From Verrucomicrobiota bacterium (GTDB lineage: Bacteria; Verrucomicrobiota; Verrucomicrobiia; Limisphaerales; UBA9464), in the NCBI GenBank assembly GCA_947454705.1, contig CANGKZ010000006.1, forward strand, positions 62,001-126,000: 64,000 nucleotides of DNA, read 5' to 3'. Positions 1 through 64,000 of the stretch are shown here, in pieces. The notes under the pieces are model-generated. The model ran no database searches, was not told the origin of the DNA, and saw nothing but the letters and a program-made list of their open reading frames with translations. How positions within the stretch are numbered: the stretch's first letter is position 1; each line of letters begins with the position of its first letter. A program made the position numbers and the translations under genes.

Positions 1-433
1 ACGAAGAGGAGGACGTGGAAGAGCCCGTGGAGGTAACGGGCGGATTTCCGAGAGTGCTGATTTTCACCGACGCGGGCTGGCCCTGGGCCTGGAAGCGAAC
101 TTCGGCGGTGAGCAGGGGAAGGTCGTTCTGGATCCAGTTTTCGCGGGTGATGGTCCACTGGTACTCGACCGAATTCTCCGTGACGGTGCCATTCTGCGAA
201 CCGGAGGCGGTGTTGGTGTAGATGATCGATTCGTTGAGCACGCGATCGGCGATTCGAGCGGCTACGCCGCGTCGTGCGGCGACGGTTCCGGCCCGGGCCG
301 CGATGTGCAGGGCCTCGACTGCCGAGGGAATCACGATCGCCAAAAACAGCAGCGCCGCCAGCGTCTCCGCCAGCGTGAACGCATCGCACTGCCGCGTGCG
401 GCGTGGATTACGGGGTGCTGGTGCGAACTTCAT
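1..433 (-). CDS. GspI-like pseudopilin, C-terminus cut by the window edge
   Basis: Minor pseudopilin of a type II secretion or type IV pilus-like machine, inserted in the inner membrane and processed by a prepilin peptidase. The ATG at 431-433 gives a short basic leader followed by AFTLAETLAALLFLAIV, the class III (prepilin) signal: Phe at +1, Glu at +5, then one hydrophobic helix. The residue before the cleavage site is Ala rather than the usual Gly. The open frame continues to the left edge, ending in a Thr/Ser-rich stretch, so 144 codons are visible and the C-terminus is missing. The gene overlaps the end of the GspH-like gene by 26 nt and is the last visible member of the operon. Assignment to the I class rests on order (E-F-G-H-I) and on the helix; it could be another minor pseudopilin. 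Confidence 0.72.
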   Translation of the reverse strand, partial: MKFAPAPRNPRRTRQCDAFTLAETLAALLFLAIVIPSAVEALHIAARAGTVAARRGVAARIADRVLNESIIYTNTASGSQNGTVTENSVEYQWTITRENWIQNDLPLLTAEVRFQAQGQPASVKISTLGNPPVTSTGSSTSSSS

Positions 434-986
434 AATGCCTCCGGTCGGAGCCTTCGACGATCCACAGGCTGCCACCGACTTCATCGACCAGCTGAATAGC
501 TTCCGGGCTGTCCTCATCCACCGACCCATCCGGCAGCATCCGGATGGCCGGCATATTGCGCTGGTTCTGCGGTTTCACGCCGGGAAGCTTCACCTTCTTG
601 GGGCTGTTCGGCGTTTGGCCGATGAGCTTGTTTACCGTGGTGAAGGACACCTGAATTCCAGGATCGGTACTGAACTCGATCGCGTTGGAATCGCCGTCCT
701 TGCCGGGCGTTTCGCGTTCCACGCCGTAGCGCCCGTTGGAGGTGTCGAGCCAGAGGATCATGGTCATGCCCTCGGAAATGGCCCGCGAGCGCGCGGCGTG
801 GGTGAGCGCGAGGATCCGGCGGGCCTCGGCTTCGAGAGCCCGGGCCCGGATGAATCCGCCGAGCTTCGGCGACACCATACTGACCGCGACGACCAGCAGC
901 GCCAGAACGAGAACCATCTCGATCAGGCTGAACCCGCGCCGGTCGGAGCGGCGGGGGTTACTTGGTTGACCAGTTCCCAAAATCAT
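408..986 (-). CDS. GspH-like minor pseudopilin
   Basis: A 192-residue pseudopilin. The leader ends in RRGFSLIEMVLVLALLVV: Gly at -1, Phe at +1 and Glu at +5, followed by a hydrophobic helix. After this comes an alpha-helical stretch rich in Ala/Arg (EAEARRILALTHAARSRAIS), typical of the GspH/FimT stem, and a beta-rich C-terminal domain. An upstream in-frame start would add a Ser/Pro/Arg-rich stretch lying wholly inside the preceding gene, so the ATG at 984-986 was chosen; it overlaps that gene by 29 nt. Inferred role: tip or initiation pseudopilin of the system whose ATPase and platform protein are encoded upstream. Confidence 0.75.
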   Translation of the reverse strand: MILGTGQPSNPRRSDRRGFSLIEMVLVLALLVVAVSMVSPKLGGFIRARALEAEARRILALTHAARSRAISEGMTMILWLDTSNGRYGVERETPGKDGDSNAIEFSTDPGIQVSFTTVNKLIGQTPNSPKKVKLPGVKPQNQRNMPAIRMLPDGSVDEDSPEAIQLVDEVGGSLWIVEGSDRRHYEVRTSTP

Positions 987-1428
987 CCTCGGTGCCGGCC
1001 TTGCCGTCGGGTCCGACGGACGACAGGTCATAGGAGTTGGCGTTGTGCCGGCCGGGCTGGGCGTAAACGTAGTCGAATCCCCAGGGATCCTGCGGGAGCT
1101 TGTCGAGGTACGGTCCGCGCCAGTTGCGCGCATCGCGCGGCTGCTGGATCAGGTCGCCGAGATTCTTGGGGTAAAACCCGTTGTCCACCTCGTAGGCGTC
1201 AAGCGAGGTCTTGATGGCGGCGATGTCGGCCTTGGCGGCGGCCTGGCGGGCCTGTTCGGAGCGGCCCATCATTTTTGGTACCACCAGCGCGGCGAGAATG
1301 CCGATGATGGTGATCACCAGGAGCATTTCAACGAGCGTGAAGGCGCGTCGAAGCAGGCGCTGGCGGCGGAGGGAGGCCACGGGGGAGGAAATCGGAAGGC
1401 GGGTGCGTTGGGCGGGGATGGAGCTCAT
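958..1428 (-). CDS. gspG: Type II secretion major pseudopilin GspG
   Basis: Major pseudopilin of 156 residues. The leader RRQRLLRRAFTLVEMLLV is followed by a hydrophobic helix containing IIGILAALVVPKMMGR, the hallmark of GspG. The C-terminal part has the family signature NWRGPYL...PQDPWG and the acidic loop GPDGKAGTEDD, which in the family binds calcium. The residue at -1 of the predicted peptidase site is Ala, not Gly. The ATG at 1426-1428 was chosen because a longer frame start lies inside gspF. It sits 13 nt after gspF. The T2SS-type calcium loop argues for a secretion rather than a twitching pilus machine, but no secretin (GspD) is in the window. Confidence 0.88.
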   Translation of the reverse strand: MSSIPAQRTRLPISSPVASLRRQRLLRRAFTLVEMLLVITIIGILAALVVPKMMGRSEQARQAAAKADIAAIKTSLDAYEVDNGFYPKNLGDLIQQPRDARNWRGPYLDKLPQDPWGFDYVYAQPGRHNANSYDLSSVGPDGKAGTEDDFGNWSTK

Positions 1429-1441
1429 GGGGCGCGGTGGG

Positions 1442-2713
1442 TCATTTGATATGGTCCTGCAATGAGAAGATGGGCAGCAGCATGCCGATGAAAATGAATC
1501 CGATGAAGCCTGCAATGAGGAACAACATCAGGGGTTCGGCCAGGGCGACGGCGGCCTTCAGGTTTCGGTCGAGTTCGCTCTCGGTGACGTTCGCAATGCG
1601 GATCAATTCGATGTCGAGTCGTCCGCTTTCCTCGGCCACGGAGATCATTTCCATCACCGATCCGCTGAAGAGCGTGCGGCACTCGGCGAGGCTTTGGCCG
1701 AGGCGTCCGCCCTGCTGAACTTGGTCGATGGATTTCGACACGGCATCGACGAGGATCTGATTTCCGATCGAACGGCGCGAAACGTTGAGCGCCTGCACCA
1801 GCGGGACGTCGGCCCCGATGAGCGTGCCGAGCATGCGGCAGAAGCGGGCCATGGCGAAGCGGGCGCTGAGCGGTCCGACGATCGGAGCCTTGAGCGTGAG
1901 CCCCTCCCACACGCGGCGTCCATCGGCCGAAATGAACCACGTGCGAAGCAAAAACCCGGCGAGAACAAATCCGCCGAACACCAGGAGTCCGTACGAACGG
2001 AGAATATCACTGGCCCCAATAATGATCTGGGTGATGAGGGGCAGGGAACCGTGGGCGGTGGCGAAGACCTTCTGGAACTTCGGAATGAAAAACACCAACA
2101 GCACGGTGAGTACGACGAGCGCGAGCACCAGCAGCACGCACGGATAGATCATGGCCGTGGAGACCTTGGATCGAAGGTCCTTTTCCCGGGTTTGGAAGTC
2201 CGCGATCTGCGCGAGCACGACGTCGAGGAATCCGCCGGCTTCACCGGCTTCCACCATGGCGACGTACACCTTCGGAAACGTTTCCGGCGACCGCGCCATG
2301 GCGTTGGCGAGCGACATGCCATCGACCACGAGCCCGTGGACTTCCTTCCACTTCGCGGCGGCCGCCGGGGTGGAGGCTTCCTTGTAAAGAATGACCAGCG
2401 CGCGGGACAGCGGAACGCCCGCGGCGAGGAGGCTGGAAAGAAGTCGGGTGAAATTCTCCAGATCGGCAGAAGTGACGCGGTCGGGCCTCAGCGAGAATCC
2501 AGCCGAGGCGGCTGCGGACTTGTCCTGCGACTGCGGTTTGCCTGAAGCGGAGGGCTTGCCCTTGGCTCCCTTGGCACCGCCTTCCACCACGCGAACGGGG
2601 CGGAGTCCGCGTTGCTCCAGTTGTTTCAGGGCATCGGGACGACTGCCGGCATCGAGGTTGCCCTCGGAAATGCGTCCGTCGGTCTGAAGCGCGCGGTATT
2701 GAAAGGTCGGCAT
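1442..2713 (-). CDS. gspF: Type II secretion inner-membrane platform protein GspF
   Basis: Polytopic platform protein of 423 residues, the usual length for GspF/PilC. It starts MPTFQYRALQTDGR, the typical N-terminal strand of the family, followed by a Lys/Ser-rich linker and two repeats of the T2SSF domain (roughly residues 75-200 and 275-400). Three hydrophobic segments are evident, around residues 190-215, 240-260 and 395-415. Both repeats contain the expected LL.AGVPL / LIGADVPLVQAL helix motif. Family role: it couples the GspE ATPase to pseudopilus assembly. It starts 8 nt after gspE, so the two are almost certainly co-translated. Confidence 0.9.
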   Translation of the reverse strand: MPTFQYRALQTDGRISEGNLDAGSRPDALKQLEQRGLRPVRVVEGGAKGAKGKPSASGKPQSQDKSAAASAGFSLRPDRVTSADLENFTRLLSSLLAAGVPLSRALVILYKEASTPAAAAKWKEVHGLVVDGMSLANAMARSPETFPKVYVAMVEAGEAGGFLDVVLAQIADFQTREKDLRSKVSTAMIYPCVLLVLALVVLTVLLVFFIPKFQKVFATAHGSLPLITQIIIGASDILRSYGLLVFGGFVLAGFLLRTWFISADGRRVWEGLTLKAPIVGPLSARFAMARFCRMLGTLIGADVPLVQALNVSRRSIGNQILVDAVSKSIDQVQQGGRLGQSLAECRTLFSGSVMEMISVAEESGRLDIELIRIANVTESELDRNLKAAVALAEPLMLFLIAGFIGFIFIGMLLPIFSLQDHIK

Positions 2714-2721
2714 GGCGGGGA

Positions 2722-4494
2722 TCAGCTCCGGGTCCGATCCTTCGCGGCTTCACGTTCGCCCGCGGCTTTTTCTTCGGATTCGGCGCCTTCCGGAGCAGTT
2801 TCGGGAGTGGCGCGTGCGGCTTCCTTGGCGGTGGTGACGCCGAGCACTTCTTCGACCGTCGTGATGCCCATGGCCACGAGACGCCAGCCGTCCTCGGCCA
2901 GCGTGCGCATGCCGGCACGGCGGGCTGCTGCCCGAATTTGGTCCGTGGAGGCGCTGTCGAGAATCAGGCTGCGGATTTCTTCATCCACGTCCATCCACTC
3001 GAACAAGGCGTGTCGGCCATGGAATCCGGTGTTTCGGCATTCGCGGCAGCCGACACCGCGATAGAGCGGGGTGGCGGCGGAGATGCCGAGGCGGGTCTTG
3101 AAGGATTGCGCGGTGGGCGAGGTGTCGAGCTCCTTGCAGTGCTTGCAGAGCACGCGGACGAGGCGTTGCGCGAGGACGGCTTCGAGGGAGGAGGCGACGA
3201 GGTACGGTTCGACGCCCATGTCCACAAGACGTGTGACCGAACCCGGGGCGTCGTTGGTGTGAAGGGTCGAGAAGACAAGATGGCCGGTCAGCGAGGCCTG
3301 CACGGCGATCTGCGCCGTTTCGCGGTCGCGGATTTCGCCGATGAGCACGACGTCGGGATCGTGACGGAGGATCGATCGAAGTCCCCGCGCGAAGGTGAGA
3401 CCGGCCTTTTCCGAGACCTGGATCTGGTTGACGCCCTTGAGCTGATATTCGACGGGGTCCTCGATGGTGATGATCTTACGGACGGCGTCGTTGATCTCGT
3501 TGAGCGCGGTGTAAAGCGTGGAGGTTTTGCCCGAGCCGGTGGGACCGGTGACGAGGACAATGCCGTGGGGCAGGGCCAGCACGCGTCGGAAACAGTCCAG
3601 TTCGCGCTTGGCGAGCCCGATGTCGTTCAACCCGCGCAGCGTGGAGTTCTGCCGCAGAAGACGCATGACCACGGCCTCGCCATGGAGCATCGGGATGATC
3701 GAGACACGGATGTCCACCTCGTTCTCATCGATGCGGACCTTGATGCGTCCGTCCTGGGGAAGGCGCTTTTCCGCGATGTTGAGGTGGCTGAGAATCTTGA
3801 CGCGCGAAACGATGGCCGGCTGGAACTGCTTGAGCTGCGGGGGAACGGGGATTTCCTGCAGTTCGCCGTCGATGCGGTAGCGGATCCGGAATTCGTCCTC
3901 GAACGGTTCGAGGTGGATGTCGGAGGCGCGAAGCTCGATGGCGTCCTTCAACACCTGGTTGACGAAGCGGATGATCGACGCCTCGTCTTCGGCTCCTGCA
4001 TCAAGATTGGTATCCTCGGCGTTTTCATCGACGACCTGGATGGCCTTTTCCTCGTCGAGCGTGCCGATGGTGTCGGCGCCGACGCCGAGGTTTTTCTTCA
4101 TCTCCCGCTGGATCGCCTCGCGGGGGGCGAGGACCGGCTGGAGCTTCAGCCCGGTGAGGGCGCGGAGTGCATCCAGACCGCGGGTGGCGAATAGTCGGCA
4201 GGTGGCGATTTCTACCACGCCGTTTTCGCGGCGGAGGGGGAGCAGTTCTTCCTTGAGGAGGATGCGCGCCGGGAAAAGCGCGAGGACGCCGCGGTCGGTG
4301 ACCACTTCGTCGAGCGGATGAAACGGAACGTCGTATTCCTGCGCGAGCCACCGGAGGACATCGCCCTCCGTGGCTGCGGCGTTGCTCCCCGCCGAAGTCC
4401 GAAAGCGCCGAAACGAGGCAGCGTCGGCGGTTGAAAGCTGACGGTCGGCGACCATCTGTTCCAACAGCGAATCCGGGGTGACGGCTTCAGACAT
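2722..4494 (-). CDS. gspE: Type II secretion assembly ATPase GspE
   Basis: Cytoplasmic hexameric ATPase of 590 residues. An N-terminal T2SSE_N domain (about residues 15-135) is followed by the catalytic RecA-like domain. The Walker A motif is GPTGSGKTS near residue 317; an Asp box and Walker B follow (DPDVVLIGEIRD) with the His box after them (STLHTNDAPG). Near the C-terminus two Cys pairs (CKHC and CREC) form the zinc-binding tetracysteine element of GspE/PilB. The ATG at 4492-4494 gives MSEAVTPDS; an upstream TTG two codons earlier is less likely. First gene of the gspE-F-G-H-I operon. The tetracysteine is shared with PilB, so the pilus alternative cannot be excluded from this gene alone. 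Confidence 0.92.
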   Translation of the reverse strand: MSEAVTPDSLLEQMVADRQLSTADAASFRRFRTSAGSNAAATEGDVLRWLAQEYDVPFHPLDEVVTDRGVLALFPARILLKEELLPLRRENGVVEIATCRLFATRGLDALRALTGLKLQPVLAPREAIQREMKKNLGVGADTIGTLDEEKAIQVVDENAEDTNLDAGAEDEASIIRFVNQVLKDAIELRASDIHLEPFEDEFRIRYRIDGELQEIPVPPQLKQFQPAIVSRVKILSHLNIAEKRLPQDGRIKVRIDENEVDIRVSIIPMLHGEAVVMRLLRQNSTLRGLNDIGLAKRELDCFRRVLALPHGIVLVTGPTGSGKTSTLYTALNEINDAVRKIITIEDPVEYQLKGVNQIQVSEKAGLTFARGLRSILRHDPDVVLIGEIRDRETAQIAVQASLTGHLVFSTLHTNDAPGSVTRLVDMGVEPYLVASSLEAVLAQRLVRVLCKHCKELDTSPTAQSFKTRLGISAATPLYRGVGCRECRNTGFHGRHALFEWMDVDEEIRSLILDSASTDQIRAAARRAGMRTLAEDGWRLVAMGITTVEEVLGVTTAKEAARATPETAPEGAESEEKAAGEREAAKDRTRS

Positions 4495-4572
4495 GAGCAA
4501 AAGGGGGCGCGAGAAAGTGTTGGGGCGGAATCCTGGGATCCCGCCCGATTGCAGACGATGGAACCGTCCGGC

Positions 4573-5178
4573 TTACTTGAGCAGCCCGAGCAGCACGGCG
4601 GAGGCCTCCTGCTTCACGGAGAGGAGGGCGCGGAGATCATCCTGGGCCTTGGTGAGCTCGGCTTCCTTCTTCTTGAGCGAGTCGCGGTAGGCGGCGAGCT
4701 TGGCCTTGATTTCGTCGGACGAGGCCCCGCCGTCGAGCGCGGCCTGGAGGGCTTCGGCATCCGGGTTGGGCTGCTGGCCGAATGGGCCGCCGCCGCGATT
4801 TCCCTGACCCTGGTTTCCACCGGGGCCGCCGGCAGTGCCGCCCGGTCCGCGACCGCCAAAGCCGCCGAATCCGCGCATCATGGACGCACGGCGAAGTTCA
4901 TCAATTTTGGTAATGCGGCCTTCGATCACGCCCCATTCGGCGTCGTCCTTCACGCCGAGCTGTTCGCGATAGCGCTCCATCATGCGCTGGCGCATCTGGG
5001 CCGGATCGAAGCCGCCACGGCGTCCACCGCCAGGTCCGCCCTGACCGCCGCCGTTGCCGCCCTGGCCACCGGCCGGGGGCGTTGCAGGAGCGGTGTCCTG
5101 AGCGAAAGCCGTGATGGCCGCCGGGGAAAGAAGCACCGCGGCACCTGCCACGAGCGACAGAAGGGAAGAGCGATTCAT
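4573..5178 (-). CDS. Glycine-rich exported protein of unknown function
   Basis: A 201-residue protein that I do not recognise. The ATG at 5176-5178 gives MNRSSLLSLVAGAAVLL, a clear signal peptide with likely cleavage after AFAQ. The mature part has two low-complexity Gly/Gln-rich blocks (about residues 35-55 and 105-135) separated by a helical segment with Met/Arg (RQRMMERYREQLGV). It ends in a charged helix (DSLKKKEAELTKAQDDLRALL) likely to form a coiled coil. It lies just upstream of gspE on the same strand, 78 nt away, and could be a substrate or accessory of that system, but nothing in the sequence proves it. Confidence 0.7.
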   Translation of the reverse strand: MNRSSLLSLVAGAAVLLSPAAITAFAQDTAPATPPAGGQGGNGGGQGGPGGGRRGGFDPAQMRQRMMERYREQLGVKDDAEWGVIEGRITKIDELRRASMMRGFGGFGGRGPGGTAGGPGGNQGQGNRGGGPFGQQPNPDAEALQAALDGGASSDEIKAKLAAYRDSLKKKEAELTKAQDDLRALLSVKQEASAVLLGLLK

Positions 5179-5403
5179 GAGGGGTAGGTGGATGTTGTTA
5201 CTGGGGTGAATGTTGTTCAGAGCCATAGACACAACGACGCGGGGTCTGGTTACGTCGAATGCCGTGGAACTTGGGAACTCTCAGGGGCGGGCCAGTCTGC
5301 AGTCCAAGAGAAAACAAGATTTTGCGGGAAATCGCACGCGTGGTAGTCTTGCCAGCCATTCCCGCCACGGCGGCGTGGCGCGAACCGATCTCTCACTTTC
5401 CTG

Positions 5404-6210
5404 ATGACAATCACCCCGGCTTCCACGACCCCGATCTCGCTGAGCGACAAGCAGAGCGAGCCCGACCATCGAAACCTCAAAATTGATAAGGTCGGCGTCC
5501 GTGGTCTCCGTTTTCCAGTCCAAGTGCGGGACAAGGATCGTGACACCCTCCAGAACACGGTGGCGACGGTGGGCCTGTTCGTGGATCTTCCCCGCGAGTT
5601 CAAGGGCACCCACATGAGCCGCTTCGTGGAGGTGTTGAATGCGCATGGATCGGTGATCCACGTGGAGAACATCCCCGATATTCTGAAGGCCATGCAGGCG
5701 CGTCTTCATGCGCAGGATGCGCACCTGGAGATGGAGTTCCCTTTTTTCCTGGTGAAGAAGGCGCCGGTCACCGGCCGGGAGGGCGTGATGGACTACACAG
5801 TCCGTTTCGATGCCACGATGAGCGGCGATGCTTTGGATTTCCTGCTCACGGTGAAGGTCAACGTCACCACGCTTTGCCCTTGTTCCAAGGCGATTGCCCG
5901 CTACGGGGCCCACAATCAGCGGGGAGAAGTGACGGTGGTGGTGCGTTCGGCCACGATTGTCTGGATCGAGGACCTGATCGCCCTGATCGAGGCCTCCGGA
6001 AGCAGCGAGATGTATTCCCTGTTGAAGCGTGAGGATGAGAAGGCCGTGACCGAGCGGGCGTACGAGAATCCGGTGTTTGTGGAGGATCTGGTCCGAAATG
6101 TGGCCCTGAGGCTGAATCAGCGTCCGGAGATCACCTGGTACCGCGTCGAGGCGGAGAACCAGGAGAGCATTCACAATCACAACGCCTACGCCTGTATCGA
6201 AAAAGAGTAG
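5404..6210 (+). CDS. folE2: GTP cyclohydrolase FolE2 (type IB)
   Basis: Converts GTP to dihydroneopterin triphosphate, the first step of folate and pterin synthesis. The protein has 268 residues, normal for the family. The metal-site Cys lies in the conserved TTLCPCSKAI segment, and the C-terminal SIHNHNAYA motif is characteristic of FolE2. A Glu-rich helix (EMEFPFFL) matches the family T-fold. FolE2 is the metal-flexible replacement for zinc-dependent FolE1 and in other bacteria is often controlled by zinc; no zinc operator is evident here. It stands alone, divergent from the glycine-rich gene, with a 225-nt shared upstream region and no Shine-Dalgarno sequence before the ATG. Confidence 0.95.
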   Translation: MTITPASTTPISLSDKQSEPDHRNLKIDKVGVRGLRFPVQVRDKDRDTLQNTVATVGLFVDLPREFKGTHMSRFVEVLNAHGSVIHVENIPDILKAMQARLHAQDAHLEMEFPFFLVKKAPVTGREGVMDYTVRFDATMSGDALDFLLTVKVNVTTLCPCSKAIARYGAHNQRGEVTVVVRSATIVWIEDLIALIEASGSSEMYSLLKREDEKAVTERAYENPVFVEDLVRNVALRLNQRPEITWYRVEAENQESIHNHNAYACIEKE

Positions 6211-6337
6211 TCTGCGGTCCGAATGCGGGAGGTGCCTGCCACGTCCCCTCTGGGCAACAGGGGCATTGCATTGAACGTGATTCCCTGTCTTATCCTCAAT
6301 GCCCGGGGGCTCACCCCGTCCTTGTCTGCTTTGCCGT

Positions 6338-9300
6338 ATGTCTGAAATCCGACCTCTCACCCGCCGTTCCCGCAAGACCAAGCTCAAATTCCTGGGCATC
6401 GTTGGCTGCGCCCTGATTGTTGCCTACTTCGTCCTGACCAGCGGGATGTTCCTGAAGGCGGTGGTCCTGCCGATCGCGGCCGGGAAGTTGAACGCGGATT
6501 TGTCGGTCTCAGATATTTCGCTTAGTCCCTTTTCCAAGGTGGAGCTGCGTCAGCTGGTGTTGAAGCCCCGCGGGGCCGAGCCGCTGGTATCGATCGGTCA
6601 CGCCCGGATTCGCTACGGCCTGTTCGCCATTCTTTCCGGTGAAATCCGGCTCGACGAGGTGCTGGTGGAGGGACCGGAGTTCGATCTGGTGACCCATCCC
6701 GACGGGACGAGCAACTTGTCCCGATGGTTGGCGAGTCTTCCCAAGTCGCCCGACAAACCCGAGGGCGTGGTGACGCCGGTTCCCCGGCTGCGGATTTCAA
6801 ATGTGCAGGTCACTGGGGGACGCGTGCGGGTCACCCGCAATGCGGTCAAAGGCGACGCAGCTGCGATGGAGATTTCGGGACTCCAGGTTGCCTTGAGCCG
6901 CCTTGAGAATGGAGCAGCCGGAAAGCTGGTCATTTCGGCCGACGGAAGTGAATCGCGCGGCGCGACCAACCAACTTCGTTTCAAGGCGTCCGGGTCGCTG
7001 GATCTCGCGCTGGATCCCTCCTTGATGCCGGCCGCCGCGCTGGGCTCCATCGCTGCGTCGGTATCGACCGCCACCGGAAGTTTTGCGGAGCTCGCCGATG
7101 CCGCTCTCGCCCTCGATGTGGACGTCAAATCCCCGGAGATCCGCCAAGTGCGTCTCTCGGTCCGTCGCAAGAATGACGAACTCGCCCGGTTGATGCTGTC
7201 CGGTCCCTACGACGCGTCCCGTCAGGAAGCGCGCATCGGGTACGAACTCTCCGGGGTGGATCGCAAGGTCCTCGGTCTGGTAGGGGCCATCGCAGGAATC
7301 GATTTTGGTGCGAGCAATCTTGGGGCGACGGGCCGCGTGGATGTGTCCCCGGGCGCATCCAAGATCACGATTTCGACCAAGGTTGCGGCTCGTTCCGTAT
7401 CCCTTCGCATGCCGGCGGTCAAAGGATCGGGGCTTCCCGACCGGGTGACGCCAACCATCGAGGCGGACATCGATTTCCAATCCACGGTCAATCTGGCCGA
7501 CTCCACCGCGCTGGTGGACCGGGCCAATCTTTCGGTGCGTCAAAATGGCGTCCGGGTGATCGAAGGCGCGATGGATCGTCCCATGAATCTTTCCTGGGGC
7601 GGGGGACGGCAGGGGTTCCGCGAAGCGACCTACACCGTGTCCGTCGGTGGACTGGAGTTGGACCCGTGGAAATCCTTCCAGGGGCCGAATTCCCTTTCCG
7701 GCGCCGTGGAGGCCAACCTCTCGTTGACCGCGAAGAACGACGGCCAGCAGCTGGCTCTGCTGGGAACGCTTGGCATGAACCGGGCGAAGATTTCGGGCAA
7801 CGCCCCGGGGCTCGACCGCCTGTCGGTTCAGGGGAAAATCTCAGGAGCCCTGGATCGGTTCCGCGTGGCGGACATCGACTCCCTGGTGTTCGACGTTCGA
7901 CGCGATGGTGATCCCCTGGTGCGGCTCTCCGCCTCGGGACGATTTGATTCCGAGACCGAGCACATTGCGGCCCAGTTGAACACGGAGCTGGAACTGCCGC
8001 TGCTTCTCGCGATCGCACCGGTTCAAGGCACGCAGTTGAAGTCCGGCACCCTGAAGGCGACCGCGCAATACCGGGTGCAGCCGGATTCAAAGCTCCTGAC
8101 CGCCGAGATCGGAGTGCTCGGCGTGACTGGGAATCTCAATGCGGTTTCGTTGACCGATTATCAGGCCCGCTGGGATGGAACGATTGAGCTCGGCACCGAC
8201 GTCATTCGAATCAAGCGTTCCGCCGTCACCCTCCAATCTGGTTTCAAGCCCGGTGGAAGCGTGGAAATGGATGGCGAAATTGAGGCGCGTCTCCCGTGGG
8301 CGCACGCCGGCGAATTCAGCCTTCAGCGCGGCAAATTCAGCGCCCGCCTTTCCAATCTGAATGAGGCGGGCCTCGGACCTTGGATGGCGGCTTCGATCGC
8401 CCCCAACCGGCTCCTCTCGATCCTGGTGGAGGGTGCTGCCACGGCGCAATTCGACGTGGCCACGGAATCCAAGATCCAGTCCTCCGTGAAGGTTTCGAAT
8501 CTGCGGGTGAGCGATCCGCAGTCGCCCGATGGACGCAAGCCGATCCAGCTCGGACTGGCCGCAGAGGCGACCGCCAAGGGCACGACATTCGACATCCAGC
8601 GCGTGTTGCTGCAGCTCGGCCCCACCAGCAATGCGATCAATGAGCTGCTCATTGCAGGCCGGCTGGATCTGGGCGGCACCAACGCAGCCGCGCGAAGCGG
8701 CACGATTTCGGTCACCAGTGAAGGACTGGATCTGACCCCGCTCGCCTCCGTGTTCGGAGCCGCGACCGGAACCAATGCCCCCGCGGCTGCGGCAAAACCC
8801 AAACCCGCCGCCAATTCCGATACGGCTCCCGAGGTGGAGCCCGCGCCGGTAACGCTGCCCTTTGGGAAGTTCGATGCCGACGTAAAGATCGGTCGCATTT
8901 TCCTCCGAGATCTCGCCGTCACCAATCTGAACGCCCACGTTGCAATCAAGGATGGCAAGGTGACCGCCGATCCCTTCGCCCTGTCGGTCAATGGAGCCCC
9001 GATTTCCGCCAAGGCGGCGCTCAATCTCGGCGTGCCCGGATTCACCTACGATGTGGCCTTCGACGCGACCAAGATCCCTGTGAAGCCGGTCGCCTCCAGC
9101 GTGCTCTCCGGCGAGTTGGTAAACCTGCACGGCGAAGTTTCCGCCGGAATGAAGCTGAGCGGCGCTGGCATCACCGGTGCCGGACTTCGTAAAAATTTGG
9201 CGGGAACCGTTTCCTTCGACGCCAAGGGCCTCGATTACCAGATCACCGCGCTGCAAACCCCGCTGCTCCGCACGCTGACCACCGTGTTGGCCACGGTGCT

Positions 9301-9853
9301 CCAGATGCCGAACATCGGAAAGTCACCCCTGGATGCGATCTCCCTGAAATCGGTCGCCACCAACGGCGTGGTGAATGTGGAGGCGGCCAAAGTGTCCAGC
9401 CCGGCGTTCCTCGCCGAGGCGCGAGGGCAGGTGGCCCTCGCGGATCGTTTGCCGCAATCCACGTTGAACCTGCCCATCTCGGTTTCGATTCCCAAAAATG
9501 GTCAGTACGATCGACTGCCGGACTTCCTCACCATGAAGGGAACCCTCGCCAAGCCGGATCCCTCCTACGACGCCCGCGCGATTCCCGCCATCCTCACCCG
9601 TCTCCCAGGCGGCGTGGGCACCGCGGTGAGCTCGGGACTCAACAAGCTGAGCGACACCGTGAACAAGGCGACCAGCGGGCTCCTCAGCCCCGGCACCGCG
9701 GCTCCGGTCAACACCAACGCCCCGGCCGGTGCCAAACCGGCGAATGCACTCGGTGGATTGATCAACTCACTGGGCAACGCGTTGAACGGGGCGGCGACCG
9801 GTGCCAAACCCGCCGCTGCGCCCAGCACCAACGCTCCGGCTCCCAAGAAGTAA
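6338..9853 (+). CDS. AsmA-family envelope protein
   Basis: A very large protein (1171 residues) with one N-terminal transmembrane helix (FLGIVGCALIVAYFVL, near residues 19-35) and a long periplasmic region of beta-strand repeats typical of AsmA/TamB/DUF748 proteins. These are thought to form bridge-like grooves that move lipids between membranes. Features of the group include an early VSDISLSPFSKVELRQLVLK segment and a conserved C-terminal AsmA module (about residues 880-1080, with LNLHGEVS and ALQTPLLRTLTTVLATVL). The last 60 residues are Ala/Pro/Thr/Asn-rich, and a similar linker occurs near residue 810. The ATG at 6338 was preferred over an upstream start because it places the membrane helix close to the N-terminus. 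Confidence 0.85.
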   Translation: MSEIRPLTRRSRKTKLKFLGIVGCALIVAYFVLTSGMFLKAVVLPIAAGKLNADLSVSDISLSPFSKVELRQLVLKPRGAEPLVSIGHARIRYGLFAILSGEIRLDEVLVEGPEFDLVTHPDGTSNLSRWLASLPKSPDKPEGVVTPVPRLRISNVQVTGGRVRVTRNAVKGDAAAMEISGLQVALSRLENGAAGKLVISADGSESRGATNQLRFKASGSLDLALDPSLMPAAALGSIAASVSTATGSFAELADAALALDVDVKSPEIRQVRLSVRRKNDELARLMLSGPYDASRQEARIGYELSGVDRKVLGLVGAIAGIDFGASNLGATGRVDVSPGASKITISTKVAARSVSLRMPAVKGSGLPDRVTPTIEADIDFQSTVNLADSTALVDRANLSVRQNGVRVIEGAMDRPMNLSWGGGRQGFREATYTVSVGGLELDPWKSFQGPNSLSGAVEANLSLTAKNDGQQLALLGTLGMNRAKISGNAPGLDRLSVQGKISGALDRFRVADIDSLVFDVRRDGDPLVRLSASGRFDSETEHIAAQLNTELELPLLLAIAPVQGTQLKSGTLKATAQYRVQPDSKLLTAEIGVLGVTGNLNAVSLTDYQARWDGTIELGTDVIRIKRSAVTLQSGFKPGGSVEMDGEIEARLPWAHAGEFSLQRGKFSARLSNLNEAGLGPWMAASIAPNRLLSILVEGAATAQFDVATESKIQSSVKVSNLRVSDPQSPDGRKPIQLGLAAEATAKGTTFDIQRVLLQLGPTSNAINELLIAGRLDLGGTNAAARSGTISVTSEGLDLTPLASVFGAATGTNAPAAAAKPKPAANSDTAPEVEPAPVTLPFGKFDADVKIGRIFLRDLAVTNLNAHVAIKDGKVTADPFALSVNGAPISAKAALNLGVPGFTYDVAFDATKIPVKPVASSVLSGELVNLHGEVSAGMKLSGAGITGAGLRKNLAGTVSFDAKGLDYQITALQTPLLRTLTTVLATVLQMPNIGKSPLDAISLKSVATNGVVNVEAAKVSSPAFLAEARGQVALADRLPQSTLNLPISVSIPKNGQYDRLPDFLTMKGTLAKPDPSYDARAIPAILTRLPGGVGTAVSSGLNKLSDTVNKATSGLLSPGTAAPVNTNAPAGAKPANALGGLINSLGNALNGAATGAKPAAAPSTNAPAPKK

Positions 9854-9897
9854 CCGCCGCGTTTTTCGCTCTCCGAATCGAACCGCGATCTCACGTC

Positions 9898-11298
9898 ATG
9901 GATTCCATCCTCGCCTACCTCGCCGACAACGAACGCCGCTACGTCGATGACCTGTTCGCCTACGCGCGCATCCCGAGCGTGTCGGCCCAGCCAAAGCATG
10001 CACCGGATTTGAAACGGTGCGCCGACTGGATCGCCGACCGTTGCCGCGCCATCGGCCTGACCACCGAGGTGCATCCGACCGCGAGCTATCCGATCGTCGT
10101 CGCCAAGACGCCGAAGCACGACAAGGACAAGCCCACGTTCCTTGTTTACGGTCACTACGACGTCCAGCCGCCCGAGCCGTTTGAATTGTGGGATTCCCCG
10201 CCGTTCGAACCCGTGCAGAAGGGGCGCGACGTCTTTGCCCGCGGCATCAGCGACAACAAGGGCCAGCACCTCGCCCACCTCAACGCGGTCGAGGCCTGGC
10301 TCAAGTCCGGACAGGAACTGCCCTGCAACATCACCTTCCTGATCGAGGGCGAGGAAGAGGTTGGATCCACCGCGCTCTACGACTTCCTTCCCAAGCACAA
10401 GGCGCTGCTCGCGTGCAATGCGGTGGTGATTTCCGACAACGGCATTCCCACCCTCAAGCATCCTGCGCTCACCTACGCGCTGCGCGGCATCGCCGCGATG
10501 GAAGTGCGGATCGATGGACCGTCCCGCGATCTCCATTCCGGCATCTACGGCGGATCGATCGAGAACCCCGCCATGGCCTTGTGCCAGTTGCTCGGGAAGC
10601 TCCGCGATGCCCGCGGCAAGATCACCATTCCGGGATTCTACGACGAGGTGGTGAAGCTCACCGCCTACGAGCGACGCCAGCTCGCGAAGCTCCCCACGAA
10701 GCCGAATGCGTACCGGAAATTTCTCGGCGTGCCCGAGCTGTTTGGCGAAAAGGGATTCACTGCCGACGAGCAACGGACCGCGCGTCCGACTTTGGAAATC
10801 AACGGCCTCACCAGCGGTTATCAGGGCGATGGCAGCAAGACGATCATCCCGTCCTGGGCGAAGGCGAAGCTGACGCTGCGACTGGTGCCGAACCAGACCC
10901 CGAAGCAGATCATCGCGCAGGTCACGCGGCATCTGAAGAAGCTCTGCCCGCCGACCGTGAAGCTCACCGTCACGCCCGGACATGGCGGAACCCCGTACTT
11001 GGTTTCCCCCACGAGTCAACTCGCGCAGGGCGCCCTTCGCGCTCTCGAAGCAGGCTTTGGCCACGAAGCGATTCTCACGCGCGAAGGGGGAAGCATTCCC
11101 ATCGTGTCGGCGTTCAAGAAGCACCTCGATGCCGACACGCTCCTGCTCGGCATGGCGCTGCCGGACGACAATCCCCATTCGCCGAATGAGAAGTTCTCGC
11201 TCGATGCCTACGCCGCCGGAATGCGCATGAGCGCGCATCTGTGGCCGGAGCTGTCGTGCGCCGCCTTCGCCTGCGATTGCGGATCCGACCACTGCTGA
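9898..11298 (+). CDS. M20 family metallodipeptidase
   Basis: A 466-residue zinc peptidase of the M20/ArgE/DapE/CNDP2-like group. The metal ligands are visible in order: GHYDVQP (His and Asp), a following Asp in GISDNKGQ, the catalytic Glu pair in EGEEEVGS, and a C-terminal His in DDNPHSPNE. A dimerisation domain interrupts the catalytic domain near residues 200-350. Family members hydrolyse dipeptides or deacylate amino acids, and the actual substrate cannot be read from the sequence. The C-terminus ends in a Cys-rich tail (CAAFACDCGSDHC) that is unusual and could bind metal. This is notable because a CobW-type metal GTPase starts 40 nt downstream. Confidence 0.9.
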   Translation: MDSILAYLADNERRYVDDLFAYARIPSVSAQPKHAPDLKRCADWIADRCRAIGLTTEVHPTASYPIVVAKTPKHDKDKPTFLVYGHYDVQPPEPFELWDSPPFEPVQKGRDVFARGISDNKGQHLAHLNAVEAWLKSGQELPCNITFLIEGEEEVGSTALYDFLPKHKALLACNAVVISDNGIPTLKHPALTYALRGIAAMEVRIDGPSRDLHSGIYGGSIENPAMALCQLLGKLRDARGKITIPGFYDEVVKLTAYERRQLAKLPTKPNAYRKFLGVPELFGEKGFTADEQRTARPTLEINGLTSGYQGDGSKTIIPSWAKAKLTLRLVPNQTPKQIIAQVTRHLKKLCPPTVKLTVTPGHGGTPYLVSPTSQLAQGALRALEAGFGHEAILTREGGSIPIVSAFKKHLDADTLLLGMALPDDNPHSPNEKFSLDAYAAGMRMSAHLWPELSCAAFACDCGSDHC

Positions 11299-11338
11299 TC
11301 CCGGATCCCGCATCGGCAGTTTTCGATTCCCGATTTTC

Positions 11339-12316
11339 GTGGAACGTCTTCCCGTCATTTTGCTGACCGGCTTTCTCGGCGCGGGAAAGACCACCCTGTT
11401 GCTGCGCTGGTTGTCGGAAGCCCCGGCCACCGGGCGTCGACTCGGCGTGATCATGAACGAGTTCGGAGCCGACAGCGTGGACAGCCAGTTGATCGGGCGT
11501 CCGGGACTGGCGCTGGAGCAGGTGAGCGGGGGATGCGTCTGCTGCGCTCCGGACAACGATTTGGGAAATGCCGTCGCCCGCATGGTGGCCGAAGGTCGAT
11601 GCGATGATCTCGTCCTGGAGACCAGCGGACTCGCGGATCCGGACAACGTCATCGATGTCCTCACCGATGCGGAACTGCTGCCCCAAGTGCGATTGCAGGC
11701 CGTGGTGACGCTGCTCGATGCCCGGTGGCACGGGGATCCGGCAATGGATCCGGCAGAGCGAATCCTCGCGCGACGCCAGGTGCAGTTCGCCCATGTGGTT
11801 TGTCTTTCCAAGTGCGACCTGGTTCCTGAGGCGAGGGTGCTCGCGGTGGAGGCGGAGGTTCGCGCCATGAATCCATCGGCGCGCATCGTGAGGCTTCCAT
11901 TCGGATTGCCGGATCTGGCGGAAATCCTCAAAGGCGTTTCTGCCGAAGTGACTCTTGACCCGCAACTCCAGAGCGACGCAACGCCCGCCGGGGAGCATCT
12001 GCATTCGCGCTACCACAGTCTCTCGTGGCGCGTCCCGGTGGCGTTGGATCGATCCCGGTTCGAGGCTTTTCTCTCGGGGTTAAATCCGCGCGAAGTGGTC
12101 CGGGCGAAGGGATTCGTTCGATTTCAGCGACAGCCGGAGCAGTTGTTCGTGTTCCAGTCGGTGTTTGGCCACGCCTTCATCGAAGAATTCCGCGCGCGGG
12201 CCACGCCCGATCCGGTGATCGTTTTGATCGGTCCCAATCTGGATTCCGCCACGCACCGCGAGCGTCTGCGAGCCCTCGCGTTCGGCGATTCAGTCCGCAA
12301 AGTCGCGCTCGGTTAA
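11339..12316 (+). CDS. CobW/COG0523-type metal-chaperone GTPase
   Basis: A 325-residue G3E-family GTPase. The N-terminus has the Walker A motif TGFLGAGKTT at residues 10-19 and the family CxCC metal-binding motif in GGCVCC near residue 65. The guanine-specificity motif appears as SKCD near residue 158. The C-terminal CobW_C domain starts near residue 220 (SWRVPVALDRSRFEAFL). Family members deliver zinc, cobalt or other metals to client proteins. The GTG start at 11339 is preferred because it places the beta1-P-loop in register and no in-frame ATG precedes it. Adjacent to the M20 metallopeptidase with 40 nt between them, so that enzyme is a reasonable candidate client. Confidence 0.88.
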   Translation: MERLPVILLTGFLGAGKTTLLLRWLSEAPATGRRLGVIMNEFGADSVDSQLIGRPGLALEQVSGGCVCCAPDNDLGNAVARMVAEGRCDDLVLETSGLADPDNVIDVLTDAELLPQVRLQAVVTLLDARWHGDPAMDPAERILARRQVQFAHVVCLSKCDLVPEARVLAVEAEVRAMNPSARIVRLPFGLPDLAEILKGVSAEVTLDPQLQSDATPAGEHLHSRYHSLSWRVPVALDRSRFEAFLSGLNPREVVRAKGFVRFQRQPEQLFVFQSVFGHAFIEEFRARATPDPVIVLIGPNLDSATHRERLRALAFGDSVRKVALG

Positions 12317-12346
12317 GCGCCTTCCGCAAGCAGGAAGCCGGACCCT

Positions 12347-12908
12347 TTGGAGTGCGGTGGCAGAGCGCAGCGTCGACACCGCTTTCGAAACCGTCCGTGG
12401 TGTCGCACCGACCGGTGGCCTCGGTCTTCGTGCCGATTCAGCAGGCGTAAAGTTTCGAAAAGCGGCGACCCAAAAGAGTGGGGGACGTGGCAGCGTCGGG
12501 ATCGCGATTGAATGGGGCGCGGGTGGAACCGCGCCCTCCACGGTGGGCTGCGGCCACGGCAAAACTCGAAACGAGAGCGGATGCGCGCGATTTTGGAGTG
12601 CGGTGGCAAAGCGGAGCGTCGACACCGCTTTCGAGATCGGGCGTGGTGAAAAACCGACCGGCGGCCTCGGTCTTCGTGCCGATTCAGCAGGCGTAAAGTT
12701 TCGAAAAGGGGCGACCCAAGCGAGTGGGTGACGTGGCGGCGTCGGGATCGCGATTGAATGGGGCGCGGGTGGAACCGCGCCCTCCACGGTGGGCTGCGGC
12801 CACGGCAAAACTAGAAACGAGAGCGAATGCGCGCGATTTTGGAGTGCGGTGGCAAAGCGCAGCGTCGACACCGCTTTCGAGATCGCCCGTCGTGTCGCAC
12901 CGACCGGT
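12347..12908 (+). repeat. 246-bp tandem repeat, about 2.3 copies, with internal hairpins
   Basis: The segment beginning TTGGAGTGCGGTGGCA recurs at 12347, 12593 and 12839, exactly 246 nt apart. The third copy breaks off near 12908. Each unit contains two palindromic parts. One is a hairpin whose arms are GCGGTG and CACCGC. The other, present in the two complete copies at 12514 and 12760, is a GGGCGCGGGTGGAACC... motif with arms GGGCGCGG and CCGCGCCC. Related copies occur at 57411, 57551 (reverse), 61542 (reverse) and 61708. Short open frames here are copies of each other and have no coding character. The remainder of 12317-13064 holds nothing else recognisable. Confidence 0.9.
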
Positions 12909-13064
12909 CCCATCGCCTCAACGCAAGAGAGCGCTTCCCCCTTTGCCTTTTACCTTTATCCTTTTGCCTTCCGGCCCCGGGCCTCCGGCCGGATTTCCTC
13001 TTATAGATTCGCTTGTTCTCGCGCCGGGCTAGGACATGCTTGCCCCGGAACTCTTTCTCCCCCC

Positions 13065-13973
13065 GTGAACGCCTTATTGCCGCCTGAGTTGCTGCGTCGG
13101 TTGGAGCAGTTGCAACTGCTGGCGGCCCGCCGTGCCAAGAGCTCGCTGAAGGGCGAACGCCGCAGTCGTGCCCGCGGCTTGAGCGTCGAGTTTGCCGACC
13201 ACCGCAATTACGTCCTCGGCGACGATCTCCGGTATCTCGACTGGAATCTCTTCGGCCGGCTCGACCGCCTGTTCCTCAAGCTTTACGAGGAGGAACGCGA
13301 ACTCCCGCTCCGGATCTTTCTCGATTGCAGCGAGAGCATGAATTTTGGATCCCCGTCGAAGTTCGACTTCGCACGTCGGGTGGCGGCGTCGGTGGGGTAT
13401 GTGGCGTTGTGCGGATTCGATCGCGTGTCGATCCAGTGCTTTCCCCAGCCCCCCGCCACTCTTCCCCAGGCCGAGGTGGTGGCGCGCGGCGCGTTGCGAT
13501 CCGTCCGGGGCAAGACGTCGTCGATGACCTTCTTCAATGCCCTGTCGCAGCTCAGCGCCGGCGGGGCGGCCGACTTCAACGAATCCCTCCGTCGTGGTGC
13601 CATGGAAGCCAAGCAAACCGGGGCGGCGCTGGTGTTGTCCGACTTCCTGGATCCCGCCGGATACGAAGCGGGCCTCACCGCGCTCATCGGACGCGGATTC
13701 CAGGTCACCGCCATTCAGATCCTTGCTCCCGAGGAAGTGGATCCCACCACGTTTGGCGATCTTCGCCTGATCGACTCCGAATCCGGCGCGGAGACCGAAG
13801 TCACCTTTGGCAAATACCGCATGGCGGCGTATCGGCAAACGGTGGCCAATTACCTCGAACGGCTTCGTGAGTACTGCACCGGCCGCGGCATCCGCTTCGC
13901 CACCGTGACCAGCAACACCGATCTCGGCGACCTCCTCCTCAAGCAGCTCCGGGCTGCGGAGGTGTGGGTGTGA
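13065..13973 (+). CDS. DUF58 (MoxR-associated) protein
   Basis: A 302-residue soluble protein of the DUF58 family, which has a VWA-like fold and usually partners a MoxR AAA+ ATPase. The signature block lies near residues 20-65: RSRARGLSVEFADHRNYVLGD, then LRYLDWNLFGRLDRLFLK. The degenerate MIDAS motif follows as DCSESM. The GTG at 13065 was chosen because any longer frame extends into the upstream repeat. It opens a run of overlapping genes and shares a 4-nt GTGA overlap with the next one. No MoxR gene is nearby, although DUF58, BatA-like and VWA genes commonly travel with one. Confidence 0.88.
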   Translation: MNALLPPELLRRLEQLQLLAARRAKSSLKGERRSRARGLSVEFADHRNYVLGDDLRYLDWNLFGRLDRLFLKLYEEERELPLRIFLDCSESMNFGSPSKFDFARRVAASVGYVALCGFDRVSIQCFPQPPATLPQAEVVARGALRSVRGKTSSMTFFNALSQLSAGGAADFNESLRRGAMEAKQTGAALVLSDFLDPAGYEAGLTALIGRGFQVTAIQILAPEEVDPTTFGDLRLIDSESGAETEVTFGKYRMAAYRQTVANYLERLREYCTGRGIRFATVTSNTDLGDLLLKQLRAAEVWV

Positions 13974-15241
13974 ATTTGAACGACGTGACCTCCCAATCTT
14001 CGAATGATTCCGCGCGCCGGTCGCGACGCGAATTCCTCCACGACTCCGCACGCTGGGCAGGGGCCCTTTCGCTCGGAGCTGCTGGAGTCGGCCGCCTCGT
14101 CGGCGCCGAGGAATATCAACACCCGTTCGCCAACGGCACCCGTCCGCTGGTGAAGTACCCGCAGAAGCGTCCGCTCATCCGGTTGACCACGCGTCCGCCG
14201 CAGTTGGAAACGCCGATGTCGGTGTTCCACGAGAGCCTGCTCACGCCCAACGACGCCTTCTTCGTTCGATACCATCTCTCGCAATCCCCGCCGCGGCGCG
14301 AATTGCTCGAGCCCGGGCAATTCCGCGTGTCCATCGCGGGCAAGGTGCAGACGCCGGTTTCCTTTTCTGTCGAGGAATTGAAGGCGCGGTTTGAGCACGC
14401 CGAAGTCGTCGCGGTGAACCAATGCGCCGGCAACGGTCGCGGATTCTTCCAGCCGCGCGTTGCCGGTGGTCAGCTCGGCAACGGGGCCATGGGATGCGCC
14501 CGGTGGCGCGGCGTTCGCCTAGCCGATGTCCTCAAGGCCGCCGCTCCGCAGGCGGGCGCGCGTCAGGTGTTGTTCAACGGCCTCGACGCTCCGTTCGTTC
14601 CTCAGACGCCCGATTTCATCAAGGCCATCGAACTCGACCACGCCCTCGATCCCGAGTTGCTGCTCGCCTTCGAAATGAACGGCGAGCCGCTCCCATGGAT
14701 GAACGGATTCCCGCTGCGCCTCGTGGTGCCCGGTCATTACGGCACCTACTGGGTGAAGCATGTTCACGACATCAAGGTGGTGGACGACGAATTCAAGGGC
14801 TTCTGGATGACCCCGGGCTACCGCATTCCCGATGAGCCCTGCGCGGCCATCGAACCGGGAACCACGCCGAAGAAGACCGTGCCGATCACCCGCTTCAACG
14901 TGCGCTCCTTCATCACCGGGTTCGAATCCGGTCAGACCGTTCCCGCAGGACGCGACCTCGCGCTTCGTGGCATCGCATTTGACGGCGGTGCGGGCATCAC
15001 GGAAGTGCTGGTGTCGTCCGACGGCGGACGCACCTGGTCCGCAGCCGAGCTTTCCCCGCAGGTGGGTCGATACGCCTTCCGCGAATGGACCACCTCCATC
15101 CGCGTGAAATCTGCCGGTCCGCTGACCCTGATGTGCAAGGCCACCAACCGGCTGGGTGAATCTCAACCCATGAAGCCGCTGTGGAACCCGTCCGGTTACA
15201 TGCGCAATTGCGTCGAATCCCTTTCCCTCAACGCGGCATGA
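13970..15241 (+). CDS. SorA-like molybdenum sulfite dehydrogenase subunit
   Basis: A molybdopterin oxidoreductase of the sulfite oxidase family, about 423 residues. The N-terminus has a twin-arginine-like signal (RRSRREFLHD, then a hydrophobic stretch), so the enzyme is probably exported folded with its cofactor. The Mo-ligating Cys lies in NQCAGNGRGFF near residue 152. The SUOX core spans about 110-290 (with PLPWMNGFPLRLVVPGHYG), and the dimerisation domain follows (about 300-415; EVLVSSDGGRTW). The GTG at 13970 overlaps the DUF58 stop as GTGA. The gene immediately downstream encodes a c-type cytochrome matching SorB, so the pair resembles the SorAB sulfite:cytochrome c oxidoreductase. The substrate need not be sulfite. 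Confidence 0.85.
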   Translation: MNLNDVTSQSSNDSARRSRREFLHDSARWAGALSLGAAGVGRLVGAEEYQHPFANGTRPLVKYPQKRPLIRLTTRPPQLETPMSVFHESLLTPNDAFFVRYHLSQSPPRRELLEPGQFRVSIAGKVQTPVSFSVEELKARFEHAEVVAVNQCAGNGRGFFQPRVAGGQLGNGAMGCARWRGVRLADVLKAAAPQAGARQVLFNGLDAPFVPQTPDFIKAIELDHALDPELLLAFEMNGEPLPWMNGFPLRLVVPGHYGTYWVKHVHDIKVVDDEFKGFWMTPGYRIPDEPCAAIEPGTTPKKTVPITRFNVRSFITGFESGQTVPAGRDLALRGIAFDGGAGITEVLVSSDGGRTWSAAELSPQVGRYAFREWTTSIRVKSAGPLTLMCKATNRLGESQPMKPLWNPSGYMRNCVESLSLNAA

Positions 15242-15597
15242 ATCCCGTCACGTTTACCAAAATTGGGGCGGGTGCCGTTTGCTCCGCTGCCGCGGTCGTC
15301 CTGGCTCTCGCGGGACAGCCGGTTGAACCCGCGCGCAACGCCTTCGCCGGCGAAGCGTGGCAGCTCCCCGTGGAAGCCCCGGCGGCCCGTCCGGTCGCCG
15401 CCCCGCTGCAGTCGAACTGCCTGCTGTGCCACTCCATGGACTACGTGACCACGCAGCCGCCGCTCACGCGTCCGCAGTGGACTGCCATCGTGGAAAAGAT
15501 GCGCGGCAAGTTCGGAGCCGTGATTCCGACGAATCAGGTTGCGGGGCTTGTGGACGCCCTGTTGATTGCGCCCGGGCCCGGAGGTCCTCCCAAGTAA
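15238..15597 (+). CDS. SorB-like monoheme cytochrome c
   Basis: A 119-residue exported cytochrome. A signal peptide (GAVCSAAAVVLALAG) is followed by a single heme motif, CLLCH, in the sequence SNCLLCHSMDYV, and by QPPLTRPQWTAIVEKMRGKFGA. This fits the SorB-type subunit, which pairs with a SorA catalytic subunit and passes electrons to cytochrome c. The Met of KMRGKFGA is a plausible sixth heme ligand. The start overlaps the SorA-like stop as ATGA (15238-15241), so the two subunits are translationally coupled. Confidence 0.85.
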   Translation: MNPVTFTKIGAGAVCSAAAVVLALAGQPVEPARNAFAGEAWQLPVEAPAARPVAAPLQSNCLLCHSMDYVTTQPPLTRPQWTAIVEKMRGKFGAVIPTNQVAGLVDALLIAPGPGGPPK

Positions 15598-15615
15598 TTT
15601 TGCACCGCGACGCGC

Positions 15616-17469
15616 ATGAGTTTTCTCGCCCCCATCGCGTTTTTCTTCGCCGCCACGCTTCCCGTGGTGGTGGTCTTTTACCTGTTGAAGCGGAAGCGCG
15701 TGGTGCGTCTCGTGCCCTCCACGGTGCTCTGGCAGAAGTTCCTCGCGGAGAATCAGGCCAGCGCCCCGTTTCAAAAACTGCGGCGGAACTGGCTGCTGCT
15801 GCTCCAGCTCCTGCTGATGGCGTTGATCGTCCTCGCCCTCGCGCGTCCGTACTTCTCCGGCAAGACCAACGAGGCCGCGCTGCAGGTGGTGGTGCTCGAT
15901 GCCAGCGCCTCGATGCAATCCACCGACGTGTCGCCCAGCCGGTTCGATCGGGCACGGTCGGAGGTTCTGGCGATGGTCGACGGCCTTCACGGCGGCAACC
16001 AACAGATGCTCGTGCTGGTGGCCGGCGCCGCTGCCGAGGTGCGGCAATCCGCCACTTCAGAAAAGTCCGCGCTCCGACGCGCCATACAGGCCGCCGAAGT
16101 GACCGATTCCACCACGCGTCTCACCGAGGCCCTGCGGGTCGCGGAGACCCTCACCCGCGATAAACCCGGTTCGGAAATTCATCTGTTTTCCGACGGGGCA
16201 GGGGTGGATCTGAGCGAGTTTGAGAACAAGGATCTCCGTCTGGTTTATCACCCGGTTGGTGTGCGATCGAAGAACCTCGGAGTCGTGTCGCTCGATGTGA
16301 AGGCCAACCCGGAGGACCCCGCCCGCCGCGCCGTCTTTGCGAGCGTGGTCAACACTTCGGGGGAATCTTTCGACACCACGCTGGAGTTGCTCTTCGACGG
16401 TCAGGTCGTGGAATCCAAGGCCATCACCGTGGGGCCGACCAATTCGACCCCGGTCGTGTTTTCCGCCGCGCAAGCGCGCAAGGGCATCTTCACGGTTCGG
16501 CTCGGCCTCACCGACGACCTGGCCGCGGACAACCAGGCCAGCGTGCCGAGCGCCTTGCCGGAACCGATTCGCGTGATCCTGGTGACCCGTGGCAATCGCT
16601 TCCTCGAGCGCGCCGTCGCCGCCTCGGGTCCGAATGTGGAGGTGTCCACCACCACCGATCTCGCCGAGCCGCTGCCCAAGGCCGATGTGTTCGTGCTCGA
16701 CGACGTGGTCCCCGGTGTGTGGCCCACGGGCAATGTCCTCGCCATCCACACCGGCAACACCAATTGGTTCCCCGCCGGCATGGGCCAAATGGAGGCCCCC
16801 CAGGTGGTGGACTGGAAGAACACGCATCCGCTCCTCCGCTTTGTCAGCCTCGACAACGTCCAGATCGCATCGAGCCTCGCCGTGAAGACCCCCACGTGGG
16901 CCGTGTCGCTGGTGGATTCTCCGTCCGCCCCGCTCGTGCTCGCCGGTGACTTTGGGCGTCAGCGCGTGGTGTGGATCGGATTTGATACACTCCAGAGCAC
17001 CTGGCCGCTGCGCGTGAGTTTTCCGATCTTCATCGCCAACGCCATGGAGTGGTTGAACCCGGTCACCGCAAAAACGGAGCTCTTCCAGATCCACGCCGGC
17101 GAAGCCTTCCGGATGCCGCTCGGCGAGGGACTGGCCCAGATCAAAGAGGCCACCGTGGTCTCCCCGGGCAACCGCACGCGGACCATTCCGCTCGGGACCG
17201 AGGCGCGTGAATTCGTGTTTGGCGAGACCCCGCGTCAGGGCGTGTACCAAGTTCGATTCGGCACCAACACCCTCGATTTCTGCGCCAACCTGCTCGATGC
17301 GCGGGAGAGCAACCTGACCCCGCAGCGCGCGCTGAGCCTGGGCCGGCGCGGCTCGATTTCCGGAACCAAATCGCAGGTGGCCAATCTCGAATACTGGCGC
17401 GCCTTTGCCCTGGCCGGGCTCGCGATCCTGATGCTCGAGTGGTGGTGGTTTCACCGGAGGACCGCTTGA
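15616..17469 (+). CDS. BatA-like VWA membrane protein
   Basis: A 617-residue protein. The N-terminal BatA domain has two membrane helices (FLAPIAFFFAATLPVVVVFYLL and LLLLQLLLMALIVLALARPYF). A von Willebrand A domain follows from about residue 90, with the MIDAS motif DASASM. A long beta-rich region follows, and a final hydrophobic segment near the C-terminus (AFALAGLAILMLEWWWF) anchors the tail. Members of the group usually sit with MoxR and DUF58 proteins in Bat or related clusters of unclear, probably chaperone-like, function. It begins 18 nt after the cytochrome gene. Confidence 0.85.
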   Translation: MSFLAPIAFFFAATLPVVVVFYLLKRKRVVRLVPSTVLWQKFLAENQASAPFQKLRRNWLLLLQLLLMALIVLALARPYFSGKTNEAALQVVVLDASASMQSTDVSPSRFDRARSEVLAMVDGLHGGNQQMLVLVAGAAAEVRQSATSEKSALRRAIQAAEVTDSTTRLTEALRVAETLTRDKPGSEIHLFSDGAGVDLSEFENKDLRLVYHPVGVRSKNLGVVSLDVKANPEDPARRAVFASVVNTSGESFDTTLELLFDGQVVESKAITVGPTNSTPVVFSAAQARKGIFTVRLGLTDDLAADNQASVPSALPEPIRVILVTRGNRFLERAVAASGPNVEVSTTTDLAEPLPKADVFVLDDVVPGVWPTGNVLAIHTGNTNWFPAGMGQMEAPQVVDWKNTHPLLRFVSLDNVQIASSLAVKTPTWAVSLVDSPSAPLVLAGDFGRQRVVWIGFDTLQSTWPLRVSFPIFIANAMEWLNPVTAKTELFQIHAGEAFRMPLGEGLAQIKEATVVSPGNRTRTIPLGTEAREFVFGETPRQGVYQVRFGTNTLDFCANLLDARESNLTPQRALSLGRRGSISGTKSQVANLEYWRAFALAGLAILMLEWWWFHRRTA

Positions 17470-17702
17470 ATTTCCATTCCCACGCCTTCACCGCGACCGC
17501 CCCGTTCTGGTACCGGGTGGTGGTTGCCTTGTGGTATCTCGCGGGTGCGGGAATGATCGGATTTTTCCTCGCGGGATTGTTCGCGGGCCAGATGCAGAGC
17601 ACCACGTTTCGACGCATCTGCGGCTGGGGTTGGGGCGTCTCGACCCTGTTGTTCCTGGTGCCCATGGTGGTCAACTCGTGCAACTACGATCCGAGACTAT
17701 GA
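17466..17702 (+). CDS. Small membrane protein of unknown function
   Basis: A 78-residue protein with two likely transmembrane helices (FWYRVVVALWYLAGAGMIGFFL and WGVSTLLFLVPMVV) joined by a short polar loop. I do not recognise it. The TTG at 17466 overlaps the stop of the BatA-like gene (TTGA), matching the pattern of coupled starts on both sides; an ATG at 17439 inside the previous gene is an alternative. Its end overlaps the next start as ATGA. The placement suggests an operon membrane subunit, for example a partner of the flanking VWA proteins or of the transporter. Confidence 0.65.
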   Translation: MNFHSHAFTATAPFWYRVVVALWYLAGAGMIGFFLAGLFAGQMQSTTFRRICGWGWGVSTLLFLVPMVVNSCNYDPRL

Positions 17703-18676
17703 GCCGCCCCGGGTCGTCTTCATGCCTTTCGATCCGCGCTCAAACCGGATTCAGTCGGTGGCTTTGCGGAGTCGGCGCGTTGCTCGTTGCGTTGTTTGGA
17801 TTCGGAAGCCAGCCCATGCGCGCGGATTCCACGCGGGTGGTGCACGTGTACTGCGCGCAGGACCAGGTGTACGCCGAGCCCATTTTTGAGGCGTTTCATC
17901 GGTCCACGGGCATCCGCGTGCTTCCGGTGTTCGACAGCGAGGCGGTCAAGACGGTCGGACTCGCCAATCGGTTGATCGCCGAGCGACGCCACCCGGTGGC
18001 CGATGTGTACTGGGGCAACGAGGAACTCCGCGCGCGTCAGCTCGCGGCGATGGTGATCTTTCGCGAGACCAATGGCTGGACCGGATTTGGTCAACGCTCC
18101 CGCCGGATCGTTTACAACCCGCAACGTCTCGCATCGGCCCGCGTCCCCAAATCGGTTTCCGAACTCACCAATTCCGCGTGGAACGGACGTCTGTCCCTGG
18201 CCTTTCCCGGATTCGGCAGTACTGCGACGCACTTTCTCGCGCTGCGTCAGGCCTGGGGCGAGGCGCGATGGCAGACTTGGTGTCGCGCCCTGGCTGCGAA
18301 CAAGCCGTACCTGGAGGAGGGGAATTCCCAAGTGGTACGGCGTGTGGCCCGCGGTGAGGCGTGGATTGGTTTGACCGATTCCGACGACATCGCCGCCGGC
18401 ATCCGCGAGGGTCTGAGCGTGGCCATGGCGACCTCGGTGGACGAATTGATGGTGCTGCCCAACACCGTCGCCGTGGTGCGGGAATGCCCGCACGAGGAAG
18501 CTGCGCAGGCGTTGTACATGTACCTTCAGCAGCGTGCGGTGACCGGGAAGTTGGTCGAGGTCGGTGCGTTGGAATCGACCCTGCCTGACGGACAATTGCT
18601 GCAGCCCGACTGGCCCGCGATCCTGCGGGATCTGGATCGGGGCGCGTCGCAGATTCGGAGGATTTTCCGGCCGTGA
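17699..18676 (+). CDS. Iron(III)-type ABC transporter solute-binding protein
   Basis: A 325-residue exported binding protein of the extracellular solute-binding family 1 / FbpA type. An N-terminal hydrophobic segment (WLCGVGALLVALFGFG) is followed by a plausible cleavage site after MRA. The mature part begins VVHVYCAQDQVYAEPIFEAFHRS, the classic first strand and helix. Internal matches to the group are the DVYWGNEE, PKSVSELTNSAWNGR and ARGEAWIGLTDSDD segments. FbpA proteins bind ferric iron or other small anions; the ligand here is not determined. The start overlaps the preceding stop as ATGA, and the permease follows with a GTGA overlap. Confidence 0.82.
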   Translation: MSRPGSSSCLSIRAQTGFSRWLCGVGALLVALFGFGSQPMRADSTRVVHVYCAQDQVYAEPIFEAFHRSTGIRVLPVFDSEAVKTVGLANRLIAERRHPVADVYWGNEELRARQLAAMVIFRETNGWTGFGQRSRRIVYNPQRLASARVPKSVSELTNSAWNGRLSLAFPGFGSTATHFLALRQAWGEARWQTWCRALAANKPYLEEGNSQVVRRVARGEAWIGLTDSDDIAAGIREGLSVAMATSVDELMVLPNTVAVVRECPHEEAAQALYMYLQQRAVTGKLVEVGALESTLPDGQLLQPDWPAILRDLDRGASQIRRIFRP

Positions 18677-21132
18677 ATCCGACGCTTCTCTTCAATTCCG
18701 TCGGCGTGGCGCTCGTGGCCACGGTGCTGTCGCTCGTGGCTGGAGTGGCCGCGGCGCTGGTGGCCACCGCGTATCCTGCCTGGCGTCGGACGGTGCTGGT
18801 GTCGGGCGTGTTGTGTCTCGCGCTGCCACCCTTCCTGCCGGCCAATGCGTGGCTCGAGGTCACCGCGGGGCCACGGGCCAGCGGCGCACCGGAATGGGTC
18901 GCCGTCTGGACGCTTCCCTTCGTGGCCTTCGTGCTGGCTTCCGGACTCTGGCCCATCTCGTTGTTTTTGACGTTGTCGGGATGGAGCCGTCTGCAACCGG
19001 GCCACCTCGAAGCGGCCGTGGGAGGTGCAGGATGGAATGCCCTCCGTCGCGTGATGCTCCCCGGAATCGCGACGGAACTCCGGGTTGCCGCCACGATCAC
19101 GCTTGCCCTTTCGCTGGCCAATTTCACGGTGCCCACGCTGTTCCAGGTCCGCGTGTTCACGGAGGAGTTTTGGATCCGGTTCAACACGCAGTTCGATCTT
19201 CCCGGCGCAATCGCCGGATCTTGGCCGCTGCTGTTGTTGCCGCCGCTGGTGCTGGTGTGGATCGCGCGGCATCCGGTGTCGTGGATCCGACAGACTGCTT
19301 CCCTCGACTCGCGCGTGGTGCGATCAGTGATCGGAGCCTGGGGCACCGCCGCGTTGGTTTTTACGGCGATCTGGATTGCGCTTTCGCTGCTGTTTCCTCT
19401 GGTTCAGTTGGCCACCTCGCCGCGCACTTGGTCGGAACTCTCCGGCGCGGTTGCAGCGGGCGGAAGTGCGCTGCGTCAGTCGGTGATGACCGCCGCCGCA
19501 GCGGCCACGGCGATTGTGGGCGTGGGACTTCTCCTCACCCGATCGCATCTGCATCGGCAGCCGGTGGTAAAATCGGTCCGCGTGTTGGGCTGGATTTTGT
19601 TTCTGCTGCCCGGGGTGTTTGAAGGCGTGCTGCTGTTGCATGCGTTCACCCTGGATTGGCTGCGTCCGCTGTCGCTCGGCGCGGGGGGAATCATTCTCGC
19701 TGTGACCTTGCGATACGCCGTGCCGGCGTGGCTGATTTTGTCGGAAGCCGCTCGCACGCTCGATCGGGATCAGACCGATGCCGCGCGCTCCAGCGGGGCT
19801 TCCGCGTGGACGGTGTTTCGATCGGTCGAGTGGCGTCAGATGCGCATTCCCGTCTTTGCGGCGTGGTACGCCGTGTACCTGCTGGCGTTGTGGGATGTCG
19901 AGACCGTGGTGCTGATCCAACCGCCCGGCGGTGAGACCCTCGCGCTGCGGGTCTTCAATCTCCTCCACTACGGCCATGGCACGCAGGTGAATGCGCTGTG
20001 CGTGGTGCTGCTGGGGCTGGCCTTGTTGCCGGGCGTGTTGGTGGGACTCGCGGGTTCGCTGCGTCGATGGACTGGCGGGAATGGCCGACTGGGAATGAGC
20101 GGTTGGATCGGGCTTCTGGCGGTGGGATTGATGGCCGGGGGATGCGGCGAATCTTCCACCGGATCCGGGGCGCTGGAGTCCGACGCGCGGGCAGGACTTG
20201 GACCTGAACAGCCGCTGAAGTCGCAGACCTTCCGTGCGGTGCAGGTGCTGGGATCGCGCGGAGTCGCTCCGGGGCAGTTCAACAAGCCCCGGTCGCTCGT
20301 GTGTGATCGGGATGACAATTTGTTCGTGGCCGACATGACCGGTCGGATCCAGAAGTTCGATGCGCAGGGCCGCTGGGTGTTGCAGTGGCAGATGCCGCAA
20401 ACCGATCTCGGCAAACCCAAGGGCATGTGCCTCGACCCCGAAGGCCACGTGGTGGTGGTGGAACCGCATTATCAGCGGGTGAATGTGTTTTCCACCGAGG
20501 GAAAACTCATTCGCCAATGGGGCGTGAAGGGCACCGCGCCTGGGGAATTGATCCTGCCGCGATCGATTGTGTGTGCGCCGGATGGACGTTTTTTTCTGAC
20601 CGAGTACACGGTGGTGGATCGTCTCCAGCGGTTTTCGGCCGCGGGAAAGTTCGAACGCACCTGGGGCGCGCCCGGCGGGGAGCCGGGGCGGTTCAATCGG
20701 GCCGAGGGCATTTGCATGGATGCAGCCGGACGCCTGTTGGTGGCCGATTCGTGCAATCACCGCATTCAGGTATTTACCGCCGATGGGGATTTCGTCCGGA
20801 CCTACGGAACCGCCGGCGCCGAGCCGGGCAAATTGAGTTACCCGTACGACATCCGGGTGGACGCCCAGGGACGCCAGTTCATCTGTGAATTCGGGAATTC
20901 CCGGGTGAGTGTGTTTGGGGCGAAGGATGAATTAATCGAAGTGGTGGGCGGCGCCGGCGCGGGCCCCGGGCAGTTTGCCAATCCGTGGGCGATTGCCTTT
21001 GATTCGCACGGCAGCCTGTACGTGGCGGATTCGCAGAATCACCGGGTGCAAAAACTGATCGCCCGCGGGGCGGTGGCTGGGCGAGGCTTGGCCGCGACCC
21101 CCGCTGTCGCTGCATCGGGGCCAAGGTCATGA
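18673..21132 (+). CDS. ABC permease fused in frame to a lipoprotein-like NHL beta-propeller
   Basis: One uninterrupted frame of 819 residues. Residues 1-470 form a two-lobed FbpB-type permease with about 12 membrane helices. It has two cytoplasmic EAA-type loops: EAAVGGAGWNALRRVMLPG near residue 116, and a second beginning DAARSSGASAWTVFRSVE near residue 371. Without a stop codon the frame continues into MSGWIGLLAVGLMAGGCGES, which looks like a lipoprotein signal with Cys about residue 491. Six NHL repeats follow (about 510-800), for example VADSCNHRIQVF. A true fusion would place the propeller outside the membrane beside the channel. The alternative is a second start at 20095 giving a separate lipoprotein. 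No ATPase gene is adjacent. The GTG start overlaps the binding-protein stop. Confidence 0.8.
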   Translation: MNPTLLFNSVGVALVATVLSLVAGVAAALVATAYPAWRRTVLVSGVLCLALPPFLPANAWLEVTAGPRASGAPEWVAVWTLPFVAFVLASGLWPISLFLTLSGWSRLQPGHLEAAVGGAGWNALRRVMLPGIATELRVAATITLALSLANFTVPTLFQVRVFTEEFWIRFNTQFDLPGAIAGSWPLLLLPPLVLVWIARHPVSWIRQTASLDSRVVRSVIGAWGTAALVFTAIWIALSLLFPLVQLATSPRTWSELSGAVAAGGSALRQSVMTAAAAATAIVGVGLLLTRSHLHRQPVVKSVRVLGWILFLLPGVFEGVLLLHAFTLDWLRPLSLGAGGIILAVTLRYAVPAWLILSEAARTLDRDQTDAARSSGASAWTVFRSVEWRQMRIPVFAAWYAVYLLALWDVETVVLIQPPGGETLALRVFNLLHYGHGTQVNALCVVLLGLALLPGVLVGLAGSLRRWTGGNGRLGMSGWIGLLAVGLMAGGCGESSTGSGALESDARAGLGPEQPLKSQTFRAVQVLGSRGVAPGQFNKPRSLVCDRDDNLFVADMTGRIQKFDAQGRWVLQWQMPQTDLGKPKGMCLDPEGHVVVVEPHYQRVNVFSTEGKLIRQWGVKGTAPGELILPRSIVCAPDGRFFLTEYTVVDRLQRFSAAGKFERTWGAPGGEPGRFNRAEGICMDAAGRLLVADSCNHRIQVFTADGDFVRTYGTAGAEPGKLSYPYDIRVDAQGRQFICEFGNSRVSVFGAKDELIEVVGGAGAGPGQFANPWAIAFDSHGSLYVADSQNHRVQKLIARGAVAGRGLAATPAVAASGPRS

Positions 21133-24011
21133 GCTTCCAATTCACCCATCCTGGATGGCTGTTCCTCCTGATTCCGGTGGGACTCTGGACGCTCCTGCTT
21201 GCCTGGAAGTCGGACACCTCGCTGGTGGCGTGGCGTCGGACCACCTCCACCGCGCTTCGCGTGCTGGTCGTGCTGCTGCTCGTGCTGGGCATCGCCGGCA
21301 TTCAATGGAAGAAGCCGCAGGAGGGCATGAACGCGTTTTTCCTGCTCGATCGTTCCGACTCCATTCCATCGGCCCAACAGGAACAGGCGCGCGACTGGGC
21401 CAACCGCTGGGCCAAGGGGAAGGAACCTCAGGACAAGGCGGGGTTCCTCGTTTTTGGTACGGATGCCGCGCTCGAGACCACCGCGACCTCGGTGGCCGAG
21501 GCGGAGAAGATCCAGGCCGTGGTGGGCGGGGAGCGGACCGATCTGGCCGGGGCGGTGCGCCTGGGCACGGCCGCGTTTCCGGAATCGGGACAAAAGCGGA
21601 TGGTGCTGCTTTCCGACGGCAATGAGAACGTGGGCGATGCCATGGCCGCCTTGCTCGCCGCCAAGCCGCTCGGTGTGACGCTTGATGTCGTGCCCCTCGG
21701 AGTCACTCGCGGGGAGGATGTGGCGGTGCAGAAGATCGGACTGCCTTCGAACATCAAAAAGGGGCAGACCTTCGACGCCAAAATTTTCGCCACCTCGGAC
21801 CGTCCCCGCGACGCGCGGGTGAGGTTGTATCGAAACGACCAATTGCTCGGGGAGCAGAAGGTTCACCTCGATGCCGGCAAGAACCTGTTCACCTTTCCGC
21901 AAACCCTGCCCGAGGCCGGTTTCTACGGCTATCAGGTGCAGGTGGAGGCCGATGGCGACACGGTGCCGCAAAACAACAAGGCCGCAGGATTCGTCAATGT
22001 TCGCGGGGATCCGCGGGTGCTGCTGCTGTCGTCGGATCCCGCACTCGATCGCACGCTCGCCGCCGCCTTGCGAAGCGGGAAGCTGGATGTCCAACTTGCC
22101 GGACTCGACCGCACTCCGTCCACGCTGGCGGAGATGCAGAGCTACGATGAGATCCTGCTGAGCAACGTGTCGGCCGGCGACCTGGGACGCGACCGCATGG
22201 CGCTGCTGCAAAGCGCGGTGCGTGATTTCGGAATTGGTCTTGTGGTGGTCGGCGGTGACCAGGCCTTTGGTGCCGGTGGGTACCGCGGTACGGCGTTGGA
22301 AGAAGCGCTGCCGGTGGACATGGAATTGAGCTCCAAAAAAGTGCTGCCCAAGGGCGCGCTCGCGCTGGTGATGCACGGCATGGAATTCGCCAACGGCAAT
22401 CAGGTGGCGCGCGAGATCGGCGTGGCCGCGCTCGATGCGCTGGGGCCGCAGGATGAGCTCGGGGTGTGGCTGTGGGATGGCACGGAGCACGCGTTGTTCG
22501 ACCTTCAGGCGGTGGGCGACAAGAAGCGGCTCGCCGGACTGATCATGGGAATGAACCAGGGCGACCTCCCGAATTTCCAGGGCCTGATGAGCCAGGCCAA
22601 CGCGTCGCTGCAGAAATCGTCGGCGAACCTGAAACACATGATCGTGTTCAGCGACGGGGATCCGAATGCGCCGACGGCTGCGCTGCTGCAGGACATCGTG
22701 TCACACAAGATCACCATCAGCACGGTGATGATCGGCGGACACGTCCAGCCGACCACCATGATCCAGATGGCGGAGCAGGGGAAGGGACGCTTCTACGACG
22801 TGCGTTCGGCCGCCGAGCTGCCGCAGATTTTCATCAAGGAAGCGTCGGTGATTCTGAAGTCCGCCATCATCGAGGAGCCCTTCATCCCGCAGCTCGCCGC
22901 ATCGAGCGAATTGATCCGTGGCATCGGCGGCGGCGAGATGCCCCAGCTCCAGGGGTACGTCGCGACCACCAGCCGTCCGCGAGCGGAAACCCCGCTGGTG
23001 ACCGACAAGGGCGATCCGTTGCTCGCGCACTGGCAGTACGGACTCGGCCGTTCCGTGGCGTTCACCAGCGATGCCCGCGGGAAGTGGGGGCGGGACTGGA
23101 TTGGCTGGAGCCGCTATCAGCAGTTTTGGTCCCAGACCGCCAACTGGGCCCTGCGTCGCGTGGACACGGCGGAGTACAACACCGAGGTGTCGGTGGACAA
23201 CGGGCAGGGCGTGCTCTCGGTCGAGGCGCTCGATCCGCAGGGCAACTTCCGCAACTTCCTCAATCTTCAGGCCGCCGTGGTGAGCCCGCGCGGGCAGCGC
23301 GTGAATGTGGCCCTCGAGCAAACCGGTCCGGGACGCTACGAGGCGAAATTCCCCACGCGGGAAGTCGGCGCGTATCTGCTCAACTTGATGGAATTCCGCG
23401 ATGGCAAGCCGGTGGGATCCCAAGTGGTGGGCGCCAGTGTGAACTATTCGCCGGAGTTCTCCGCATCGGAGCCCAACCTGAACCTGCTGCGCCGTCTCGC
23501 CGAGGCCGGGGGCGGCCGGATTCTCGATCCGCTGGTGGACAATCCGTTCAAGTTGAACCGGATCAAAACGTATCAGCCCCGGGATTTGTGGGAGTCGCTG
23601 CTCAAGCTCTTCTTGATCCTGTTCGTGCTGGATGTGGCCGTGCGTCGCGTGGACATCGACCGGGAGGAATGGCGCAAGGCGTGGATCAAGGTCCGGGCCG
23701 CGTTTGGATTGGGGGATGTGCGTCGTGCCGTGGCCGGTCAGGAGTCGCTGGGTGCGCTGTTGCAGCGACGCGACCAGGTTCGCGAGACCCGTCCCCAATC
23801 CCAACAGGCCCCGGTGGCCGACGAGCGCCTGTTCCAGCCGCGCAACGCCCCGGTGGTGTCCGCGGCACCGGTTCCATCTTCCGGCGAAAGTTCATCGCAG
23901 GCTGCAACTCCTCCGCCGGCCCCAGCGGACGACGCATCCGCTGGCGGCGGTGAAAAATCCGGCACCACGAGCCGGCTTTTGGAGGCAAAACGGCGTGCGC
24001 GCCGGCAATGA
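21129..24011 (+). CDS. Large double-VWA membrane protein
   Basis: A 960-residue protein with two N-terminal membrane helices (about residues 10-27 and 42-59). A first VWA domain begins at [16 protein letters not shown], and a CARDB-like beta domain lies around 200-290. A glutamine-amidotransferase-like segment (about 295-410, with [14 protein letters not shown]) is followed by a second VWA-like domain (about 470-590, [12 protein letters not shown]). A C-terminal membrane segment ([15 protein letters not shown], near 825) leads into a Gln/Ala/Pro-rich disordered tail. Such proteins usually accompany MoxR, DUF58 and BatA proteins. It overlaps the permease-NHL gene by 4 nt (ATGA) and is the last member of the block. 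Confidence 0.85.
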
Positions 24012-24020
24012 ATTCACCCC

Positions 24021-24179
24021 ATGGCCCGCAAGTCCGCGCAGAAAAAGATCGCCCGGCCGCGTGTTCTCTGGCAGGTCAACCCGTCCACGCGGGTCAAGGG
24101 CTCGGCCAGGGTTTACTCCCGGGCCAAGATTCGCGGGGAGAACCGTACCATTTCGAACGATGAGCAGAACCCCAGTTGA
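24021..24179 (+). CDS. Small basic protein of unknown function
   Basis: A 52-residue frame starting [17 protein letters not shown], rich in Lys/Arg, with the core [18 protein letters not shown]. It lies in the otherwise empty gap between the VWA gene and hisG and overlaps the hisG start by 20 nt. The composition (predicted strongly basic, no membrane segment) would fit a nucleic-acid or ribosome-binding peptide. I have only a general sense that similar short basic proteins occur in related genomes, so the call is tentative. A competing frame from 24008 has poorer composition. Confidence 0.45.
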
Positions 24180-25059
24180 AAAGAAGCAGCCGAAGCTGAA
24201 GCTCGGTCTGCCGAAAGGTTCGTTGCAGGACGCCACGCTGGAGAAGATGGCGAAGGCCGGCTGGAACATCACGGTTTCCTCCCGCAGCTACGAGCCGTAC
24301 GTGGACGATGCCGAGCTTCAGATCCGCCTGATCCGCGCGCAGGAGATCAGCCGCTATGTCGAGCTGGGTTATCTTGATGCCGGCATCACCGGTCTCGACT
24401 GGATTCAGGAGAATCACAGCGACGTCCATGAAGTGGGCGAATTCCTTTTCAGCAAGTCCACCCGCCAGCCCACCCGCTGGGTGCTCGCGGTGCCCGAGGA
24501 GTCCTCGATCCACTCCGTGAAGGATCTGGAAGGCAAGCGCGTGGCCACCGAAGTCGTGGGCCTCACCAAGCGCTGGCTCAAGAAGAACGGCGTGAAGGCC
24601 GAAGTGGAATTTTCCTGGGGCGCGACCGAGGTGAAGGCGCGTGAACTCGTGGATGCGATTGTCGAAGTCACCGAGACCGGATCGTCGCTCCGCGCCAACA
24701 AACTCCGCATCGTCGAGACGCTGCTCGTCTCCACTCCGCGGCTCATCGCCAACCACGACGCGTGGAAGGACAAGTGGAAGCGAACCAAGATCGAAACGCT
24801 CTCCCTGCTGCTCCGCGGGGCGATCGAGGCCGAGGCCAAGGTCGGTCTGAAGATGAATATTCGTGAAGCGGATTTGCCGAAGTTGTTGCAATCGCTTCCC
24901 GCATTGCGTAATCCCACGGTGTCCAGTTTGAGTCTCTCCGGCTGGGTGGCTGTGGAAACCATCATCGATGAATCGGTGGTGCGTGAATTTATCCCGCAAC
25001 TAAAAGCCGCCGGTGCGGAGGGAATCATCGAGTACCCACTCAATAAGGTGGTGTACTGA
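24160..25059 (+). CDS. hisG: ATP phosphoribosyltransferase HisG (long form)
   Basis: Catalyses the first step of histidine synthesis, joining ATP and PRPP. The protein has 299 residues, matching the long hexameric form with a C-terminal ACT-like regulatory domain that binds histidine. The N-terminal catalytic lobe shows [23 protein letters not shown]. The PRPP loop is the expected [12 protein letters not shown] near residue 165, and the C-terminal domain starts around residue 215. The long form normally works without HisZ. No other his gene is in the window. The ATG at 24160 is the first in a sensible position and overlaps the small basic gene. Confidence 0.95.
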
Positions 25060-25089
25060 TCCGGACGGCACAGCAGAAACACACGAGCT

Positions 25090-25191
25090 ATGGGTTCACT
25101 TAAGAAGCGTCGGAAGGCGAAGATCAACAAGCACAAGCGGCGGAAGAAGCTCCGTCAGAACCGCCACAAGAAGCGTACCTGGCAGAAGTAG
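25090..25191 (+). CDS. bS22/AURKAIP1-COX24-type small ribosomal protein
   Basis: A 33-residue, extremely basic peptide, [20 protein letters not shown] followed by [13 protein letters not shown]. It matches the short AURKAIP1/COX24 domain family, whose actinobacterial member (bS22) and mitochondrial relative (mS38) sit in the small ribosomal subunit. The [20 protein letters not shown] pattern is the diagnostic core. It starts 30 nt after hisG and is followed at once by a strong terminator, so it is probably co-transcribed with hisG. Confidence 0.85.
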
Positions 25192-25222
25192 CCAGTAGGC
25201 GTTTCAACGCCGCCTTCCGGGC

Positions 25223-27145
25223 ATGGTCTTTTTTTCAAGGCGCGGCTCCGTCCCTGCGGAGCCGCGTTGTCTTTTGCCCGCGTCCCCAGTTTCTCCCAAT
25301 CTTGCGATTCACCCGCCAGGGGGATCGTTTTCACCGCAGTTTGGAGCTCTGCTCCTGGCCGCGGCTTGCCTGATCGCCGGATGCGTTCATCCGTCGACGG
25401 GATCCGGGAAGAAATCGGGGGTGGTTCCAAAATTATCGACGACGAATTCGCCAGCGGGTGCGACAATGCAACCTTCTGCCCGCACCACGGGAACCAAGGC
25501 GAAATCGAAATCAACGTCCAAGCCAGTCCCGACCGCCAAAGCGGTGAAAGCGGGAGGCGGGGATAAGCGTCGTACCGATCCGCTGGCCGCCGAGTCCGAC
25601 GCCGTTATTGAGCGCCGGGCCGCGGCCCATGCGGCGTTTGCGGCTGCCATGATTCAGCAGGAGGAGTCGGGGATCACCTCGGCCTTGGAGCTGTTTCGCA
25701 AGTCGTTGGAGAACGATCCCGACAACATCACGTTGGCGATCGATCTCTCTCGACGCCTTATCGAGCGCAAGGAACGCGAGGCCGCCCTCGAAGTCCTGAA
25801 ACGGTCCGCTCCCAAGGCGGCCGGGACCGAGCTGGCATCGACCTTTCAGTCGTTGCTCGGAGTGGTGTACGCGCAGTTGGGGAAGCGGGAGGAGTCGATG
25901 GCCGCGTATCGCGAAGCCATCCGGCTCGCGCCCGATGAACTGATCAATTACCAGGCGCTGGCCGATCTTCAGGGCGCCAGCGGGCGTCGCGTCGAGGTGG
26001 GGACCACGCTGGACCTCGCCGCCCGGTCGAACTCGACCGATGCCATGTACTGGATCGAGCTCGCGGAGCTTTATCGTCAGTATGGCAAGCGCGAGACCAA
26101 TTCCGCCCCCCGTTCGCTGGCTGCAGCGCGCACCGCGTTGGAAAAGGCTGCGGCCCTCAAGCCGGTGGAACCCGGAATCCTTCAGCGCCTGGGCGAGCGA
26201 TACGAATCGGTCGGTCAGCCGGAGAAGGCCGAATCGGTGTACCGCGAACTTCGGACCCGGTTTCCCAAGGACCCGCGTCCCACCGGAAAGCTGGCCGAGC
26301 TTTACCTTCGTCTCGGACGCAACAAGGAGGCGGGGGAACAGCTGGAATCGCTCAAGAAGGACAATCCGTCCAACCCGGTTCCGTTCTATTATCTCGGTCT
26401 TCTGGCCTTCGAGTCGCGCGACTTCGAACGCGCCGTGTCGCACTTCGAGCGGTCGCTGCTGCTCAATCCGGAGTTCGAACCGATTTATGCCGATCTTGCC
26501 GCCGCCTGGCTGAGTCGTGAGAAGCCGGCGGAAGCCCTCGCCGTGATCGACAAGACGGTGGGACGGTTCCCGCCCGAGTTCCGACGCGAATATCTGGCCG
26601 GACTGGCCCAGGCCCGGTTGCAGCACTACGACCAGTCGCTGGCCCGCTTTCTCGCCGCTGAAAAGGCTGCCGCCGCCAAGAGCCCGGAGCTGCTCGACCA
26701 CCGGTTTTATTTCCAGATCGGTGCGATGCTGGAGAAGGCGGGACGCGAGGAGGAGTGCATCGGATACCTCCAGAAATCGCTGAAGATCAAACCCGACTTC
26801 GACGAGGCCCTGAATCATTTGGGATACCTCTGGGCCGAGAAGGGCGTGCGGCTCGATGAGGCGCTCGTCATGATTCGCAGCGCCGTGAAGGCCGAGCCCG
26901 ATAATCCGGCGTATCTCGACAGCTTGGGCTGGGTGTATTTCAAGCTCGGTAAATTCGCCGAGGCCCTTCCACCGCTGCAACGCGCCGTGAAGCTGCTCAA
27001 CGAACCGGATGCCACCGTGCTGGATCACCTCGGCGACGTCTTAAACGCCCTGGGACGCAAGCCCGAGGCCCGCGAGGCGTGGACGGAATCGGAGAAGCTG
27101 GAAAAGAGCGACGCGGTGCGACGCAAGATCGATGCGAATCCGTAG
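25223..27145 (+). CDS. TPR-repeat lipoprotein
   Basis: Up to 640 residues. After an N-terminal region comes a lipoprotein signal, FGALLLAAACLIAGC, with the lipid-attached Cys near residue 54. A low-complexity Lys/Thr/Ala linker follows (to about residue 120), then at least ten tetratricopeptide repeats to the C-terminus, for example GVVYAQLGKREESMAAYREAIRLAPD and LGYLWAEKG. It is likely a scaffold on a periplasm-facing membrane surface. The start is uncertain. The ATG at 25223 lies upstream of the terminator, so its hairpin would fall within the message; a TTG at 25274 would avoid most of this. The ATG is kept because it is the only one before the lipobox. Confidence 0.78.
   Translation: MVFFSRRGSVPAEPRCLLPASPVSPNLAIHPPGGSFSPQFGALLLAAACLIAGCVHPSTGSGKKSGVVPKLSTTNSPAGATMQPSARTTGTKAKSKSTSKPVPTAKAVKAGGGDKRRTDPLAAESDAVIERRAAAHAAFAAAMIQQEESGITSALELFRKSLENDPDNITLAIDLSRRLIERKEREAALEVLKRSAPKAAGTELASTFQSLLGVVYAQLGKREESMAAYREAIRLAPDELINYQALADLQGASGRRVEVGTTLDLAARSNSTDAMYWIELAELYRQYGKRETNSAPRSLAAARTALEKAAALKPVEPGILQRLGERYESVGQPEKAESVYRELRTRFPKDPRPTGKLAELYLRLGRNKEAGEQLESLKKDNPSNPVPFYYLGLLAFESRDFERAVSHFERSLLLNPEFEPIYADLAAAWLSREKPAEALAVIDKTVGRFPPEFRREYLAGLAQARLQHYDQSLARFLAAEKAAAAKSPELLDHRFYFQIGAMLEKAGREEECIGYLQKSLKIKPDFDEALNHLGYLWAEKGVRLDEALVMIRSAVKAEPDNPAYLDSLGWVYFKLGKFAEALPPLQRAVKLLNEPDATVLDHLGDVLNALGRKPEAREAWTESEKLEKSDAVRRKIDANP
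25239..25275 (+). terminator. Rho-independent terminator after the bS22-like gene
   Basis: A perfect 10-bp stem, CGCGGCTCCG (25241-25250) with CGGAGCCGCG (25257-25266), a 6-nt TCCCTG loop, then TTGTCTTTT. It closes the hisG-bS22 transcript. It also overlaps the annotated N-terminus of the TPR lipoprotein gene, which bears on that gene's start. Confidence 0.85.
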
Positions 27146-27166
27146 TCCGGATCGACAGCTCCCGAC

Positions 27167-27556
27167 ATGAGCGAATCCCACCGATTCACCCGTCATTACA
27201 CGCTGTCAGAGGCCCGCGCCCTGCTGCCGAAGGTGCGTCGATGGCTGCCCGAGCTGCGCCGATTGTCGCGCATTGTGGACCGGGGAGATCAACGCAGCGC
27301 GCCGTTGCTGGCCGAAGGCCGCGACCTCGGAGGCGAACGGGTTGAAGATCATTTGAAGGCCTTCGCCCGCCTTCAGGAAATCTCGCGCGAGCTCTCCACC
27401 CTGGAAATTCAGATCAAGGATCTCGATCGCGGTCTGGTGGATTTCCCCTCCTTCCGCGGCGATCGCGAAGTCCTGCTCTGCTGGCGCGAAGGCGAGGAGG
27501 ACATTGAATTCTGGCACGATCTCGAATCCGGCTACCCGGGTCGAGAGCCGGTTTGA
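27167..27556 (+). CDS. DUF2203 family protein
   Basis: A 129-residue soluble protein. The N-terminus FTRHYTLSEARALLPKVRRW, the central region with helices (RLQEISRELSTLEIQIKDLDRGLVDFP) and the C-terminal VLLCWREGEEDIEFWHDLESGYPGREP are the signature of DUF2203, a family of unknown function found across several phyla. The conserved CWR.GE..I.FWH block hints at a catalytic or binding site, but none is established. It starts 22 nt after the TPR gene and may be co-transcribed with it. Confidence 0.88.
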   Translation: MSESHRFTRHYTLSEARALLPKVRRWLPELRRLSRIVDRGDQRSAPLLAEGRDLGGERVEDHLKAFARLQEISRELSTLEIQIKDLDRGLVDFPSFRGDREVLLCWREGEEDIEFWHDLESGYPGREPV

Positions 27557-27601
27557 TCGGGTGCTGACGGATGCGAGAGATCGCGTCGGCCCGCTCTGAA
27601 T

Positions 27602-28339
27602 TCAGCCGGTAATGCTGGCCAGAATCGACTGGGCCGCCGCCACCGGATCCGGCGCTGCGTAGATCGGACGTCCCACCACCAAGTGCGTGGCACCGGCGGC
27701 GATGGCTTCACGCGGGGACAGGGTGCGCTTCTGATCGTCGGCTTTTTCCGCGCCTGTGCGAATGCCCGGGGTCACAAAGTTCATTCCCGCGGGAAGAATC
27801 GGCTTCAGGCGCTGGAGCTCGAGCGGGGAGCAGACCAATCCTGATAAACCGGATGCCGCCGCGAGTCGGGCGAGTCTTTCCACCTGCGCTTCGACAACGG
27901 TTTCGCCCCCGAGTTCGGCGAGCGCCGCGCTGTCCATGCTGGTGAGAACGGTCACGCCGAGCACCAGCGGCGCCGGGCGTCCCATGGAGGCCGCGGTTTC
28001 CTGGGCTGCCTTCAACGCCGCCTTCATCATCGCGCTGCCGCCACTGCAATGAATGGTGAGCATCTGGACATCGAGCCGCGTGGCCGCGGCGACAGCCTTG
28101 GCGACGGTGTTGGGGATGTCGTGGAATTTGAGATCGAGGAACACGCTCGCACCGGTGGCGCGGAGGGTGCGGACGATGTCGGGGCCGGCGCTGACGAACA
28201 GTTCCTTGCCCACCTTGAAGGCGCCCACGTGCGGGGCGACGCGACGGGCGAGGTCGATGGCTTCGGAGGCGGTGGGGACGTCGAGCGCGACAATGATCGG
28301 ATTCGGCACGCCCGACTTTCCCCGGGCCGGCCGCCTCAT
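27602..28339 (-). CDS. pyrF: Orotidine 5'-phosphate decarboxylase
   Basis: Final enzyme of de novo UMP synthesis, decarboxylating orotidine 5'-phosphate. The protein has 245 residues with a TIM-barrel layout. The catalytic D-x-K-x-x-D motif appears as DLKFHDIPNTV near residue 69. The phosphate-binding C-terminal segments VTPGIR and VVGRPIYAAPDP are intact. The ATG at 28337-28339 gives 10 extra residues before VPNPIIVALDV; a GTG at 28309 is an alternative start. It faces away from the DapA-like gene with about 190 nt between them. Confidence 0.95.
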   Translation of the reverse strand: MRRPARGKSGVPNPIIVALDVPTASEAIDLARRVAPHVGAFKVGKELFVSAGPDIVRTLRATGASVFLDLKFHDIPNTVAKAVAAATRLDVQMLTIHCSGGSAMMKAALKAAQETAASMGRPAPLVLGVTVLTSMDSAALAELGGETVVEAQVERLARLAAASGLSGLVCSPLELQRLKPILPAGMNFVTPGIRTGAEKADDQKRTLSPREAIAAGATHLVVGRPIYAAPDPVAAAQSILASITG

Positions 28340-28533
28340 GGCAATGGAGTTCTTCCGTCCTCCCGGGGACGAGGGATGGACATTGGAGTTCGATCCCCTG
28401 ACACTTCTTTCCGTTCCCAGATTCGAAGGTGGTGTTTCCGTCTGCGTGCGACGGACTTTCGAATCGGTTGGAACCCCGCCGGGTGGTGCGCTGCCTGCGC
28501 GGGATGCGTCCCAGATTTGTTCCAGTTTGAACC

Positions 28534-29430
28534 ATGCAAGCTCCCTCCGGAATCATCAGTGCCCTTTGGACCGCGACCGATGCCGACGGCAAGATCGATG
28601 ACGCGCTGCTCCGCACCCAGGTCGAGTTCGTCATCCGCGGCGGCGTTTCCGGAATCCTCGCGCTGGGCAGCACCGGGGAGTTTCCCCATCTGGATTTGCC
28701 GGTGCGTGAGCGTCTTCTTCACCGCATCACGGAACTCGCCAACGGACATCCCGTGGTGGCGAACATCAGCGATGTGAACCCGCGCAACGTCCGCCACCTC
28801 GCCCGCGCTGCCACAGCTGCGGGATGTGCCGGAGTCGCCATTCTTCCTCCGTGGTATTTCCCGTTGTCGCAGGCCGACCAGCAGGCCTTCTTCCTCGATG
28901 CCGCATCGGCCACGCCGCTGCCCATCTGCCTCTACAACTTTCCGGAACGCACCGGCAATCGCATCGGCCTCGAAACCATCGCCGCCGTCGCCCGCAACGC
29001 GCGCGTGACCAGCGTGAAGCAGAGCGGCGCCGAATGGACCTATCACCATGAACTCATCGCCCTGGGCAAGGAACTCGGGTTCGCCGTCTTGACCGGAAGT
29101 GATACACGCCTCGACGAGGCGCTCGCGCTCGGCTGCACCGGATGCATTTCCGGACTGTCCAACGTGTGCGGCGAACTTCTGGTGGAGGTCTGCAAGACCG
29201 TTCCGGCCGGCGACACGGCGCGCACGGCGCAGTTGATGTCGTGGCTCAAGCGCGTGGGCGCGGCGTGCGGCAAGGTGCATTTCCCGATGGATGTTGCCGC
29301 AGGCATGCGTGCTCGCGGACTCAATCCCGGCGCGCCGAAGCAGATCGTTTCGAAGGCGACTGAGGCTGGCATGGCGGCGGTCACTGCGGAATTGATCCCC
29401 GTGCTTCGCGAAGCCGGACTGATTGCATGA
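28534..29430 (+). CDS. DapA-family lyase/aldolase
   Basis: A 298-residue TIM-barrel enzyme of the dihydrodipicolinate synthase/N-acetylneuraminate lyase family. The substrate-binding GSTGEF motif is near residue 46 and the YNFPERTG motif (catalytic Tyr) near residue 133. The Schiff-base Lys lies in SVKQSG near residue 160. Family members include lysine synthesis enzymes and sugar-acid aldolases. Because the stop overlaps the start of a sugar-acid-type MFS transporter (ATGA), a catabolic aldolase acting on an imported sugar acid is more likely than lysine synthesis. The substrate is inferred, not read. Confidence 0.85.
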   Translation: MQAPSGIISALWTATDADGKIDDALLRTQVEFVIRGGVSGILALGSTGEFPHLDLPVRERLLHRITELANGHPVVANISDVNPRNVRHLARAATAAGCAGVAILPPWYFPLSQADQQAFFLDAASATPLPICLYNFPERTGNRIGLETIAAVARNARVTSVKQSGAEWTYHHELIALGKELGFAVLTGSDTRLDEALALGCTGCISGLSNVCGELLVEVCKTVPAGDTARTAQLMSWLKRVGAACGKVHFPMDVAAGMRARGLNPGAPKQIVSKATEAGMAAVTAELIPVLREAGLIA

Positions 29431-30728
29431 GCCCCGCTCCTTCCAGCCGCACCACCGCGACCACCAGCCGGGGCTATGCCTGGGCGGTGGTCGGCATGCT
29501 GTGGTTCATCTGCTGTTTCAATTACGCGGATCGACAGGCCATCTCGGTGGTCTTCCCCGCATTGAAAGAGGAGTTTGGATTCAACAAGGAGCAGCTCGGC
29601 TGGATCGGATCGGCCTTCATGTGGGTGTATGCCGGCGCGGCTCCGTTGGCCGGGTGGGCAGGGGACCGCATGCAGCGGCGTCACCTGATTCTCGGAGGCT
29701 GTCTCTTCTGGAGTTTTGTTACGGTGACCACGGCCTGGTGCACGAAACTCTGGCATTTCATCACCGTTCGGGCGCTGGAGGGATTCGGGGAAACCTTCTA
29801 TTTCCCGGCTTCGATGAGCCTGGTCAGCGCGTACCACGGGGCGAAAACCCGATCGCGCGCGATGGCGTTTCATCAGTCGAGCGTGTACGTGGGGACCATC
29901 GGAGGCAGCTGGGTCGGCGCGCTCATGGCCCAACACTACGGATGGCGCACCGGGTTCTATTGCTTCGGCATCCTTGGAATGCTGCTGGCGGGGATGCTGT
30001 ATTTCTTTCTCAAGGAACCGGCCGCTTCCACTGCGCAGAGTGGAGATGCGACCTCTTCGGTATCTGCAGAAGTCCCGGCCCAGGTGAGTTTCTGGGAGGC
30101 GTTGCGGTTCATTGCCGTTCATCCGTCGGCGCGACTCCTGATGGTGGCGTTCGTTCTCGCGAACTTCGTTGCCACGCTGTTTCTCGTTTGGACCCCGACC
30201 TTCCTGATGGAGAAGTTCGGATACAAACTCGGCGCCGCAGGATTGACCGCCACGGTGTTCATTCATCTGGCCAGCGCGGCGACGGTTCCCCTCGCGGGAT
30301 GGCTGGCGGATTGGGGAATTCAGCGGCATCCGGGGGCGCGCATGTTCGTGCAGGCCGGCGGACTCCTGGTGGGATCGGTCTGCGTGGCGTGGGTCGGGTG
30401 GACCCAGGATCGGACGTCGTTGATGATCGCCATGACCGCATTCGGCGTGTGCAAGGGGTTCTATGATTCGGGGATTTTTGCAGCGCTGTATGACGTGGTG
30501 CCCGCCAACTCCCGGGCGACTTCGGCGGGGATCATGAACACCGTCGGCTGGACCGGCGGCGCGCTCGGGCCGCTCTACGCCGGGATGATGTCCACGCGTG
30601 CGGGCCGGGCGACCGAGGTGGACAACATGAGCCTCGCAGTGTCGCTCTGCGGCATCGTGTACCTGGTCGGGGCGCTCAGCCTGTGGTGGGCCGGACGCCG
30701 CGCCGGCACGAGGATTTCACCGCGGTGA
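29427..30728 (+). CDS. MFS transporter, anion:cation symporter type
   Basis: A 433-residue major facilitator with 12 hydrophobic segments. The N-terminal FNYADRQAISVVFPAL and the loop 2-3 signature GWAGDRMQRRHLI resemble the hexuronate/sugar-acid symporter group. A Ser/Thr/Glu-rich central loop (about residues 200-220) separates the two halves. The ATG overlaps the DapA-like stop, so the two are translationally coupled and probably form an uptake and cleavage unit. Confidence 0.85.
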   Translation: MSPAPSSRTTATTSRGYAWAVVGMLWFICCFNYADRQAISVVFPALKEEFGFNKEQLGWIGSAFMWVYAGAAPLAGWAGDRMQRRHLILGGCLFWSFVTVTTAWCTKLWHFITVRALEGFGETFYFPASMSLVSAYHGAKTRSRAMAFHQSSVYVGTIGGSWVGALMAQHYGWRTGFYCFGILGMLLAGMLYFFLKEPAASTAQSGDATSSVSAEVPAQVSFWEALRFIAVHPSARLLMVAFVLANFVATLFLVWTPTFLMEKFGYKLGAAGLTATVFIHLASAATVPLAGWLADWGIQRHPGARMFVQAGGLLVGSVCVAWVGWTQDRTSLMIAMTAFGVCKGFYDSGIFAALYDVVPANSRATSAGIMNTVGWTGGALGPLYAGMMSTRAGRATEVDNMSLAVSLCGIVYLVGALSLWWAGRRAGTRISPR

Positions 30729-30789
30729 GTCCACGAATTCCGGTTTCCGAGTTGACGCCGCACGGCTCTGACTTCTTGTTGAGGACGTC

Positions 30790-31476
30790 GTGAAGCTGCC
30801 GCTCGAAGACACCTTCATCAGCTGGTCCATCGCCCCGTCGCGCATGGACGAGCTGTGGTCGGCTGGCTGGTGGTACCTCGGCCCGATCTTCTTTCGACGC
30901 GCCTTCATCGAGTGGGGTGGCCGCCTCGCCCCCTTGCAGCATCTCCGGGTGGACCTCGCCCGAAGCCAGTTCTCCGAAAGTCAGCGCAAGGTGCTCCGAC
31001 GGAATCGCGACCTGCGCGTGGTGTTTCAGACCCCGGTGATCGATGACGAACGGCGCGAGTTGTTCGACCGGCACAAGGAGCGCTTCATCGAAGGGATTCC
31101 GCGCGGGTTGGAGGATTTCCTCGGCCCCATGCCGGCGACCAATCCGGTGCCGACCCGTGAGGTGGCGGTGTACGACGGCGAACGCCTGATCGCCATGAGT
31201 TATCTGGCCGTGGGCCATGGATCGGTGGCCAGCCTCTACTGCTCGTTTGAACCGTCGGAAAAGCGCCGAAGCCTCGGCATCTTCACGCTGTTGTGTGAAC
31301 TCGAATGGGCCAAGCGCCAGGGCTGTCGCTACCACTATCCCGGCTACGCACTGCTTGAGCCGTCGCCCATGGATTACAAAAAGACGCTCGAAGGCCTCGA
31401 GGTCTATGACTGGGGACGCGCCTGGAAACACTTCCCGCGCGTGACCAAGCGGCCGGCTCCGTTGAACGCGTCGTAG
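30790..31476 (+). CDS. Arginyltransferase-like (ATE C-terminal) protein
   Basis: A 228-residue protein resembling the C-terminal GNAT-like domain of arginyl/leucyl-tRNA-protein transferases. Supporting segments are RVDLARSQFSESQRKVLRRNRDL, FIEGIPRGLEDFL, and the late SYLAVGHGSVASLYCSFEPSEKRRSLGIFTLLCELEWAKRQG block. The tail YPGYALLEPSPMDYKK is reminiscent of the Y..GY.I...P.M.YK motif of the family. The N-terminal Cys cluster of full-length ATE/Bpt enzymes is absent, so either the domain stands alone or the activity differs. GTG start at 30790, about 60 nt after the MFS gene. Confidence 0.6.
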   Translation: MKLPLEDTFISWSIAPSRMDELWSAGWWYLGPIFFRRAFIEWGGRLAPLQHLRVDLARSQFSESQRKVLRRNRDLRVVFQTPVIDDERRELFDRHKERFIEGIPRGLEDFLGPMPATNPVPTREVAVYDGERLIAMSYLAVGHGSVASLYCSFEPSEKRRSLGIFTLLCELEWAKRQGCRYHYPGYALLEPSPMDYKKTLEGLEVYDWGRAWKHFPRVTKRPAPLNAS

Positions 31477-31490
31477 CGTTTGGACGCGCG

Positions 31491-32588
31491 TCAGATCGCG
31501 CTGAGGATCTTGTCCAGCCGGACGTGCTTCGCGATGAGGTCACGAACCAGGCCGATTTTCTCGCTGTCGTCGGGGCGAATCTTCACCGTGAGATCGTGCA
31601 CGCGGCTCGCCACCTGATAGCTGTCGGAGCGGCACACCAGCACCGGGCAGGAAAGGGTCTTGGCCTGCTTCAGGAAGGCGTTGGACGGCGGCAAATCATC
31701 GGACAGCACGATGCCTGCGAGGTTGCCGCCGGCGTTCAGGTAATCGGCCGCGGCGGAGAGGATGTCGTCGCGATCCGACGGCGTGATCAGCAGAACGCCC
31801 TTCTGGAAGAGCTTCGAAGCCCGGGGCGCGCCCATGGCTCCGATGACAATCCGCGACACCATGTTGTCGTGCAGCTCGGTGTTGCGATTGAGGAGCTGCG
31901 CGTCGAGTTCCTCGCGGATCAGTTGGAGCGTCGGACGGGAAAGGATCGGCTGGTGCGGCACCACACCGAGCAGTTTGAGGCCCTTTCGACGAAGCCCCTT
32001 TTCGGCGAATTCCGTGATGTAATCGAGCTTCTCGGGCAGGACCTTGTTGAGGATGACGCCGATGACTTCGACGCCCTCTTTTTGGAACAGCGCGGTGTTG
32101 AGCGCGACTTCGTCAATGGGCAGGCCGATGCCGCCGCGGGTGACGATGACCACCTTGGATCCGAGCAAACGCGCGACCGTGGCGTTGCTGAGATCGAACA
32201 CGCTGCCCACGCCGGCGTGACCGGTGCCCTCGATGAGCACGAATTCTTTTTCCCAAGCCACGCGGTCGAAGGCCTTGTGGATGCGCTTCACCAAGGCGTC
32301 GAAATTGGCCGATTGCAGGTACTTCTTGGTGAAGTCGGGTTCCACGGCGATCGGCGACATGTCCACCAGCGGGCAGTTCAGGCGGAACACGCGATCCATG
32401 AGCACCGAATCCTCATCGATCTTTTCGGCGTCCACTTCCACGAACCGCTGTCCCACGGGCTTGATGTAGCCCACGCGACCGAACCGTTGCTGCAGCGCCG
32501 AAAGCAGGCCGAGCGAATTGGTGGTCTTGCCGTCGTTCTGCCGGGTCGCGGCGATGAACACGCGGGGGGTGGCGTTGTTGAGGAGCAT
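31491..32588 (-). CDS. Pta N-terminal-domain-like protein (P-loop plus DRTGG)
   Basis: A 365-residue protein corresponding to the N-terminal regulatory half of long phosphotransacetylases. Residues 1-215 form a BioD-like P-loop domain: RVFIAATRQNDGKTTNSLGL carries the nucleotide loop, and VLIEGTGHAGVG follows. Residues about 215-330 form a DRTGG domain (HDNMVSRIVIGAMG). The catalytic half is encoded separately just upstream on the same strand, with 60 nt between them. Inferred role: allosteric or nucleotide-sensing partner of the short Pta. No acetate kinase gene is adjacent. Confidence 0.82.
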   Translation of the reverse strand: MLLNNATPRVFIAATRQNDGKTTNSLGLLSALQQRFGRVGYIKPVGQRFVEVDAEKIDEDSVLMDRVFRLNCPLVDMSPIAVEPDFTKKYLQSANFDALVKRIHKAFDRVAWEKEFVLIEGTGHAGVGSVFDLSNATVARLLGSKVVIVTRGGIGLPIDEVALNTALFQKEGVEVIGVILNKVLPEKLDYITEFAEKGLRRKGLKLLGVVPHQPILSRPTLQLIREELDAQLLNRNTELHDNMVSRIVIGAMGAPRASKLFQKGVLLITPSDRDDILSAAADYLNAGGNLAGIVLSDDLPPSNAFLKQAKTLSCPVLVCRSDSYQVASRVHDLTVKIRPDDSEKIGLVRDLIAKHVRLDKILSAI

Positions 32589-32648
32589 GGTGGGGCAGGG
32601 CTCGGGGCTCGGGATTCGGTGCAGGGATGCAGGCGGTCGGCTCGGGAA

Positions 32649-33704
32649 TCAGAGATCGCCCGGGAGGTGTTCACCGGCACCCGGGTACAATTTTTGATAC
32701 TCGATGCTCTGGAGTCCGACGATGGCGGCGACGCCCAGGATGTCGTGGGCATTGCTGCCGCGTGACACGTCGGCGGCCGGGCGGTCGAGGCCGAGCAGGA
32801 TCTGGCCGTAGGCGTTGGCCCGGGCCACGTGCTGGATCAGCTTGCTGGCGATGTTGCCGGAATTGAGGTCGGGGAAGATCAGCACATTGGCCTGACCCGC
32901 CACCTTGCTTTCCGGAAGTTTGCGTTGGGCGATCTCGGGCACGAGCGCGGCGTCCACCTGGAGTTCGCCGTCGAATTCGGCCTCCAGCATCACTTCGGCG
33001 GCCTTCTGCTGGGCCAGGGCCGTTGCGGCCTTGACCTTGAGCACGCTCGGATGCGTGGCGCTGCCCTTGGTCGAGTAGCTGAGCAGGGCGACGCGCGGCT
33101 TGATGCCCATCAGCTGGCGCGCCAGTCGGGCGGTGGAAACGGCAATGTCGGCGAGCTGCTCCACATCGGGATCGGGAATGACGCCGCAATCGCCCATGAA
33201 TAGGACGCCCTTTTCGCCGAACCGCGTGTCCTCGACTTCCATCACCATGCACGACGAAGCGGTGGTGGTTTTGGGCGCCACCTTGATGATTTGGAACAGG
33301 GGACGCAGGACGCCTCCGGTGATTTCGTTGGTGCCGGAGACCATGCCGTCGGCCTGGCGCATGGCCACCATCATGGCACCGAAGTAGTTCACCTTGGTCA
33401 TGGCCTCGCGGGCCTCGCGTTCCTGGATGCCCTTGCTGCGGCGCAGGAGCTCGAATCGGCGGGCAAAGCTGTCGAGATCGGGAGTTTCCGCGGGGTTGAT
33501 GATGCGGATGCCCTCGAGCGAGACATTGAGCGCGGCGGCGGCCTCTTTGACCTTGGCGCGGTCGCCCAAAAGGATGGGCACGCCGAGGCGCAGGGAGTGG
33601 AATTGGCGGGCAGCCTGAAGCACCCGCGGCTCGGTTCCTTCGGGGAACACGATGCGCTTCGGGTGGCGCTGGAGTTTTTCAATGACGCTGCCGATGAACC
33701 TCAT
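32649..33704 (-). CDS. pta: Phosphate acetyltransferase (short form)
   Basis: Interconverts acetyl-CoA and acetyl phosphate. The protein has 351 residues, matching the catalytic PTA_PTB domain alone. Typical segments are RIVFPEGTEPRVLQAA at the N-terminus, DGMVSGTNEITGGVLRPL in the middle, the SYSTKGSATHPSV block and LIFPDLNSGNIASKL towards the end. The ATG at 33702-33704 starts MRFIGSVIEKL; longer in-frame starts run into the divergent rhodanese gene and were rejected. The regulatory half found in long Pta enzymes is encoded by the next gene downstream. Confidence 0.93.
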   Translation of the reverse strand: MRFIGSVIEKLQRHPKRIVFPEGTEPRVLQAARQFHSLRLGVPILLGDRAKVKEAAAALNVSLEGIRIINPAETPDLDSFARRFELLRRSKGIQEREAREAMTKVNYFGAMMVAMRQADGMVSGTNEITGGVLRPLFQIIKVAPKTTTASSCMVMEVEDTRFGEKGVLFMGDCGVIPDPDVEQLADIAVSTARLARQLMGIKPRVALLSYSTKGSATHPSVLKVKAATALAQQKAAEVMLEAEFDGELQVDAALVPEIAQRKLPESKVAGQANVLIFPDLNSGNIASKLIQHVARANAYGQILLGLDRPAADVSRGSNAHDILGVAAIVGLQSIEYQKLYPGAGEHLPGDL

Positions 33705-33789
33705 GCATCCGGTGTAGAGGAGGACGAGCCAAACTGCAATTGCCATCGGCTCCACGGCAGGCTTCATTACGGCACCTGATTGCCTTGTT

Positions 33790-34284
33790 ATGAAACACCT
33801 TGTCCTAAGCCTGGTCGTCGCCGCAGTCGTCCTGTCCCCGGCCGTTGCCGATGTCGCCGCCGTGAAGAAGGCCACTGCGGAAGCAGCGCAGTCCGCCAAC
33901 CTGTCCTTTCCGGAAAAGCCGGCCTACCGGAACTTCAATCCGCAACAGTTCGATCTCGCCCGCACTCGTAACACCAACGCCGTGGTGCTGGACGTTCGGA
34001 CGCGTGAGGAATTCGTGGAAGGCCACATTCCGGGCGCGGTCCTCATCGATTTCAAGGCCCCGGACTTCAAACAGAAGGTCAGCCAGCTGGACCACGAAAA
34101 ACTCTACCTGGTGCACTGCGCAGCCGGCGGCCGGTCGGCCAAGGCGGCGGAATTGATGGGCACGCTGGGGTTTGATCGCGTGTTCAACCTGGAAGGTGGC
34201 ATGAAGGCCTGGACCGCAGCCGGCAAGCCCGTGGAGAAGAACGGCACGCCGCGTCCCGCGCCGGTGGCCCCGGCGGCGAAGTAA
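33790..34284 (+). CDS. Exported rhodanese-domain protein
   Basis: A 164-residue protein with a signal peptide (MKHLVLSLVVAAVVLSPAVA) and one rhodanese domain (about residues 50-150). The active-site Cys sits in the loop HCAAGGRSAKAA, and upstream VLDVRTREEFVEGHIPGAVLID is the usual first half. Single-domain periplasmic rhodaneses transfer sulfane sulfur or act as general sulfur carriers. The Ala/Pro-rich tail is not part of the domain. It is monocistronic, with a shared terminator before the convergent DegP gene. Confidence 0.9.
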   Translation: MKHLVLSLVVAAVVLSPAVADVAAVKKATAEAAQSANLSFPEKPAYRNFNPQQFDLARTRNTNAVVLDVRTREEFVEGHIPGAVLIDFKAPDFKQKVSQLDHEKLYLVHCAAGGRSAKAAELMGTLGFDRVFNLEGGMKAWTAAGKPVEKNGTPRPAPVAPAAK

Positions 34285-34329
34285 TGCGGGGATCGAAACA
34301 ACGCGGTGTACCCACGTTGGTACACCGTT

Positions 34330-34382
34330 GAAAACGTGAACGCGCCGGGGGAAACCATGAAACCCCGGCGCGTTCGTTTTCC
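34330..34382. terminator. Bidirectional terminator between rhodanese and degP
   Basis: A long hairpin: AACGCGCCGGGG (34339-34350) pairs with CCCCGGCGCGTT (34363-34374) across a GAAACCATGAAA loop, and flanking GAAAACG / CGTTTTC extends the stem with a small bulge. The A-run on one side and T-run on the other allow it to terminate both converging genes. Confidence 0.85.
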
Positions 34383-34404
34383 GTCCAACTCGCTCCGAGA
34401 CCCT

Positions 34405-35862
34405 TTACTCGGAGTGGTTCTGAAAGAGCACCACGGTGCGAGCACCCTCTCTCAGAACACTTACCTTGGTCTGTTTTGTCTTCGATCCGTTCAAAGCTTG
34501 TCGAAATTCTTTTGGAGTGGCGACGGACTTGCCGTTGACCGACGTGATCACGTCCCCGCGTTCGAGCCCGGCGGCTTCCGACGGACTGTTCTCCGTCACC
34601 TCGGTGACCAGCACTCCGGCGCTGACCCCCTTGACCGCGAATTCACGGGCCAGTTCCGGGGTGAGTTTTCGCAGGTGAGCCCCGTCGGCGTCTGCCGGCG
34701 GTGCGGCGGGCTCGGAGCGTGGACGCCGTGAGGCCATTGCCATTTCGGGCATGGGCTCCGGAACCACCGTGATCCGAAGGGGATGATCCTCCCGCAGGAC
34801 ATCGAGGGTGACCTCGCGTCCGGGCGTCTTCAGAGCCACTTCCGCCGCGAGCTGGGAGGAGGACTTCACCGGCTTTCCATCCACCGAAGTGATGATGTCG
34901 CCCGGCTCAAGTTTGGAACGGCTCGCCGGCCCGTTCTCCGGGATGCCCTTCACCAATACGCCGCGCCGGAGGGCGGGCATGTCGGCCTTGAGCCGCGCGA
35001 GCTCGAACGGCTTGGGCATGGAGATTCCCAGCCACGAGCGTCGGAACACACCGTCCTTGATGATCCGGTCGCTGATCACCTTCACCTGATTCGCCGGAAT
35101 CGCGAATCCGATGCCGGTGCCCACGCCGCGGATCATCGAGTTGATCCCGATGACCTCGCCCTCGAGGTTCACAAGCGGGCCACCGCTGTTGCCAAAATTG
35201 ATACTCGCATCGGTCTGGATGAAGTCCTGCTCCACCGGGCCGCCGTAGAGATTGGCGCGTCCCTTGGCGCTGACGTGGCCGAACGTGACGCTGTAATCGA
35301 GTTCGTACGGAGCGCCGACGGCGATGGCGAATTCGCCCACGCGGACCTTTTCCGAGTCTCCGAAACGGGCGGATGGGAGTTTGGATTCCGCGCCCTCGAT
35401 CCGGATTACCGCCAGGTCCGCCTCCTCATGGGTGCCTCGGACGGTGGCCTTGTACTCGCGTCCGTCCTGCAGTCGGACGCGGATGGAATCGGCTCCGTCC
35501 ACGACGTGGAAATTGGTGACGATGAATCCTTCCGGTCGAATGATCACGCCGGAGCCCTGGCCTTCGACCGGACCGGGATTCCCGTGGGGCGATCCCGGCG
35601 GGAGGAGTCGGCGCAGCTCCTTCATCTGTTCGAGCTCCTCTGCGTCCGGTTTTTGGGTGACGGAAATCACCACCACCGAAGACGACACCGCTTCGGTGAC
35701 TTCCACAAAGGCCCGATTCAACTGGCGCGCCACCTGGAGTGCCTCGCTGTCGGCCGCTCGGATTGGAAGCGGGTCGAGTGCGCCGGCCCCGGCCAGCGTA
35801 AGGGCGGCGGCGGCCGCGAGACTCCGGGAAGGATTCCTTGAAGGTTGGCGGGGGGAAGTCAT
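34405..35862 (-). CDS. DegP/HtrA-type periplasmic serine protease
   Basis: A 485-residue trypsin-like protease and chaperone. The N-terminus (MTSPRQPSRNPSRSLAAAAA) looks like a signal peptide. The catalytic triad is readable: His in FIVTNFHVVDGA, Asp in EADLAVIRI and Ser in NFGNSGGPLVN. Two PDZ domains follow (about residues 275-370 and 390-480), each with a GD(I/V)ITSV core. The ATG at 35860-35862 was chosen because longer starts cross an intergenic repeat and an oppositely oriented gene. Family role: envelope stress protease for misfolded exported proteins. Confidence 0.93.
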   Translation of the reverse strand: MTSPRQPSRNPSRSLAAAAALTLAGAGALDPLPIRAADSEALQVARQLNRAFVEVTEAVSSSVVVISVTQKPDAEELEQMKELRRLLPPGSPHGNPGPVEGQGSGVIIRPEGFIVTNFHVVDGADSIRVRLQDGREYKATVRGTHEEADLAVIRIEGAESKLPSARFGDSEKVRVGEFAIAVGAPYELDYSVTFGHVSAKGRANLYGGPVEQDFIQTDASINFGNSGGPLVNLEGEVIGINSMIRGVGTGIGFAIPANQVKVISDRIIKDGVFRRSWLGISMPKPFELARLKADMPALRRGVLVKGIPENGPASRSKLEPGDIITSVDGKPVKSSSQLAAEVALKTPGREVTLDVLREDHPLRITVVPEPMPEMAMASRRPRSEPAAPPADADGAHLRKLTPELAREFAVKGVSAGVLVTEVTENSPSEAAGLERGDVITSVNGKSVATPKEFRQALNGSKTKQTKVSVLREGARTVVLFQNHSE

Positions 35863-35907
35863 GCGGGGCAGCGTAATCCTGCCGCCCCTGTTGGCAACTG
35901 AGAGAGC

Positions 35908-36050
35908 AACCACAGATCGACACAGCTGAACACAGATGGGAGGCGAGGAATGTCCTGATTTGAGCGGAAGGCCGACGGTGTGTGGCTTCCATGGACCTTG
36001 TACCCACTCGTCTTTTCGGGATCTGTGTGAATCTGTGTCCATCTGTGGTT
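35908..36050. repeat. Dispersed CACAGAT-type inverted repeat
   Basis: Two arms, AACCACAGATCGACACAG... (35908-35940) and its approximate reverse complement ending ...CCATCTGTGGTT (36019-36050), face each other across about 78 nt. Each arm is built from CACAGAT-like 9-10 nt units. The same arrangement recurs at 59575-59670. It lies between the degP start and the divergent zinc-ribbon gene. Confidence 0.85.
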
Positions 36051-36141
36051 TCCTTTGCCGTCTCGGTCCGATTCTTTTTGCAGAAGCTTTCGGGCTTGTT
36101 CGTTGACCGTGCGGGCGGCGCACCGATAGCGTCGGTGCACC

Positions 36142-36858
36142 ATGCTTCCCGTGATCGAACAGATGCTCGTCCTCCAAGATCGCGACCGCCGACTCCTGCG
36201 GGTGAAGGCGGAATTGGCCGACATCCCTCTTCAGCGCAAACGGCTTCAGGACAAGGCGGCACTCGCCAATGCAGGGCATGAGGCGGCCAAGGTTCGGTCC
36301 CGTCAGATCGAGAGCGATCGCAAGAAGTTGGAGCTCGAGGTCGAGACCAAGCGCGATTTCATCCGGAAGTGCGAGACTCTCCAGGGCCAGACCAAGAGCA
36401 ACGACGAGTACAAGCGCTACCGGCACCAGATCGAAACGACTGAGGGCGAAATCCACGCGTTGGAGGATCAGGAACTGGTGTACATGGAGCAGGCCGAAGG
36501 GGCTGCCAAGGAATTGGCCGCCGCCGCCAAGGTGGCTGCAGAGCTGAAGGCTGAGAGCGATCGTCACCTCGCCGATCTCGCCGCCCGCGAGGCGAATCTT
36601 CAGAAGGAACTCGCCGTCGTCACCACCGACCGGGCCGCCGCGGCCGCCGTCGTTGAGCCGCAGGCCCTCTCCCGATACGACCGCATTCTCCTGACGCGCG
36701 GTGAAAACATTGTGGTCGGGGTCAACAACGCCACCTGCGGCGGATGCCACATGAAGCTTCCCCAGCAGGTGTTCCTCGCCACCAAGGCTCAGAAGGAAGT
36801 CGCGAACTGCAGCAATTGCGGACGGATCCTGTACTACACCCGCGACATGGAAGGCTGA
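36142..36858 (+). CDS. Coiled-coil zinc-ribbon protein (DUF164/zf-RING_7 type)
   Basis: A 238-residue protein. Residues 1-180 are highly charged and helical (for example DRKKLELEVETKRDFIRKCE), predicted to form a long antiparallel coiled coil. The C-terminus has a C4 zinc ribbon, CGGCHMKLP...CSNCGRILYY. Bacterial relatives are sometimes called nucleic-acid binding, but the function is not settled. It is transcribed away from degP. Confidence 0.88.
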   Translation: MLPVIEQMLVLQDRDRRLLRVKAELADIPLQRKRLQDKAALANAGHEAAKVRSRQIESDRKKLELEVETKRDFIRKCETLQGQTKSNDEYKRYRHQIETTEGEIHALEDQELVYMEQAEGAAKELAAAAKVAAELKAESDRHLADLAAREANLQKELAVVTTDRAAAAAVVEPQALSRYDRILLTRGENIVVGVNNATCGGCHMKLPQQVFLATKAQKEVANCSNCGRILYYTRDMEG

Positions 36859-36894
36859 CTCGAAGTTCGCAGATCGGAGATCGAAGATCGGGAA

Positions 36895-37326
36895 TCAGGC
36901 GGGGGCGACTTCGATTTGGTCGGCGAGTTCGGCGGGGAATGGAACCGCCTGCATGGTGCCGTCGGGCCGCTTGGCCACACAAACGACGGTCAATTTGCCC
37001 ACGGCCACTTCTTCGGCCGGACCGGGTTCGATCCGGCGAAATCGGATCTCGTAGCTGAGCACCTTGGGGCGCTTTTCCGTGACGCGCAGGGTCAGCTCCA
37101 CCACGTCCTCAAACCGCAGCGGCTTTCGGAAGTCGCACGACGCATGCACCCGCGGCAATCCCAGCGGGGGATCGAACTGCGGCATCACCACGGATCCTCC
37201 CAGCGAACGCCAGAAGGCATGCTCCACGGTCTCCATGTATTTGAAGAAGTTGGAGAAATGGACGATGCCAGCGAGGTCCGTTTCGCTGAACTCAACTCGA
37301 CGCGTGGCTTTGAATTCGAAGGGCAC
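36895..37326 (-). CDS. YbgC-like acyl-CoA thioesterase (hotdog fold)
   Basis: A 143-residue 4HBT-family protein. The N-terminal RVEFSETDLAGIVHFSNFFKYME contains the catalytic Asp of the xTDxxGxVHFxN motif. The hotdog helix and sheet follow, with VHASCDFRKPLRFEDVVELTLRV. Members hydrolyse acyl-CoA or 4-hydroxybenzoyl-CoA type thioesters. Its upstream side on the minus strand is occupied by the 8-bp minisatellite at 37401-37577, which may therefore lie in its control region. Confidence 0.88.
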   Translation of the reverse strand: MPFEFKATRRVEFSETDLAGIVHFSNFFKYMETVEHAFWRSLGGSVVMPQFDPPLGLPRVHASCDFRKPLRFEDVVELTLRVTEKRPKVLSYEIRFRRIEPGPAEEVAVGKLTVVCVAKRPDGTMQAVPFPAELADQIEVAPA

Positions 37327-37400
37327 AGGGGGGGGAAGACGTTTGGCGGAGGATTGTCGGAGTTGAGGGGGGATGCAACTCGGGCGCAGCAGCGGGTATG

Positions 37401-37577
37401 CGAGTGGGTGAGTGGGCGAGTGGGTGAGTGGGCGAGTGGGTGAGTGGGTGAGTGGGTGAGTGGGTGAGTGGGTGAGTGGGCGAGGGGGTGAGGGGGTGAG
37501 GGGGTGAGTGGGTGAGTGGGTGAGTGGGTGAGTGGGCGAGTGGGTGAGTGGGCGAGTGGGTGAGTGGGTGAGTGGGC
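37401..37577. repeat. 8-bp minisatellite, about 22 units, G-rich
   Basis: Consensus GTGAGTGG / GCGAGTGG repeated head to tail about 22 times, with a few CGAGGGGG variants in the centre. GGG runs recur every 8 nt on the plus strand, which should favour G-quadruplex formation. It fills the space between the glycosyltransferase stop at 37584 and the thioesterase start at 37326. Frames read through it give a repeated Gly-Glu-Trp-Val-Ser-Gly pattern, but no gene is supported. Confidence 0.95.
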
Positions 37578-37583
37578 GGCGGG

Positions 37584-38903
37584 TCAGTGGGGGTTCGCGA
37601 GGAGGCGTTGGAGGGCTTGGATGGTTTGGGTGGCCATCGCGGTGTCGGTATAATCGCGGAATACCGCTTCGCGTCCGGCCCGCCCCAGGGCTCGCAGTTG
37701 CCGCGGGTCGCGGAGCAATGAATCCAGCGCCGAGGCCAGAGCTTCCGCCGTGTTGGCTCCGCAGTTCACGCCGCCGCCGGTCGCTCGGATCAACTCCGGA
37801 TACGCTCCGCAGTTCGGCTGCACCACCGGGGTCCCGGCGGCCATGGCTTCAATCACGTACAGACCGAACGCCTCCTCGTTCTTCGCAGGAACCGAAAGCA
37901 CGTCGCACTCGGAATAAAACCGGACCTTCTCCTCGCGGCTTAGATTGGTGGCGACGGAAACAGATTCCGCCAGACCGGCCTTCGCAAGCCGCGCCTGGAT
38001 GCGTTCCAAAAATGGGACATCCCCGGGGCCGCATCCGCCGCCAAGTTTTAGGCGGAGCCGGGGATGACGGCCGGACTGCCGGAGGGCGATGAAGGCTTCG
38101 ACCACGGTTTCGAGCCCTTTTTCCGGGCAGATGCGTGCGAAGAAGCCGAGGGTGAGGGGATCGGTGGAACTTGGAACGGGGCGCTCGGGAAGCTGGTCGT
38201 AGCCTTCGAGATGAATTCCGTTGGGCACCACCTCGACCGATTTGGGATCGAGGCCGAGGCGCGACGCCATGCGGTCGGCGAAGAAGCGGCTAGGCGCGAT
38301 CCATCCGTCCATCTCCGGGGCCAGGGCGCGAAGCTCCTCCCATCCCTTGGTGTTCCAAGGTTGGGGCATGGAATCGAGGAAGGCTTCCTCGCTTTGCAGA
38401 AAGCACACGACGCGCGTGTTCAGGCGCGCCTTGAGTTCGCGGGTGAAGCCTCCGAGCAGGGCGTTGGAGAGCAGGACGGCATCGGGCCGCGGCAGATGGG
38501 CGAGCCAGCCGGTGAGTTCGTCGAGGTCGCGCGATTGATTTCCGCGTTCCCCGCGCAGCATGGACACGGTGAGTTCGCCCACGTCGTCCGGACGTGTCTT
38601 CGCCGTCTTGCCAGAGGCCCAGCGGAGCAGGGGGCCGGCATCGAACCAGCGACGGAACCATCCCGGCATGCGGCGGTGCAGCGAGGATTTCTGGTCGAGG
38701 TAAACGTTGATGCCGCCGAAGAACGTCGGGGTTCCGGCTGCGGCGTTGGCCTCATCGAGCGTCATCGGCAGGTACAGCGGCACCATGAGGGTGTCGTGCC
38801 CCTGACGACGCAGCGCGGTGACCAGCGCGTTGTCGCGGAAGCAATTCCCGCAATACATGCCGCCAGCGCCCGGAGTGATCTGGACCAGATTCAAACGCGG
38901 CAA
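37584..38903 (-). CDS. GT4-family glycosyltransferase
   Basis: A 439-residue retaining glycosyltransferase of the GT-B fold. The N-terminal half begins LNLVQITPGAGGMYCGNCFRDNALV. The C-terminal nucleotide-sugar domain has LGFFARICPEKGLE and the E-x7-E motif in EAFGLYVIEAMAAGTPVVQP. It acts in the cytoplasm on a nucleotide sugar; donor and acceptor are unknown. It is the last gene of the minus-strand operon beginning with the PQQ-like gene, 46 nt downstream of the halogenase-like gene, so it could glycosylate the product of that pathway. Confidence 0.87.
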   Translation of the reverse strand: MPRLNLVQITPGAGGMYCGNCFRDNALVTALRRQGHDTLMVPLYLPMTLDEANAAAGTPTFFGGINVYLDQKSSLHRRMPGWFRRWFDAGPLLRWASGKTAKTRPDDVGELTVSMLRGERGNQSRDLDELTGWLAHLPRPDAVLLSNALLGGFTRELKARLNTRVVCFLQSEEAFLDSMPQPWNTKGWEELRALAPEMDGWIAPSRFFADRMASRLGLDPKSVEVVPNGIHLEGYDQLPERPVPSSTDPLTLGFFARICPEKGLETVVEAFIALRQSGRHPRLRLKLGGGCGPGDVPFLERIQARLAKAGLAESVSVATNLSREEKVRFYSECDVLSVPAKNEEAFGLYVIEAMAAGTPVVQPNCGAYPELIRATGGGVNCGANTAEALASALDSLLRDPRQLRALGRAGREAVFRDYTDTAMATQTIQALQRLLANPH

Positions 38904-38949
38904 CGGTAGTCTGCGATGGGGAAAAAGCCAGTGACGCCGTGGGACGGTC

Positions 38950-40263
38950 TCAGGCCGCGATCATGGAGGAGCGTCCGGGCGCGGGCATGCCGAACGGCAG
39001 CGGCTCGGGAATCGAGGTGAACTCCGCGAATGCCTTGAACAAGTCGCTGAAGTCGCGGTTCACATCGCCGGAGAGACAGTCGGTCAGGATCCCGTGCATT
39101 TCGGGATACTTGTCGGTCACGGTGCGGAAGCTGATGGTCGGATCGTAGAAGGCATAGACCAGCTTGCGCATGTTCTCCATGCCTTCGCACATCATTGCTC
39201 CGTAGTCGGCGAACTTGGCGGAGCTGGTGTCGTCGTCGAGCAACGCCTGGTGCACCGCATCGCCCGCCGCCACGCCGCTCTTCAAGGCGAGCATGAGGCC
39301 GCTGGAAAACACGGGGTCGAGGAATCCAAAGGCGTCGCCGGCGAGGACCAATCCGTCATCGGAGCAGAACTCCGAACGGAAGGTGTACTCCGCAGTAAGC
39401 CAGTACTCGCCGCAGGGTTTTCCGCCGGTGAGATGCTGCTCGATCCATTTGTTCTCGGGTACTTCCCGATGGAAGATCGTTTTTGGGTCCTTGATGCCGT
39501 CGCGGGTGAGGTATTTGCCATCCGCCACCACGCCCACGCTGACGCGGTTGTTGTTCTGCGGGATGTACCAGAACCAGCCCTTGTTGGGGATGAAGGCAAC
39601 GGTGGTGGCGCCTTCATCGATGCCGGGATCGCGCACGGCTCCCTCGTAATAGGTCCACACGGCGACCTTGTTCAGCTTCGGATCCCCGCGGCGCCAGGCG
39701 TTGCGGGTGGCGGCGATGGCCTCGCGTCCCGTGGCATCGATGGTGACCGGGGCATGAATCTCGTACTCGGTGCCGTCGGCCCGCTTGACGCGGACTCCGT
39801 AGTACCGTCCGTTGCGTCGCAGGAGTTCCGTGACCGTGCTTTCCTCGCGAACATCCGCGCCCAGGGAGCGGGTGTTCTCCATCATCATTTCGTCAAACTC
39901 CGATCGGAGCACCTGCCAGGTTTGCGCGACGGTTTCGCGGTCGTAGCGGTTGTAAAAATAGAACGGCTGGCTGGCGCGTCCGGAGGGCGAAACGAACTGA
40001 ACCGAATATTTCTTCGGGAAGCTCGAAGCCCGGAGCTTGGGGATCATTCCAATCCGCTCCAGCGAGGGATAGGTGAAGGGGATCAGGGATTCGCCGATGT
40101 GATACCGCGGGAATTTTTCCCGTTCGAGCACGATGACCTTGCGCCCGTGCTGGGCCAGCACGGCGCCCGCCGAACATCCGGCTGGGCCGCCTCCGATGAT
40201 CACGCAGTCGCAACGTTCCGTACCAGAATTGGTCGTCGATGTGGCAATGGCAGTGGCAGTCAT
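38950..40263 (-). CDS. Flavin-dependent halogenase-like oxidoreductase
   Basis: A 437-residue FAD enzyme. The dinucleotide-binding GGGPAG motif is at residues 24-29, followed by the ESLIPF segment. The halogenase hallmark WxWxIP appears as WFWYIP at residues 230-235, and the FxDPxxSSG motif as FLDPVFSSG near 314-322. Lys84/85 in the SFPKKYSVQF stretch are candidates for the halogenase catalytic Lys. Geranylgeranyl-reductase-type and other FAD oxidoreductases share parts of these motifs, so halogenation is probable but not certain. The start overlaps the stop of the chorismate-lyase-like gene by 4 nt. The likely substrate is therefore an aromatic acid. Confidence 0.75.
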   Translation of the reverse strand: MTATAIATSTTNSGTERCDCVIIGGGPAGCSAGAVLAQHGRKVIVLEREKFPRYHIGESLIPFTYPSLERIGMIPKLRASSFPKKYSVQFVSPSGRASQPFYFYNRYDRETVAQTWQVLRSEFDEMMMENTRSLGADVREESTVTELLRRNGRYYGVRVKRADGTEYEIHAPVTIDATGREAIAATRNAWRRGDPKLNKVAVWTYYEGAVRDPGIDEGATTVAFIPNKGWFWYIPQNNNRVSVGVVADGKYLTRDGIKDPKTIFHREVPENKWIEQHLTGGKPCGEYWLTAEYTFRSEFCSDDGLVLAGDAFGFLDPVFSSGLMLALKSGVAAGDAVHQALLDDDTSSAKFADYGAMMCEGMENMRKLVYAFYDPTISFRTVTDKYPEMHGILTDCLSGDVNRDFSDLFKAFAEFTSIPEPLPFGMPAPGRSSMIAA

Positions 40264-40838
40264 GGTCGTTTAGCCCCCGGGGGCGGTAATATTTCGATGA
40301 TCTCAGCCAGAATCCGGCCGGCGGAATCCCGCAACGCATTCTGACGACCGTAAACTTCCATCGATTCGGAAAAATGCAACGCACACGTAATAAATGCGTC
40401 CGGCTGGAATCGGAGGAACGCGGTGGGGCGGCTGGTGTACTGGATGCCGCTGGCGTTGAGGATGCCGCCGAGGGGCAGGTGTTCTTCGAGGATCTTGCCG
40501 CGCCAGGGTTCCGGAAAGCGCGAGAGATCAATGCGGATGGCGCCCAGTTCGACAGGCTGATTGGTCCCGTCGAGTTCCAGCACGGATTCACGCCAGTAGC
40601 TGTCGCCTTCCTGTCGGCGGCTGACCACGCGGAGGTGCAGCGCGCTGCCGTGGAACTGTTCCAGCGTGCGGGTCATGTCGCGCTCGTGGACCAGAAGCGA
40701 TCGGGCCGGCTCGGGGAGCGAGTCGCCGGGGACGACCTCGTGCGGGAGGAGGGGGCGACCGTTCCAGGCGTAGAAGTCGTCCAGCGGGTGGATCGCCGAG
40801 CGCGGCTTTACGGGGCTGACGGAGGAGGCGGAGGTCAT
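40260..40838 (-). CDS. Chorismate-lyase-like (UbiC/DUF98-type) protein
   Basis: A 192-residue protein resembling chorismate pyruvate-lyases, which release 4-hydroxybenzoate from chorismate. The supporting core is SLLVHERDMTRTLEQFHGSA followed by ESVLELDGTNQPVELGAIRIDL, and LPLGGILNASGIQYTSRP. The conserved Glu and Arg residues expected around the active site are present, but distance from bacterial UbiC is large, so the reaction is inferred. It overlaps both neighbours by 4 nt and sits directly before the halogenase-like gene, supporting a shared aromatic substrate. Confidence 0.6.
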   Translation of the reverse strand: MTSASSVSPVKPRSAIHPLDDFYAWNGRPLLPHEVVPGDSLPEPARSLLVHERDMTRTLEQFHGSALHLRVVSRRQEGDSYWRESVLELDGTNQPVELGAIRIDLSRFPEPWRGKILEEHLPLGGILNASGIQYTSRPTAFLRFQPDAFITCALHFSESMEVYGRQNALRDSAGRILAEIIEILPPPGAKRP

Positions 40839-42982
40839 GGAAGATCCTTGCGGGCGAGGCGGGCCAGGGCGCGTCGCTCGGGGGAGGGGCGCGGGCCGAT
40901 CTGATCAAACGGAATGGGGGCGTAGCCGAGTTTGGCGAGCGGATATCCCGGGCCCGGGCGAAGGTCGCCGATGCGCTCGTTGCGGAAGGGAAGGCTGGAG
41001 CCGAGCCAGTTGCCGCGGAGTTCGAGGGCCGACTCCGGTGCGTGCCAGACCCGCTGGAGCCACTTGCCGACCACCACGTTGCTGGCCACGAGATTTCCGG
41101 CCGGCGGGATTCCCTGGAACCGGGCTGCATCCATTTTTGGTCCCCCCGGCGGGCCGTAGTAGGCGTCGAGCGCCCGCATGGCGGGATATCTGGATTGGTA
41201 TAGTGCCAGCGGGACGTCCCCGAGGCTTTTGCGCATTACCTGTTCCACCATCTCGCGCCAGACCGGTGTGGTATCGAGTCCGCGTCCATCGATGCGCAGC
41301 GCCGGGTTGCAGTCGACGAAGAGGTTTCCGATGACCTGGTGGTCGCGTCCTCCACCAATGAACATCGCCCAATGCACCTTCCAGAAGGCATTGCCAACCA
41401 CTTCGGTGCCGCTCACGCAGTCGTCCATGTACACGCCCATGGAGCCCATGCCCACGCCGCCGGTTTCGTGGATGAAATTGGATCGGATCCGGTTTCCGCG
41501 AAACGAGTAGTCGCGCCCCGTGTAGATTGCTCCGACATCACCCGTCTCCAGGGCCACGTGGTGGATGTCGTTGAATTCGATCAGCTGCTCATTGCCCCAG
41601 AAGAGGATGCCGCAGTGGGGGTGATCCTGAACGCGGTTGTGAGAGGCGCGGTTGCCGACGCCGAACATCTGAATCGCGGGCACGTAGCACTTGGACCAGC
41701 GGCCCTGGCGGCGGAACTCGCAATCCTCCACGAAATGTCCGCCCGGGCTGAGTGTCTGCCGGTCGCCGCCGATGATCATTACGCCGCCGTCTCCGCAGTC
41801 GGAGATGTTGCACCGCTGAACCCCATTGCCGGTGCCGTCGAGCAACTCAACCGCCCAGGTTCCGATGTTGCGGATCTCGCATCCATTCACCCGGTTGCCG
41901 GTGCCGCCGCGGATTTCCACTCCGACACCACGCACGGCTTCGAGGATCATTCCTGATACTTCGACGTGGCGGGTTTCCTTCAGGCGGAAGAACGGCTGGT
42001 CGAGCGTCGAGACCACGGCCTCGTTCTTGTCCGAAGGCGCGGCGTCGCCCGGGGGCCAGAAGTAGAGTTTCAGGTTCTGACGATCGATCCACCACTCGCC
42101 CGGTTGATCGAGTTCCTCGAGAACGTTGAGGAAATAGAAGCGCTGCCCTTTTCGGAACCCGTAGAGACCGCTCGGTGGGGCGGTCCGGATCCGGTGTTCC
42201 ACAGGATCCAGCGATTCGATCCGCTCGTACGAATTGGCCCAATCCCACGCCCAGTAGCCGTGCACCCAGACGTCGTCCGACGATTTCCACCGGGACGGAC
42301 GGTCGCCGGAGTAGAGGAATCCGGAGGTGAGTTTGCCCAGTTCGCCGCCGTGCTCATCGCGTCCGACGCTGTCTGCCGGGAGTCCAGCGATGGATGAAAA
42401 CGATCCCGCGTTGGGCCATTGCGCGAGCACCATGGGGAGTCCGCCGAAGAACAGTTCGGAATGCGATGCGGGAACGGTACGTGAAAAACCGCGCGAAACC
42501 AGGCCTCCGACCTCCGTGATGCCGTTCGAACGCAGGTCGGCCACCCGAACGTGATCGCGCGCGTCCGGGGCGAGGCGGGCGGTGATCACCGGATCCGTTA
42601 CGGTTGTAAACGAGGAGACGATCCGGCCTCCTAAAAGTCGCACGCGATCGCCAGGCCAGGCCTTCCACTGCGCCGGTTTTCCCTCGGTTCCGGAGTCTTC
42701 GGCGGTCAGTTCCAGCGCCTGGGTGCGGGGATAGTCCCCGGCGTGGAGCCACACGGTCGTCGCAGGAGTGCCGGGCTTTGCGCGGCCTTCCCGCGCCAGA
42801 TCACGGGCGCGTTCCAGCGATGCCACCGGACGGCTCCGCGTCCCAGGATTGGTATCGAGTCCGGCGGGGGATACGTGGATGTCCTCCCGACTGGAAAGCG
42901 CCAGCAGCCCGGCGAGCAATGCCACGCCGCCAGTGAACCAGCCACGGACCTGCGTGCCGCGATGGGAACGGAAATCAGGCAT
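40835..42982 (-). CDS. Exported right-handed beta-helix protein
   Basis: A 715-residue protein with an N-terminal hydrophobic segment (GVALLAGLLALSS), probably a signal or anchor. The central region (about 360-590) has many short repeats such as GTGNRVNGCEIRNIGTWAV and NRIRSNFIHETGGVGMGSMGVYMDD, typical of parallel beta-helix (pectate-lyase-like) folds. The N-terminal part has the DIHVSPAGLDTNPGTRSRPVASLERARD motif found in such exported proteins. Substrate unknown; polysaccharide lyases or hydrolases are the usual relatives. The ATG at 42980-42982 overlaps the radical SAM stop by 8 nt. Confidence 0.8.
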   Translation of the reverse strand: MPDFRSHRGTQVRGWFTGGVALLAGLLALSSREDIHVSPAGLDTNPGTRSRPVASLERARDLAREGRAKPGTPATTVWLHAGDYPRTQALELTAEDSGTEGKPAQWKAWPGDRVRLLGGRIVSSFTTVTDPVITARLAPDARDHVRVADLRSNGITEVGGLVSRGFSRTVPASHSELFFGGLPMVLAQWPNAGSFSSIAGLPADSVGRDEHGGELGKLTSGFLYSGDRPSRWKSSDDVWVHGYWAWDWANSYERIESLDPVEHRIRTAPPSGLYGFRKGQRFYFLNVLEELDQPGEWWIDRQNLKLYFWPPGDAAPSDKNEAVVSTLDQPFFRLKETRHVEVSGMILEAVRGVGVEIRGGTGNRVNGCEIRNIGTWAVELLDGTGNGVQRCNISDCGDGGVMIIGGDRQTLSPGGHFVEDCEFRRQGRWSKCYVPAIQMFGVGNRASHNRVQDHPHCGILFWGNEQLIEFNDIHHVALETGDVGAIYTGRDYSFRGNRIRSNFIHETGGVGMGSMGVYMDDCVSGTEVVGNAFWKVHWAMFIGGGRDHQVIGNLFVDCNPALRIDGRGLDTTPVWREMVEQVMRKSLGDVPLALYQSRYPAMRALDAYYGPPGGPKMDAARFQGIPPAGNLVASNVVVGKWLQRVWHAPESALELRGNWLGSSLPFRNERIGDLRPGPGYPLAKLGYAPIPFDQIGPRPSPERRALARLARKDLP

Positions 42983-44324
42983 AGCGGCCGGTTCGGTGCT
43001 CCGGTTTGAAGAAGACCTGGAGCAATCGATCCACCTGGAGCAACGCGTTCCGGTTGAGTTCGAGACGGTCACCCGATTCGGTCAGGTGCCCGTCGTTCCG
43101 GAGTTGTTCCAGGGCCGGGGCGAACTGGATTCGCGGGTCGGTACCAAATTTGGTCGTGAAGGCCGCGATGCTCACGCTGCCCAGTTTGAGCTGGAGCATG
43201 AATTCGCGGAGGTATTTTTCATCGTGCGGCACCACGTAGGCGCGGTGCGTGGGCAGTCCGCCGGCGCTGACTGCATCGACGTACGGCTGGAAGTCGTGGT
43301 GGTTCTGGTAGTGGACTCCGTTGAGGTGCCCGAAGCTGGCCACGCCGATGGAAAGGATGTCGGCTCCGGAGAACAGTCCCTCGCGGTATACGAACTTCAC
43401 CTTCGCCGGATCGCGGACGACCGTGGTGGTGCTGGTGACGGTGTATCCCGCCTTTTCAAATTCGCCGAACGCGTAGTCCACCCAGCGGCGCTTGGTGTCC
43501 CAGTCGGCCACCGGGGCGACCAGTTTTCCCTCGGCTTTCATCTGGCGATAGATGCCCGTGTTGTAGGGCACTTCCATCTGGTAGATCGTCACCGAATCCG
43601 GCTGCAGCGCGACCGCCTTTGCCACGGCCATGCGCCACTTCTCCTCGGTTTCCTCCACCATGCCGGCGATGAGATCGATGTTGATCTGCGGGAATCCAAT
43701 CTCGCGTGCGAAGGCGTAGGCGCGCTCGACTTCCTTGGATCGATGCGCACGGCCGTTGACCTCGAGGATGTGGTCGTCGAAGTGCTCAATGCCGAGGCTG
43801 AGCCGCGTCACGCCGATGTCGCGAATGGCGCGGAGTTTCAGGTCGGTGAGCGTTCCGGGTTCGCCTTCGAAGGTGATTTCCACCGCTTCGTCCCACGGCA
43901 GGAGGCGCTTCATGCCGTCGGTGAGGTACCGAAGTTGGTCTGGCGAAAGGTAGCTGGGCGTTCCGCCGCCGAAGTAGATGAACTTGGGTTTGCGTCCGCC
44001 GATAACCGGGCGCGCGGCGTACACCGCGAGCTCCTTAAGCAGGGCATCGATGTAGCCCTTGATGTCCTCGGCGTTCTTGTCGGTGTACACGCGGAAGTAG
44101 CAGAAGTGGCAGCGCTTCCGGCAAAACGGAATGTGGGTGTACAGGCCGAGAGGCACCCCGGGGGCTGGCGCGCGATTCAGGGCATCGGCGAAATCCGCCA
44201 CTGCTTCCTGCTTCCAAAAGGCGAAGGGTGGGTAATTGGCTACGAAATAATTTCCCGCGGTCGTCTCCTTCTGGATCGGAGGTCCGACGGTGGCAGGCGG
44301 CGGAGCAATGGTGATGGAGCTCAT
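42975..44324 (-). CDS. HemN-like radical SAM enzyme
   Basis: A 449-residue radical SAM protein. The iron-sulfur motif is CRKRCHFC (Cys68, Cys72, Cys75), followed by the TIM-barrel motifs FGGGTPSYL, EITFEGEPGTLT and LSLGIEHFDDHIL. A HemN_C-type C-terminal region is recognisable (YLREFMLQLKLGSVS). The family includes coproporphyrinogen III dehydrogenase, the heme chaperone HemW and many natural-product methylases and cyclopropanases. With no heme genes beside it and this operon context, a biosynthetic role outside heme is plausible. The ATG at 44322-44324 was chosen; longer starts run into the PQQ-like gene. Confidence 0.85.
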   Translation of the reverse strand: MSSITIAPPPATVGPPIQKETTAGNYFVANYPPFAFWKQEAVADFADALNRAPAPGVPLGLYTHIPFCRKRCHFCYFRVYTDKNAEDIKGYIDALLKELAVYAARPVIGGRKPKFIYFGGGTPSYLSPDQLRYLTDGMKRLLPWDEAVEITFEGEPGTLTDLKLRAIRDIGVTRLSLGIEHFDDHILEVNGRAHRSKEVERAYAFAREIGFPQINIDLIAGMVEETEEKWRMAVAKAVALQPDSVTIYQMEVPYNTGIYRQMKAEGKLVAPVADWDTKRRWVDYAFGEFEKAGYTVTSTTTVVRDPAKVKFVYREGLFSGADILSIGVASFGHLNGVHYQNHHDFQPYVDAVSAGGLPTHRAYVVPHDEKYLREFMLQLKLGSVSIAAFTTKFGTDPRIQFAPALEQLRNDGHLTESGDRLELNRNALLQVDRLLQVFFKPEHRTGRYA

Positions 44325-44392
44325 CGGTTTCGGAAATTGGAGTTGGGTGCGACCGTCGGAAACGGATTGGGAAGGTGTCGTCGGGATTCGAA

Positions 44393-45541
44393 TTATTTGG
44401 GGCCGAAGCAATACACGTAGCCGTCCTCGGATCCGACGACGACATGGCCATCCACAACGGCGGGCGAGCTCTGGACGGACTGGCCGATTTCGTAATTCCA
44501 GAGCTCCTTGCCGTCGGCGAGCGACACCATGTAGAGGCGTCCGTCGTCGGAGCCGACGATCACCTTGCCATCGGCCACCACGGGCGAGCTGTCCACCTTG
44601 CCCCGGGTTTGGAACGTCCACACTCCGGTGCCATCCGACCGTTTGATGCAGTGCAATCGTTTGTCGCGGCTGCCCACGACCACGAATTCAGGAGTCACGG
44701 CCGGTGAGGAAAAGTAGGGGAAAGCGCGATCCTTGTAGGTCCACAGGATCTTGCCCTCGTTCAGGTCCACGCAGAGGAACGCGTTCTCGTAATGCCCGAC
44801 GTAGAGTTTCCCATCCACCAGCGCGCCCGAGGCTGCGATGTACGCCCCGGCAGGGATCTCGCGGATCTTCTCGCCCTTGTTCAGGCCGAGCACGTGGATC
44901 ACGGCGTCACATCCGCCAAACGCGGTGAGGCCGGAACCGATCGCAGGCGACCCGTTGATGTAATTTCCGGTTTCGAACACCCAGTTGGTTTTCCCGGTGG
45001 CGGCGTTCAGGCTGTAGAGTTTGAAGTCATACGCGCCAATCAGCACGGAACGCGTTTCGGGTCCGCCGGGCTGAACCCAGTTTGGGCTGGAGAGGATCTT
45101 GTCCTCAACTCCATGACGCCACAGCTCCTTGCCGGTGGAGGCATCGACGGCGAAGAAATTGGTGTTGTCGCTCCCGAAGTAGACGCGTCCGTCGAGCACC
45201 AGCGGAGAGGACTCAATCAACCCGTCGGCGGTGAAATTCCAGACCTTGGAACCGTCGGACAGGCGAATGCAGAACAGGTTCGAATCCCCGGCGCCGAAAA
45301 ACACGTTCCCGCCCACAATGGCTGGGGAAGACTTCACCGGGCCGCCGGTCTTGAATCGCCACTTGAGGGTGAGGTTGGTGGAGACCTTGGCATCGCTCAC
45401 TCCGGCAAGGGAGGGCTGTCCGCGGAACATCGGCCAGTCGGCCGCCACGGCCTGAAACGCCACGAAGGCGACCAGCACGCAGAGTCGCGAAATCCACCGG
45501 GCACCAGCCGACCCACCCCGGAGTGAAGGCACCATTGTCAT
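44393..45541 (-). CDS. PQQ-like beta-propeller repeat protein
   Basis: A 382-residue exported protein. A signal peptide ([14 protein letters not shown]) is followed by [14 protein letters not shown] and seven or so WD/PQQ-like blades, with repeated cores such as [21 protein letters not shown] and [25 protein letters not shown]. The blades resemble those of BamB and quinoprotein-type proteins, but no quinone-binding residues are certain, so this is likely a binding or scaffold propeller. It is the first gene of the minus-strand operon, 68 nt upstream of the radical SAM gene. A second ATG at 45535 is possible. Confidence 0.82.
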
Positions 45542-45745
45542 TGGGTGGGAACATTTCCCAAGCCCGGCCCGATGGCAAACGATTTGCTACGGGTACGTAT
45601 TATTTGTGGTTTGCGTCCGGGCGGAGCAGTGCATCAGGGGTGGTGCGGAGTTTTCTGCGGAAAACATTCCTGCGAAAGAACCTGGTTCAACCGCATCTCC
45701 TGCTTGACCGCCTGAGTGACTTCACCCCTACCTTTGACGGATTGA

Positions 45746-45764
45746 CCGCAGGGTCCGCCTGCGG
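45746..45764. other. Hairpin in the gltB leader
   Basis: A 7-bp perfect stem, CCGCAGG / CCTGCGG with a GTCCG loop, ends 34 nt before the gltB ATG. It is too short to call a terminator or riboswitch, and no regulatory role is shown. The rest of 45542-45798 is the shared promoter region of the PQQ-like and gltB genes, in which I could not identify convincing promoter boxes. Confidence 0.35.
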
Positions 45765-45798
45765 CCGATTCTGTAATCCGTTTCGCACGACAAGCAGC

Positions 45799-48700
45799 AT
45801 GAGCAACAGCACTGATCGGTCGGCCTCGCAACCCACGCCTCGGAGTGTTCCTCCGGGGAAGCAGGGTCTCTATGATCCGCAGAATGAGCACGACGCGTGT
45901 GGCGTCGGATTCGTCGCGAGCATCAAAGGCCACAAATCGCATTCGCTCGTCGAACAGGGGCTTCAGATCCTCAATAATCTCGACCATCGCGGTGCCTGCG
46001 GCTCCGAGGTCAACACGGGCGACGGCGCCGGCATCCTCATCCAGATGCCGCATGAATTTCTTGCCGATTCCTTCCGCAGCTCCGGCATCAAGGTTCCGGA
46101 ACCCGGCCACTACGGCACGGGCCTGATCTTCCTCCCGAAGGACGCCAAACTCCGCCGCAAGCTGGAGCTCGCGTTCGAGAAGATTGTGAACTCCGAGGGC
46201 CAGGAATTCCTCGGCTGGCGGACCGTCCCCACCGACAATTCGTCGCTCGGCGACACCGCGAAGGCCGGCGAGCCCGCGATCCGCATGCCGTTCATTGGCC
46301 GCGGCGAAGACGTGAAGGATGATCTGGCGTTTGAACGGAAGCTCTACGTCATCCGCAAGCGCTCCTTCAACGAGATCCGCTGCTCCACCATGGACGGCAG
46401 CGCGTACTGGTACGTGTGCAGCCTCTCCAGCCGCACGCTGGTGTACAAGGGCATGCTCCTCACCGAGCAGGTGGGCAAGTACTTCCCCGATCTGCGCAAC
46501 CCGGCGATGAAGACCGCGCTCGCGCTGGTCCACTCCCGTTTCTCGACCAACACCTTCCCGAGCTGGAACCGGTCGCATCCGTACCGCTACATCGCGCACA
46601 ACGGCGAGATCAACACGCTCCGCGGCAACATCAACTGGATGCACGCCCGCGAGGCATTGTTCGCCACCGATGCGTTCGGCGAGGACATCAGCAAGATCCT
46701 GCCGATCGTCGATCCGCACGGGTCCGACTCTGCGATGTTCGACAACGTGCTCGAACTCCTCGTGCTGGCCGGCCGTTCGCTGCCGCACGCGATGATGATG
46801 ATGATCCCGGAACCCTGGGCGAATCATGAGTCGATGAGCGACGAGAAGAAGGCGTTTTACGAATACCACTCCTGCCTCATGGAGCCGTGGGATGGTCCGG
46901 CCTGCATCGCCTTCACCGACGGCATCCGCATCGGCGCCTCGCTTGATCGAAACGGTCTTCGTCCCTCGCGTTATTACGTCACGCACGACGACCAGGTGAT
47001 CATGGCGTCGGAAGTCGGTGTGCTTGACATCGCCCCGGCCAACGTCCGCGAAAAGGGCCGCCTCCAGCCGGGTCGCATGTTCTACATCGACACCGAGCAG
47101 GGCCGCATCGTGGCTGACGACGAGATCAAGAACGAGATCGCCAGCGAGCAGCCGTATCGTCAGTGGCTGAATCAGCACCTGATCCAGCTCGCCACGCTGC
47201 CTGATCCCGCCGAGATCCCGGCTCCGGATCACAAGACCGTTCTCCAGCGCCAGCAGGCGTTCGGTTATTCCTTCGAGGATCTCCGGTTGCTCATGGTGCC
47301 GATGGCTCGTGATGGTGTGGAAGCCGTGGGCTCGATGGGCACCGACACTCCGCTCGCGGTGCTGTCGAACCAGTCGCAGCTGCTCTACAATTACTTCCAG
47401 CAGCTCTTCGCGCAGGTCACCAATCCGCCGATTGATTGCATCCGCGAGGAAATCGTCACCAGCGCGGTGACCACGATTGGTTCGGAGAAGAACCTGCTCA
47501 ACCCGGTTCCTGAGAGCTGCCACCTGATCGAGCTCAAGAATCCGGTGCTGACCAACGAGGAGTTTGCCAAGCTCAAGCACCTCGACCAGCCGGGCTACAA
47601 GTCGGTCACGCTTCCGATCCTGTACAAGGTGGAGAAGGGCGCGAAGGGACTCGAGAAGGCGCTGTCCGACCTCTTCAAGAAGGCCACCAAGGCGATCGAG
47701 GAAGGCTTCAACATCCTCATCCTTTCCGACCGCGGTGTGGATTCGAAGAACGCTGCCATCCCGGCATTGCTCGCCGTCAGCGGCCTGCATCATCACCTGA
47801 TCCGCGAAGGCACCCGCACCCGCGTGGGCATGGTGCTGGAATCCGGCGAACCGCGCGAAGTGCACCACTTCTCGCTGCTCGTGGGCTACGGATGCGGCGC
47901 GATCAACCCGTACCTAGCCTTCGAGTCGATCGACGACATGATCCGCCAGGGCCTGCTCGTGGGCGTGGATCACAAAACCGCCTGCAAGAACTTCGTCAAG
48001 GCCGCGGTCAAGGGCATCGTCAAGGTCGCCTCAAAAATGGGCATCTCGACGATCCAGTCGTATCGCGGCGCGCAGATCTTCGAAGCCATCGGCATCAACG
48101 AAGCCGTGGTGGACAAGTACTTCACCTGGACCTCGACCCGTGTCGAGGGCATCGGGATGGAGGAGATCGCCGGCGAAGTGGAGAGCCGCCATCGCCGCGC
48201 GTTCCCGGATCGTCCCACGCAGGGCGGCGCGCTCGACGTGGGCGGCCAGTACCAGTGGCGTCGCGAAGGCGAGTACCACCTGTTCAATCCCGAGACCGTT
48301 CACAAGCTCCAGAAGGCGGTTCGCGGGGGCGACTACAACGCCTTCAAGGATTACTCCAAGCAGGTCAACGAACAGTTTAAGCACTGGGCCACGCTCCGTG
48401 GATTGCTCGACTTCAAGCCTTCGAACGCCATCCCCATTGAAGAAGTGGAATCCGTGGATTCGATCGTGCGCCGTTTCAAGACGGGTGCGATGAGCTACGG
48501 CTCGATCTCGAAGGAGGCGCACGAGGCGCTCGCCATCGCGATGAACCGCATCGGCGGCAAGTCCAACACCGGTGAAGGCGGCGAGGATCCCGAACGTTAC
48601 ATCCCGCTCCCCAACGGCGATTCCAAGAATTCCGCCATCAAGCAGGTGGCCTCCGGCCGCTTCGGCGTCACCAGCCACTACCTGGTCAACGCAAAGGAAG

Positions 48701-50427
48701 TGCAGATCAAGATGGCGCAGGGCGCGAAGCCCGGCGAGGGCGGCCAGCTGCCCGGTGGCAAGGTGTATCCGTGGGTCGCCAAGGTGCGTCACTCCACCCC
48801 GGGCGTCGGACTCATCTCGCCCCCGCCGCATCACGACATCTACTCCATTGAGGATCTCGCGGAGCTCATCCACGACCTCAAGAACGCCAACATCCATGCG
48901 CGCATCAGCGTGAAGCTGGTGTCGGAAGTGGGCGTGGGCACGATCGCCGCGGGTGTCGCCAAGGCGCACGCCGACGTGGTATTGATCTCCGGATTCGACG
49001 GCGGCACCGGTGCCTCCCCGCAAACTTCGATCAAGCACGCGGGCATCCCGTGGGAACTCGGCCTCGCCGAAACCCATCAGACGCTCGTGCTGAACAATCT
49101 CCGGTCCCGCATTGTGGTGGAGACCGATGGTCAGCTGAAGACCGGTCGCGACGTGGTGATTGCCGCGATGCTCGGCGCCGAGGAATTCGGCTTCGCCACC
49201 GCGCCGCTCGTGGCGCTCGGGTGCATCATGATGCGCGTCTGCCACCTGAACACCTGCCCGGTGGGCGTGGCCACGCAGGATCCGGAACTCCGCAAGCGCT
49301 TCACCGGCGATCCTCAGCACGCGGTCAACTTCATGCACTTCATCGCCATGGAGGTCCGCGAGATCATGGCGTCGCTCGGGTTCCGCTCGATCACCGAAAT
49401 GGTGGGCCGCACCGACCGTCTCGAACCCCGCAAGGCGGTGGAGCATTGGAAGGCGCGCGGCGTGGATTTCAGCAAGATCCTCTATCAACCCGAGGCCGGT
49501 CCCGAAGTGGGCCGTTATTGCCAGATGGCGCAGGACCACGGCATCAGCCGGTCGCTCGACCTCACCAAGCTGCTCGACCTTTGCCGTCCGGCGATCGAGT
49601 ACAAGGAGCCGGTCAAGGCCACGCTGCCCATCCGCAACGTGAACCGCGTGGTCGGCACCATCACCGGCAGCGAGGTCACGCGCCGCCACGGGGCCGAGGG
49701 GCTTCCGGAGGACACCATCCAGATCACCTTCCAGGGCAGCGCGGGCCAGAGCTTCGGCGCCTTCATGCCGAAGGGAATGACCTTCACGCTCGAAGGCGAT
49801 GCCAACGATTACGTCGGCAAGGGCCTGTCGGGTGGAAAGATCATCCTGCGTCCGCCCGAGGGATCCACCTTCCGTGCCGAGAACAACATGATCACCGGCA
49901 ACGTCGCGCTGTACGGCGCCACTGCCGGTGAGGTGTACATCCGCGGCATGGCGGGCGAGCGCTTCTGCGTTCGCAATTCCGGCGTCACCGCCGTGGTGGA
50001 GGCCGTGGGTGATCACGGATGCGAGTACATGACCGGTGGCAAGGTGGTCATTCTCGGTCCGACCGGACGCAACTTCGCCGCCGGCATGTCCGGAGGCGTG
50101 GCCTACATCCTCGATGAAAAGGGCGACTTCGCGAGCCGCTGCAACCTGCAGCTGGTGGCGCTGGAGAAGCCCGATGCGGCGGACCTCGCGGACCTGCGCA
50201 CCATCGTGGGCAACCACGCGATCAACACGCGCAGCAGCCGCGCCTCGGCGATCCTGGCCGACTGGGACCGCTACGCTGCGAAGTTCGTGAAGGTGATGCC
50301 GAAGGACTACAAGCGCGTGCTGCAGGCGATCCAGAAGGCGCAGGCCGATGGACTCACTGGCGACGACGCCCTGAATGCTGCGTTTGAAATGAACTCCAAG
50401 GACGCCGCGCGCGTCGGCGGCGGTTGA
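45799..50427 (+). CDS. gltB: Glutamate synthase large subunit
   Basis: Class II glutamine amidotransferase plus synthase, 1542 residues, the usual size. The N-terminal nucleophile Cys is Cys34 in [11 protein letters not shown] and becomes exposed after propeptide removal. The glutaminase domain runs to about residue 430, followed by central and FMN domains ([32 protein letters not shown]). The 3Fe-4S cluster cysteines appear as C-x5-C-x4-C in [12 protein letters not shown]. The C-terminal beta-helix domain ends near residue 1500. It makes glutamate from glutamine and 2-oxoglutarate with the small subunit encoded 64 nt downstream. The ATG at 45799 was chosen; longer frames cross a leader with no coding character. 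Confidence 0.97.
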
Positions 50428-50491
50428 ACCCCGTGTCAAACCGGACCTGAACCTAGAGCCCGCCACTTACTACCCCGAACGAGACTGAGAC

Positions 50492-51970
50492 ATGGGAAAA
50501 CCGACTGGATTCCTCGAATTTGCCCGCGAGCTGCCGCTGGACCGCGGCGCCGTTCAACGCATCGCCGACTGGAACGAATTCCACGAACACATGGACGATG
50601 GGAAGCTGCGTCAGCAGGCCTCCCGCTGCATGGACTGCGGCATTCCGTTCTGCCACAGCGGCACCCTGGTCAGCGGCATGGCCAGCGGATGCCCGATCAA
50701 CAACCTGATCCCCGAGTGGAACGACCTCGTCTATCGCGGCCTCTGGCAGGAAGCGCTGGAGCGTCTGCACAAGACGAACAACTTCCCCGAGTTCACCGGG
50801 CGCGTCTGCCCCGCACCGTGCGAAGGCTCCTGCGTGCTGGGCATCAACGCCCCGCCGGTCACGATCAAGAACATCGAGTGCACCATCATTGATCACGCCT
50901 GGGAAAAGGGCTGGGTCACGCCGCAGCCGCCCAAGAAGCGCACCGGCAAGAAGGTGGCCGTCGTCGGATCCGGCCCCGCCGGGTTGTCCGCCGCTGCCCA
51001 GCTCAACCGCGCGGGTCACTGGGTGACCGTGTTCGAGCGCGCCGACCGTCCGGGCGGGTTGCTCATGTACGGCATCCCGAACATGAAGCTCGACAAGGAA
51101 CAGGTCGTGCTTCGCCGGATCCGCCAGATGGAGCGCGAGGGCGTGGCCTTCAAGTGCAATTGCGAAGTCGGCAAGGACATCACCTCGCAGCAGTTGCTCG
51201 AGGAGTTCGATGCCGTCGTGCTCTGCACCGGCGCGACCAAGCCGCGTGATTTGCCGATCGAAGGCCGCTCCTCCAAGGGCATCCACTTCGCCATGGAATT
51301 CCTCCACGGCAACACCAAGGCGCTGCTCGACAAGACCGCTTCGGCGATCACGGCGGAGGGCAAGGATGTGATCATCATCGGCGGTGGCGACACCGGCACC
51401 GACTGCGTGGGCACCTCGTTGCGTCATGGCTGCCGCAGCCTGATCCAGGTGGAAATCCTTCCGAAGCCCCCGCTGGCGCGCGCGAAGGACAATCCGTGGC
51501 CCGAATGGCCCAAGACCTACAAGATGGACTACGGCCAGGAAGAGGCCGCGGCCAAGTACGGTGCAGATCCCCGCGTGTATCTCACCACGGCCAAGAAGTT
51601 CCTCACCGACGACCAGGGCAATGTCTCCGGCGTGCACCTCGTCGAGATCAAGTGGGAGAAGAACGACAAGGGGCAGTTCATCCCGGTGGACATTCCCGGC
51701 ACCGACCGCGTGGTTCCTGCGCAGCTCGTGTTGCTGGCCATGGGATTCCTCGGACCCGAACAGCCGCTGCTCGAAGCCCTCGGTGTGGAGCGCGATCCGC
51801 GTTCCAACGCCAAGGCCGAACACGGCCGATTCACCACGTCGAATGCCAAGGTGTTCGCCGCCGGGGATTGCCGCCGAGGACAGAGCCTCGTGGTGTGGGC
51901 CTTCAACGAAGGCCGCGGTGTGGCGCGTGAGTGCGACCGCTTCCTGATGGGCGCGACCTCGCTGCCTTGA
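50492..51970 (+). CDS. gltD: Glutamate synthase small subunit
   Basis: NADPH-dependent electron-entry subunit of 492 residues. The N-terminal domain carries the cluster cysteines (CMDCGIPFC and [12 protein letters not shown]), which ligate the 4Fe-4S centers. FAD binding is shown by [15 protein letters not shown] near residue 155 and NADPH binding by [14 protein letters not shown]. The C-terminal motif of the family, [17 protein letters not shown], is intact. It passes electrons to the FMN of GltB. Followed by a clear terminator at 51996. Confidence 0.97.
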
Positions 51971-51995
51971 GCGCTGCCGCCTAACCAACGAATTC

Positions 51996-52035
51996 AACAC
52001 GGAGTCGCACGCTGGTGTGGCTCCGTGTTTTTGTT
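51996..52035 (+). terminator. Terminator after gltD
   Basis: Stem AACACGGAG (from 51996) with CTCCGTGTT (to 52029), extended by an imperfect CGCAC/GTGTG part, and a following TTTTGTT run. It ends the gltBD transcript. Confidence 0.8.
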
Positions 52036-52587
52036 ATGCCCACGCTGTGTGGACTACGCGGCCTTGGTGATTCAACCCCGCCATTGAATCAGCCACCGCC
52101 ATCGAGGGGAGGGGAAGAGTTGTTCCTCCGGTGGTCCTAGCCCGCGCTGGCCACGTCCTTCGGTACTTGGCTGTTGGATGCGGCCAGTGAGTCTCTGTGG
52201 CCGGGGATGTCGGTGCCTGCGACTGCGAATCTTCCTGAAGCATCGGAGAGCTCTTGAGTGCGGAGTTGAAAGAGTCGGGGAAGTTCCTGAGTCGCGCTTC
52301 CGCGACCCTGAAGGCCCTGCCAACGCGTCCGGTGGTGCTGGTGGTGTCCTGGTAGGTTTGCCCAGGTCGAGCGTGCAGGGGGGCGTATCAGGAAAGATAC
52401 CAGTGTCGAGTTGTCGCGATCTTTACCTTCGAACGGCGGGCCCCTTGGTTGGTTGATGCAGTACCGCCCTTGGTTCTTCCGCGAAACGGAGCGTTCCCTG
52501 TCGTTTCTCCGGATGGGTTCCTCCTGAGCCGGGTTGTCTGCCCCCAAGGGAACCGGGGACTTTGGAAAGCCCGGCTCCGCATGGAAA
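52036..52587. other. Gene-poor stretch
   Basis: About 550 nt without a supported gene. Short open frames occur on both strands but they have no recognisable domain, no consistent codon pattern and overlap each other. The segment reads more like decayed or regulatory sequence than protein. A CCGGGGAC...GTCCCCGG-like hairpin lies near the end of the zinc-ribbon gene but lacks a T-run. Confidence 0.6.
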
Positions 52588-52998
52588 TCAGTTCAAGGAC
52601 TTGTTGCACTCGACGAACAGCACCGCGAGTCCGGAGAACAGGACAGCCAGCAGGATCCATTGGAACCAGCGCTTCTTCTTCAAGCCCGCGATGCGGTCAA
52701 AGAGTGTCGGAAGATTCTGACGGCAGCGCGGGCAGCGATTCTGATCCGAGGGGATCATGCTTTCGCAATGAGGGCATTTGATCTGCGAGGGCACGGTAAA
52801 AGTAATCTCAAGGCCTGAAATCAGGCGTTGTTCACATTGTTTCCCCGGAAGATGAAGGAGTTTGAAACGGAATTCACGACTCGATTTGCCAAGGGCGCAT
52901 CTTTCTTGGTTTAACCAAAAAAGATCTCCTTCCGGCGTAAGAATCTCCGTTTCGATTTTGGAACCAGGTTGCGAAATGATGACGTGCGGAAAATACAA
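52588..52998 (-). CDS. Zinc-ribbon single-pass membrane protein
   Basis: A 136-residue protein of unknown function. The middle has a zinc ribbon, CPHCESMIPSDQNRCPRC, and the C-terminal part a transmembrane helix (WFQWILLAVLFSGLAVLFV) followed by a short tail. The N-terminal 75 residues look beta-rich. The TTG at 52996-52998 is the only start codon near the 5' end; the frame opens just after the terminator of the tRNA-Leu transcript. It has a lower GC content than the flanking genes, which may mean recent arrival. Confidence 0.6.
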   Translation of the reverse strand: MYFPHVIISQPGSKIETEILTPEGDLFWLNQERCALGKSSREFRFKLLHLPGKQCEQRLISGLEITFTVPSQIKCPHCESMIPSDQNRCPRCRQNLPTLFDRIAGLKKKRWFQWILLAVLFSGLAVLFVECNKSLN

Positions 52999-53030
52999 AA
53001 ACGGAACCCCGGATTTGATTTCCGAAAATG

Positions 53031-53069
53031 GAAAAGGCCGGTGATCCGTTTGGATTCACCGGCCCTTTC
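53031..53069 (-). terminator. Terminator downstream of the tRNA pair
   Basis: Reading on the minus strand, a GGCCGGTGAATCC / GGATCACCGGCC stem with an AAAC loop and one bulge is followed by TTTTCC. It lies just downstream of tRNA-Leu and would end the tRNA-Pro/tRNA-Leu transcript. Confidence 0.75.
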
Positions 53070-53081
53070 GATCGCCTGCAT

Positions 53082-53166
53082 TGGTGCGCACGGCAGGACT
53101 TGAACCTGCACGCCTTACGGCACTACCACCTCAAAGTAGCGCGTCTGCCAATTCCGCCACGTGCGC
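53082..53166 (-). tRNA. tRNA-Leu(GAG)
   Basis: An 85-nt class II tRNA. The acceptor stem is GCGCACG with CGTGCGC, the discriminator is A and CCA is encoded. The anticodon loop is TTTGAGG, giving GAG, which reads CTC and CTT Leu codons. The variable arm is the long one expected for leucine. It lies 41 nt downstream of tRNA-Pro on the same strand. Confidence 0.93.
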
Positions 53167-53207
53167 ATCTGCAACTGCAATTGACCGAGGTCACCGAAAG
53201 CTTTTGA

Positions 53208-53284
53208 TGGTCGGGGCGGTGAGAATTGAACTCACGACCTCCTGGACCCGAACCAGGCGCGCTACCAGGCTACGCTACGCCCCG
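53208..53284 (-). tRNA. tRNA-Pro(CGG)
   Basis: A 77-nt tRNA. The acceptor stem is CGGGGCG with CGCCCCG, the discriminator is A, and CCA is encoded. The anticodon stem-loop CCTGG-TTCGGGT-CCAGG shows anticodon CGG, reading CCG. The TFC arm GAGTTCAATTCTC is intact. Confidence 0.93.
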
Positions 53285-53302
53285 AACCAAAAAGCGGGGC
53301 GC

Positions 53303-53331
53303 AAGATGGGAATTCACCGGTTCGATTGCAA
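53303..53331 (-). promoter_or_regulatory. Possible promoter for the tRNA pair
   Basis: Reading leftward, TTGCAA (53326-53331) and CATCTT (53303-53308) are separated by 17 nt and end about 19 nt before the tRNA-Pro 5' end. The -10 match is only half, so this is a candidate. Confidence 0.35.
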
Positions 53332-53365
53332 CGCCTTTTTGCACTTTTTCTTCGAATGATTCTTT

Positions 53366-55159
53366 TTAGGCAACCACCGCAGAGCCAACGGGGTCCGCAT
53401 CGACCCACTTTCCGTGCTCGCGGATGAGATCGACGAGGCGATCCACCGCTTCGTCCTCGGGGATGTTGAACTTCACCGGCTTCTTGCCGACGTAGAGGTT
53501 GATCTTGTTCGGCGCGCCGCCGACGTAGCCGAAGTCGGCATCGGCCATCTCACCCGGGCCATTCACGATGCAGCCCATGATGGCGATCTTCACGCCCTTG
53601 AGATGATCCGTGCGGGCCTTGATCCGCGCCGTGACCGTCTGGAGGTTGAACAGCGTCCGGCCGCAGCTTGGGCAGGCCACGTAGTCGGTCTTGAAAGACC
53701 GGCATCCCGCCGCCTGAAGCACGTTGAAGGCAAGGCGCAGCGAGGCGCCGGCTCCGGGTTCGCCGCGAACGAGGATGGCATCGCCCACACCATCGGCCAG
53801 CAATGCGCCCAGATTGACCGCAGCGCGCAGAAGGGCGACTTCCGGTCGCACGGGGGCGGTCGAGGTCTCGAGCGTGTCCTTGAGGAGAATGGGATTGCGG
53901 CGGCCCAGGCGCTGCAGCTCGGTGGCGAGCAGTCGGAACGCGGTGATCGGGGGCAGGGGAACGCCGTCGCGAACGGTCACCAGTTGAAGCTCGCAGTTCA
54001 CCTGCTCGATGGTCAGCGGCTCGCGCGGGTCGAGTTCGAGAACGGTGAGATCTTCGTAGATGCCCTCGGGGCGGACGTCCGCCTTGGCCGGAATGCGCGG
54101 GGCAACGGAATCGTACACGGCGCGGGGAACCACCACGCGAACGGTCTGCTCACCGCCGACGCGCACGGCACCGAGATCGATCTCGGCGGATTCGCGACGC
54201 TTGTAGTTGAACGGATCCCAGGGAAGGGGACGGTCGGTGATTGCGGTGCCCGAGTTGGAGAGCTTCGGGATTTCCGCGAGGAGGTCGTTGCAAACCGCGA
54301 TTTCCCGCGGGCTGTCCTCGGTGAGGCTCACGCGAATGGTGTCGCCAATGCCGTCGGCCAGGAGTGATCCGATGCCGATGGCCGACTTGATGCGGCCGTC
54401 TTCGCCTTCACCCGCCTCGGTCACGCCGAGGTGCAGTGGGTAGTTCCAATCGGCCCCTTCCTGCTCCAGTCGGGCGGCGAGCAGGCGATAGCACTCGATC
54501 ATCACCTTCGGATTCGATGACTTCATCGAGAACACAAAGTTGTGGAAGTCGTTCTTGCGGCAGATGCGGGCAAACTCGAGGGCGCTTTCCACCATGCCGA
54601 GCGGCGAGTCGCCGTAGCGGTTCATGATGCGGTCGCTGAGGGAACCGTGATTGGTGCCGATGCGCAGGGCCCGGCCGAGACGGCGCGCTTCGATCACCAG
54701 CGGCGTGAAGGCTTCCTCCACGCGGGCGAGTTCGGCGGCGTAGCCCGCGTCGTCGTACTCCTTCACCGCGAATTTCTTTTTGTCGGCGTAGTTGCCCGGA
54801 TTGACCCGGACCTTTTCCACCCACTTGACCGCTTCCATCGCCGCCTCGGGCTTGAAATGGATGTCGGCCACGATCGGCACGAGGCACCCGCGGGCGCGGA
54901 GTTCGCGGACCACGTTCTCCAAATTCGCAGCGTCCTTCACCGTCGGGGCGGTGATGCGGACGATCTGGCATCCCACCGCGACCAGATCAAGCGTCTGCTG
55001 CACGCAGGCCGCGGTATCCATGGTGTCGCAGGTGAGCATGGACTGGCGCACGACCGGATGGGTGCCGCCGATGATCACCCCGCCGGCGGCGGGATCCCCC
55101 ACACGCACTTCGCGGGTGGGACGACGGGAGAAATTCCAGGGAGACAGGCAGTACTTCAT
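53366..55159 (-). CDS. ispG: 4-hydroxy-3-methylbut-2-enyl diphosphate synthase, long form
   Basis: Iron-sulfur enzyme of the non-mevalonate isoprenoid pathway that makes HMBPP from MEcPP. The protein has 597 residues, much longer than the 370 of E. coli, because of an insertion between the TIM barrel and the cluster domain, as in plants and some bacterial phyla. The barrel begins VRQSMLTCDTMDT. The cluster cysteines are in ACPSCGRTLFN and MGCIVNGPGEMADADFGYVG. The ATG at 55157-55159 opens MKYCLSPWNFSRRPT. It lies 82 nt after rseP on the same strand, and dxr is not seen in this window. Confidence 0.95.
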   Translation of the reverse strand: MKYCLSPWNFSRRPTREVRVGDPAAGGVIIGGTHPVVRQSMLTCDTMDTAACVQQTLDLVAVGCQIVRITAPTVKDAANLENVVRELRARGCLVPIVADIHFKPEAAMEAVKWVEKVRVNPGNYADKKKFAVKEYDDAGYAAELARVEEAFTPLVIEARRLGRALRIGTNHGSLSDRIMNRYGDSPLGMVESALEFARICRKNDFHNFVFSMKSSNPKVMIECYRLLAARLEQEGADWNYPLHLGVTEAGEGEDGRIKSAIGIGSLLADGIGDTIRVSLTEDSPREIAVCNDLLAEIPKLSNSGTAITDRPLPWDPFNYKRRESAEIDLGAVRVGGEQTVRVVVPRAVYDSVAPRIPAKADVRPEGIYEDLTVLELDPREPLTIEQVNCELQLVTVRDGVPLPPITAFRLLATELQRLGRRNPILLKDTLETSTAPVRPEVALLRAAVNLGALLADGVGDAILVRGEPGAGASLRLAFNVLQAAGCRSFKTDYVACPSCGRTLFNLQTVTARIKARTDHLKGVKIAIMGCIVNGPGEMADADFGYVGGAPNKINLYVGKKPVKFNIPEDEAVDRLVDLIREHGKWVDADPVGSAVVA

Positions 55160-55241
55160 CGGAAAATGAAAATCGGAATCAGAAACAGCTCCAGAATCGG
55201 CGGTCTGGGATCGGAACTCAAGGCTCGGGAGCGAACGCGGA

Positions 55242-56699
55242 TCAGGGCGTGGGCTTCGCAGCGGGTGCCTGGGCCGGAGCCGGAGTGGGCGCCGGGCCGA
55301 AGCGAACTTCCTCCGCCGCCTGGCGGGCCGGGGCCGCTTTGCCGCCGCGCAGGTCCACCAGATCAAACGTGGTCACATACAGGATGAACCCGATCACCAG
55401 CATCGCGCCGGCGGTCTGAACCCATCGGATCACCGGTTCGCTCAACGGGCGTCGTCGCACAAACTCCGCCAGGCTCAGCACGATGTGGCCGCCGTCCAAC
55501 ATCGGAATGGGCAGCAGGTTCATGAGTCCGAGGTTCACGTTCAGCAGCACGCTGAACCAGAAGGCCTGTCGCCACGCATGCTCGTTTTCGAACACGAGGT
55601 AGTAAATTCGCATGATCCCCACCGGGCCGTTCAGGTGTTGGGGCTTGATGTCCGAGCGGGGTGAAACCAGCGCGGAAATGGTGCTCACCATGTTCCCAAC
55701 CACTCCGGTGACCTGCTCCCAGGGATTCGGATGCACCATGGTCAGAACGCCGGTCTCGTCCCATCGCACGCCGATCAGCGGCTGACGGTCCGCGGGGCCG
55801 GAGGTGGGAAGCTCGGGGGTGACCGAAACTTGGAGGCGGCCCGATCCACGGCGGACGTCGAGCGTCAACGGCTTGGTGGCGTGTTCGCGGATGTAATCGG
55901 AGAGCCCGAGCGGATGGAACAGGGGCTGGCCGTCCACGGCGAGGATGACATCGCTCGGCTTCAATCCTGCGCGTTCGGCGGGGCTGTGGGGCTTGACCTC
56001 GCCGACCATGGGGATTTCGGCGGGATAGACCTTGATCTGACGCAGGTTCTCGCGCTGCCAGCCCTTCACGGGGTCCTTGGTGGGCTCGGGTTCGGCGATG
56101 AGGCGTTGGCCGTTGCGTTCGTACTCGATCCGGATGGTTTTTCCTTCACTGGCCGCCACCTGCCACATCACGGAATTGCCCATCCCGTTGAAGCGCTCGA
56201 TGCGGTGGTTGTCGATCGAGACAATGCGATCGCCCGGGCGGAGTCCGGCGAGGTCGGAGGGCGAACCCTTCACCACGTATCCGATCACCGAAGTCACTTC
56301 GGCCTCGGACACCGGGCGTCCGATCAGCCATACCACGCAGGCGAAGGCAAAGGCGAGGGAAAGGCTGAACACCGGACCGGCGGCGGCGACGATGATTTTA
56401 TCCACCGGCCGGATCGGACGCATGGGTTGTCCGTTTTCCAGGACGCGACCCTCGATCCATTCCATCGGTGCGAGCTGGGGCAGGGAGACGAAGCCGCCGG
56501 CCGGGATGGATCCGAGCGAGTACACCACGGAGCCGATTTTCTTCTGCCAGATGGGGCGGCCGAACCAGATGCTGAACCGGTCCACCACCAGTCCGCGCCA
56601 CCGGGCCGCGAGGAAGTGGCCCAGCTCGTGGACGAGAATGATGAAGTTGAAGAGGACGACAACTTCGAGGCAGATCAGGATGACTTTGAGTGCGGCCAT
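55242..56699 (-). CDS. rseP: Site-2 metalloprotease RseP
   Basis: Inner-membrane zinc protease of 485 residues for regulated intramembrane proteolysis. The zinc motif HELGH is in the first helix at residues 24-28. The LDG motif near the end (LLPIPMLDGGHIV) supplies the third ligand. Two PDZ domains are seen at GYVVKGSPSDLAGLRPGD and GEVKPHSPAERAGLKPSD. The final 40 residues are Ala/Pro-rich and probably disordered. Family role: clears membrane anti-sigma factors or signal peptide remnants. It lies upstream of ispG, a frequent pairing in bacteria. Confidence 0.95.
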   Translation of the reverse strand: MAALKVILICLEVVVLFNFIILVHELGHFLAARWRGLVVDRFSIWFGRPIWQKKIGSVVYSLGSIPAGGFVSLPQLAPMEWIEGRVLENGQPMRPIRPVDKIIVAAAGPVFSLSLAFAFACVVWLIGRPVSEAEVTSVIGYVVKGSPSDLAGLRPGDRIVSIDNHRIERFNGMGNSVMWQVAASEGKTIRIEYERNGQRLIAEPEPTKDPVKGWQRENLRQIKVYPAEIPMVGEVKPHSPAERAGLKPSDVILAVDGQPLFHPLGLSDYIREHATKPLTLDVRRGSGRLQVSVTPELPTSGPADRQPLIGVRWDETGVLTMVHPNPWEQVTGVVGNMVSTISALVSPRSDIKPQHLNGPVGIMRIYYLVFENEHAWRQAFWFSVLLNVNLGLMNLLPIPMLDGGHIVLSLAEFVRRRPLSEPVIRWVQTAGAMLVIGFILYVTTFDLVDLRGGKAAPARQAAEEVRFGPAPTPAPAQAPAAKPTP

Positions 56700-56873
56700 G
56701 CCAGCAGAATTTCGGGAAGGTAGTGACGGGGGACGGGGAAGGCAACTTGGGGGATGCCCTCAAGTGCCGGTTTTTTCCGCTGCAAACGGCCACTCTTTCG
56801 TTCCCTTTTTTGGAAGGAACGGAGTGGGATTTGGTGCTTCATCCGAGCCGGGCTGGCCGGTGGTGGGACGCGG

Positions 56874-57317
56874 TCAGGTCCGGCAGCCGAGGCTCAGGAG
56901 CACGTTGGCCCAGAGTGCCTGATCGCCGGTCTGGACGGTCAGGACGTGATCCGCTGATTCCACGGCCTTGTAGAAATCCCATTTGAGAATGGGTTCGAGC
57001 GCGAGGGAGGAACCGGATTCCTTCAGCACGGCTCGGAATTCGTTCCACACCGGGGGCTCGCCGAATTTGGCGTAGGGATCATCGGACGGGATGCCCATGG
57101 TGTTGACGTGATCCACCGGCACGGCGCTGAGGATGGCCCGGAGGGTTTGGACCACGGTGACGCAGCCCGGGGAAAGGTTGAGGGAAATGACCTGGGCGTT
57201 CGGACCTTTTTTGGTCGAGGCCGGGTAATTGCCGTCGGCGATCAGGATTTTGGAGTGATGACCTGCGCGTCCCAGGATGGCGTTGATCTCCGGATGGATC
57301 AGCGTGTGCTTGAGCAT
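56874..57317 (-). CDS. FucU/RbsD-family sugar mutarotase
   Basis: A 147-residue protein matching L-fucose mutarotase and D-ribose pyranase relatives. The N-terminus HPEINAILGRAGHHSKILIADGNYPA contains the conserved His and Asp of the active site. The C-terminal WANVLLSLGCR fits the family. It interconverts sugar anomers, and substrate choice within the family is not evident. It is followed by rseP after about 175 nt and preceded by the repeat at 57411-57591. Confidence 0.9.
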   Translation of the reverse strand: MLKHTLIHPEINAILGRAGHHSKILIADGNYPASTKKGPNAQVISLNLSPGCVTVVQTLRAILSAVPVDHVNTMGIPSDDPYAKFGEPPVWNEFRAVLKESGSSLALEPILKWDFYKAVESADHVLTVQTGDQALWANVLLSLGCRT

Positions 57318-57410
57318 GTCGGCGATGGAACCGGAACCGCGCCCCGATGCGAAGCCTGAATCGCGTCAGCGGGGGAGATGCTGGATGCTGGATTAGGCGG
57401 GAACGGCGCG

Positions 57411-57591
57411 GCGCGATTTTGGAGTGCGGTGGCAGAGCGGAGCGTCGACACCGCTTTTGAGACCGGGCGGAGTCAAAGACCGACCGCCATTTCTCCGAGC
57501 CCAGTGGATTCCGGTCGCACCCGCGAATGCGCTTCCGCGCGGCCTGCATGCCAAAGCGGCGTGGCGCTGCGCTTTCCGCCGCGCTCCAAAA
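57411..57591. repeat. Inverted pair of the dispersed GTGCGGTGG element
   Basis: A forward copy (57411-57460, TTTTGGAGTGCGGTGGCAGAG...) faces a reverse copy (57551-57591) whose complement reads TTTTGGAGCGCGGCGGAAAG.... The copies differ at several paired positions while keeping the same overall structure. The rest of 57318-57623 shows nothing else. Confidence 0.85.
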
Positions 57592-57623
57592 GCATGAGGC
57601 CAAAGGTTAACAGCCGCGTCCGT

Positions 57624-58448
57624 TTAGCGGAACCAGCGCTTGAAGCTTGCGATCGTCTGGCGGGCAGCGGTTTCGGAATCGGGCAGCGGCAGCACTTCGG
57701 CGCTCACGTAGCCGCCGTAGTTCATCTCGCGCAACGCTGCGGCGATCGGGGCGATGTCGGTGTGACCAAACCCGATGGCGCGCCGGTTCGAATCGGCAAA
57801 ATGCAAGTGCCCCAAATGCGGTCCAGCGAGGCGCAGTGCCGATGCAATGTCCGCCTCCTCAATGTTCATGTGAAACAGGTCGCAGAGCAGTTTTACATTC
57901 TGGGTGCGAAGTGTTCCGAGGAAATTCACGGCATCGGCCACGGTGTTGAACAGGTTGGTTTCGTAGCGGTTCAACGGTTCGTAGAGCAGGGGAACCTCGA
58001 GCGCGTGGGCGCGGGGGCCGAGTTGATCGAGCTCCTCCTTGAGCCACGCGAGGGATTGCTCCCGCGGCACCGGGTTCGGGCCTTCGCCCCACCGGCCCTG
58101 CATGGAACCGATGATCGCCGGCGCGCCGAATCCACCGGCGAAATCGATGGCCGCGCCGATAAAATCGCGGGCACACATGCGGACGTGAGGGTCGGGATCG
58201 GTGAGTCGCAGCTTGCGCTTCACCCAGCCGGCGCCGGTTCCGACCGCAGCGAGCTTGAGCCCGTGACGTCGAAGCAAATCGCGCAGCGCGAGGCCGTCCA
58301 GATCGTCGGCGTGCGACGGAAAAATCTCGATCGCATCAAAGCCGAGTTCCGCTGCCTTGGCGCATCCGGCCTCCAGATCGTCCCAAAAAACGAACGGACC
58401 GCCGCGGGCTTCGGGAACGAGCGAGAGGGTGATGGCGCTGGAAATCAT
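57624..58448 (-). CDS. Sugar isomerase/epimerase (hydroxypyruvate-isomerase-like)
   Basis: A 274-residue AP-endonuclease-2-type TIM barrel. The pattern VPLLYEPLNRYETNLFNTVADAVNFL with catalytic Glu, and LLCDLFHMNIEEADI with the metal-binding His, matches the DTE/hydroxypyruvate isomerase group. Later ligands appear as GHLHFADSNRR and SAEVLPLPDSE. Members isomerise keto sugars or keto acids; the substrate is not determined. The ATG at 58446-58448 (MISSAITLSL) is preferred to one eight codons earlier. Confidence 0.85.
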   Translation of the reverse strand: MISSAITLSLVPEARGGPFVFWDDLEAGCAKAAELGFDAIEIFPSHADDLDGLALRDLLRRHGLKLAAVGTGAGWVKRKLRLTDPDPHVRMCARDFIGAAIDFAGGFGAPAIIGSMQGRWGEGPNPVPREQSLAWLKEELDQLGPRAHALEVPLLYEPLNRYETNLFNTVADAVNFLGTLRTQNVKLLCDLFHMNIEEADIASALRLAGPHLGHLHFADSNRRAIGFGHTDIAPIAAALREMNYGGYVSAEVLPLPDSETAARQTIASFKRWFR

Positions 58449-58558
58449 GAGCGAGTGCAGGGAGGTAACCAAGCCGGGGACCCGGAGCCAAGACCGCGTT
58501 GAACGGGAACTTGGAAGGGATTCCGTCGAAACGGAAAGTTAGGGGTCAGGCGGGGAAA

Positions 58559-58633
58559 TGGTGCGAGATGCAGGGTTTGAACCTGCGACCCCTCGCGTGT
58601 GAAGCGAATGCTCTACCACTGAGCTAATCTCGC
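58559..58633 (-). tRNA. tRNA-Val(CAC)
   Basis: A 75-nt tRNA. The acceptor stem is GCGAGAT with ATCTCGC, the discriminator is A and CCA is encoded. The anticodon stem-loop is TTCGC-TTCACAC-GCGAG, giving anticodon CAC and reading GTG. The D and TFC arms (GCTCAGTGGTAGAGC, CAGGTTCAAACCCTG) are intact. Confidence 0.93.
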
Positions 58634-58646
58634 ACTGGGCCGGGGG

Positions 58647-58674
58647 TAAATAGTCGACGGAAACGACTCTGCAA
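58647..58674 (-). promoter_or_regulatory. Promoter of tRNA-Val
   Basis: Reading on the minus strand, TTGCAG (58669-58674) and TATTTA (58647-58652) are separated by 16 nt and end 13 nt before the tRNA 5' end at 58633. This is the best sigma-70-type match seen in the window. Confidence 0.6.
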
Positions 58675-58774
58675 AGGAAAACTTGTTGGATTCTTGGGTG
58701 CCCATGATCGGGGAGCTCTCGTCACAAGCTTTTCCCTTCAATGGATGCAGCCGGTTCTCTAGGCTTTCGGACTC

Positions 58775-59554
58775 ATGAGCGCCGCCCCTGTTCCGATTCG
58801 AACATTTCGTGCCGATGCCCTCAACGTCGAGGTGTTCGCCAGCTATCCCGATTTGTCCACCGCGGTGGCCTACCGGGTTCGTGACCTCCTCGCCGGAGCC
58901 ATTGCCCGTCAGGGTTCCGCTGCCGCGATCCTCGCCACGGGAAATTCGCAGATCCGCTTTTTGAAGGAACTCTCCGCGCTGGGCGGAGTGGACTGGTCCA
59001 AGGTGACCTTGTTCCACATGGACGAGTACCTCGGGGTTCCGGCCGACCATCCCGCGTGCTTCCGTCGCTACATGAAGGAACGCGTGGAATCGCTCGTGAA
59101 GCCGCGTGCCTTTCATTACCTCGGGGGCGATGCCGACCTTCCGCTCGACGAATGCGAGCGCTACACCGCGCTGCTCAAGTCGCAGCCGATCGACCTCTGC
59201 TGCCTCGGCGTCGGAGAAAACGGACACCTGGCCTTCAACGATCCCCCCGTGGCGCGCTTCGATGACAAGCACTGGGTGAAGCTCGTGAAGCTCGACGACG
59301 CGTGCAAGATGCAGCAGGTGAAGGAAGGGCATTTCCCCTCCCTGGAATCCGTGCCTCCGTACGCGCTGACCCTCACCATCCCGGCGCTCTGCGCGGCGAA
59401 GAAGATGCTCTGCCTCGCTCCGGAAAAGCGGAAATCGGTGCCCATCAAGAACGCGCTCCAGGGACCGATCTCCACCGATTGCCCGGCCTCGGTGCTCCGC
59501 CGCATGGCCCGTTGCGACCTGCTGCTCGACACCGATTCCGCGTCGCTTCTGTGA
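58775..59554 (+). CDS. nagB: Glucosamine-6-phosphate deaminase
   Basis: A 259-residue isomerase-deaminase converting glucosamine-6-phosphate to fructose-6-phosphate and ammonia. It shows the phosphate loop LATGNSQIRFLKEL, the catalytic Asp in FHMDEYLGV, and the core LGVGENGHLAFNDPP with the catalytic His. The order of motifs and length are standard. It stands alone, preceded by about 140 nt that also hold the tRNA-Val promoter. Confidence 0.95.
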   Translation: MSAAPVPIRTFRADALNVEVFASYPDLSTAVAYRVRDLLAGAIARQGSAAAILATGNSQIRFLKELSALGGVDWSKVTLFHMDEYLGVPADHPACFRRYMKERVESLVKPRAFHYLGGDADLPLDECERYTALLKSQPIDLCCLGVGENGHLAFNDPPVARFDDKHWVKLVKLDDACKMQQVKEGHFPSLESVPPYALTLTIPALCAAKKMLCLAPEKRKSVPIKNALQGPISTDCPASVLRRMARCDLLLDTDSASLL

Positions 59555-59574
59555 TGCGGTGCTCCTGAGGTTTT

Positions 59575-59670
59575 AACCACAGATGCACACAGATCGACAC
59601 AGATGGGAAACAGATCGGTTTTCGGGAGTGAAGATCCGGAATCTGTGTTCATCCGTGTCCATCTGTGGTT
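59575..59670. repeat. Second copy of the CACAGAT-type inverted repeat
   Basis: Arms AACCACAGATGCACACAG... (59575-59607) and ...GTGTCCATCTGTGGTT (59639-59670) face each other across 31 nt. The arms match those at 35908-36050 closely. It lies between nagB and ruvX. Confidence 0.85.
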
Positions 59671-59708
59671 GGGCAGTGTTGAGAAGCTTCGGAGTCTGAC
59701 TTAATCCC

Positions 59709-60122
59709 ATGCGCATTCTTGCCCTCGATCCCGGTACCAAGCGCATTGGCGTGGCGATCAGTGATCCGCTGAAGATGATTGCGTCGCCGCTGGAGAACAT
59801 CGACGCCGAGCCGTTTGCGGCGTTCCTCGTCCGACTCAAGGAGCTGATCCGCGAGAAGGAAGTGGAACTCATCCTCGTGGGCATGCCGCGCAACATGGAC
59901 GGCACGTACGGCGAGTCCGCCGCGAAGGTCCGCGAGTTCGTCACGGTGCTGAAGGAAACTATCACCGTGCCGGTTCAAACCTGGGACGAACGCCTCACCT
60001 CCGCGCAGGCCAACCGGATTCTCAAGGAAGGCGGCGTGCGCGGATCGGATCGCAAGGGGAAGGTGGATCCGATGGCGGCGGCGCTGCTGTTGCGCGGCTA
60101 CCTGGATCACCTCAGCCCCTGA
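59709..60122 (+). CDS. ruvX: RuvX/YqgF-family nuclease-like protein
   Basis: A 137-residue RNase H-fold protein. The first strand has ALDPGTKRIGVAISD, followed by ILVGMPRNMDGTYG, and later TWDERLTSAQANRIL with the conserved Glu; an Asp near the end (GKVDPMAAALLL) completes the acidic set. The family is linked to 16S rRNA 5' end maturation (as YqgF) or Holliday junction resolution. It is followed by truA with 8 nt between them and then trmL, so the three form an RNA-processing set. Confidence 0.93.
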   Translation: MRILALDPGTKRIGVAISDPLKMIASPLENIDAEPFAAFLVRLKELIREKEVELILVGMPRNMDGTYGESAAKVREFVTVLKETITVPVQTWDERLTSAQANRILKEGGVRGSDRKGKVDPMAAALLLRGYLDHLSP

Positions 60123-60130
60123 GCCGAGCC

Positions 60131-61024
60131 ATGACGCCCGCGGCATCGGAGGAGGGAAAAGTCCCCAAGCGCGTGGTCGTGCCCGGGGATGATCTCGTGG
60201 CCCCGGGATTCGTTCGGCTTCAGGTGACCGTGGCCTTCGATGGCACGCATTACTACGGCTGGCAGCTCCAGCCGAAGGACGTGAGCGTGCAGCTCCGACT
60301 CGAGGAGGCCCTCGCCCGGCTGTTTCCATCGGCCCCGCGCGTCCACAGCTCGAGCCGCACCGACACCGGCGTCCACGCGCTCGGCATGGTGGCGCACTTC
60401 GATGTGCCGAAGTCGGAGTTCCGCATGACTCCGGACAAACTGGTGCTCGCCGCGAATGCGCATCTGCCGCCCGACGTGCGCGTTCTGGCGGCGAAGCGGT
60501 CGCGTCCCGGCTTCCACGCCCGATTCTCCGCGCGGGGAAAACAATACCGGTACCAGGTTTGGAACCACTCCGCGCATCACCCGCTGCTGATGACGCAGAG
60601 CTGGCATTTCCCGCGTCCGCTGGACCTCGCGGCCATGCGGCGCGCGGCGGCGACGCTTGTGGGCCGGCACGATTTCCGCGCCTTCAGCGCCACCCCGGGC
60701 TACGCGCGGCGCAACACCGTTCGCACCGTGACCCGTTGCGACGTGCGACGTTCCGGGTCGTTGATCACGGTGGTCATCGAGGCCGACGGATTCCTGTACA
60801 AGATGTGTCGCGGCATCGTCGGGACGCTGGTGCAGGTGGGCGTGGGACGGTTCCCACCGGAGGCGATCCTTCCGATGATCGAAAGCAAGGATCGGTCCCT
60901 CGCCGGCATGACCGCGCCGGCGCAGGGGTTGGCGCTGTGGAAGGTGTACTATCCCGCCAAGCCGGAGCCGAAGCGACACGTGCCTGCAGCCTTGTCTGAG
61001 CCGGGAGCCGACGACGAGGAGTAA
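60131..61024 (+). CDS. truA: tRNA pseudouridine(38-40) synthase TruA
   Basis: A 297-residue pseudouridine synthase that modifies the anticodon-arm positions 38-40. The catalytic Asp is in SSRTDTGVHALGMVAHFD near residue 77. N-terminal VTVAFDGTHYYGWQLQP and the C-terminal VEADGFLYKMCRGIVGTLVQVG are family markers. The first 20 residues, before the TruA core, are a short non-conserved extension. Confidence 0.95.
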   Translation: MTPAASEEGKVPKRVVVPGDDLVAPGFVRLQVTVAFDGTHYYGWQLQPKDVSVQLRLEEALARLFPSAPRVHSSSRTDTGVHALGMVAHFDVPKSEFRMTPDKLVLAANAHLPPDVRVLAAKRSRPGFHARFSARGKQYRYQVWNHSAHHPLLMTQSWHFPRPLDLAAMRRAAATLVGRHDFRAFSATPGYARRNTVRTVTRCDVRRSGSLITVVIEADGFLYKMCRGIVGTLVQVGVGRFPPEAILPMIESKDRSLAGMTAPAQGLALWKVYYPAKPEPKRHVPAALSEPGADDEE

Positions 61025-61060
61025 GGAGTAAGGAGTCGGAATAGTCCCCTCTTCCACGCC

Positions 61061-61513
61061 ATGTTGAACATCGTTTTGGTTGAACCGGAAATTGCGCCGA
61101 ATACGGGCAACATCGGACGCCTGTGCGCGGCGACCGGGACGCGTCTGCACCTGATTGAGCCCCTGGGATTTCAAATCGACGACCGGCAACTCAAGCGGGC
61201 CGGGATGGATTACTGGAAGTCGGTGGACTGCCACGTGTGGCCCAATTGGACGGCGTTCCGCGCGGCGCAACCGGAGTCTTCCCGATTTTGGTACGTGGAG
61301 AGCGATGCCCCGGGCTGCTACTGGGATGCGACGTATGCCGACGGGGATTACCTCATCTTCGGCCGCGAAAGCGCGGGCTTGCCCAAGGCTTGGCTGGAGG
61401 CGAACCGGGAACGTTGGATTGATATTCCGATGTCCCATCCCACGGCACGTTCGCTCAATCTTTCGAACTGCGCCTCGATCGTCCTCTACGAAGCCCTGCG
61501 TCAGCTGAGGTGA
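61061..61513 (+). CDS. trmL: tRNA (cytidine(34)-2'-O)-methyltransferase TrmL
   Basis: A 150-residue SPOUT methyltransferase acting on the wobble base of tRNA-Leu species. The N-terminus LNIVLVEPEIAPNTGNIGRL and the AdoMet knot LSNCASIVLYEALRQL are complete, with GRESAGLP between them. Following truA, it extends the RNA-modification set. A small tandem AGTAAGGAGTAAGGAGT lies just upstream. Confidence 0.95.
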   Translation: MLNIVLVEPEIAPNTGNIGRLCAATGTRLHLIEPLGFQIDDRQLKRAGMDYWKSVDCHVWPNWTAFRAAQPESSRFWYVESDAPGCYWDATYADGDYLIFGRESAGLPKAWLEANRERWIDIPMSHPTARSLNLSNCASIVLYEALRQLR

Positions 61514-61541
61514 GAGGTGTCCCACGGTGGATGGGCATCAC

Positions 61542-61738
61542 GGGCGTGGAGGGCGCGGTTCCACCCGCGCCCTAATTGGTCGCGCGCCACAGCCCTGAAC
61601 GAGTCACCCCATCGCAGCGCGCACCGCATCCGGAAAAATTCCATCCGGGGTGCGACGAGAATTCCAAACCACGCGCTGGGAAATTCCACGGGGTCCGCAA
61701 ACGAAGATGGGGCGTGGGTGGAACCCCGCCCTCCACGC
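61542..61738. repeat. Inverted pair of the GGGCGYGGGTGG element
   Basis: A reverse copy (61542-61573, GGGCGTGGAGGGCGCGGTT...) and a forward copy (61708-61738, GGCGTGGGTGGAACC...) flank about 130 nt that have no gene. The same motif occurs within the tandem repeat at 12514 and 12760. The forward copy ends two nt before the stop of the Ig-like protein. Confidence 0.8.
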
Positions 61739-61740
61739 AC

Positions 61741-64000
61741 TTACGGAACTCTCACACGCCAGAATCGCGCGGTGGTGTCGGACGGTGACGAGGTTAGGGA
61801 GAGGAACAGCGGGGTATTGGCCCCAAATCCGAACACCGGGCCAATCGAGGTCCAGATCCCAAGCGAATCACTTTGTTCGATCACCGCAGTTTGTCCGCTG
61901 GGAAGGACGACCCTTAGGGCACCGAATCCGCCCACCTGGGGTGAAAGAAGCAGGTCAAGTTGAGGGATCGCGAGCACGGATTGAATCACGTCGGTCGCCC
62001 ACGTGAAAATGGCGTTGCCCGGTTGCCGCGCGACCACGCGAATGGTTCCCACGCCAGTGGCCCTGAGCGCACCGTCTTCGATCACCCCGGGGCCATCGAG
62101 AACACTGAATTGGACGGGCAAACCGCTCGATGCCGTCGCGCTGACGCTGACAGCCGGGCCGCCGAAGGTGACGGATTCCAGGGGAGGAAACGAAATCTGC
62201 TGCGGCGCCGACGTGATGAAGATGGCTTTGATGGCCGACGCTTCGTTGATGGTTGGTGTGCCCAATTGGACTGCCAGGACAATGATGAATCCCGTCCCCG
62301 TGGGCTGGAGTGCTTTTCCGACGATCTTTCCGGGCCCATCAAACACGGAGAAGAACACCTCCAGGCCACTGCTGGACGTGGCGGTGAGGGGGATGGGTGT
62401 GTCGCTGAATGGGTGCGATTCAGGGAGCGCGAACTGGATGGACTGGGAGACCTTGGACACGGTGAAGGAGCGCGTCACCGGTGTGGCGGCATTCCAAGTG
62501 GCGGTCCCCGCCTGTTCTGCAGCGAGGGTGACGTCGCCCACGCCCGTGAGGAGGAGTTGATTTCCGTTCAGTGTCGCAGGGCCATTGACCACACGCAGGG
62601 CGACCGGGAGTCCGCTGCTCGAGGAGGCGACGAGCGATATCGGGTTCGCTGTGAACGGCTGCGATGGGATGGCAGCGAATTGAATGGATTGATCGGCCTT
62701 GAGGATGGTGAAGGTTCGTTGCAGGGGAACTGCGGGCGTCCAGTTGGCGTTGCCCGGCTGCTCGGCCACGATCGTGACCGCGCCCGTGCCCGTGAGGGTG
62801 AGCTGATTGCCGATCACGGAGGCTGGGCCGTCGAGGACCCGATAGCTTACCGGCAGCTCGCTCGATGCCCTACCGGTCAAGGTGAGCGGGGTGGGGCTGT
62901 AGGTGACGGAGTCGGGAAGCACGAACTGGATCGATTGAGGCTGCGTTCCCTCGCGCAAAACGGCGGAAATGGCGGAACCGTTTTCTGTCATGGAAAAACT
63001 CACGATGCGTCCCAGCCAGGAGGACGGAATGGTTACCGGTGTTGGGTTCGGATCCTCGGCGCGCACGTAGTAGGCCTTCCCGTCGGCAGTGCGAACCGCC
63101 ATTGCCGCTGGGAAGGAGCGATTCAGGTCGAAGTAGGAAGTGGTTGAGGAAATCTCAACCACGTTCGGAATCTTTGCGGCGAATGGCTGGATGACTCCGT
63201 CGTAGCCCCACGTGAACAGGCTGCCGTCCGTTTTGGCCCAGAGGGCGGCCACATGAAAGAGCGGGGACCCGATCAATGTGGTAAAAGCGGCCACGCCGGA
63301 TTGAACCTCGGGAGGAACGGGCTTCGTTCCCAGCTGGACGACGGTTCCATCGGTCTTGAGGGCCGCGGTAAGGTTATAATTGATCAATTGCCTCACCCCG
63401 CTTTGGGCGGCCTCCGGGACGCCATCCTGCGTGAATACGTTTCGGGTTCGATCCCACCGGACGACACCGCCGTCGTTGGTGAGCATCCAATCGAGCGAAC
63501 CGCTGGCGATGGATCGGACGTTGGAAGGTGGCGAGACGAGTGCCGTGCCGTACGGAACGGCGTCGCCCCAGTAGATCAAAGTACCGTCGGCTTTGCGGGC
63601 GAGGGAACTGTAGCCACCGGCATAGATTTCGACGACCCCAGTCAACGCCTCAGGAGGCACAATCCATTGTCCCCAATTTTGCGAGCTGCGGCGGAGGAGT
63701 CCCGTTCGGTCATCCGTGGTGAAGAGCGGGCCGGTGAACTTCGCCGCCACCAACCCTTCCGGATACAGGTAGAGACTGTGCGAAAATCCAAACGCGGTCT
63801 GAATGGTGGTCAATGGCGTGCTTGCCTCGCGGTCGCTGCTCACCGAGAGGAATCCGGAGGCAGGGGCAGGCGCCATGGTCACCTGGGCCGGAGGCGCGCT
63901 GGTGATCGAACCAGCGCGGTTGGTGATCACCACCGTGTAGGCTCCGGTGAATGGCGCGGCTTCGGGATCCAGGTGCAGCACATCGTTGGTGGCGTTTGCG
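61741..64000 (-). CDS. Exported Ig-like repeat protein, 5' end outside the window
   Basis: At least 752 residues of a large secreted protein; the frame is open to the right edge. The first visible part is an Ig-like segment (TGAYTVVITNRAGSITS), followed by an RCC1/propeller-like region (about 60-350; LARKADGTLIYWGD and ALKTDGTVVQLGTK repeats). Next come about four or five copies of an 80-residue repeat with core QSIQF..P......P..L.A.SSSGLPV...V.DGPA and TVAFTVSK-type ends. The C-terminus ends ARFWRVRVP, reminiscent of the terminal motifs of exported verrucomicrobial repeat proteins. Likely cell-surface or extracellular; the ligand is unknown. Confidence 0.8.
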   Translation of the reverse strand, partial: ANATNDVLHLDPEAAPFTGAYTVVITNRAGSITSAPPAQVTMAPAPASGFLSVSSDREASTPLTTIQTAFGFSHSLYLYPEGLVAAKFTGPLFTTDDRTGLLRRSSQNWGQWIVPPEALTGVVEIYAGGYSSLARKADGTLIYWGDAVPYGTALVSPPSNVRSIASGSLDWMLTNDGGVVRWDRTRNVFTQDGVPEAAQSGVRQLINYNLTAALKTDGTVVQLGTKPVPPEVQSGVAAFTTLIGSPLFHVAALWAKTDGSLFTWGYDGVIQPFAAKIPNVVEISSTTSYFDLNRSFPAAMAVRTADGKAYYVRAEDPNPTPVTIPSSWLGRIVSFSMTENGSAISAVLREGTQPQSIQFVLPDSVTYSPTPLTLTGRASSELPVSYRVLDGPASVIGNQLTLTGTGAVTIVAEQPGNANWTPAVPLQRTFTILKADQSIQFAAIPSQPFTANPISLVASSSSGLPVALRVVNGPATLNGNQLLLTGVGDVTLAAEQAGTATWNAATPVTRSFTVSKVSQSIQFALPESHPFSDTPIPLTATSSSGLEVFFSVFDGPGKIVGKALQPTGTGFIIVLAVQLGTPTINEASAIKAIFITSAPQQISFPPLESVTFGGPAVSVSATASSGLPVQFSVLDGPGVIEDGALRATGVGTIRVVARQPGNAIFTWATDVIQSVLAIPQLDLLLSPQVGGFGALRVVLPSGQTAVIEQSDSLGIWTSIGPVFGFGANTPLFLSLTSSPSDTTARFWRVRVP

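Follow-up and report, generated by a model that had tools for sequence, protein, structure and literature searches.

An ABC importer permease fused in frame to an NHL propeller, with a conserved lipobox-type cysteine at the seam

The locus

The gene considered here lies on the forward strand of the window, by which we mean the whole 64,000-nucleotide stretch of DNA that was analysed. It runs from a GTG start to a TGA stop (18673-21132, 819 codons) without interruption anywhere in a frame check, as an earlier note on this sequence had claimed, and its 819-residue product comprises an ABC transporter permease, an internal signal-like segment and an NHL propeller, as judged from the open frame, Pfam, relatives and an AlphaFold2 model. 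Upstream on the same strand, a DUF58 gene (12789-13973), whose true start is probably further in because its first codons fall within a repeat, and the gene for a BatA/VWA membrane protein (15616-17469) form part of a conserved neighbourhood, by Pfam and neighbourhood comparison; the two are separated by an Oxidored_molyb gene at 13964-15241 and by a small ORF at 15181-15597. Between the BatA gene and the gene for a solute-binding protein lies an 87-residue forward-strand ORF with no Pfam match (17439-17702), the stop of which overlaps the ATG of the binding-protein gene (ATGA). The latter, assigned by Pfam, occupies 17699-18676 of the forward strand; its longest frame is 17531-18676, and the start at 17699 and a Sec-type signal were recognized by eye. 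The fused ORF overlaps both of its neighbours: its GTG shares GTGA with the stop of the binding-protein gene, and its own stop shares ATGA with the ATG of a forward-strand gene for a VWA/GATase1-like protein (21129-24011). Both VWA proteins of the window carry VWA-type and either BatA or GATase1_like domains in Pfam, and no propeller.

Residues 1-462 (18673-20058) are predicted to be an FbpB-type (type I) ABC importer permease with the two-domain BPD_transp_1 fold and both EAA-type coupling loops, on the basis of Pfam, a structure match and loop conservation. Pfam places BPD_transp_1 (PF00528) at residues 284-416, with 31.6 bits against a cut-off of 26.4, and the modelled permease (residues 1-460) aligns with FbpB from Thermus thermophilus (9j4r_A, chain residues 53-512) with a Z-score of 32.2 over 436 residues at 20% identity; the N-terminal start of FbpB has no counterpart in the window permease. 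Residues 463-490 (20059-20142) form a linker that is variable by alignments, charge profile and pN/pS, and that consists of a basic stretch followed by a short hydrophobic segment. Next comes a lipobox-type cysteine, which the earlier note had put at about 491 and which is indeed residue 491 (codon 20143-20145). Residues 514-798 (20212-21066) hold NHL repeats (PF01436, 96.6 bits) in a predicted six-bladed fold: strands from 520 to 797 of the AlphaFold2 model make six blades by counting, matching the six repeats first noticed, and the propeller aligns with 6xg7 at a Z-score of 40.2. The model of the full frame, a check that the earlier note had proposed, reaches a mean pLDDT of 86.2 and a pTM of 0.85; it shows a helical permease and the propeller with the junction poorly resolved, helix 475-488 being modelled at low confidence and residues 488-505 having pLDDT below 50.

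Fused and separate forms among relatives

Our survey of relatives comprised 132 loci, 111 of which have both domains; 36 of the 111 repeat the same place, leaving 75 distinct pairs. Four permease-only and 17 NHL-only loci, including family f2 and contig ends, were set aside before the count. The neighbouring permease and propeller form one uninterrupted frame in 70 of the 75 distinct pairs and in 70 of the 73 within the window's order, where the fused pairs span at least 25 families; the reading of the gene as a true fusion is thus borne out. Across the fused genes there are 27 different linker lengths between anchor and propeller, and the frame is kept every time. It runs open to the contig end, inside the propeller, at three loci (L023, L029 and L068), and it is open through the propeller match in all seven of the examined matches that had been flagged with an internal stop (L008, L018, L027, L109, L117, L121 and L123). 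Could an assembly frameshift or a lost stop have merged two adjacent genes? An ATGA is present in another frame at the seam, as at ordinary gene junctions, but the 70 separate fused loci, two of which (L109 and L110) come from the single-contig genomes G093 and G065, respectively, rule out such a sequencing error for practical purposes and leave it a negligible probability.

Some orthologs do have the two domains separated by a stop, which the earlier note had named as evidence against a fusion: L073 and L074 (genus g3), G149, G035 (family f2; permease and propeller on different contigs) and family f63. They do not refute the fusion in the window, because each domain has a gene to itself in these orthologs and the propeller comes with a lipoprotein-type signal. 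In genus g3, for example, permease and propeller occupy two frames, and that of the propeller opens with an ATG of its own after AAGGAGG. By eye, none of seven unfused permeases has an extra hydrophobic segment at its end. The statement that the arrangement is unusual for this permease family holds outside the order, where each of the matches listed at E ≤ 1e-40 spans the propeller alone, but not inside it, where the fused form dominates the pairs that were read. No place with 80% query coverage was found among the 40 matching records of a plasmid collection.

An NHL tree of 68 fused and 13 split rows (81 in all), built by a quick method, requires six changes between fused and split states, two of which are forced by well-supported branches, and it nests the split genes of g3 within a supported set of 22 rows, 20 of them fused. 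Its deep order is unresolved and its long branches are unsurely placed; the tree does not settle the number of fusion origins.

The seam between permease and propeller

All 70 fused genes have a cysteine preceded by G, A or S, in a linker that is otherwise variable. In a 19-row structure alignment (the window and 18 of 21 chosen proteins), only G490 and C491 are invariant across residues 450-520, and in six close pairs coding constraint is weakest in the linker, with a pN/pS of 0.71 as compared with 0.24 for the permease and 0.16 for the propeller. Positions -30 to -13 before the cysteine carry net positive charge in 70 of 70 fused genes, and the uncharged run ahead of it has a median of 14 residues (range 1-28). 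In other words, the fused genes have the layout of a type II signal: a basic n-region, a short h-region, and a small residue followed by cysteine. The apparent lipoprotein signal of the earlier note is accordingly there in the window as a basic stretch, a hydrophobic run and Gly-Cys, but its local lipobox, A-G-G-C, is non-canonical and weaker than consensus. A strict lipobox, [LV][ASTVI][GAS]C, as given in PMC8048626, is matched by 26 of the 70 fused sequences, the window's not among them, and by eye by 8 of 11 split NHL genes, several of which are close relatives of one another. The signal lies about 460-490 residues into the frame and is thus not N-terminal. Genes for Lgt, LspA and LolA are present in the genome.

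How is this segment oriented? From the 9j4r_A alignment and a hydropathy and charge profile of 66 fused rows, we estimate that about 11 membrane helices precede it, in place of the 12 suggested earlier. Beyond the second EAA loop come two helices, and residues 456-482 have a mean net charge of +3.7 in the same profile; the signal-like segment should therefore run from the cytoplasm to the outside, which would put the propeller in the periplasm. Processing of the propeller at this internal, signal-like helix is plausible from the sequence features. Alternatively, the extra segment might be a stable last transmembrane helix, with an uncut propeller tethered to the permease and docked against either the periplasmic mouth of the latter or the binding protein, and with Cys491 lipidated without cleavage or sitting at an interface. 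Conservation of the frame is expected of any functional fusion, and the relaxed -3 position of the lipobox in many fused sequences would suit such an arrangement; however, the cysteine, for which a plain membrane helix has no need, is found in 70 of 70 genes, the uncharged run is short, AlphaFold2 confidence is low over the junction, and the split propeller of g3 is a stand-alone protein with a lipobox. On balance we regard an uncut fusion as unlikely, while giving it appreciable weight.

The earlier note had also offered dual initiation, in which a separate lipoprotein is started within the frame, at the ATG at 20095 for example, besides or instead of the fusion. That ATG (20095-20097, forward strand) is real, in frame and 16 codons upstream of Cys491, with no SD match of at least 4; it is missing from all four other members of the genus with a readable seam (L002, L003, L004 and L023), and L003 has no ATG, GTG or TTG within 30 codons ahead of the cysteine. 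There is no conserved internal start in the fused genes either. Between positions -14 and -30 from the cysteine, 19 of the 70 have no start codon, an ATG is found in 18 of 70 (background 21%), and SD matches of at least 4 and at least 5 in 14 and 2 of 70, respectively (background 22% and 4%). Candidate internal starts next to a fair SD match do occur in a few of the fused genes, such as an ATG in L009 and a GTG in L125; in two of the 11 split NHL genes, L078 and L081, the region from -14 to -40 has no ATG and no start supported by an SD match. SD matches make a poor yardstick in these loci: none of at least 4 precedes 43 of the 69 permease starts, and 18 of the 26 that have one reach at least 5; counts from a start finder applied to the VWA genes were excluded, several starts having been mis-assigned. 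Many true starts thus lack an SD match, for which reason we rate dual initiation slightly higher, and our best reading slightly lower, than we would otherwise. Even so, with start codons and SD matches at background and with an ATG that is not common to the genus, initiation at 20095 is rejected as a general mechanism; nor would separate initiation need the frame to be kept in 70 of 70 genes. We consider it improbable.

The ATPase

The coupling loops that would engage an ATPase are conserved. Among 75 permeases, E113, G120 and P130 of the first EAA loop are kept in 72, 67 and 75, respectively, and G375 and P388 of the second in 71 and 72, the window having R at 388. No cognate ATPase gene was found beside the fused loci when two reference ATPases, 68% identical to each other, were compared with the 132 loci at E ≤ 1e-8, with flanks that vary in length; they match only L081, L082, L083, L086, L088 and L089, none of which is fused. 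Of 97 genomes of the order, 61 have a match to a reference ATPase at E ≤ 1e-35 (at most 33 candidates scored per genome), with 41-49% identity and in open frames of 263-704 residues; we read these matches as probably other ABC ATPases. Nine loci outside the order were read (L081-L089). In four of them (L081, L082, L083 and L086) an ATPase gene lies between the permease gene and a separate NHL lipoprotein gene, in L088 and L089 the NHL gene is immediately preceded by a weaker match to an ATPase, at about 32-35% identity, and near the NHL genes of L084, L085 and L087 no ATPase was seen. The L086 permease has no Pfam match; compared with A1, it gives 94.6% probability across the second half.

A proposed route from one frame to two proteins

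One continuous protein with a lipid-attachment cysteine at its seam suggests that permease and propeller are made from one chain and then trimmed apart. We propose that the permease part takes its place in the membrane as the FbpB-type subunit of an ABC importer, with its end in the cytoplasm, and that the short hydrophobic segment would act as an internal type II signal that takes the propeller through the inner membrane. Lgt would then add diacylglycerol to Cys491, and signal peptidase II would probably cleave ahead of it, so that the permease and a lipid-anchored NHL propeller would come from one ORF in equal amounts. The fusion may have arisen in the order in step with the disappearance of the ABC ATPase gene, which in some other Verrucomicrobia lies between those for the permease and the NHL lipoprotein; in that case the transporter part would need to borrow an ATPase. 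We hold this account to be reasonably probable. The broader proposition, on which we are evenly divided, is that the order makes a transporter and a lipoprotein as a polyprotein that the lipoprotein pathway splits: Lgt and signal peptidase II would use an internal lipobox located after about 11 helices and about 490 residues into the chain, with the transporter's own ATPase gene lost and the ratio of permease to propeller fixed at 1:1.

Comparison with known systems and outlook

The closest structural comparison is FbpBC of T. thermophilus (9j4r), which is alike in fold over residues 1-460, in its two EAA-type loops and in having the binding-protein gene immediately before that of the permease. 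Relative to FbpB, the window protein adds the C-terminal signal-like segment and the propeller and leaves the FbpB start unmatched, and, unlike FbpB-type importers, the fused loci have no ATPase gene of the reference kind. The ABC importers OpuA and GlnPQ have substrate-binding domains linked to the permease. As in the window, an extracytoplasmic domain is thus carried on the permease chain, but in the window this domain is a propeller, the binding protein is a separate gene, and the seam has a conserved lipobox-type cysteine. In the cytochrome b/c1 polyprotein encoded by fbcH of Bradyrhizobium, a polytopic protein, an internal signal and a periplasmic domain are joined, and the product is cut by type I signal peptidase, whereas the window seam resembles a type II lipobox. 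Stand-alone NHL lipoproteins of other Verrucomicrobiota (L081, L082 and L086) have a propeller of the same family and a lipobox-like N-terminus; unlike the fused window gene, each is a separate gene that follows an ABC ATPase gene. A VWA gene neighbours the lipoprotein gene in L081 and L086, and L086 also has MoxR and DUF58 genes, its MoxR scoring above the cut-off of the bpMoxR Pfam model, more weakly than with the general AAA_3 model. MoxR, vWA and propeller likewise share one gene cluster in the MoxR-vWA-beta-propeller ternary conflict systems, where, according to PMC7159879, the vWA protein itself carries the propeller as a fused domain; by contrast, the window propeller is a lipoprotein-type domain next to an ABC importer, with no vWA fusion.

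In passages of PMC8048626, Lgt and signal peptidase II are described for N-terminal signals, and titles and abstracts of the open-licence literature yielded neither an internal lipobox in a polytopic fusion nor the precedent of a polytopic protein cut by signal peptidase. If the proposed processing is true, a conserved internal site after a polytopic protein would widen the substrate range of Lgt and signal peptidase II, and such sites would escape predictors that are restricted to N-termini. Additionally, the fused, secondarily split and separate forms of one gene set constitute a natural experiment, one that includes an importer with its coupling loops kept and no neighbouring ATPase gene.

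A permease and a propeller in one frame

The fused gene at window positions 18673-21132 on the forward strand is open over 819 residues, and the stop-free passage from permease to propeller described in the earlier note is therefore borne out. On this same strand it encodes an ABC permease part (residues 1-462, with BPD_transp_1 at 284-416), a basic and then hydrophobic stretch (463-490) whose last residue, G490, is followed by C491, the cysteine that the note had placed at about this position, and an NHL propeller (514-798, by NHL repeat matches). An AlphaFold2 model made from the window protein and 18 fused relatives has a mean pLDDT of 86.2 and a pTM of 0.85, with low confidence at residues 475-488, which form a short helix, and at 488-505. 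By structure comparison, model residues 1-460 align with residues 53-512 of FbpB from Thermus thermophilus (9j4r_A; Z 32.2, 436 residues), and the propeller part matches NHL domains, 6xg7 among them (Z 40.2). Because the FbpB match stops at the beginning of the extra part, and FbpB has a start of its own without counterpart in the fused protein, the permease part probably has about 11 helices, a count also based on hydropathy and charge profiled over 66 rows, and not the 12 first proposed. Net charge in that profile is +3.7 ahead of the extra segment and an acidic -2.3 after it; since the basic flank of a membrane segment lies on the cytoplasmic side (the positive-inside rule), the propeller would be placed outside the inner membrane.

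Relatives of the protein at E <= 1e-55 occur in 158 of the 320 genomes of the order Limisphaerales and are absent at that threshold from 162. One 95% complete genome of the same genus (G003) seems to lack the fused gene, having no match at E <= 1e-55 and weak propeller matches only. Outside the order, matches at E <= 1e-40 are confined to the propeller part (9 genomes of a class sample of 384 and 6 of a phylum sample of 288). DNA read at 132 loci gave 111 with both domains, 75 of them distinct, and the split-versus-fused ortholog search suggested earlier favors fusion: permease and NHL share one frame without an intervening stop in 70 of the 75 pairs (70 of 73 within the order), representing at least 25 families. 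The domains are unfused in the other five pairs: L073 and L074 (genus g3), L075 (genome G149), and two loci of family f63, which lies outside the order (L081 and L082). Between a conserved permease motif and the propeller, the fused genes show 27 different spacings, ranging from 51 to 229 residues, in frame every time. In two of them, L091 (G168) and L090 (G133), the matched parts lie much farther apart (666 and 321 nt), still in frame and with the seam cysteine retained.

The seam and its possible fates

What does the seam encode? All 70 fused genes have a cysteine a short way ahead of the propeller, preceded by Gly (65), Ser (3) or Ala (2), with net positive charge at positions -30 to -13 and an uncharged run whose median length is 14 residues (range 1-28). 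Between 450 and 520 in a 19-row alignment only G490 and C491 are invariant, even though the linker is the least constrained region (pN/pS 0.71 in six close pairs, in which the permease has 0.24 and the propeller 0.16). Judged from sequence, these features are what a conserved lipoprotein signal would show.

We consider it fairly probable that one ORF gives both a permease and a lipidated propeller: a single chain would be inserted into the membrane, its last segment would export the propeller, and Cys491 would be lipidated and the chain probably cut. The genome encodes Lgt, which attaches diacylglycerol to cysteine, LspA (signal peptidase II) and LolA. In E. coli, the residue at +2 decides inner-membrane retention of a lipoprotein; with Asp in 2 and Ser in 34 of the 70 fused genes, the +2 residues would not hold the product there, by a rule that may not apply in Verrucomicrobia. 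Counting against a lipoprotein signal, the strict lipobox, as defined in PMC8048626, is matched by only 26 of the 70 fused genes and not by the AGGC of the window; judged by eye, it fits 8 of 11 split NHL genes. With these mismatches on one side and the universally kept cysteine on the other, an uncut fusion, whose propeller would stay on the permease chain, strikes us as unlikely.

The earlier note had also raised dual initiation, a separate lipoprotein begun inside the frame at the ATG at 20095. This ATG is not found in four members of the same genus (L002, L003, L004 and L023), and in L003 the 30 codons ahead of the cysteine contain no start codon. In the interval from -14 to -30 codons relative to the cysteine, with random points in the same genes as background, ATG occurs in 18 of the 70 fused genes (26%, background 21%), ATG, GTG and TTG are all absent in 19, and Shine-Dalgarno matches of at least 4 (14/70; 20% versus 22%) or at least 5 (2/70; 3% versus 4%) are near background. 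A missing Shine-Dalgarno match alone decides little, because most permease starts lack one too (matches >= 4 are present in 26 of 69, >= 5 in 18 of 69); more weight falls on the absence of start codons and on the preserved frame. In g3, whose frames are separate, the propeller gene has an ATG start preceded by AAGGAGG and shares an ATGA overlap with the permease gene end. Seven of the 11 split NHL genes have ATG at -14 to -40 and two have GTG with a Shine-Dalgarno match, L078 and L081 having neither there; ATG lies in this range in 26 of the 70 fused genes. At the sequence level, then, nothing points to a conserved internal start in the fused genes, and we give dual initiation little credence.

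The component parts of the proposed cut polyprotein are already known, and we know of no described internal lipobox in a polytopic fusion; a search of titles and abstracts of open-licence papers found no such report. The nearest case known to us is fbcH, which is cut by signal peptidase I, whereas the seam here looks like a lipobox.

Origin and gene neighborhood

The f63 loci encode a binding protein, a permease, an ABC ATPase of 198-200 aa and an NHL lipoprotein, in that order. L086, from the same phylum, has binding protein, permease, ATPase, NHL lipoprotein, VWA, MoxR and DUF58, and is an importer beside a MoxR/VWA set; its permease has no Pfam match and a profile match to A1. This cluster spans 4834-14066 on the reverse strand, and its MoxR scores above the bpMoxR model cut-off. 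L083 has permease, ATPase, NHL and VWA; no such ATPase was seen at L084, L085 or L087. The two f63 ATPases, mutually 68% identical, matched nothing at any fused locus when used as queries. The simplest history is that the ATPase gene was lost and its neighbors joined, with later splits in g3 and possibly also in f2 and G149; of this history, the propeller tree supports only the secondary status of the g3 split. Since its EAA loops are conserved, the permease would probably still pair with an ATPase, supplied from elsewhere.

The conserved gene order is DUF58, BatA, binding protein, permease::NHL and VWA/GATase1-like, with MoxR upstream in part. Among 75 stretches, which include some contigs twice, clusters named by the Pfam matches of their members were called for VWA (59), BatA (50), binding protein (43), DUF58 (27) and MoxR (22); no MoxR was called in the window. 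There, DUF58 is separated from BatA by an Oxidored_molyb gene (13964-15241) plus a small ORF, every NCBIfam match of the binding protein is far below its cut-off, and the fused ORF overlaps its neighbors at both ends (GTGA at 18673, ATGA at 21129). BatA and the binding protein flank an 87-aa ORF (17439-17702, forward strand) that has no Pfam match, overlaps the inferred binding-protein start as ATGA, and has relatives at 8 of the 132 loci, its own included. A repeat core, GCGCGATTTTGGAGTGCGGTGGCA, occurs at 12588, 12834 and 57414 (forward strand; 3 copies in the window, 13 exact in the genome), overlaps the DUF58 gene at its called start, and in one frame reads RFWSAVA(E/K)RSVDTAFE, a peptide pattern absent from the 132 loci.

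As to function, one possibility is that a ligand or partner is sensed or held by the propeller close to the binding protein, and a role in assembly or as a chaperone is suggested by the VWA, DUF58 and MoxR genes.
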